Shown piece by piece: positions 1 through 21,959 of a DNA stretch of 21,959 nt. The DNA lies in IMG/VR virus record IMGVR_UViG_3300025736_000237, positions 1 through 21,959 of that record. One strand, written 5' to 3'. The stretch comes from a virus. The translations under genes and the position numbers were made by a program. Positions within the stretch are counted from its first letter, which is position 1. Each line of letters starts with the position of its first letter. The notes beneath the pieces were generated by a model. That model was given only the letters and a program-made list of their open reading frames with translations. It made no database searches and was not told the DNA's origin.

Positions 1-238
1 TGAAGGAGTCCTCGCCCTCTACGCCAGTCCACGAAATCACGCCGTCAACGAAGACCTTCGCATAGGCTTCCAGCAGGTCAGCGGGAGGGCGCGCGTCAAT
101 GTCCGCCGCGCTCATACCCTCCGCCAGACACCGCTGCGAGATAGAGACGACCTTGCTCATAGCGGCGTCCGGCGACTTGAATGTGAATATCGCGTCCTCG
201 TGTTCCACGTCCACCGTCAGTATAGGTCTGTAAGCCAT
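1..238 (-). CDS. Probable tail assembly chaperone, N-terminal part (cut by window edge)
   Basis: The reading frame opens at ATG 238 and runs off the left edge after 79 codons without a stop. The start is supported by a GAAGGAGAG Shine-Dalgarno sequence just upstream, inside a leader motif shared with other genes here. The protein begins MAYRPILTVDVE and looks like a small soluble alpha/beta protein with many acidic residues. No domain is recognised from sequence alone. The call comes mainly from position: the gene directly after the major tail tube gene in siphoviruses is normally the tail assembly chaperone, which is often expressed as two products by a programmed frameshift. That frameshift site would lie beyond the window. 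Confidence 0.6.
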   Translation of the reverse strand, partial: MAYRPILTVDVEHEDAIFTFKSPDAAMSKVVSISQRCLAEGMSAADIDARPPADLLEAYAKVFVDGVISWTGVEGEDSF

Positions 239-286
239 GTAACTCTCCTTCGCGGCTTTGGTGAAGTGCGGTCTCGCGGCTACTGT

Positions 287-1150
287 CTACGCCCAGCCCC
301 AGGTCAGCGAGCCCGTCGCCGCCGTGCCCATGAAGCCGTAACTCCACGCGACCGGCGAGTTCGAGTCCACGAACCCGAATGTGAGCGGGTCTGCGGCGAT
401 GAGGTCGGAGAGGGTCAGCGTCAGAGTGTTGGTGCCGTTGCTGCCGATAAGCACCACGTCCAGGTCCTCCGGCATAACGTCATCATACAGCCCGACCGTC
501 GCGCTCGGCATAGGGATGTCAGTGGTGATACCCAGCGTCAGTTCCTCGATGCCGTAGATGTAGTGAGTGGGGAGGCGCTTCTCCGTCGCGACCTTCGTAT
601 CTGCCGCGCCCTTGAATGTCACGTTGTTCGTGAGCGATAGGGACGCCGCACTGACGCCGTATTCCACGCCCTCAAAGGTGATGACGAACTCATAGTCCTC
701 GAAGGTCAACGCGCCCTCTGCGTCCTGCGTCCCGCCGGTCGTGCCCTCGTCGGGGAGGTCCTTGCTGCCCCAAGACAGCGTGGACTTGAAGCCCTCACCC
801 TGCGCGTAGTCCCACGAGGCGTCAGTGATAACGCAGTCGTGGTATTTGATTTCCCACTCGTCCGCGCCACCCTCGAACTCCAACTCCGTGAGCGCGCCTC
901 GCGGGTAAGTGGCGCGAAGCGCCAGCGCATTGAGCGCCTGGTTCGTCCCGGTGACATACATGCTCGCCGAGCCGCCGGGCACGAGAAGCCCGCCGCGCCG
1001 AACCTCAGTGCCACCGATACCCACACGCCTGCGCGTGTCGGGATTGATGTTCATATCGCCGCCGTCGATGATCCCGGTGGCGGTGTCCGCGCTTGCGCCC
1101 GTGCCGTATTTCAGATACTGGAATATCCCTGATACTTCTGCCTGAGCCAT
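287..1150 (-). CDS. Major tail tube protein
   Basis: This encodes 287 residues starting MAQAEVSGIFQYLKYG, with ATG 1150 preceded by AAGGAG. The sequence is rich in beta-forming, Thr/Gly/Asp-rich segments with no membrane segment or signal peptide. An N-terminal stretch around residues 30-45 (DGGDMNINPDTRRRVGIGG) and the late GTNTLTLTLSDL stretch resemble phage tail tube proteins that polymerise into the non-contractile tail. It lies between a large virion protein gene and the probable chaperone, which is where siphoviruses keep this gene. There is no sheath gene beside it, which argues against a contractile tail. The family call is from pattern and position; a structure prediction would settle it. 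Confidence 0.72.
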   Translation of the reverse strand: MAQAEVSGIFQYLKYGTGASADTATGIIDGGDMNINPDTRRRVGIGGTEVRRGGLLVPGGSASMYVTGTNQALNALALRATYPRGALTELEFEGGADEWEIKYHDCVITDASWDYAQGEGFKSTLSWGSKDLPDEGTTGGTQDAEGALTFEDYEFVITFEGVEYGVSAASLSLTNNVTFKGAADTKVATEKRLPTHYIYGIEELTLGITTDIPMPSATVGLYDDVMPEDLDVVLIGSNGTNTLTLTLSDLIAADPLTFGFVDSNSPVAWSYGFMGTAATGSLTWGWA

Positions 1151-1172
1151 GCTTCTTCACGCTCCTTCTACA

Positions 1173-2174
1173 CTACAGCTTGAGTGCGCGGTCGGGCGCG
1201 GGATAGAAGGTCACCGCGTCGAGGTTCGTCCCATCTGCGCCGGTCGCGTCGTCAACGTCACTGACGCCGATGTAGCACGGGTAGGCGAAGGTGCGCCCAC
1301 CCGCAGTCGTGTAGCTGTGCAGGAGGTTGTCCTCCATCGTGATACTGACGTTATTCTGGATTGTGTCTATCGTGCCGATCTCCTGCGAGACCCACACGCG
1401 GTCCGGAATATCGCCCGTCCACTGACTGAGAAGCACAGTCTGGCCCGACGCGAACTGGTCAGTCGCCGCGACCTTGACGGCCTTCTGGCCTGCGGCGTTG
1501 TTCTCGTCCTGCGCGGTCTCGCCGACGATGTAGGTGGTGCCGACCGCTACACTCGCGCCGACCGTTATCACTACGTCTTCACTCACGGGGGTAACGCCCG
1601 TCGCCTGCTTCACCGTCACGGTCATTGCCCAGTCAGCGAGGCCCTTCTTCGTGACACGCGCCAGTATCGGCGAAGGCCCGTTCGTGGTCTCACTCATGTC
1701 AGTCCCGGCGGTGAAGCTTCCGGTGCCGCCACCGTCGCCGATCATCGAGCCGAGCGTAAGGCCCGGTGCCGACGCGCCACCGTCCGCCAAGCTGCCGATG
1801 TTCGCGATGCTCAGGAACCCCGTCGCGTATTTCTCCTGCCATATCTGCGCGGCCCGCAGTGACAGGCGGAACTTCCGCGTGTTGAGGTAACCGTTGAAGC
1901 CTCCCAGCCCGAGGTCGGTGTTCCCATAAGTGCTGAGACTTGCCAGCACCACGCCGAGGTCCTGATATTCGCCGAAGGGCATAATGCCCATCGCCGTGTC
2001 CAGGTCCGTGAGGTTCTGGCCCTTGACGCGGTTCTCAAAGGTCTCGTCGGCGCTGGCGTCCACGCGCGTCCAGTTGTCGGTGCCGCCGGTGCCCGCGTAG
2101 ACAGCCGCGCCCTTCTGGTAAGCCCACCTGTCTGCCATGCCGAGGATCGCTACGTCCGGTCCTGTCAATGCCAT
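1173..2174 (-). CDS. Virion structural protein, tail region, function unknown
   Basis: The product is 333 residues, starting MALTGPDVAILG. I chose ATG 2174 over a TTG nine bases upstream because the GAGGAG Shine-Dalgarno sequence touches the TTG but is well spaced for the ATG. The protein is Gly/Thr/Ala-rich with no visible enzyme motif, membrane segment or coiled coil. Residues about 170-245 (ADWAMTVTVKQATG onward) read like an inserted beta-sandwich domain within a longer beta-rich chain. It sits between the tail terminator candidate and the tail tube gene, so a tail or neck role is likely. It could be a second tube-like or tail decoration protein. I do not recognise a named family. Confidence 0.6.
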   Translation of the reverse strand: MALTGPDVAILGMADRWAYQKGAAVYAGTGGTDNWTRVDASADETFENRVKGQNLTDLDTAMGIMPFGEYQDLGVVLASLSTYGNTDLGLGGFNGYLNTRKFRLSLRAAQIWQEKYATGFLSIANIGSLADGGASAPGLTLGSMIGDGGGTGSFTAGTDMSETTNGPSPILARVTKKGLADWAMTVTVKQATGVTPVSEDVVITVGASVAVGTTYIVGETAQDENNAAGQKAVKVAATDQFASGQTVLLSQWTGDIPDRVWVSQEIGTIDTIQNNVSITMEDNLLHSYTTAGGRTFAYPCYIGVSDVDDATGADGTNLDAVTFYPAPDRALKL

Positions 2175-2179
2175 GCCTC

Positions 2180-2635
2180 TCAACTCCTCAGTGTCTTGTA
2201 GGTAACCACGATCTCCGCGTAGCGAAACACCTGCGTTGTGTTCTCGAAGTACTCGCCGATGCCGAAGGTGCAGGCGGTGATATGCCCCACCTTCGCGCCG
2301 TCGAGCGTCCGCACTGTCATCTGGTTTTGGAACTGCCCGAACTGCTCAATGAGGTCGAGCCGCGTGTCCTCAGAAGCGTCCGGGTCCTCCTCGTCGTCTT
2401 TCACCATGAGCAGCACTGCAATACGCGGGTTCGTCCACCACTTGTTGCCGCTGCCGGCGCTTTCCTCGTCGAGCCCCTGGAACGCCACGATCCCGATAGT
2501 GTCCTGCGCCGCAGACATACTGATGGTTCGCTGCGGCCCCCGGCGGAACACGCACGAGGCCAGCGGCTCCACTGCCCACGCGCGGAGGGCCGTGAGGTAA
2601 GCGTCGATGAGTTCCTTCGCCGTCACGTATGCCAC
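2180..2635 (-). CDS. Tail terminator / tail completion protein candidate
   Basis: The product is 151 residues, starting VAYVTAKELIDAYLTAL with a GTG at 2635. The GTG is preceded by a strong GGAGGAG, which lies in the last codons of the upstream gene. Longer in-frame starts would extend far into that gene and lack such a site. The helical N-terminus followed by beta strands (IAVLLMVKDDEE, QMTVRTLDGAKV, YAEIVVTYKTL) fits the small alpha/beta proteins that cap the tail tube in lambda-like phages. The position between the gp10-like gene and the tail genes agrees with this. The assignment rests on size, order and predicted fold rather than a diagnostic motif. Confidence 0.55.
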   Translation of the reverse strand: MAYVTAKELIDAYLTALRAWAVEPLASCVFRRGPQRTISMSAAQDTIGIVAFQGLDEESAGSGNKWWTNPRIAVLLMVKDDEEDPDASEDTRLDLIEQFGQFQNQMTVRTLDGAKVGHITACTFGIGEYFENTTQVFRYAEIVVTYKTLRS

Positions 2636-2639
2636 AGTG

Positions 2640-3095
2640 CTACTCCTCCAGAAGGTCGCCGACGAGCGCCCGGAACTCGCGCTCAATCTTGGGCTTCGCG
2701 GTGTCAAGCGCCGGTTGCAGGTATGGGCGCTTGGGGATGGTCACCTGCATCGCCGTCCGCACCTGCCCGCCAATCTCGAAGACGAGCCGCTGCGCTTTCA
2801 CTGGCTTGATGACCCCGCCGAGTTCGTGAATGCGTCCGTAGATGACTGCGGGGCCGATGTCTGACGCGAGGTCAGCAGGACGGTTCTTCACGCCGATGCT
2901 TCGCCCCAATGCGCCCGTGCTTTTGCCCGTCGTATTGAGTTTCTCCTTGACGTTGATCTTAGCCCCGCGCTGCACCCGCGTTGCTGACTTCTTCACCACG
3001 CCCATGATGCCCGCGTGGGCCTTCTTCGCCGCCTTGTCGAGGACGGCGAAAGCGTTCCCGGCTATCTGTATCCCGAAGCCAATTCCGCCCGGCAT
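2640..3095 (-). CDS. HK97 gp10-like head-tail joining / tail completion protein
   Basis: The product is 151 residues from ATG 3095; the six-base-upstream GTG is too close to the GAGGAGG Shine-Dalgarno sequence. The N-terminal half is a basic helix (KAAKKAHAGIMGVVKKSATR). The middle carries the hallmark arrangement of the HK97 gp10 family: TTGKSTGALGRSIGV, then YGRIHELGG, then IPKRPYLQPAL near the C-terminus. Proteins of this family act at the head-tail junction or in tail completion of siphoviruses. The stop TAG lies four bases before the next gene's GTG, so the two are probably translationally coupled. Confidence 0.75.
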   Translation of the reverse strand: MPGGIGFGIQIAGNAFAVLDKAAKKAHAGIMGVVKKSATRVQRGAKINVKEKLNTTGKSTGALGRSIGVKNRPADLASDIGPAVIYGRIHELGGVIKPVKAQRLVFEIGGQVRTAMQVTIPKRPYLQPALDTAKPKIEREFRALVGDLLEE

Positions 3096-3108
3096 AGCCA
3101 CGCCTCCT

Positions 3109-3522
3109 CTACCTCGTCGGCGTCATCTGGTTCAAGTCAAGCTGCACCTGGTCCCACGGTTCCGGCAACCCGCGTATCTTTTCCTTGCCCAGCACCAGCC
3201 ACTTCTCCGCGTCCGCGTCCGCCACCGCTTGCCAGTGGCCTTCCTCGTCAAGCTGGTATGTCTCCACGAGCCTGCACCCGATGACAAGTTCGTCCGTCGC
3301 GTCACAGAAGCCCGTGTGCGTCAAGCGCAGGGTGTAGTCGTCGGCCTTCGCGATGCGCTCCTGCGCGGAGGTCTGCTGCACCTGCAAGTCCATGCTCACC
3401 AGCGCCGTCTCCCAGTCGGGCGCGTCAACGTCGCCGGTCTCCAGCGTCTCCACGCGGACGCGGTGCGTGAAGTCATTATCGTAGAGGTCGCCGAGCAGAC
3501 TGCCGAGCGTCTCCTGTCTCAT
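3109..3522 (-). CDS. Head closure / head-tail joining protein candidate
   Basis: The product is 137 residues starting MRQETLGSLLGDLYDN. ATG 3522 is preferred over a TTG at 3528 because GAGAGGAC is spaced correctly for the ATG. The sequence is mostly beta (HRVRVETLETGD, DYTLRLTHTGF, ELVIGCRLVETYQL, AEKWLVLGKEKIRG), as in the small beta-barrel stopper proteins that close the head after packaging (SPP1 gp16 type). It lies between the connector gene and the gp10-like gene, the usual place for such a protein. No diagnostic motif is visible, so this is a positional and fold-based call. Confidence 0.5.
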   Translation of the reverse strand: MRQETLGSLLGDLYDNDFTHRVRVETLETGDVDAPDWETALVSMDLQVQQTSAQERIAKADDYTLRLTHTGFCDATDELVIGCRLVETYQLDEEGHWQAVADADAEKWLVLGKEKIRGLPEPWDQVQLDLNQMTPTR

Positions 3523-3543
3523 AGCCAAGTCCTCTCGCGTCGG

Positions 3544-3714
3544 CTACCTGCGGTTCCTGCCGCCGCCACGCCCGCCGCCCGCGCCACCACCGGGGCCTCC
3601 ACTCGGGCACCTGCTGGTGTTACGGTTCGCCCGACGCCCGCCGGTAACTCCACGGCCCGCGCCACTGCCGTTCTGCGCTCCTCTGCGAACTACACTTGCC
3701 CTGCGCGCCGCCAT
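3544..3714 (-). CDS. 56-residue Arg/Gly-rich basic peptide
   Basis: A short frame from ATG 3714 to TAG 3544 fills the gap between the connector and head closure genes. It has a GAGAGAAGG Shine-Dalgarno sequence about ten bases upstream. The peptide is extremely basic and low in complexity: an Arg-rich first half (MAARRASVVRRGAQ) and a Gly/Arg tail (PGGGAGGGRGGGRNRR). Composition of this kind suggests nucleic-acid binding or an unstructured tail. It may simply reflect the GC-rich DNA, although the good start site and exact fit to the gap favour a real gene. No family is recognised. Confidence 0.45.
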   Translation of the reverse strand: MAARRASVVRRGAQNGSGAGRGVTGGRRANRNTSRCPSGGPGGGAGGGRGGGRNRR

Positions 3715-3739
3715 GATACTGCGCCTTCTCTCTCGCGCC

Positions 3740-4135
3740 TTACGGCGCTTCGTCTACCACGTCATCCCGGTCATTGTCGAGGTTCCAGTCGTAGCTGAAG
3801 GTCTCGTAACTCGGGCTGATGATCGCCGACAGCGGCACGTCTTCATCCGACGCCGCCGAATCCACCAGCGCCGCCGCCTGCGCCCGCAAGTCCGCCGCCA
3901 GCTTCGTCAAGTCTTCGCTCACCGCGCCACGCTTCACGCTCACGGTCAGACGCGACCTGTTCGACGCAAGCACCAGCAGCAGCAGCGCCGCCGCCCGCTT
4001 GAGGCTGTCGCCTTCCTGCGTCAACGCCGCCTGCACCTCGTCGTCGTTGAAATCGTGCGAGGCGTAATCCGTATCGGCGACCAGCATTCGCACCTTGCCG
4101 ATGGCGGTCGTCAGATCGTAAGTGAAGACAGGCAT
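3740..4135 (-). CDS. Head-tail connector protein (gp6/gp15-like candidate)
   Basis: The product is 131 residues starting MPVFTYDLTTAIGKVRML. ATG 4135 is preceded by GAGGTGCGAA, the same leader that precedes the capsid protease gene at 7272. The protein is largely helical: TAIGKVRMLVADTD, FNDDEVQAALTQEG, and a long Ala/Leu helix (LKRAAALLLLVLASNRS). This matches the adaptor that docks below the portal in HK97 and SPP1-type phages (gp6/gp15), which share the opening pattern of a short N-terminal helix followed by DD-E-Ax-L. It follows the major capsid gene as expected. The C-terminus is acidic (NLDNDRDDVVDEAP). Confidence 0.6.
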   Translation of the reverse strand: MPVFTYDLTTAIGKVRMLVADTDYASHDFNDDEVQAALTQEGDSLKRAAALLLLVLASNRSRLTVSVKRGAVSEDLTKLAADLRAQAAALVDSAASDEDVPLSAIISPSYETFSYDWNLDNDRDDVVDEAP

Positions 4136-4157
4136 TTCGCACCTCTCTGGCTTTTGA

Positions 4158-4194
4158 GGAAGCGCGCAACCCGCGATGAAAGTCACGCGCTTCC
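4158..4194 (-). promoter_or_regulatory. 9-bp stem-loop after the major capsid gene
   Basis: A perfect inverted repeat (GGAAGCGCG / CGCGCTTCC, 4158-4166 and 4186-4194) with a 19-nt loop lies in the 92-bp gap between the major capsid stop and the connector start. There is no U-run on its 3' side, so it is not a standard intrinsic terminator. A partial attenuator or an mRNA 3'-end stabiliser for the highly expressed capsid message is a reasonable inference. Confidence 0.45.
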
Positions 4195-4227
4195 CCGGCG
4201 GCCATCTGTCAGTCGTGTGAGCGCGGC

Positions 4228-5301
4228 TTAGGTCGTGCCGTCGCTCATGTATGCGCCACGGTAGTCCGCCTGGTCAGCGCCGAAGAAGAACCGGAGCTTG
4301 AATGCGATGTCGTCAGTCAGGAACGTGCCGTCGAAGGGGTTCTCGCCGCCGGCCAGCCGCTGCGCTTCTGCGGCTTTGACGTAGACCTCGGGCTCAGTGA
4401 AGCCGTCGAGGTAACCGTATCGCACTGCGGGGCGAATGCGCGGGTCCGCGAACAGATACCACGCGGTAGTCCCGGCAACGGTGTCGATGGAGGGCAGGAA
4501 GTGCCCGACCTCAAGGTTCGCCTGTCCTGCCACCATGTTCAGGGCCGGGCGTGCGCCGCCAGCGCCAGAGACGACGACGGCGGAATTGAGCAGCCGTCGC
4601 GCCGTGCCTTCGAGTGCCGGAGGAACTACCAGCGTGATCGGCCCGGCGTAGTGTCCGACGTTGCCGGACGGGTCGGCCATCGACCGCAGAGCGGTGATGC
4701 CAGCATCCAGGTTCGCCTCACCGTCATCCCCTGTGAGAACACCAGTGCCGTAGTTGCCGCGGCCAGCGGTGAAGAATGTCGTGTCGCCGGCGTAAGCCGA
4801 AGTGAACACGAACTCCTCCGTATACCTCGCCGACAGGCCCCACGTCGTCGGGTAATCGCCGAGGATGTTCAGGTCGCGACCGTCAGCGAGCCATGCCTCG
4901 AAGGACACGTCCCACTGACAGCCATACTTGCGCGTGGCGAAGTTGTAGTAAGTCTCGGTCGGGTCGATGGGCAGATACTCGCCCTTCTCGTCAACCGCTG
5001 GGATCGTCCGCGCCGCGTTGAGCTGGTAGTCGCGCCCACGTCCGGTCTGGCTGCCCGACACGCCACGAACAAGGTCCTTCGTGTCGCGACGGTAACCGAT
5101 AGCCCCGAACGTGGTGGGGATCGAGTCGTCCAGATAGCCCACCATGACGCCACGGTCGGTCAGGTCGGCCATGTAGGTGAAGTCGCTGGTCGTCTGCGTC
5201 TCCTGCCGACGGCCTGCCTGTGCTACGCGGGTCAGCGATACGAAGCCATCACCCGCGAGGTTCTTCTCGCTTGCGTCAATTCCCATCATGTCGATAGGCA
5301 T
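4228..5301 (-). CDS. Major capsid protein
   Basis: The product is 357 residues starting MPIDMMGIDASEKN, with a GGAAGGAG Shine-Dalgarno sequence upstream of ATG 5301. It shows features common to HK97-fold major capsid proteins of the Mu gpT-like type: an N-terminal segment with QTTSDFTYMADLTDR, the KYGCQWDVSFEAWLADG stretch around residues 130-145, and the late AWYLFADPRIRPAV and GYLDGFTEPEVYV strands. It follows the protease-scaffold and decoration genes in the canonical order. After assembly on the scaffold, its subunits would be matured by the upstream protease. No fusion or truncation is seen. The exact capsid subfamily cannot be named from sequence alone. Confidence 0.85.
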   Translation of the reverse strand: MPIDMMGIDASEKNLAGDGFVSLTRVAQAGRRQETQTTSDFTYMADLTDRGVMVGYLDDSIPTTFGAIGYRRDTKDLVRGVSGSQTGRGRDYQLNAARTIPAVDEKGEYLPIDPTETYYNFATRKYGCQWDVSFEAWLADGRDLNILGDYPTTWGLSARYTEEFVFTSAYAGDTTFFTAGRGNYGTGVLTGDDGEANLDAGITALRSMADPSGNVGHYAGPITLVVPPALEGTARRLLNSAVVVSGAGGARPALNMVAGQANLEVGHFLPSIDTVAGTTAWYLFADPRIRPAVRYGYLDGFTEPEVYVKAAEAQRLAGGENPFDGTFLTDDIAFKLRFFFGADQADYRGAYMSDGTT

Positions 5302-5363
5302 TATTTACAGGTCTCCTTCCTCTACTACGCTACTCGCGATCTGTGCGCGTTAGGTCAGTTGGT

Positions 5364-5768
5364 TCACGCGTCCGGCGACGGCCAGAACTTGACGCCGATG
5401 TCGTCGGTCGTGCCGGTGGCGAGTGCCTCCATAGCAGTGCCGAGGGCAACGCCGTTCGTTGCGTCCTTGTTGACCTCGCCGCCAGCCTCGTCCCAGTACA
5501 GCCAGTCGCCGATATTCACGGCGCTGTTTCCGCTGTTGTCGACCGCGTGGACCTCGATGGTGTGTCCGCCGGTGAGGTCGAGGACGATGGAGCCTGCGTC
5601 GTGGTTGTAGTCATTGAGCGCGATGCCGATCATGGCCCCGTAAATCACGAGGTCGCCGCTGGTCGCGGCTGCCACGGTCGTGTCGGCAGTAACCAGTGTG
5701 AAATGCTGGCCTCCACCTTCGCTGAAAAACTCCGACTTGTCATTGGTCTCTACATAGGTCGCGGGCAT
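5364..5768 (-). CDS. Capsid decoration (cement) protein, DUF2190-like
   Basis: The product is 134 residues starting MPATYVETNDKSEFF, with AGGAGGT before ATG 5768. It is a small beta-rich protein with the organisation of DUF2190 phage proteins: a segment like SGDLVIYGAMIGIALNDY, then a hydrophobic strand ending in a value-like phrase (GSIVLDLTGGHTIEV), then GDWLYWDEAGGEV and a closing GVALGTAMEAL. Members of this family sit beside the major capsid gene and decorate the head surface. It lies between the protease-scaffold and the major capsid genes, which is typical. Confidence 0.72.
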   Translation of the reverse strand: MPATYVETNDKSEFFSEGGGQHFTLVTADTTVAAATSGDLVIYGAMIGIALNDYNHDAGSIVLDLTGGHTIEVHAVDNSGNSAVNIGDWLYWDEAGGEVNKDATNGVALGTAMEALATGTTDDIGVKFWPSPDA

Positions 5769-5838
5769 GATTAGAACCTCCTATGCCCTAACTTGATTTG
5801 CGTTGTGGACGTTGCGGCTTCGCCACCTCGCGGCTTCG

Positions 5839-7272
5839 TTACCGTGCGCCCATGAGCTTCTCAATCTCGTCGGTGGAATGGCCGGCGTCCTTGAGGCGCT
5901 GCGACAGGTTCGCCTCATACGCCTCCTGCGTCTCCTTCGTGACCGTGGGCACCGTCGCGCCTGCGCCAGTTACCCTCGTGCCGCCGCCGATTTCCTTCAG
6001 CAGCGCCATCTCGTGCTCCTTCGCGCCTTCGACGGCCTCCTGCACGCGAGCGGGGAGGTCGGCAGCGGGGATCGCCTGTCCAGCGAAGCCCGCGATGATG
6101 CGGGTCCGCGAGGCGTCCGCCAGACCCTCGGCTTCCTGCACGAGCCGCGTCACTACCTCAGCAGTGTCGCGCTTCGCGTTGTCGGCCTTCATCTCCGCGA
6201 TGATCGCGTCCTGCGCGGCGGTCTTCGCGTCAACGGCCTCCTGCACTCGCGCATCGAGCGCCGAGCCGTCCGGGTCAGCGGCTGCCTTCGCAGCAGCGTC
6301 CGCGTCAGCCTGCTCCTTCGCGGCCTCGGCTTCCTGCGTCCGCTTGTACTCTGCGACTGCGGCCTCGCTGTCCTTTGCGGCCTGTGCCTTCGCAGCCTCC
6401 TGAATGCGCGCCTCGATAGCCTCAACAAGGTCGGGCCGCACCTTCGCGAGTTCGTCTCCGGTCAGCTTGTCCATCTCCACGTCGATCATCCTCTCCGTCT
6501 GTGATGCGGCCTCTAAGACTCGTCCGTGCGCGTTACCCGCTGGAACCAAGTCAACCGAATAACAATCAGTCAACCTGTCAACAACCTCGACGGTGTTCCC
6601 GTCAATGCGTCCGGGATAGTAGGCAATCCCAAGGTCCGCCGACAACCCCACGGCTTTCTTCGCAATGGGGTCATCCAGAATGGCTTGTGCTTCGGGGGTG
6701 TGCGCGTGGGCAACGGCGGTGACTGCGCGCCCGTTCCACTTCACGCTGCCCGCTTTCACGGTCGCGCCCCACCCGGTCAAGTCACGGTGGCCGCGCGTCG
6801 CTTGCGCCTTGACGGGCTCGTGATTGATGCACATTTTCGCGTCGTCAAACAGCCCCTCTGCGACCGCCGTCTGTAGCGCGGCCTCGGGGTAGTAACGCTT
6901 CGCGTCGGCAGTGAGACCGTATGCGATGATCTCAATACGGTGGTCGTTGTCGCCGAGGGCGTCGCCGATGGTGGTAGCGCCCGCTTCCTGTGTCCTCAGC
7001 AGAACGTGGTGGGGCTTGCGGTCGAATGGGGGGATGTCACTCACTGCTTCCTGCGTGTCGGCTTCGTCCGGTCGCTTGACCCACGCGCCGTCACTGACTT
7101 CGTATGCCTGCTCGAAACGAGACCACGCGACCGCCCACGCCTCGTCAGCGCCGCCGTCTACCTCTACACCATCGGCGACCTCAGAGACCCAGTTAGCCTG
7201 CGCCAGAGTGAGCGCAACGTCCTTGTGCGTCGCGACCTGCGGCGGGACTTCCGACAGGTTGGCGTATGGCAT
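5839..7272 (-). CDS. Capsid maturation protease with N-terminal ChaB-like segment and C-terminal scaffold
   Basis: The product is 477 residues. ATG 7272 is chosen because GAGGTGCGAA sits directly before it; a GTG four codons upstream overlaps that site. Residues 1-55 (MPYANLSEVPPQVATHKDV, then AWAVAWSRFEQAYE) resemble ChaB-like segments found at the front of some phage proteases. Residues about 110-255 form the serine protease: candidate catalytic His151 (MCINHEP), Ser211 (VGLSADLGI), and the closing SVDLVPAGNAHG. The remainder, about 265-400, is a long Ala/Glu/Lys coiled coil typical of a fused scaffold, ending in a short tail (TDEIEKLMGAR). Such proteins organise the procapsid and then cleave scaffold and capsid subunits. 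Confidence 0.82.
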   Translation of the reverse strand: MPYANLSEVPPQVATHKDVALTLAQANWVSEVADGVEVDGGADEAWAVAWSRFEQAYEVSDGAWVKRPDEADTQEAVSDIPPFDRKPHHVLLRTQEAGATTIGDALGDNDHRIEIIAYGLTADAKRYYPEAALQTAVAEGLFDDAKMCINHEPVKAQATRGHRDLTGWGATVKAGSVKWNGRAVTAVAHAHTPEAQAILDDPIAKKAVGLSADLGIAYYPGRIDGNTVEVVDRLTDCYSVDLVPAGNAHGRVLEAASQTERMIDVEMDKLTGDELAKVRPDLVEAIEARIQEAAKAQAAKDSEAAVAEYKRTQEAEAAKEQADADAAAKAAADPDGSALDARVQEAVDAKTAAQDAIIAEMKADNAKRDTAEVVTRLVQEAEGLADASRTRIIAGFAGQAIPAADLPARVQEAVEGAKEHEMALLKEIGGGTRVTGAGATVPTVTKETQEAYEANLSQRLKDAGHSTDEIEKLMGAR

Positions 7273-7283
7273 TTCGCACCTCA

Positions 7284-7307
7284 CGTCTTGCGTGTGTTAT
7301 CAAGACG
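7284..7307 (-). promoter_or_regulatory. Stem-loop next to the ribosome binding site of the capsid protease gene
   Basis: A perfect 7-bp inverted repeat (CGTCTTG / CAAGACG) with a 10-nt loop ends immediately before the GAGGTG Shine-Dalgarno sequence of the gene starting at 7272. It lies between that gene and the tRNA. There is no U-tract, so termination is unlikely. It could separate the tRNA from the mRNA during processing, or tune initiation of the protease-scaffold gene. Confidence 0.4.
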
Positions 7308-7310
7308 AGG

Positions 7311-7352
7311 CTTTGCAGCGCGGACTTTGCAGCGAGGTTGGACTTTGCAACG
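7311..7352 (-). repeat. Three short direct repeats beside the tRNA 3' end
   Basis: The 10-mer CTTTGCAGCG (plus strand) occurs at 7311-7320 and 7325-7334, with a one-base variant CTTTGCAACG at 7343-7352 that reaches the tRNA acceptor end. Spacings are 14 and 18 bp. No gene is seen between 7273 and 7350. The cluster could mark local slippage or a recombination site; no function is evident. Confidence 0.4.
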
Positions 7353-7441
7353 GGGTGGCAGGAATCAAACCTGCGACCTGCAGAGCAACCGGCGAACCCA
7401 CACAACCGGCTTCTACCGCTCTACCATTGAGCTACACCCCG
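7351..7441 (-). tRNA. tRNA-like gene with enlarged anticodon loop (identity undetermined)
   Basis: The minus strand folds as a tRNA everywhere except the anticodon loop. The 7-bp acceptor CGGGGTG/CACCCCG is perfect. Then come TA, the D arm GCTC-AATGGTA-GAGC, G26, a 5-bp anticodon stem GTAGA/TCTGC (one G-T pair), the variable loop AGGTC, and the T arm GCAGG-TTTGATT-CCTGC. CCA is not encoded. Between the anticodon stem halves there are 27 nt instead of 7. They contain an 8-nt direct repeat (GCCGGTTG, 17 nt apart) and can extend the stem with AGCCGG/CCGGTT. No normal T33-anticodon loop can be placed, so the amino acid cannot be assigned. The gene is a defective or remodelled tRNA, or one with an insertion. 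Its 5' end overlaps the stop codon of the gene ending at 7432. Confidence 0.65.
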
Positions 7442-7629
7442 GCACTCCGCAACCACTTCTTCGCGTAGTAACGCGCCGTCTGGCGCGGGTTCTCTACTCC
7501 ATCGTGGCCACGCGATTCGCCGATGAGTTCTTCACCGTGGTATACCCAGACATATCGGCGGCCAGGCAATGCCCAGTGGAACAGCGTGCGGAAATCATAC
7601 CCGTCTATCGTGAACGTGTCAATCTCCAC
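7432..7629 (-). CDS. 65-residue hypothetical protein upstream of the tRNA
   Basis: The product starts VEIDTFTIDGYDFRTLFHW from GTG 7629, which has a well-spaced GGGAGGT Shine-Dalgarno sequence. A longer TTG start at 7689 would add a low-quality leader. The middle (RRYVWVYHGEELIGE) reads as two beta strands, and the end (TARYYAKKWLRSAGV) as an amphipathic helix. The fold may be a compact alpha/beta domain. No family is recognised. The stop codon lies inside the 5' acceptor/D-arm region of the tRNA, so mRNA and tRNA processing would interfere with each other if co-transcribed. Confidence 0.55.
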   Translation of the reverse strand: MEIDTFTIDGYDFRTLFHWALPGRRYVWVYHGEELIGESRGHDGVENPRQTARYYAKKWLRSAGV

Positions 7630-7714
7630 CCGGCACCTCCCGCTCTTGGAGGATTGCGCGGTATTGCTTGCCGCACTTGCAAGTCTCAAAGCAACCCCTC
7701 TGCGTCGGGGCCGG

Positions 7715-7924
7715 TTACAGTGACTTGTTTGCCCAATGCATCATTTGCGTCCAGTCATCCTCGGTCATATCCTGCCTTTGTTTCAGAGGAACAAAGAGAA
7801 GTTCTGTGCTGCCCTTCTCCATCTTCACATTGTCGGTGTTGTTCGGGCCAGCCTCAAACGTGATAGACCACCCGTCAGTTACGCGGCTCAAACTGGATGC
7901 CGTGGTCACCTGAGTAAGGCTCAA
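7715..7924 (-). CDS. Small acidic hypothetical protein (69 aa, start uncertain)
   Basis: The frame opens at a TTG (7924) with GGGAGAAG upstream, inside the 3' end of the 55-residue gene, an overlap of about 50 bases. A later ATG before EKGSTELLFVPL is an alternative start. The part beyond the overlap (VTDGWSITFEAGPNNTDNV, then EDDWTQMMHWANKSL) looks like a genuine small beta-plus-helix protein. It lies in a group of short genes downstream of the portal-MuF gene. No family is named with confidence. Confidence 0.55.
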   Translation of the reverse strand: MSLTQVTTASSLSRVTDGWSITFEAGPNNTDNVKMEKGSTELLFVPLKQRQDMTEDDWTQMMHWANKSL

Positions 7925-8042
7925 TGTGGTCGCTTCTCCCTTCCCAAATAGCGTCAGGAATACCCTCGGGAAATGCCGCGCACGCCCGCTCGCCGTCGTG
8001 GTAGTGCTTGCATTGGAGGCATATCGGCAACAGGAAACTCAT
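7875..8042 (-). CDS. 55-residue cysteine-containing phage protein
   Basis: ATG 8042 lies one base after the portal-MuF stop codon; the stop is TAA? no, TGA at 7875-7877. The protein begins MSFLLPICLQCKHYHDGE, followed by ACAAFPEGIPDAIWEG and GDHGIQFEP. The pattern C-x2-C...C, then FPEGIP-x-I-x2-G, then a PYSGDHGI-x-FE ending is one I recognise from small proteins that often sit beside MuF-type head genes in phages. The cysteines (C8, C11, C21) suggest metal binding. The function of the family is not known to me. Tight spacing implies translational coupling to the portal-MuF gene. Confidence 0.75.
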   Translation of the reverse strand: MSFLLPICLQCKHYHDGERACAAFPEGIPDAIWEGRSDHIEPYSGDHGIQFEPRN

Positions 8043-8043
8043 A

Positions 8044-11000
8044 TCACTTCAGCCCCATAGTTTGCTCAAACACTGTGCGCAGGTGCGGTGACAACATCTT
8101 AGAGCGATAGGTGCCGCGCTGCAATTCCACGAACGCCTCGGACAACGCTTCATCCCACGAACTTGAGGCATACGCACTGAATAGGTTCATCTGCTCTTTG
8201 GCAAAACGCTGCCACTGCGAGCTTACAGAACTGACGGGAATACCTGTCGGCATTTGCCACTCTATGCCATGCGCCGCTTCGTGGAGTGCTATGTCGGCAC
8301 TGCTACGGCAACTCGTGCCAGCCACAAACTTCTGCTTGGCAATCGCCAAGTCGATACTGCCGTCACTGGCGAACAGGCTTACCACGTCACCTGCCGCGTT
8401 CACTGCTTCAAGTTCTTCGGCTTTCTCGCCAAGGACGTATATCATATCTTCAAGGCCGGGCTTGCCAACCTCTCGCGGTCCTATCTGCATGGTGTGGGTA
8501 AGGATACGGCCCTCATCATCAACGATGTTTGCCGACAGCCGCCCACCGTGCCGCGACCACATTTCCACCTCGTCAATAACCACCGTCTGTCCGTTGGCCT
8601 CCAAGCGCCCCATTGCATGGGCCACTTCCTCCAGCCGATTCGCCTTGTCCTGCGCTGATACTTCCCACCCGTATTGCTCGAACCCGGCTTCGTCATACTT
8701 GACCGCCACGCCGCGTTCGGCAAACCACTTCTCTCCGTCTTCTGGCGTGGCGAAAGAGGGTGACGCACTCGGCGCAGCCGCAGGCGCGGGCGGCGCTATC
8801 GCTCCTCGGATCGGCGCGGCGCTTGTGCGCGCTGCCTCTGTCAAGGGCTGGTAACCTCCGAGCCACGGTTGCGCTGGCAGGTCTGTCTCGTCGTCGATAA
8901 CCGGCAACTCGTCGCACCGGCAGTTGCACACGTTTCCTGCGCTCGCCCCCGGATCGCCGGGGTGTTGCATGGCCTCGCCGCCAACGTCGAACGCGTCATC
9001 TATGCGCCGAACCTGTCCGTGCGCGGCGGCGTGGTCCGCGCGGGTCTCGCTATCCAGCAGCGTCAACCATTGCTTCTTCTCCACGCCATTCTGCACATAC
9101 GCTTCATGGCCCACGGTGCCCTGCGCGACGAGCGTTTCCGTCCGCGCGATGTTCTCCGCACGTCCAGCATACGTTCGCGGGAATATTTTGTCAATGCGTT
9201 TCGCGACTTCTCGCGGCCCCTGGCCCTCCGTGTAAAACTCCCGCGAGAGAGTATCGCGCAGGTTCTCGAGCATCGTCTGCGACACTTCGCCAGTGATCTT
9301 GACGCCACGCGCCTGCAACTCATTGAGGAGTTTCGGGTCGCGCAGGTTAAAGACGAAGGCCTCGCCCGCCGCCGCGTTCCACTCCTCGCCTCGTGCCAAG
9401 CGTTCGCGGAGGGTCTCGCCCTCGCGGTTTGCCACGGCCTCTGTGCGTCGCGCTGTGAACGGTGCCGAGAGCGCCGCAAGTATCGCATTCACTGCGCCCT
9501 GTCCGCCGATGTTCCCGGCCTTCAGCGTGAACTCGTCCAGCGTCTCGCGGAGGGCAACGGCGTCCGGCGGCACCTCGCGCCGCAGGGTCCGCGTCAGCGC
9601 CCTCTCACTTGGCGCGTAGTCCAGTGTCTCTAACCACCGCTTGATGTCCTTGTGCCACGGGCTTATCACCCGGCGCTGCAACGCCCTCGCGAACTTCACC
9701 TCCAGCGCATCGAGTTCCCGTCTCAGCTCAAAAGGGCGCACCGCCTCCTGGCGTCGCGCTTCCTGCGCGGACTCTTCGGTGGCTTCCTCTTCGTCGGGCG
9801 CGGGCGGGATTGCGGCGTCTGCCTCGGGCACGTCCACGCCGCCCTCGTCCTCGGCGGCCTTGCCTTCCATCTTTGTCTGCGGCGGGTACTGCTCCTCCAT
9901 CACCTCGGCAATGTTATTGGTGCCCAACGCCACGTAAGCTTGATAGCTCGCTTCCTGCTGCTCCACAATCCCTGCTGCTACTGCCGCAGGCAACGCCGTC
10001 AACAGCGTCGCGGTAGACTCCGGCGTGCGTGGCTGCGCAGGCGGCATGTTTATGTCAATCGCAGTGTCTACCTTCAGCGGCAAGCTCACGAACGGGGCGC
10101 GGGTCTCAGCACGGACGCGGCCAATCGCGAACTGGCAGAGGTCATTCCACGTCCCCCGATACATCGCCTGCCTGTCGTCGATGCGCCAGATAGCCGGGAG
10201 TTCCATTGCAGTTGCCGTTGCCAAGTTACCGGAGTTGCCCTGAATGGCGACCTTCCCGTTACGCCGGGTCACGAAGAATCCGGTCGGCACTTGATAGCAC
10301 CAGACGGTTCCCTGATATACCTCGCGGCTTATGTTGCGGGGAACTACGCCAGCTTCTCGACGCGTTGAGCCATTAATAGCCCAGATGCCATCAGCATGTT
10401 TTGCGATATTCGCTTGCCACCCCAACAATAACGCCGCCACTTGGAGCCCGTCAACGAGTTCCTTTGACATAGACTTGTAGCAGATATTGTTTCCGTTCTT
10501 GCCGTTCCTCGTGCCGTCCCCCTTTACTGCTGCGTCCCATAGGCGCTCCAACACACTGATAGGCCACAGCGCGCTCCCGTCTGGTAGCCGCTTCGTATAT
10601 GAACCAGTTCCGCATTGTTCGCGGAGCCACGTCCAGAGGCGCTTGTTCTGGAAGTTGAAGTTTATCACGCCGTTGCAGTCCAGTTCATGCACTGCCCACG
10701 GGAGGCGCTCAAGCAGAGCCCGAATATCATCAGCGTCCGCGCCGGGCTTCTGCGCGATGCTAATGCGGTAGAATATCCGCTTCTCGCGCTTGCTAGTGCG
10801 CTTGCGCAGGACGGTTCGGGGATCGCCATTCTTCTTCAACGGTCCCAGCGTACTTCCCTCAGAGACGAACCACCCGAGGAATGTTCCCACGTCTTCAGGC
10901 GATACCCCCTCAAACAGCGCCGCGCCCTCTGGGTCATCAGTAAATATCGTGGAGCCCTGCACCGCGCTATCAGGCGCAGTGCGGAATGACCACCCCGCAC

Positions 11001-12492
11001 TCCGCGAATCCAGCGTATTTGCAGGCGTGACATTGTACCCACGGTCGAGTATCTCCGCGCCGCCGTCTGCTATGCGCGGACGCCCCGCCTTTCCTTCGGG
11101 ACGAGCCCCCTCGGGCGGCAGGCGTTTTGACTGGCTGTTCGGGCGCGCAAGCATACGGTGGTCTTTTGTCACGGCAATATCCTGCGCCCGCGTCGTGATA
11201 TGGACGATCTCTTCGTCCACCTCAAACTCGTGAAGCTCAATGGGTTCCTGCCACTGAATTTGATGCTGCCCCGGATGGTAGCAGGCTATGCGCGTGCCGT
11301 CCTCCACGTCCTTGTAATTGCGCCAGCCGTCCTCCGTCAGCACTTCCGTATCCGCAGTGTAACAGGACGAGTCACCGTAGAAATGCTCGCCGAACCCGAA
11401 CGGGCGGATCGCCTCAAGCAGCGTCTCGCGCGAGGCCCCTGTCAAGTTCGTGCTGCCTCCGGTGCCGACGTTGACCGGCGTCGTCTTCACGTTCTGGTTC
11501 TCGGCCAGCACCGCCGCGTCGCCGGGAGGAGGCGTCTTCATCTGGTCTGCCATTGCCTTCAGCGTCGCCGCGCTCTTCGTCGTGACCTGCCGCTGCCAGG
11601 CGAACATCGCCAACGCCTTCGTGAGCGTCACGAGGCTACGCACTGACCGCGCGTGCGCCTTCGACCAGTCGCTCATACGGTGCGCCTCGGGGACGCCGCG
11701 CAAGCCGAGGGTGTTCGTCTTCACCTGGTATAGCGCCGCGTCCTCCTGCAAGTTAGTCCCCGCCTCTGCGAACAGCACCTCTGCCGCGTCGTCTTCGCGC
11801 TCCTCTGCCTCCATGAGCCACGGGGCATAGCGCCAATCGCGGTAGTACCAGACGACCGTCTCCGTCGCGGGCGTATACTGCCCCGAGCCGACGTTCAACA
11901 CCTGCGGGCGGAACTCCCGCCGATACATTACGGGCTTGCGGCGGTTCTCCGGGTGCGTTATCACCTGCGTGATCTCGCCCACCGCGAGGTCGGCGACCTT
12001 CACCTGGTCATCAGCGTCGCTGGTATGCAGTGAATACCACTTCTCGCCTTCGACTATGAGCGCGAGGTTCAGGAGTATCTGGGCCTCGCGACCGAAGACG
12101 CTCAGCTGATTATCCGGGTCCTCCCAGAAGCGCGTGACGACCTTCTCCACGCGGCTGTCCGTCGCGGTCGGAGTGCCAATGCCGCCGCCGAGCGCGCCCG
12201 ACTGGAGCAGCATCGCCGCCTGCCCGAGCGTGGGGTCATTCTCCCATAGCACGATGCAGGTGGAACGGATGTCTTCGAGGTCAGACGCGCTGATGTCCAT
12301 AGCGCCTGCACCACCACCGCCGGTCAGCGACAGCCAGCCCTCGCCCTCCGCGTCGAGTTCGCGCTTGAGGTTCGCGCTGACGGCCTCTGCCACGCGGGAG
12401 AGTTGCGCCTCCGCGCGGTAGTAAGCGTCGGAAGCGGCGCGTTCGGCGTCAGTGGGCTCGTGGACGGGCTTGCTACGGTCGAATATGCTCAT
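8044..12492 (-). CDS. Portal protein / intein / MuF head morphogenesis / metallopeptidase-like fusion
   Basis: The precursor is 1482 residues from ATG 12492 (TGAGGT Shine-Dalgarno; ATGA overlap with the preceding small gene). Residues 1-376 and about 754-950 are a phage portal protein; the join reads GDSS then SGNLATATAMELP, a typical portal motif. Residues 377-753 are an intein, listed separately, so the spliced product should be 1105 residues. Residues about 1070-1200 form the MuF-like domain (EFYTEGQGPREVAKRID, NIARTETLVAQGTVGHEAY, and the ending GNVCNCRCDELPV). After a Pro/Ala linker, a C-terminal domain carries HEAAH at 1404-1408 and a later WDEALSEAF with Glu1448 and Glu1452. That resembles a zincin metallopeptidase site. 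The portal starts head assembly and is the DNA entry channel. The MuF domain is usually a separate gene, so this fusion is unusual. Confidence 0.85.
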   Translation of the reverse strand: MSIFDRSKPVHEPTDAERAASDAYYRAEAQLSRVAEAVSANLKRELDAEGEGWLSLTGGGGAGAMDISASDLEDIRSTCIVLWENDPTLGQAAMLLQSGALGGGIGTPTATDSRVEKVVTRFWEDPDNQLSVFGREAQILLNLALIVEGEKWYSLHTSDADDQVKVADLAVGEITQVITHPENRRKPVMYRREFRPQVLNVGSGQYTPATETVVWYYRDWRYAPWLMEAEEREDDAAEVLFAEAGTNLQEDAALYQVKTNTLGLRGVPEAHRMSDWSKAHARSVRSLVTLTKALAMFAWQRQVTTKSAATLKAMADQMKTPPPGDAAVLAENQNVKTTPVNVGTGGSTNLTGASRETLLEAIRPFGFGEHFYGDSSCYTADTEVLTEDGWRNYKDVEDGTRIACYHPGQHQIQWQEPIELHEFEVDEEIVHITTRAQDIAVTKDHRMLARPNSQSKRLPPEGARPEGKAGRPRIADGGAEILDRGYNVTPANTLDSRSAGWSFRTAPDSAVQGSTIFTDDPEGAALFEGVSPEDVGTFLGWFVSEGSTLGPLKKNGDPRTVLRKRTSKREKRIFYRISIAQKPGADADDIRALLERLPWAVHELDCNGVINFNFQNKRLWTWLREQCGTGSYTKRLPDGSALWPISVLERLWDAAVKGDGTRNGKNGNNICYKSMSKELVDGLQVAALLLGWQANIAKHADGIWAINGSTRREAGVVPRNISREVYQGTVWCYQVPTGFFVTRRNGKVAIQGNSGNLATATAMELPAIWRIDDRQAMYRGTWNDLCQFAIGRVRAETRAPFVSLPLKVDTAIDINMPPAQPRTPESTATLLTALPAAVAAGIVEQQEASYQAYVALGTNNIAEVMEEQYPPQTKMEGKAAEDEGGVDVPEADAAIPPAPDEEEATEESAQEARRQEAVRPFELRRELDALEVKFARALQRRVISPWHKDIKRWLETLDYAPSERALTRTLRREVPPDAVALRETLDEFTLKAGNIGGQGAVNAILAALSAPFTARRTEAVANREGETLRERLARGEEWNAAAGEAFVFNLRDPKLLNELQARGVKITGEVSQTMLENLRDTLSREFYTEGQGPREVAKRIDKIFPRTYAGRAENIARTETLVAQGTVGHEAYVQNGVEKKQWLTLLDSETRADHAAAHGQVRRIDDAFDVGGEAMQHPGDPGASAGNVCNCRCDELPVIDDETDLPAQPWLGGYQPLTEAARTSAAPIRGAIAPPAPAAAPSASPSFATPEDGEKWFAERGVAVKYDEAGFEQYGWEVSAQDKANRLEEVAHAMGRLEANGQTVVIDEVEMWSRHGGRLSANIVDDEGRILTHTMQIGPREVGKPGLEDMIYVLGEKAEELEAVNAAGDVVSLFASDGSIDLAIAKQKFVAGTSCRSSADIALHEAAHGIEWQMPTGIPVSSVSSQWQRFAKEQMNLFSAYASSSWDEALSEAFVELQRGTYRSKMLSPHLRTVFEQTMGLK
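10234..11364 (-). other. Intein with LAGLIDADG homing endonuclease inside the portal protein
   Basis: This 377-residue insertion starts at Cys1 (CYTADTEVLTEDGWRNYKD, splicing block A). Block B has the TxxH motif (DIAVTKDHRML, intein residues about 62-72). Endonuclease motifs of LAGLIDADG type appear at residues 161-171 (TFLGWFVSEGS) and 271-284 (VLERLWDAAVKGDG). The C-terminal block is WCYQVPTGFFVTRRNGKV then IQGN, followed by Ser as the first C-extein residue. The penultimate residue is Gly rather than the usual His, which is known for some functional phage inteins. Removing it restores a continuous portal motif. The stretch looks more A/T-rich than its flanks, consistent with horizontal arrival. 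Both endonuclease acidic residues (Glu, Asp) are present, so it may still be active. Confidence 0.92.
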
Positions 12493-12653
12493 AGTAACCT
12501 CAATTCGCGCTCTGTGCGAGCGGCGAGACGGCGGAGCCGCCCCTTCTCTGCACGTTGCGAATCGCGCCATCCCCAGAGGTGACCTTCCTGCTTGTTCAGC
12601 AGAAACGGTGTGGGCCTGTCGGCGCGTGCGGGTGTACCGTTGTCTTCGCTCAT
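12489..12653 (-). CDS. 54-residue basic peptide, coupled to the portal gene
   Basis: The frame runs from ATG 12653 to a TGA that overlaps the portal ATG (ATGA). It has GTGAGG upstream and its own start overlaps the stop of the preceding 36-codon frame. The peptide starts MSEDNGTPARADRPTPFLLN and ends in an Arg-rich helix (AARTERELRLL). No family is recognised. The tight overlap on both sides supports translation. Confidence 0.5.
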   Translation of the reverse strand: MSEDNGTPARADRPTPFLLNKQEGHLWGWRDSQRAEKGRLRRLAARTERELRLL

Positions 12654-12760
12654 AGCTGCCTCACTTGGCTACTCTGGTCCGTCGCGGTCGAGCAGGTCTT
12701 CGCTGATGCACGCGTTGCGGACAAGTCTGCGGGTTGGTTCTCCTCCAAGAGGAGCCTCAT
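12650..12760 (-). CDS. 36-residue hypothetical peptide
   Basis: ATG 12760 overlaps the stop codon of the preceding gene, and its TGA overlaps the next ATG. The peptide starts MRLLLEENQPADLSATR and is Ser/Thr/Ala-rich. There is no strong Shine-Dalgarno sequence of its own, so expression would depend on reinitiation. Its main support is that it closes the gap perfectly between two overlapping neighbours; it could be chance. Confidence 0.35.
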   Translation of the reverse strand: MRLLLEENQPADLSATRASAKTCSTATDQSSQVRQL

Positions 12761-13461
12761 CAAGGCCCGTTTCTTTGAGGTGCTTTTGCACCCGCATCCA
12801 GCACCGCCGCCAGCCGCGACTTCATCTCGCGCGTGGCCTCGTCGCGGGCTTCGCATTTCAACTTCTCCACTGCCATGAGCCAAGTCTCGCGTCCTCGCCC
12901 TCCAACAGGCAGGCATACTGCACATGCGGCATTCGCGAGTTCACCATGAAGCTCCTGTTTGTAGGCCAGTGCCTTTGTGAGCGAAGTCTGCATGTGCGCC
13001 TTCTGCTCGTGCAACTCTGCGACCTCCGCCGCTGCCTCCGCTTCCTTCTGCGCCTGCAACACCTGCCACTGCGCGTCTCCCGCCGCCTTCATCGTGATAG
13101 TCTCGCTGCTTTCCTCAGGCGTCACCGTCGTCTCCGTGATCGTGAAGTTCCTCGGCACTGCGTCTACCGCGTCCTCGATAGCCTTCCACTGCGCTGCCTC
13201 TGTGTAGTCGGTCCTCAGTGTTACCGCGTCAGCAGTGGCAATACACTCGGCGACGAACGTCGCGACGCGAACGCACAGTGCTTCGTCCTTTGCGCTGGTT
13301 ACTGGCAGTTCCGCGTAAGCTATCGGTTCCCCCTCGTGCCGCATGACAACCCGCGCCCCCGTGTAGGTGCGCGCTATCCTGCCTCTCGGCGACAACACTT
13401 CAAGCGCCACCGGCCACTCCACGGTGATGATGTAGCCCTTATACTCAATCTGCTTCTCCAT
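12760..13461 (-). CDS. Coiled-coil hypothetical protein (233 aa)
   Basis: ATG 13461 is preceded by GGGAGG in a leader motif (AAGCCGCAAAGGGAGG) shared with other genes here. The N-terminal 100 residues look like a beta-rich domain (YKGYIITVEWPVALEVL, ARVVMRHEGEPIAYAEL). Residues about 130-185 form a coiled coil rich in Ala, Glu and Gln (QVLQAQKEAEAAAEVAELHEQ). A short Cys pair (ACAVCLPVGG) and a basic helix close the protein. It sits between the large terminase and the portal gene, where phages often keep unrelated small genes. No function can be assigned. Confidence 0.65.
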   Translation of the reverse strand: MEKQIEYKGYIITVEWPVALEVLSPRGRIARTYTGARVVMRHEGEPIAYAELPVTSAKDEALCVRVATFVAECIATADAVTLRTDYTEAAQWKAIEDAVDAVPRNFTITETTVTPEESSETITMKAAGDAQWQVLQAQKEAEAAAEVAELHEQKAHMQTSLTKALAYKQELHGELANAACAVCLPVGGRGRETWLMAVEKLKCEARDEATREMKSRLAAVLDAGAKAPQRNGP

Positions 13462-13507
13462 CAGTCACGGCCTCCCTTTGCGGCTTCGCTTCATCGCGGT
13501 TGCGACC

Positions 13508-15028
13508 TCACTCGTCCATCCAACCCCCGAATTCGTCGTCCACCCAATCCTCGAGGACATCCTCAATCCCGATAGTATCCTGCTCCTCAAACTCCAGCGG
13601 CGTGAACGCCAGTGCGCCCGCGTCCGCCTCGTCCGGCGACGGCAGGCCCCGCGCGCGCATCGAGTCCTTACTCTCTATCTTCACGCGGCCCTTCGCGTCG
13701 TATCCGTAGCGCATCCCCGATACCTGCGCAGTGAGCCGGTCTACCTCCGCGCCGGTCGCCGCCACCACCAGGTCCGGGTAACCGTTCCCCGCCTCAGCAT
13801 ACTCGCGCAGGTTCCAGAACATTTCGGCGCGCTTGTTGGCGAAGCGGTCGCGGTCGATTGCGCCGCCGCCGAACTGGACTCCCACGTATCTGACTCCATT
13901 ATCACTGCGAGCGTGGAGAATGTCAACCGTTCCGCCACCTACGCCGCCCGCGTCCACTGCCACGAGGACTTCACCGCTGCCCTTGTGCGTGTGCGCCAGA
14001 CGCCGCGCTGCTTGCGCTGCGAGGCCCGCCACCTGCGTCGCGGGGGTATCACCGGGGTATGAGGTCAACGAGGTGAGCGTCGTGCCCACACGCTCCGCTA
14101 TGGACGTGCTGTCACCGCCGAAGCGCGCTACGTCAACGCCGACCTGGAGGTTCCCTGTCAGCGGGTCGGGGACTTCGCGTTGCCGCGCGCCCTCCATCCA
14201 CGCAAGCGGGACGATCACCGCCTCCGCGTCCTCCGCCGGGAACTCTGCAAGCACCTTCGCCTGATAGAGCGGCGTGTCCTCGCCCCACGTCGCCTTCGCT
14301 TCCTCTACCCACTCGCAGCTCGTGAGGTGCGCGGCCAGCACGGCAGATACGTCCTCACCTGTGAAGTTCGGCGTGGAGGAGGCGGGTATGCTAATGCAGT
14401 GGTAGCCGAGTTGGGGCTTCTGGAACGCGTCGTAGAAACGCCCCGCCGGTCGAAGTGGGTTGCCAATGAGGAGTTCGCGGTATTCGCCGCCAGTGCCGAG
14501 GGAAGCGATGGCGTCGTAAATATCATCGGGCACGCCGGACGCTTCGTCCACGATGACCATGAGGTGCGGGCTGTGTATGCCCTGAAACTTCTCCGACTCG
14601 TTCGTGGAACGCCCGTAAGCCTCGTGACCGGGGCCGAACCGCAGGGAAGCCTTCATGCACTCGCCTGCCTGCTTGATGTCGGCGATGCGCAGTTCCCCCC
14701 ATGCGAGATTGACTTCTTTCCAGAGTAGCTTCTCTACCTGGTTCCACGTCGGGGCGGTGGTGATGACCTCTGCGGGGTGACGCGTGCTGAGGAACCAGAT
14801 AGCGATGCGAGCAGCAAGCCAGGTTTTTCCTGGCCCGTGGGCCGACCGCACCGCAACGCGCTTGTGCCGCGAGACCGCCTGTGCCACCTCGCGCTGCTTC
14901 GACCAGAGTTCCGTCCCGAACGCGAAGGGGAGGAACTCGTCCGCGTTGTCGCGAAAGCGCCTGCCACGGGCGGCCTGCTCGGAGGTCGCGCTGCGCTTGC
15001 GGTTAGCTGGTCTCGTGGCCGTCGCCAC
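13508..15028 (-). CDS. terL: Terminase large subunit
   Basis: The product is 506 residues from GTG 15028, which has GGAGGGGAG upstream. The ATPase domain has Walker A at residues 62-69 (SAHGPGKT) and Walker B at about 157-162 (LMVIVDEAS), with the coupling segment LIGNPLRPAGRFYD near 187-200. The C-terminal RNase H-like nuclease has its acidic residues at Asp299 (VGVDVARFGGD), Asp359 (LVAVDAGGVGGG) and Asp466/Asp469 (SPDEADAGALAF). Together these motors cut concatemeric DNA and pump it through the portal. The gene starts inside the 3' end of the preceding membrane protein gene, a 26-bp overlap. No intein is present in it. Confidence 0.95.
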   Translation of the reverse strand: MATATRPANRKRSATSEQAARGRRFRDNADEFLPFAFGTELWSKQREVAQAVSRHKRVAVRSAHGPGKTWLAARIAIWFLSTRHPAEVITTAPTWNQVEKLLWKEVNLAWGELRIADIKQAGECMKASLRFGPGHEAYGRSTNESEKFQGIHSPHLMVIVDEASGVPDDIYDAIASLGTGGEYRELLIGNPLRPAGRFYDAFQKPQLGYHCISIPASSTPNFTGEDVSAVLAAHLTSCEWVEEAKATWGEDTPLYQAKVLAEFPAEDAEAVIVPLAWMEGARQREVPDPLTGNLQVGVDVARFGGDSTSIAERVGTTLTSLTSYPGDTPATQVAGLAAQAARRLAHTHKGSGEVLVAVDAGGVGGGTVDILHARSDNGVRYVGVQFGGGAIDRDRFANKRAEMFWNLREYAEAGNGYPDLVVAATGAEVDRLTAQVSGMRYGYDAKGRVKIESKDSMRARGLPSPDEADAGALAFTPLEFEEQDTIGIEDVLEDWVDDEFGGWMDE

Positions 15029-15350
15029 CGTGTCTACTCCCCTCCGCTATTTTTGCGCCCCAGAAAGCCTCGCGCTCAAGACATGCCCTGCGGGCCGCGT
15101 CGTTCTCCGCAGCCCTCGTCCTGTAATCATCAGCTTCTTGGCGAGCGACTCGCATATTGCGTCGCCACTCAGCGCGTTCCTGCTCGGTCATAGAAGGGTC
15201 GCCGCCTCTTTCGCGCAATTTGGAAACCCAAAAGTGCCGCTTCTCTGCCAAGACCTCCCGCGCAACACTCCTCCACAGTCCCCACAGTATCACGTTGAAG
15301 CCCAGCGATATGCCCAGCGCGATAGCCAGCCACAGAACCGTTGCGCTCAT
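15003..15350 (-). CDS. Small membrane protein with cytoplasmic coiled tail
   Basis: The product is 115 residues starting MSATVLWLAIALGISLGF. A single hydrophobic helix spans residues about 4-26; the remaining 90 residues are highly charged and helical (EQERAEWRRNMRVARQEADD). Its ATG overlaps the preceding gene's stop (ATGA), and its end overlaps the large terminase start. The layout of one N-terminal membrane helix and a charged coil is reminiscent of spanin or holin-like accessory proteins, but the position beside terminase genes and the lack of a partner make that speculative. Confidence 0.65.
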   Translation of the reverse strand: MSATVLWLAIALGISLGFNVILWGLWRSVAREVLAEKRHFWVSKLRERGGDPSMTEQERAEWRRNMRVARQEADDYRTRAAENDAARRACLEREAFWGAKIAEGSRHGGDGHETS

Positions 15351-15814
15351 ACCGGGTCGCCTCCCGCCTCGGCGTTCATCAGGAGCGCGAGTTCGTGAAT
15401 GGCCCTGGATACCCGCGTCTCAGATGTCCCGCCAACTCCCCATATCGGCACCATCGGGGTGTGAACGCGGGCGGCATTTAGACACGCTAACTGATACTCA
15501 AAGGCCGATATATCATTTGCGGTTGTTGGGTTGGGGTGCCGCGCCCGCAGTTGTTCTTTGTTGGCAACAGCCTCCAGCACTTCCCTCCGCGTCATCATCG
15601 GCTTGTCCGGCCACCCACGCTCCTTCGCGAAGGTCACGGCGGCGTCAAACCACTCGTGGGCAGCGCGAGCGCGAGAGATCAACTCCTTCAATTCTTCGGG
15701 TATTTTACTCCAAAACGCCCGCTGGGGAAGTTGCCAGTTCTTGCAGTCTTTTAGCGCCTCCCATGCCTCCTCTGCGTCCGCGAACTCGTGCTTGAAAGCC
15801 TTCTGCTCACTCAT
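15347..15814 (-). CDS. Hypothetical protein, paralogue of the gene at 21267-21902
   Basis: The product is 155 residues. ATG 15814 overlaps the terminase small subunit stop (ATGAGTGA). Residues about 73-155 (TRREVLEAVANKEQLRARHP, then NAARVHTPMVPIWG and SRAIHELALLM) match the C-terminal half of the protein at 21267-21902 almost residue for residue, and the DNA is closely similar. The N-terminal half (HEFADAEEAWEALKDCKNWQ) differs and contains a Trp-rich helical segment. It is a soluble, charged protein with no recognised family. Confidence 0.65.
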   Translation of the reverse strand: MSEQKAFKHEFADAEEAWEALKDCKNWQLPQRAFWSKIPEELKELISRARAAHEWFDAAVTFAKERGWPDKPMMTRREVLEAVANKEQLRARHPNPTTANDISAFEYQLACLNAARVHTPMVPIWGVGGTSETRVSRAIHELALLMNAEAGGDPV

Positions 15815-16331
15815 CGCTTGCGCCTCCCTGTCCGTCCTTCGCTGCTTCGCTATCCGCGTCCTCCGCGTCCTCGGCCTCCCACTTCTTCACCGCATCGAAC
15901 CAGCCCACCTCGTGCTGGATCGGACCGCCGTCAGGGCCGGAATGCTCCGACCTCAGTTTCAGGTCGCCAAGTTCGTCGCGTATGTCCCTGAGCGTCTCGC
16001 GGAGTTCCTTGTTCACCGTCGTGAAGCCGCGCCCTCCGGCCCGCGTGTCGTCTATCATCCGCTTCGCGTTGCGCTCCAACACGCCGAGACGAGCGATGCG
16101 ATTGCAGAGGCCCTGTGCGGCGGCTGTCTCAAATGCGTCGGCGTAAGCGGCGGCGATTTCCTCCGCGTGCGCTTTGCGGTAGTAGTCCACGCCCTGCCTC
16201 GTGATTTCCACGTCGAACTCCGCTTTGATCTTCTCGGATATTTCGGCACTACGCAGCCCCTCGGCAAGCCACGTTATGACCTGCCTCTGCTGCGCCTCCG
16301 TCAGTTTTGACATTCGCGGCTCGTCGGGCAT
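15807..16331 (-). CDS. Terminase small subunit candidate
   Basis: The product is 174 residues from ATG 16331; a second ATG six codons in lacks a ribosome site. Residues about 8-55 (LTEAQQRQVITWLAEGL, then IKAEFDVEITRQGVDYYRK) form a helix-turn-helix domain similar to DUF2280-type phage DNA-binding domains. A central coil (NKELRETLRDIRDELGDLKL) would oligomerise. The phrase SEHSGPDGGPI before an acidic tail is typical of small terminases. It is the first structural-operon gene after promoter 16371-16399 and lies upstream of the large terminase with two short genes between. DNA site recognition for packaging is the expected role. Confidence 0.7.
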   Translation of the reverse strand: MPDEPRMSKLTEAQQRQVITWLAEGLRSAEISEKIKAEFDVEITRQGVDYYRKAHAEEIAAAYADAFETAAAQGLCNRIARLGVLERNAKRMIDDTRAGGRGFTTVNKELRETLRDIRDELGDLKLRSEHSGPDGGPIQHEVGWFDAVKKWEAEDAEDADSEAAKDGQGGASDE

Positions 16332-16370
16332 GAAAGCAAACCTTTCGCAAGTGATACCGCTCCCCTCTCA

Positions 16371-16399
16371 ATCCTAACCACGCGGGGCCGTGGTGTCAA
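16371..16399 (-). promoter_or_regulatory. Sigma70-type promoter for the packaging/structural operon
   Basis: The minus strand has a perfect -35 TTGACA (16394-16399), a 17-bp spacer and -10 TAGGAT (16371-16376), about 40 bp before the small terminase start. The spacer is filled by a hyphenated palindrome, CCACG-6 nt-CGTGG (16378-16393), which is a possible operator. The upstream box (CAATCG-N-ACC...GCGCTTGAC) is shared with the promoter at 18005-18034. Confidence 0.7.
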
Positions 16400-16432
16400 G
16401 CGCGGCGGTGCGATTGCGGGTTATGTGGAGCC

Positions 16433-16502
16433 CTTGCCGTGCCTCGCCGTGCCCAGCCGAACCACGCCGGACCGTGCCGTGCCTAACCGAGCCTGGCCGG
16501 GC
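16433..16502 (-). repeat. Pentanucleotide repeat array C (14 units)
   Basis: Fourteen consecutive 5-bp units in perfect register follow the pattern C-N-N-G-C on the plus strand (GCNNG on the minus strand), with the two N positions variable and a few degenerate units. The array lies between the conserved phage gene ending at 16515 and the promoter of the structural operon. It starts with CTTGC CGTGC and ends with CTGGC CGGGC, the same kind of ends as array B. The 183-bp stretch 16332-16514 holds only this array and the promoter. The 5-bp period does not match codons, so it is not protein-coding by design. Confidence 0.85.
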
Positions 16503-16514
16503 CATGAATAACAC

Positions 16515-17051
16515 TCACACCTCAATCCCCAGCCTGCGGAGCTTGTGCGTTTCCTTCTCCACCATCACCAGGAATGTCTCGCACTCGGGGAAGTCCTGCA
16601 ACTCCACGCGCATTGACAACACCCGCCGCCAGAGGTCGGCGATCCGGCGCTTGCGCATGTCCTCGTCGGTCATTACCTCCACGCGCGACGAGTAGCCCTC
16701 TTCGCCGCCACTCACAGGCACGAACGCACGGGGGACTGGCGCGACCACCGTCACCTCGACGGCCTTGTTCGGTTTGCTTTCGCGCACCTCTACTTCGACG
16801 ACGCCGACGCCTCGCAGGAGGTATCCGGCGCGCTTCGTGCGTGCCTCGTGCGCGGCCTTCTTGTCATTCCACTCGAAGAAGTCGTGCAGGGGGCTGGTCT
16901 TCGCTTGCGCTGTTGCGAGGATGGTCTTCGGGCTTAGCCCTTCTTCTGACTTGCGCAGGCGCTCAAACTCTCCTCCGAGCGTCCGCGCGTTTTCTTTGGT
17001 GAGAGCGAATCCTTCTCTGACGACGTATCGCAGTGCTGCGTCTGTGTTCAT
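16515..17051 (-). CDS. Conserved phage hypothetical protein between repeat arrays (178 aa)
   Basis: I start at ATG 17051, preceded by GGAGGTGCGCGAAAC; the frame stays open upstream through array A, but that extension is repeat-derived. The product begins MNTDAALRYVVREGFALTKE. Residues 28-61 read FERLRKSEEGLSPKTIL... and SPLHDFFEWNDKKAA, a combination I recognise from a widespread family of phage proteins of unknown function, continuing with a beta strand pair (LLRGVGVVEVEV), RAFVPVSGGEEGY and a C-terminal helical region beginning VMTDEDMRKRRIADLW. It has repeat arrays on both sides and follows the conserved gene at 17319-17948, suggesting a joint function. Confidence 0.75.
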   Translation of the reverse strand: MNTDAALRYVVREGFALTKENARTLGGEFERLRKSEEGLSPKTILATAQAKTSPLHDFFEWNDKKAAHEARTKRAGYLLRGVGVVEVEVRESKPNKAVEVTVVAPVPRAFVPVSGGEEGYSSRVEVMTDEDMRKRRIADLWRRVLSMRVELQDFPECETFLVMVEKETHKLRRLGIEV

Positions 17052-17073
17052 GTTTCGCGCACCTCCGGGTGCC

Positions 17074-17086
17074 TTAGATTGTGTGT
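17074..17086 (-). repeat. Array-flanking box, copy A
   Basis: The 13-mer TTAGATTGTGTGT (plus strand) occurs here and again at 17188-17200. Each copy ends exactly 4 bp before the first unit of a pentanucleotide array. On the transcribed minus strand it forms ACACACAATCTAA, just past the array. This copy lies about 23 bp before the start codon at 17051. Confidence 0.75.
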
Positions 17087-17090
17087 GTTC

Positions 17091-17155
17091 CTTGCCTCGC
17101 CAAACCCGGCCACACCTAACCTCACCCTGCCGTGCCACGCCTCGCCAGGCCAAGC
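17091..17155 (-). repeat. Pentanucleotide repeat array A (13 units)
   Basis: Thirteen 5-bp units follow C-N-N-G-C on the plus strand, beginning CTTGC CTCGC and ending CAGGC CAAGC, with a 14th degenerate unit (CTCGG). Several units are C-N-N-A-C (CAAAC, CACAC, CTAAC, CTCAC), so this is the most degenerate array. It is separated from array B by about 32 bp of unique sequence plus the second 13-mer box. Confidence 0.82.
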
Positions 17156-17187
17156 CTCGGAACATCGCTTCAAACCGTTATCCCCAG

Positions 17188-17200
17188 TTAGATTGTGTGT
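17188..17200 (-). repeat. Array-flanking box, copy B
   Basis: A second exact copy of TTAGATTGTGTGT (plus strand) stands 4 bp before the first unit of array B, the same spacing as at array A. The repetition of box, spacer length and array makes each box-array pair a unit. Confidence 0.75.
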
Positions 17201-17204
17201 TACC

Positions 17205-17304
17205 CTCGCATTGCCTCGCCAAGCCGAACCCAGCCCAGCCGTGCCATGCCCTGCCCAGCCCAGCCGCACCAAGCCAAGCCCGGCCACGTCGTGCCTCGCC
17301 GGGC
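17205..17304 (-). repeat. Pentanucleotide repeat array B (20 units)
   Basis: Exactly twenty 5-bp units are in unbroken register, 16 of them perfect C-N-N-G-C on the plus strand (G-C-N-N-G on the transcribed strand). The exceptions are ATTGC, CGAAC, CGCAC and CACGT. Dinucleotides at the variable positions differ from unit to unit (TC, AA, CA, GT, AT, CT, CG and others). The array starts 15 bp after the stop codon of the gene at 17319-17948. There is no protein-coding gene in 17052-17318. Confidence 0.88.
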
Positions 17305-17318
17305 CGTGTGACACCTCA

Positions 17319-17948
17319 CTACAAACCGACTACGTGGAAACTGCCGAACGGGCCGCCCTTCTGCTGGCGGTAATCGCCGATACCGACGCCGCCACCCGCT
17401 TCGTGCAGGCAGGCTATCACGTCCTCTTCGCGCAGGTGTTCCTTGTTGAACTGCATCGGGATGACCGCAGTCCAGCCACCGGCGAACAACGGACGCGACC
17501 GCCAGATTTGCGCGCTGCGCTGGATTGTCACCGTCCGCAAGTCAACAACCCACGGCTCATCCTTGGTGGTGATGATCTCGCCGCCCATGACGCCGTGCGT
17601 GGTTATTGCGCCGTTCGGCACGATGGGGATAAGTCCGTCGGGGGTGAAGTCCATCCGCAACCCCTGCCGAATGGCGTTCTTGCTGTCGTTGCTGGAGAGG
17701 GTCTTCGTCCAGGTCATGATCGCCTGCCGGAAGCCAATGGCCGGGAATCCATACTCGGCGTCGTCACGGGACGGGTCAAGGACGTAAAGCCCCTGACGCG
17801 CCTCTTCGATGTAGTATTCGTCCTGCGGGTCCTTGGGGACTTTCAACGCGACGCGGGGGCGACGGTGCATCAGTAAGCCGGGCGGCAACCCTTCGATTGG
17901 GACTGCGACCGGTTCCCACTGTGAGGCTTTGATCATGAGCTTTGCCAT
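17319..17948 (-). CDS. Conserved phage hypothetical protein with glycine-rich C-terminal loop (209 aa)
   Basis: ATG 17948 has AAGGGG upstream within the AAGCCGCAAAGGA leader, and a promoter lies at 18005-18034. The product begins MAKLMIKASQWEPVAVPIEG. It contains DAEYGFPAIGFRQAIMTW, then a beta segment VDLRTVTIQRSAQIWRSRP with strand WTAVIPMQFNKEHL, and finishes with HEAGGGVGIGDYRQQKGG followed by FGSFHVV (residues 182-207). I recognise this as a family of phage proteins of unknown function whose ends read like GIGEWRPEKGGxFG. A beta-helix-beta unit with a Gly-rich loop recalls RRM/RAMP-type RNA-binding folds, but that is inference. It is immediately followed by the pentanucleotide arrays. 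Confidence 0.78.
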   Translation of the reverse strand: MAKLMIKASQWEPVAVPIEGLPPGLLMHRRPRVALKVPKDPQDEYYIEEARQGLYVLDPSRDDAEYGFPAIGFRQAIMTWTKTLSSNDSKNAIRQGLRMDFTPDGLIPIVPNGAITTHGVMGGEIITTKDEPWVVDLRTVTIQRSAQIWRSRPLFAGGWTAVIPMQFNKEHLREEDVIACLHEAGGGVGIGDYRQQKGGPFGSFHVVGL

Positions 17949-18004
17949 TACTTCCCCTTCTTCCTTTGCGGCTTTGCGATTGCACTGCCTTGCTGAACAG
18001 CTAC

Positions 18005-18034
18005 AGTCTACTTCATACCGCGTGCGCGAGTCAA
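18005..18034 (-). promoter_or_regulatory. Sigma70-type promoter upstream of the repeat-array locus
   Basis: On the minus strand, -35 TTGACT (18029-18034), an 18-bp spacer and -10 TAGACT (18005-18010) lie about 57 bp before the start codon at 17948. The upstream segment CAATCG-N-ACC-N2-GCG...CTTGAC is shared with the promoter at 16371-16399. It falls in the only sizeable gap of this region (17949-18062). Confidence 0.6.
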
Positions 18035-18062
18035 GGCGCGTGGTACGATTGTTAGCAGCGGG

Positions 18063-18575
18063 TCACGCTTCGTTTGTGTCGGGCGCTGGTTTCATCGGCC
18101 CGAGGCCCTCCACTGCGCCGGTCGCGAGGTCGCGGTCGGTGGCGCGGAGGGGTTCGGTGCGTCCTGCCCCTGCGGTTGCCCCCTGCTCCATGATGATCGT
18201 GGCTACCTCGTCGGGCCGGGAAGTCTGGCGCAACGTCGCGACCTGCTTGCGCACCACCAGCGGGAGGGCCTTCGCAGGTGAGCGGGTGGCGACTGGTGCG
18301 GGTGTCGTTGCCGTCGCTGGCACCACGCGCTCGACGGGTGGCAGCGGCCTCCACTGCGCCGCGTGGTAGCGCGCTGCCTCCTCCCGCGTCGCCGTCGCCG
18401 TCGAGCCTGCCGCCTCGCACCAGAGGCACTCGCGCTTCATGTAGACGCGCCGCGCGTCCTCATCCTCTTCATCCTCGAAGGCCCCGTAGCGTCGCCACGA
18501 GTGCCACCCTCCCTCGCAGCATAGCCCCCACAGTCCTCCGGTCTGCAACAGCAGCCAGTCAATCACGCGCTTCAT
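18063..18575 (-). CDS. Hypothetical protein with Trp/Cys-rich N-terminus (170 aa)
   Basis: The product begins MKRVIDWLLLQTGGLWGLCC. The first 55 residues are rich in Trp and Cys (C19, C20, then KRECLWCEAAG), suggesting a compact metal-binding unit. The C-terminal two thirds is low-complexity Ala/Pro/Thr/Arg sequence (VVPATATTPAPVATRSPA), probably disordered. It ends just before the promoter at 18005-18034, so it is the last gene of the right-hand operon. No family is recognised. Confidence 0.6.
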   Translation of the reverse strand: MKRVIDWLLLQTGGLWGLCCEGGWHSWRRYGAFEDEEDEDARRVYMKRECLWCEAAGSTATATREEAARYHAAQWRPLPPVERVVPATATTPAPVATRSPAKALPLVVRKQVATLRQTSRPDEVATIIMEQGATAGAGRTEPLRATDRDLATGAVEGLGPMKPAPDTNEA

Positions 18576-18577
18576 CG

Positions 18578-18703
18578 TCAGTCGCCTCCCAGTTTCTCAT
18601 CGTATCCCGGCACGAACAGCCCGATCCGGCGCAGGCACCAGGTCGCTACCATCAGCACGAACAGCCCGACGCCGCAGAGATAGCGGTCAATCTCGCGTGT
18701 CAT
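18578..18703 (-). CDS. 41-residue single-pass membrane peptide
   Basis: ATG 18703 lies inside the 3' end of the preceding gene (17-bp overlap), with GGGGGTG upstream. The peptide begins MTREIDRYLCGVGLFVLMVA and has one hydrophobic helix at residues about 9-23, then a short basic-to-acidic tail (RRIGLFVPGYDEKLGGD). A longer frame upstream is arginine-rich and overlaps the neighbouring gene, so it was not used. The function is unknown. Confidence 0.55.
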   Translation of the reverse strand: MTREIDRYLCGVGLFVLMVATWCLRRIGLFVPGYDEKLGGD

Positions 18704-18998
18704 TGCGCACCCCCAACTCCTCCGCGAACGTGCCGACCTTGCGCAGCGCAGCAATACACCGTTTGCACACGGGGCGCGGGTCATCAGTAGTCAGATAATG
18801 CCACACGTAACCTGCGTAGCACCCCGGCGCACCCGACTCCGCGCCGCAAAGGGCTACGCGCTGTTGGTTCACGAGAATATGCGCAGTCGCAGCGTCGGAA
18901 TACCACTTCTGTTCTCTGTCCATCGGGTCGTAGAGGTCTTGCGCCACTACAGAGTAAGTGAACCCGTGCGCACCTACCTCCATCGCTTTCGCGCTCAT
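18687..18998 (-). CDS. Small cysteine-containing protein (103 aa), CKRC type
   Basis: ATG 18998 overlaps the previous stop (ATGA) and is preceded by AGGAGGGCGAGAAGAA, the same leader as at 20276. The product begins MSAKAMEVGAHGFTYSVVAQ. A central ALCGAESGAPGC and a C-terminal VCKRCIAALRKVG give a C-x(n)-C...C-x2-C arrangement suited to binding zinc. The small neighbour at 19264-19488 has the same order of motifs, so the two look distantly related. Confidence 0.65.
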   Translation of the reverse strand: MSAKAMEVGAHGFTYSVVAQDLYDPMDREQKWYSDAATAHILVNQQRVALCGAESGAPGCYAGYVWHYLTTDDPRPVCKRCIAALRKVGTFAEELGVRNDTRD

Positions 18999-19267
18999 TT
19001 CTTCTCGCCCTCCTTGGCAGACGCCATGATCTCCGCGAGTACGTCCTTGTCCGTGTCTGGCAAAAGCCCTCGCATGAAGTTCCCGTCGGCCACCTGTCCC
19101 ACCGCGTCATCCAGCGCGTCCTTATACCGGTTTACCTCAGCTTCCAGCGTCGCCGCGTCGTCGGCCCATTCCCGCACCGTCGCATAGTGAAAGGAGATGT
19201 AGGGGTAACTCTCCTCGCACTCGCGGTCAGCGTCGCGGGTAATGCGCCTGCTCAGTGCTTCCTTCAT
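18995..19267 (-). CDS. Helical hypothetical protein (90 aa)
   Basis: The product begins MKEALSRRITRDADRECEES, with ATG 19267 overlapping the previous stop (ATGA). The central region (REWADDAATLEAEVNRYKD) is a predicted coiled coil, and the end is Lys/Glu-rich (AKEGEKK). It is part of a run of four overlapping small genes. No family is recognised. Confidence 0.6.
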   Translation of the reverse strand: MKEALSRRITRDADRECEESYPYISFHYATVREWADDAATLEAEVNRYKDALDDAVGQVADGNFMRGLLPDTDKDVLAEIMASAKEGEKK

Positions 19268-19488
19268 ACTCCCTCGCCCTCCAGTTGCGCCTCAAGCTCC
19301 GCGATGATCTGCCGCGCCACATTCGCGCAACGCTTGCAGACCCGCTTGCGCGTGAACGCCGGGTCCCGCCCCTCGATGAACGCGTCGCTGCCGATCCACA
19401 CGCCGCAGAGTGACACGGTGCGATTGAACCCGGCCAAGTGGTTCGCGAGGCGCGGCTGGGACTGCTTTCGCTCGAAGTGCTGTTTCAT
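19264..19488 (-). CDS. Small CKRC-type cysteine protein (74 aa)
   Basis: The product begins MKQHFERKQSQPRLANHLAG. A Cys in VSLCGVWIG is followed about 20 residues later by RKRVCKRCANVARQII, the likely metal-binding pair, and an acidic helix ends the protein. The LCG...VCKRC order is shared with the protein at 18687-18998. Its ATG overlaps the end of the preceding gene, and its stop overlaps the next start (ATGA). Confidence 0.65.
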   Translation of the reverse strand: MKQHFERKQSQPRLANHLAGFNRTVSLCGVWIGSDAFIEGRDPAFTRKRVCKRCANVARQIIAELEAQLEGEGV

Positions 19489-20276
19489 GATTGCCGGAGC
19501 CTCCCCTCTTCCAGATATTCATCGAGCGCGGTGATCTCGAAATACAACGCTGCGCGCACGTCCTTCATCAGTCGCCGATGGTCTGCGCCATCTACAGGCG
19601 TAGCATCAGGCGTTACTGCGTCGACAGGTTCATCGAAGACCGCCAGCCACGCTCGTGCAACAATCTGCTTCAGTTCCCGTTCCCACGTCGCGCCCAAGTG
19701 TTCTTCGCAGAAGCGGTCAATGGCGGTGTCGAGCGCAACGTGGAACTTGGCAGCCCCGGCGGTGCGAGCTTCCAATACCTCTGCCTTCAAGTCCTCTGCC
19801 AGTTGCCGAGGGCCGGACTTGTCAGCGGGTGTGGCGTCTTTGTCAGCTACATTGTCGCGGTCGGTGACCTCTGGCGCGGCTATGACGCGGAGGTCTGCCA
19901 GTAAACGCAACAGGCGTTCCAAGTCACCTGCGCCGTCCTTCGCCCGGTCAGCATCAGTAGTGATAGCACCCGCCACCATCGCCAATGCCCCGGCAACCCC
20001 GACAGCCTCACCCTCGGCGTGGGCAAGTTTCCTCTGCTTCTGTATCTCGTATGCAACGACGCTCTCAGACTGGAACGCAATCATCTTCTCGTTCATCATG
20101 TCAGCAGCTACCCGCGCCTCGCTTGCTTCGCATTTCGCCGCGAAGACCTCTGTCTCCAGCGCCTGCGCGTCCAGGCACCACGCGAACAACTCGTCTACGG
20201 ATAATCGTTCGGCGGGTTCCTCTCCGCCCTCCACAGGCACGTATGCTTTGATGCGCTTGCTCAGTGGTTCGCTCAT
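19485..20276 (-). CDS. Helical hypothetical protein (263 aa)
   Basis: I start at ATG 20276 because GGGCGAGAAGAA precedes it, the same leader as at 18998; an in-frame start 99 bases upstream overlaps the RuvC gene. The product begins MSEPLSKRIKAYVPVEGGEE. Most of it is helical: FAAKCEASEARVAADMMNEK, a Gly/Ala hydrophobic stretch (GEAVGVAGALAMVAGAITT) and a charged C-terminal half. The hydrophobic stretch is too short and small-residue-rich to be a clear membrane helix. The opening motif AYVPVEGGEE resembles the FVPVSGGEEG of the protein at 16515-17051, possibly by chance. The function is unknown. Confidence 0.65.
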   Translation of the reverse strand: MSEPLSKRIKAYVPVEGGEEPAERLSVDELFAWCLDAQALETEVFAAKCEASEARVAADMMNEKMIAFQSESVVAYEIQKQRKLAHAEGEAVGVAGALAMVAGAITTDADRAKDGAGDLERLLRLLADLRVIAAPEVTDRDNVADKDATPADKSGPRQLAEDLKAEVLEARTAGAAKFHVALDTAIDRFCEEHLGATWERELKQIVARAWLAVFDEPVDAVTPDATPVDGADHRRLMKDVRAALYFEITALDEYLEEGRLRQS

Positions 20277-20335
20277 TTCTTCTCGCCCCTTTCGATTGCT
20301 TTCTTTCTTCGCAAGTCCCAGTGCAGTTTGGACAT
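20273..20335 (-). CDS. Possible 20-residue leader peptide
   Basis: A tiny frame (ATG 20335 to TGA 20273) encodes MSKLHWDLRRKKAIERGEKK and its stop overlaps the next ATG (ATGA). It fills the only gap between the RuvC gene and the gene at 19485-20276. Its Shine-Dalgarno sequence is weak. It may be a coupling leader or chance. Confidence 0.25.
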   Translation of the reverse strand: MSKLHWDLRRKKAIERGEKK

Positions 20336-20340
20336 GTTCC

Positions 20341-20967
20341 CTATTTCTGGCCGCGTCGCATGGCTGCTTTGACATGATCGGGCATGTCCCCTACAACCTC
20401 CGGACGCACTTGCCGCGCCTGCTCTTTCACGGTCTTACGCCCTTGCACTTTGGTAATTGCCGCCCGAGCTATACCACATGCGTCTGCCGCATCTTGCGCC
20501 AATGCAACCCCGAAGTCTCGCAACACTGCCGCCTGCATCTGCTTCTTCGACGCCTGCCCGTTGCCCGTCAACGCCCGCTTCGCCTCTCCCGGCGACACGT
20601 CCACCACGGGGATACTCAGCATCGGGCCAAGCGTGGATACCGCGCCGCGCACTGCCGACACGCGCATCGCCTGCCCCGCCCGCGCCGCGATTGCTTTGCG
20701 CCACGCCTGGTCATCCTGTCGCGGCGCGCGCTTAGGCACTCCGAAGAACTGTGTCTCGACGCCCATGAGGGTCACGCGCTCCGAACACTCCTTCACCGCA
20801 GTGAGCAGCCCGGCGACGATGATAGCGTTGCGCTCTGCGTCGTTCCCGTCGCCGGGCGCGGTGCGGATCGTGCCATACGCGAGCAGCGCGTCGCCGCTTA
20901 CGATAGAGAATCCGGTCCCGCTCAGAGAAGGGTCCACGCCAAGCACGACCGGCTCAGGCGTCGCCAT
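20341..20967 (-). CDS. RuvC-type Holliday junction resolvase
   Basis: The product is 208 residues from ATG 20967 (GGGAGGCGCAAT upstream). The RNase H-like fold is marked by LGVDPSLSGTGFSIV with Asp12, MGVETQFFG with Glu71, and QDAADACGIA with Asp159 and Asp162, so all four metal-binding acids of RuvC are in place. The segment VVDVSPGEAKRALTGNGQAS, then KKQMQAAVLRDFG, matches the RuvC pre-catalytic helix region. In phages it resolves branched DNA before packaging. Its first codons overlap the preceding gene by about 14 bp. The length is a little over that of bacterial RuvC because of a basic C-terminal tail. Confidence 0.88.
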   Translation of the reverse strand: MATPEPVVLGVDPSLSGTGFSIVSGDALLAYGTIRTAPGDGNDAERNAIIVAGLLTAVKECSERVTLMGVETQFFGVPKRAPRQDDQAWRKAIAARAGQAMRVSAVRGAVSTLGPMLSIPVVDVSPGEAKRALTGNGQASKKQMQAAVLRDFGVALAQDAADACGIARAAITKVQGRKTVKEQARQVRPEVVGDMPDHVKAAMRRGQK

Positions 20968-21289
20968 ATTGCGCCTCCCTCTTCGCGCGACCGGCACTAT
21001 AGCCCGCGCCGTATGCTTGACATGCCTGCCATCCCCATGTAGCGCCATGACTGGATACGCACCTGTAGGGTGCCTGCCTGTTGCCGCCCGTGCATCCCTC
21101 AGCATAACCCCGCGCCCAACACCCCCGCCTCATTACCGATGGAGGATTGTGGTTGTATGGGTTGTTCCAACTCTGACGCCCCATCGCGTAGTGTTCCTGC
21201 CATTCCGCAGGCATGGAGCGAACTGGCTTCGCGGTATTATGGACGTTGCCGAATATAGACTGATGCTCAGGCGTCGCCACCGTCACCAC
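20954..21289 (-). CDS. Small Rmf/CrpP-like hypothetical protein (about 110 aa)
   Basis: The start is uncertain among clustered GTG codons at 21280-21289 next to AAAGGAA. The middle reads EWQEHYAMGRQSWNNPYN, then RRGCWARGYAEGC, followed by a second related unit (WGWQACQAYGAGYSAGR). The spacing of G, NPY, W-x2-GY-x2-G resembles the Rmf/CrpP group of small proteins (ribosome modulation factor and phage relatives), here apparently duplicated. The match is weak and not diagnostic. The gene overlaps its neighbours on both sides. Confidence 0.6.
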   Translation of the reverse strand: MVTVATPEHQSIFGNVHNTAKPVRSMPAEWQEHYAMGRQSWNNPYNHNPPSVMRRGCWARGYAEGCTGGNRQAPYRCVSSHGATWGWQACQAYGAGYSAGRAKREAQYGDA

Positions 21290-21902
21290 TTCCTTTCGCG
21301 TCCATCAGCAGCGCGAGTTCGTGAATGGCCCTGGATACCCGCGTCTCAGATTTCCCGCCAGTCCCCCATATCGGCACCATCGGGGCGTGAACGCGGGCGG
21401 CGTTGAGAAGCGCCAACTGATACCGGAAATCAGATAATTCATTCTCGGTCGTCGGGTTGGGGTGTGACAACCGTAGCTTCTCTTTGTTGGCAACCGCCTC
21501 CAGCACTTCCCGCATGGTCATCATCTCTACGCCGCCGAACCCGCGTTCCCGCGCGTAGGTGCCGAGGGCGCGAAGCCACTCACGGGCACGGTCAGCACGG
21601 TCGTAATAGGTTCCTTTGCTCGCATCAGAGGACACCACATACATGCTCCTGAACTCGGGGCCATCCAACACTGCGTCCAGCGCCGCGCGTGGCACCATCG
21701 CCTCCGCTACCGGCTTCCCGTCAGCGTCGAAGCTAAGGCGAGCGCCGCAGGCCGGACAGTAGAACGCACAGTCAGGCCCGTCAGTACTCAATGCCAGGAT
21801 CATATCGTGTGTTTCCCATGTCGCCAGGTCGGGCATCTCCACCACAAAGCTGAAAACACACCTTCCCCCCGCCAGACTTCCGCACGTCACTTTCTCACTC
21901 AT
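21267..21902 (-). CDS. Zinc-binding N-terminus fused to duplicated domain (211 aa)
   Basis: ATG 21902 has GGGAGGCGAAG upstream and overlaps the previous stop (ATGAGTGA). The N-terminal 60 residues contain five Cys including CPAC at 49-52 (DCAFYCPACGARLSF), likely a zinc ribbon. Residues about 127-205 (TMREVLEAVANKEKLRLSHP, then NAARVHAPMVPIWG) are nearly identical to the C-terminal half of the protein at 15347-15814. The middle (REWLRALGTYARERGFG) also has a counterpart there. The function is unknown. Confidence 0.65.
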   Translation of the reverse strand: MSEKVTCGSLAGGRCVFSFVVEMPDLATWETHDMILALSTDGPDCAFYCPACGARLSFDADGKPVAEAMVPRAALDAVLDGPEFRSMYVVSSDASKGTYYDRADRAREWLRALGTYARERGFGGVEMMTMREVLEAVANKEKLRLSHPNPTTENELSDFRYQLALLNAARVHAPMVPIWGTGGKSETRVSRAIHELALLMDAKGSGDGGDA

Positions 21903-21959
21903 CCGACTTCGCCTCCCGTTCCTCGCGCTCTACGCGCTCCTCTGCGTGGGTCTGTGAGA
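21895..21959 (-). CDS. C-terminal end of an upstream gene (cut by window edge)
   Basis: A frame open from the right edge ends at TGA 21895 after 20 residues (THAEERVEREEREAKSDE near the end), highly charged like a coil. The stop overlaps the next start (ATGAGTGA), just as the terminase small subunit end (ASDE) overlaps its paralogous neighbour. The rest lies outside the window. Confidence 0.5.
   Translation of the reverse strand, partial: SQTHAEERVEREEREAKSDE

Follow-up and report, generated by a model that had tools for sequence, protein, structure and literature searches.

A viral gene that combines portal, intein, MuF and zincin-like modules in a single chain

Background

In phage SPP1, the portal targets gp7, the MuF protein, to the interior of the procapsid (PMC6316719). 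MuF effectors have been proposed to be injected, MuF-metallopeptidases are among the published MuF polymorphic toxins, and most of the phages that carry MuF toxins are temperate (PMC5576092). Portal-MuF fusions are carried by Microbacterium phages (PMC7302621), and inteins inside the portal are known from cluster C1 mycobacteriophages (PMC5050341). Effectors fused to portal domains have been published as well, those described in the excerpts of two papers being 2H, NudE, InPase, PBECR and ART (PMC5512222, PMC9503650). Here we analyze a viral gene from the window (the whole stretch of DNA studied, an IMG/VR virus record of 21,959 bases) in which these themes meet.

Gene and module layout

The minus strand of the window carries a head module in which the large terminase (13508-15028) and a 233-aa gene are followed by the gene of interest, a prohead protease homologue (5839-7284), a decoration protein (5364-5768), the major capsid protein (4228-5301) and a neck protein (2640-3101). 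Lysogeny genes are absent from this fragment. The gene is a single, stop-free ORF (12492..8044, minus strand) whose translation comprises 1482 aa. It starts at ATG 12492, with GAGG 5 nt upstream, so that the protein begins with MSIFDRS; the alternative ATG at 12570 is a poorer start. The order of the modules is portal, intein, remainder of the portal, linker, MuF, Pro/Ala linker and zincin-like domain, and the features of the locus are as follows.

8044..12492, minus strand: portal-intein-MuF-zincin gene (P0001), 1482 aa, the same in contigs L002 and L003
11365..12492, minus strand: N-terminal part of the portal, residues 1-376 (phrog_10963, E 6e-29, profile positions 2-325; blastp matches to named portals)
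10234..11364, minus strand: intein with LAGLIDADG-type endonuclease, residues 377-753 (Cys1 ... Gly-Asn/Ser)
9823..10233, minus strand: C-terminal part of the portal, residues 754 to ~890 (phrog_10963 positions 362-481)
9742..9867, minus strand: acidic, Pro-containing linker between portal and MuF, residues ~876-917 (from the sequence; sits between the two profile matches)
8881..9741, minus strand: MuF protein, residues ~918-1204 (PF04233 at 1088-1193; phrog_2468)
8758..8835, minus strand: Pro/Ala-rich linker ahead of the zincin, residues ~1220-1245 (from the sequence)
8047..8757, minus strand: zincin-like domain, residues ~1246-1482 (hhalign to the MuF-zincin family)
8269..8283, minus strand: HEAAH motif, residues 1404-1408 (from the sequence)
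8137..8172, minus strand: YASSSWDEALSE, residues 1441-1452, with the candidate third zinc ligand Glu (from alignments)
7875..8042, minus strand: 55-aa CxxC protein (homologues adjoin virion zincins)
5839..7284, minus strand: 481-aa homologue of prohead protease/scaffold proteins (blastp match, E 7e-8, with the protein in the same place of MT835568)

Two other contigs contain the same gene. L003 is 100% identical to the window over 7737-15893, the gene included, and L002 is 99.96% identical over 47-15941, with 6 differences, all at 15894-15936 and thus outside the gene; both encode the identical 1482 residues. The identical ORF in these contigs makes an assembly error very unlikely, whereas a local peculiarity is still conceivable because the samples are possibly related. 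Together with the stop-free frame and the profile matches described below, these contigs bear out the sequence-only reading that portal, intein, MuF and a metallopeptidase-like domain lie in one gene.

Several other elements of the fragment were recorded. Between the portal gene and the protease gene, amid the head genes, lie a tRNA-Arg (anticodon ccg; 7350-7441, minus strand) and two small minus-strand ORFs (7432-7689, 85 aa, and 7715-7924, 69 aa) without a Pfam match. Furthermore, the segments 21298-21525 and about 15372-15599, within the ORFs 21267-21902 and 15347-15814 near the terminase, share 83% DNA identity and represent a duplicated part of a gene.

Portal, intein and MuF

Apart from the match to phrog_10963, residues 1-376 retrieved in blastp the portals of Glutamicibacter phage Montesquieu (E 1e-16) and Brevibacterium phage LuckyBarnes (E 1e-15). 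With the residues that follow the intein (754 on), the alignment to this profile resumes at positions 362-481, a match that is weak when taken alone (E 0.03). The intein thus splits a single portal profile at about position 361 and, because the same profile is found on both sides, lies within a conserved portal segment, which is continuous in the intein-free portals of the relatives. The 377-residue intein opens with CYTADTE and holds TKDH and two LAGLIDADG-like (DOD-like) motifs. The hallmarks of inteins are present, namely C377 (Cys1), the block B TxxH at T442-H445 and the N753/S754 junction, with Gly, not His, as the penultimate residue. Curated intein models all scored below their cut-offs (TIGR01445 at 17.8 bits; Hint_2, LAGLIDADG_3 at 22.3 against a cut-off of 22.5), and in tblastn the closest match (E 1e-12) is the intein of a nucleotidyltransferase from a mycobacteriophage. 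The intein would presumably be spliced out of the precursor.

The MuF part matches PF04233 (E 4e-14, above the cut-off) and phrog_2468 (E 2e-40), and also aligns to positions 522-713 of the portal-MuF family phrog_2662 (E 2e-26), keeping every column that is conserved among the fused relatives. Its nearest relative, 51% identical, belongs to a 788-aa portal-MuF fusion (L004). The portal half behaves differently: phrog_10963 is the sole profile that residues 1-376 match, the portal segment of the phrog_2662 profile is not matched, and there is no significant blastp match between the portal half and any of 21 fused portal-MuF ORFs. In phages with the portal type of the window, portal and MuF are normally neighbouring, separate genes. 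Given that the portal half is unlike the fused portals and that its own relatives are unfused, the chain of the window goes back either to an independent fusion event or to recombination between lineages.

In 21 of 80 viral MuF loci, MuF terminates an ORF and is preceded there by 350 residues or more, and all 20 fused ORFs that were scanned hit the portal PHROGs 2662 and 12; contrary to the initial claim that they are uncommon, portal-MuF fusions are therefore common. In about a dozen other loci, a stand-alone MuF protein is encoded in which HExxH follows the MuF domain, and none of the 80 combines portal, MuF and zincin in one chain. Full-length portal-MuF frames are also present in bacterial genomes, one of them (L178) with an intein in the portal. 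To call the fusion to the portal itself notable was accordingly an overstatement: a portal-intein-MuF gene occurs elsewhere, and effector fusions to portal or MuF have been published.

Two sequence details deserve mention. In the bacterial genome contig L178 (1-3219), the intein of the portal-MuF fusion occupies a portal site different from that in the window. At the portal-MuF junction of the window, where a stand-alone MuF gene would begin, AGGAGG is followed 2 nt on by GTG (residue 918; 9741-9749, minus strand), possibly a relic or a weak internal start.

The C-terminal zincin-like domain

The C-terminal domain contains HEAAH and YA-x5-E (1441-1448, Y1441/E1448), and the combined zincin motif, which was defined post hoc, occurred in 0 of 200,000 shuffles. 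The C-terminal sequence of the window itself had zero library hits. No close relatives of the domain were detected in phages (E<1 with the domain as query, E<10 with the core) or in genome contigs and no significant ones in plasmids (best E 3), and neither phmmer against the ORFs of the collected loci nor a small zincin HMM gave anything significant. The failure of the HMM searches indicates that the zincin homology is remote, and no relative of the zincin subdomain nearer than that was found.

For a profile-profile comparison, we used a family that was seeded by a DNA pattern for HExxHG-hydrophobic-EW. The pattern scan identified L104, in which a 583-aa MuF protein encoded directly downstream of a separate portal gene also bears YASKNASETMAEAF in its tail, and further members came from Streptococcus phage IPP23 (MuF-zincin) and a second motif scan. 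Compared with this MuF-zincin family by hhalign, the tail of the window protein scored 39.9 (E 2.8e-5), against best scores of 24.1 for 150 full shuffles and 30.1 for 150 shuffles that kept HEAAH, the latter being the fairer control because the first family member was found via the motif of the query. Other portions of the 1482-aa protein scored no higher than 14.8 against the family. With a profile-profile match above all 300 shuffled controls, the proposal that the last module is zincin-like holds, and the domain, as judged from the alignments, is shared with the tails of other MuF effectors. The MuF-zincin tail of Flavobacterium phage lotta8-1 aligns to the same family with an hhalign E of 2.6e-11.

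The AlphaFold model of the domain, built with remote homologues, was poor (mean pLDDT 51), and the best PDB matches of this model in Foldseek, to PPEP-1, were not significant (E 0.1 or worse). The homologous zincin family reaches Pfam ATLF PF07737 (E 6.5e-4) and M34 structures (E 0.005), which we interpret as a fold relationship only; the same relation to ATLF/M34 has been reported, in an excerpt of PMC5512222, for the zincins of polyvalent phage proteins. The predicted zincin might function as a zinc peptidase. With respect to base composition, the intein (GC3 0.67) and the C-terminus (GC3 0.65) both lie below portal plus MuF (GC3 0.81), each with a z of about -5, which fits two separate acquisitions.

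Outside MuF proteins, the same type of zincin motif (AYGRKNRREMVAEAFADVYENG) is found at the end of two long bacterial proteins (L117, L118), which come from a genome sample of the Clostridium class.

Possible fate of the portal-borne zincin

We favour, with roughly even confidence, a scenario in which the spliced portal subunit holds its MuF and zincin extension inside the capsid, and the effector is freed by proteolysis and enters the cell with the DNA. Splicing would remove the intein from the precursor and leave a portal subunit of about 1105 aa, the C-terminal extension of which, MuF followed by zincin, would face the capsid interior. Because the portal ring nucleates the head, the fusion would guarantee that MuF and zincin are loaded, with up to one copy per portal subunit. 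The zincin would be an effector of the type seen on stand-alone MuF proteins, probably freed by a cut in one of the flexible linkers (~876-917 or ~1220-1245), with either the phage prohead protease or the zincin itself as the cutting enzyme, and would then pass into the host cell along with the DNA.

The portal remains in the virion particle, so that delivery of a zincin fused to it would need proteolysis. Thus, the suggestion that the effector is positioned for delivery with the DNA stands in part: packaging in the head is the most plausible outcome, but a portal-attached domain must first be cut. The 12 copies envisaged in the sequence-only reading follow from the stoichiometry of the portal; this number presupposes that all chains remain fused, and could be altered by processing. 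In this favoured scenario, effector loading would be tied to portal assembly at fixed stoichiometry, which raises the question of the exit route of a portal-fused domain from the virion.

The same persistence of the portal in the virion is compatible with a zincin that is never delivered but stays bound to the portal and works, or merely sits, in the head, for instance, trimming internal proteins or shaping DNA exit. As the 20 effector-free portal-MuF fusions demonstrate, a portal can carry MuF without any effector. We consider this possible but doubtful, because the zincin family is otherwise found as variable tails of MuF proteins, as expected of effectors, and because the C-terminus has a base composition of its own. 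Should the fusion stay uncut, the head rather than the host may be where MuF effectors act.

Alternatively, the zincin might be a self-processing peptidase that mainly cuts the portal-MuF chain to free MuF from the portal. An excerpt of PMC5512222 proposes self-processing for the zincins of polyvalent phage proteins, exemplified by P1 DdrB, and the MuF of the window is flanked by two flexible Pro-containing linkers. The same zincins are also present on MuF proteins unfused to the portal and hence are not needed only for separating portal and MuF, which makes this role unlikely. It is quite improbable that portal and MuF-zincin are additionally made as separate chains from the internal GTG at 9741: the AGGAGG behind which this codon lies, one of two in the gene, is located exactly at the expected start of a stand-alone MuF, but at a distance of 2 nt the two elements are too close for initiation to be efficient, and no stop interrupts the frame. 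Some phages with portal-MuF fusions have no recognised maturation protease (PMC7302621), a role that the zincin could in principle fill; we rejected this very improbable candidate given that a separate 481-aa prohead protease homologue is encoded in the usual place and that lotta8-1 possesses a related MuF-zincin plus an annotated protease. Finally, there is hardly any chance that an assembly or sequencing error fused two genes, the outcome that would have undone the original reading: the nearest portals do come from phages with separate portal and MuF genes, but portal-MuF fusions exist in other viruses, and the ORF recurs identically in two other contigs, unless these share the same reads.

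A small CxxC gene next to zincins

Directly past the stop codon of the 1482-aa gene begins a 55-aa ORF with the CxxC motif CAAFPEGIPDAI. Its homologue in lotta8-1 (52% identical in tblastn) overlaps the end of the MuF-zincin gene, and the one in Brevibacillus phage Jenst lies one gene past a virion protein whose C-terminal domain is zincin-like and shares the DEAEKW/EDGEKW start with the domain of the window. Thus, the gene adjoins zincins in three phages, of which lotta8-1 and Jenst are unrelated. In bacterial genomes, the full zincin motif was detected upstream of 1 of 14 copies of the CxxC gene, with one more (L183) being a likely variant, against a background of 0 of 86 strands, so that there the link is weak.

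From its genomic context, the 55-aa protein is a candidate partner or immunity protein. Combined with the favoured scenario, this suggests a portal-tethered, injected zincin that is released by linker cleavage and controlled by the cognate CxxC protein encoded immediately downstream; as a whole, this proposal is tentative and distinctly doubtful. If true, the 55-aa family would comprise immunity or partner proteins of virion-borne zincins, and the recurring small gene beside such zincins provides a testable partner.

A different short ORF (~50-70 aa) is located downstream of each zincin gene in six other loci (L104, L125, L116, L127, L131 and L132). Several of these ORFs contain a P-x-x-I-[RK] motif, and they possibly encode partner proteins.

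Comparison with known systems

The chain of the window resembles different known systems in different parts. The order portal then MuF in one chain is the same as in the phrog_2662 fusions (717 aa), gp33 of Streptomyces phage mu1/6 and the Microbacterium clusters EA3/EA5/EA8/EB (PMC7302621), whereas the portal itself belongs to phrog_10963, a family different from that of the phrog_2662 fusions. Furthermore, the 21 fused portal-MuF ORFs extend at most about 50 residues past MuF, without an effector tail, in contrast to the zincin tail of the window. The portal inteins of cluster C1 mycobacteriophages (PMC5050341) are likewise inserted in the portal, with no mention of MuF or zincin for those proteins. 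The bacterial portal-intein-MuF gene in L178 (G880) shares an intein-bearing portal fused to MuF, but lacks the zincin and has another intein site.

At the C-terminal end, the MuF toxins with a metallopeptidase domain (PMC5576092) combine MuF with a C-terminal zincin as in the window, but are not fused to a portal. The same applies to IPP23, L104 and lotta8-1, where MuF is separate from the portal and the C-terminal zincin contains HExxH and YA-x5-E-xx-[AS]EAF, as in the window. Published portal-effector fusions also attach an effector to a head protein located at the portal vertex, but, in the excerpts of PMC5512222 and PMC9503650, the enzymes are others, and none is a zincin on a portal-MuF chain. 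Each module is already known in phages, and so are most of the pairwise fusions; what is new, and was found in no other virus, is the four-part chain built on the portal type of the window.

Follow-up and report, generated by a model that had tools for sequence, protein, structure and literature searches.

GGY-NN arrays beside a predicted RAMP protein gene in a phage contig point to a divergent member of the VIPR family

The DNA stretch studied here (the window) is a virus record of 21,959 bases from IMG/VR. Its genes lie on the - strand, the coding strand here. Between the genes of this phage contig, three arrays hold a 5-nt register. Read on the - strand (the mRNA strand), each unit consists of GG(C/T) followed by two free bases (GGY-NN), and most units are GGC rather than GGT; the C-NN-G-C pattern seen on the + strand is the identical register. 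Putative vrRNA array 1 (17203 to 17305 or 17308, - strand) contains about 20-21 units and begins ~13 nt past the stop codon of the gene at 17319-17948. Putative vrRNA array 2 (17089-17158, - strand) contains 13-14 units. Putative vrRNA array 3 (16431-16505, - strand) contains 14-15 units and begins ~10 nt past the stop codon of the gene at 16515-17051. Behind arrays 1 and 2, the same 13-nt 3' tail, ACACACAATCTAA, is found at 17188-17200 and 17074-17086, respectively (- strand); it shows no strong structure, and the tail of array 3 differs from it. A preliminary description of this DNA had the arrays bracketing both genes. On the - strand arrays do follow each gene, but none is found upstream of 17319-17948. 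The arrays themselves lie upstream of a DUF2280/phrog_546 gene and of the large terminase gene.

The three arrays score 33.5, 23.2 and 19.5, respectively. When the whole window was shuffled 200 times with its dinucleotides preserved, the highest score was 9.2, and the next-best site elsewhere in the window reaches 7.5. The 5-nt register noticed in the preliminary description is thus borne out. The array regions do not stand out in RNA folding (z -1.25, -1.46 and +1.22). In Rfam, the only match in the window is a tRNA, and the surroundings of the arrays in 16 loci match no known family. Elsewhere in the window, a tRNA-Arg (CCG) is found at 7350-7441 (- strand) amid head-region genes, and a 1508-aa open frame at 8044-12570 (- strand) looks by eye like a portal-like protein with an intein and fused further head domains.

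The gene at 17319-17948 (- strand) encodes a 209-aa protein that matches phrog_4652 in a PHROG search (7.6e-11), as do 44 of the 46 members of its family; the PHROG function label is "unknown". Using the family profile, the sole significant solved structure is PDB 36pp, "SUSP1 Vipr protein" (E 1.9e-38). When the window protein is left out of the profile, it is still recovered at 4.1e-19, and SUSP1 Vipr is recovered at 3.4e-39; the gene is named vipr hereafter. The AlphaFold2 prediction for the window protein has a pLDDT of 91.9. Its best PDB matches are to Csm3 (Z 11.3 over 160 residues), and the PDB matches listed are CRISPR RAMPs (Csm3, Cmr, type VII, gRAMP/Cas7-11); Foldseek concurs. A GxGDxRP...GxF motif, forming a glycine-rich loop, is conserved near the C terminus. 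The model thus predicts a small RNA-binding RAMP with a Csm3/Cas7 fold. Scans with single proteins gave one relative only in each case. The nearest IMG/VR relative of the window Vipr in a protein scan is locus L001 (31% identity), where no array exceeds the shuffles in the available DNA around vipr. BLAST of the window DNA against phages gave no match. In a quick tree, a long branch leads to the window Vipr, close to the base of the clade whose loci carry the second gene family (B clade); because of this long branch, its exact place is unsure.

The VIPR system was described in a preprint (bioRxiv 2026.04.26.720920; PMC13142463; versions of April and June 2026) and studied in Escherichia phage SUSP1 (PMC13142463; PDB 36pp). 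In this system, a small RAMP of about 20 kDa, Vipr, coats vrRNAs in which 9-16 GGY/NN repeats precede a 3' tail, the NN pairs read a DNA target with one base skipped, and competing phages and prophages are repressed (PMC13142463). Accessory vap genes (vap1-6) accompany vipr and seven types are distinguished; the arrays can be staggered, giving overlapping vrRNAs, or interspersed with hammerhead ribozymes (PMC13142463). The RNA-protein complex, the 1-nt skip rule and repression were demonstrated for other members than the present one (PMC13142463). VIPR has been proposed as the forerunner of CRISPR. The statement in the preliminary description that no system with this layout had been described is thus overtaken by the April 2026 preprint. 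Its suggestion, in which a protein that oligomerises binds a transcript at every 5 nt and the variable pairs provide the specificity, is in line with published VIPR and with the predicted RAMP/Cas7 fold.

The gene at 16515-17051 (- strand) encodes a 178-aa protein of phrog_15946, also a PHROG family of unknown function (family B), so that both genes do belong, as had been claimed, to phage families without assigned function. A family-B profile made without the window protein recovers it at 4.4e-23. Family B is always found with vipr and in the same direction (26 of 26 loci; profile search, 122 loci listed). When loci of the B type supplied the queries, searches with Vipr and with family B each gave 33 phage records, divided alike among organisms (27 Mycobacterium, 5 Gordonia and 1 cyanophage); tblastn of the window family-B protein against phages gave no match. 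A vap1-like profile recovers SUSP1 agp038 and not the 16515-17051 gene, and the family-B profile does not recover agp038; judged from these profiles, family B is a different family from SUSP1 vap1. It is a lineage-specific accessory, known only beside vipr among the loci listed, and probably the vap of this VIPR lineage. The family-B model (pLDDT 85.2) gave nothing below E 2 in a fold search; no solved fold was matched, which does not establish a new fold. None of the 122 loci listed combines accessories from more than one of the families B, vap1-like and ParB-like, and accessory types cluster on the quick Vipr tree. A ParB-like protein, possibly one of the published DNA-binding vaps, adjoins vipr or arrays at L042, L049, L075, L105, L112 and L266, where it takes the place of family B or vap1.

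The association of arrays with Vipr was examined in both directions. Eight exact GCCNN units, used to scan IMG/VR with no protein input, returned at least 120 stretches. Among the matches listed, GGC lies on the sense strand in 151 cases versus 7 antisense, with the arrays between codirectional genes, and the unit make-up is G.97, G.96 and C.89/T.07, with a uniform second N. As these loci were chosen by GGC, only the strand bias and the composition of NN count as free observations. The gene directly upstream of the arrays repeatedly belongs to one family, which includes window 17319-17948, and a second recurrent family includes window 16515-17051. A profile search over all open frames found vipr in 86 of the 122 listed loci fetched by the DNA pattern alone; many of the loci lacking it are short or cut pieces. 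The arrays mostly begin just past stop codons. Starting from protein similarity only, 15 of 16 loci have a sense-strand array near vipr that scores above every shuffle, the exception being L001. The 15 named phages are SUSP1, UmaThurman, Pipp, ODay, Ecliptus, Donkeykong, Saal, Gorge, Cy-LDV1, LittleE, prophiBWHA-1, Medea1, LESphi2, BPS15Q2 and phiHSIC, the array of the latter being the weakest. The array scoring used here also detects GGY-NN arrays around the vipr gene of SUSP1, the published system. Homologues of both window proteins thus carry period-5 arrays, rather than mostly lacking them.

In bacterial genomes, a scan with ten GGCNN units returned mostly low-diversity or coding repeats. 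Of the 19 bacterial genomes or MAGs from the array scan that were searched, 7 have variable intergenic arrays; vipr is present in 5 of these 7 and in none of the 12 others. Across 369 genomes of the class to which the cellular genome G001 belongs, phrog_4652 matched G001 alone; thus, cellular genomes give no larger array-independent sample.

Clusters contain from about 9 to more than 100 units, in blocks of 8-14 linked via 4-nt units. In 31 of 34 family-B loci, 4-nt units, often GGCA, connect guide blocks of about 8-14 units, in keeping with the staggered arrays of the preprint; such joints are absent from the window, L089 and L091. Very large clusters are seen at L064 (1.6 kb, 34 guide blocks), L008 (140 units) and L035 (more than 1 kb). 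The mycobacteriophages Donkeykong and Saal have Vipr proteins that are 98.8% identical (245/248), yet in several whole guide blocks they differ at NN, with GGY retained. This is expected if NN carries information. The other possibility raised in the preliminary description, that the variable pairs are under structural selection only, is unsupported, because the folding of the window arrays is unremarkable and because NN differs with GGY kept between these two phages.

Two further features of such arrays were observed. Several annotated "hypothetical proteins" are wholly or partly translations of vrRNA arrays: UmaThurman gp40 (L243, 3631-3954), Pipp gp43 (L285, 3069-3338) and the N-terminal part of Trine gp40 (L292, 3091-3894). 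Moreover, tRNA-like T-arms (5-bp stem, TTCRANY loop) are found between or behind GGY arrays at L287 (Mycobacterium phage LittleE, 2259-3875), L005 (3801), L020, L094, L108/L292 (Trine) and L288, many of them inside an acceptor-like stem at an 8-13-nt gap. On the sense strand, 17 T-arms were counted in 71 kb near arrays versus 10 in 807 kb elsewhere, Trine and L108 being the same phage in this count; the antisense strand gave none. An enclosing stem of at least 6 bp is present in 8 of 15 cases near arrays and in 0 of 9 far from them. These tRNA-like tails, of which there is no mention in the main text of PMC13142463, suggest that some vrRNAs are matured by tRNA enzymes (RNase P/Z).

The window shares with SUSP1 a homologous small RAMP, sense-strand GGY/NN arrays close to vipr, a small accessory gene and a phage location. 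It differs in its accessory, which is family B and not vap1, and in units that are mostly GGC and not GGT; type II (SUSP1-like) loci have the vap1 accessory that a profile search did not recover in the window. Arrays 2 and 3 are within the published range of vrRNA lengths, whereas array 1 exceeds it. By joining vipr, family B and GGY-NN arrays, the window resembles the accessory-B loci of the Gordonia phages UmaThurman, Pipp, ODay and Ecliptus, of the Mycobacterium phages Donkeykong, Saal and Gorge and of Cyanophage Cy-LDV1, but its guides are unstaggered, unlike those of most such loci. The window is a divergent new member of VIPR, a known but very recently described system. That it represents a lineage outside the seven published types, namely an early accessory-B branch whose guides are separate and unstaggered, with 20-21 units in one of them, and whose accessory has no matched solved fold, is conceivable but rather unlikely.

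Other RNA-guided systems offer partial parallels. As in class 1 CRISPR-Cas (Csm3/Cas7), the modelled Vipr has a RAMP fold with a glycine-rich loop; a row of such proteins on a guide RNA is established for class 1 CRISPR-Cas and would also form in the window system. However, the window lacks long identical repeats and unique long spacers: its units are of 5 nt with two free positions, the period is 5 nt instead of 6 nt, and the guide information is non-contiguous. TIGR-Tas (PMC12045711) likewise uses phage-borne short-guide arrays for RNA-guided DNA recognition, but its guide-binding domain, found starting from Cas9, appears to be a different one and not a RAMP, and its array layout differs.

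Could the arrays have a function without guide information? Leader RNA sites for a ring- or filament-forming operon regulator, as with TRAP on NAG-NN, would account for a period of 5 nt in which three positions are fixed and two are free, the NN being devoid of information. Yet the fixed triplet is GGY and not NAG, Vipr is modelled as a RAMP and not as a TRAP ring, and most arrays begin just past stop codons. Unit numbers from ~9 to over 100 per cluster, in 8-14-unit blocks with 4-nt joints, also disagree with such a leader, as do whole-block NN differences between near-identical phages and the fact that the NN of the published homologue reads DNA (PMC13142463). We consider this explanation highly improbable. 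A drifting microsatellite, or a two-layer G-quadruplex tract without guide function, is more improbable still. A GG every 5 nt could indeed make two-tier quadruplexes, but these do not need the pyrimidine at position 3; a drifting repeat would decay evenly, whereas GGY is kept while NN is near random, and the tight linkage to one protein family is foreign to both. The position of the window arrays upstream of the DUF2280/phrog_546 and large terminase genes brings to mind a DNA-level element, such as a packaging (pac) site, a partition site or protein-binding iterons. However, elsewhere the arrays track vipr, whether beside a DNA ligase gene, in the early region or among tail genes, and the bias of 151:7 towards the gene-sense strand (among the matches listed) is not expected for such an element. 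Its chances appear close to nil. A coding repeat was also considered for the arrays and dropped.

Overall, the window very probably holds a VIPR locus, in which the arrays would be guide RNAs coated by Vipr, with NN reading DNA and causing repression. This view draws on the arrays, on protein homology and fold, on the conserved neighbourhood and on the mutual prediction of arrays and Vipr in independent samples; expression, the ratio of one subunit per 5-nt unit, targeting and purpose are what we infer from it for this phage. It can be proposed that transcription from the - strand turns the three GGY-NN arrays into vrRNAs, on which copies of the 209-aa Vipr would align, one per 5-nt unit, holding GGY and leaving NN exposed. 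The row of NN pairs would then read a double-stranded DNA target in which one unread base lies between successive pairs (1-nt skip). Target binding would repress transcription there, the target being most likely a competing phage, a prophage or a satellite, and the 178-aa family-B protein would act as the accessory (vap) of this lineage. Five scans of IMG/VR for eight consecutive NN pairs at a 1-nt skip, using the three guides, revealed no natural target; in the hits, the remaining NN pairs match at about chance level. Besides this, the points that weigh against a VIPR locus are the length of array 1, the shortness of the shared tail and its absence behind array 3, the long branch of the window Vipr and the missing array at L001.

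The interpretation given in the preliminary description is thus partly supported, and its mechanism was close to right. The window locus is an independent example of VIPR, found from raw sequence alone, and extends the family along a long branch. It also gives a working hypothesis for phrog_4652 and phrog_15946, two families labelled as of unknown function. More generally, current phage annotation overlooks VIPR: in many named phages its genes are labelled as encoding hypothetical proteins, and some such proteins are annotated over the guide arrays themselves.
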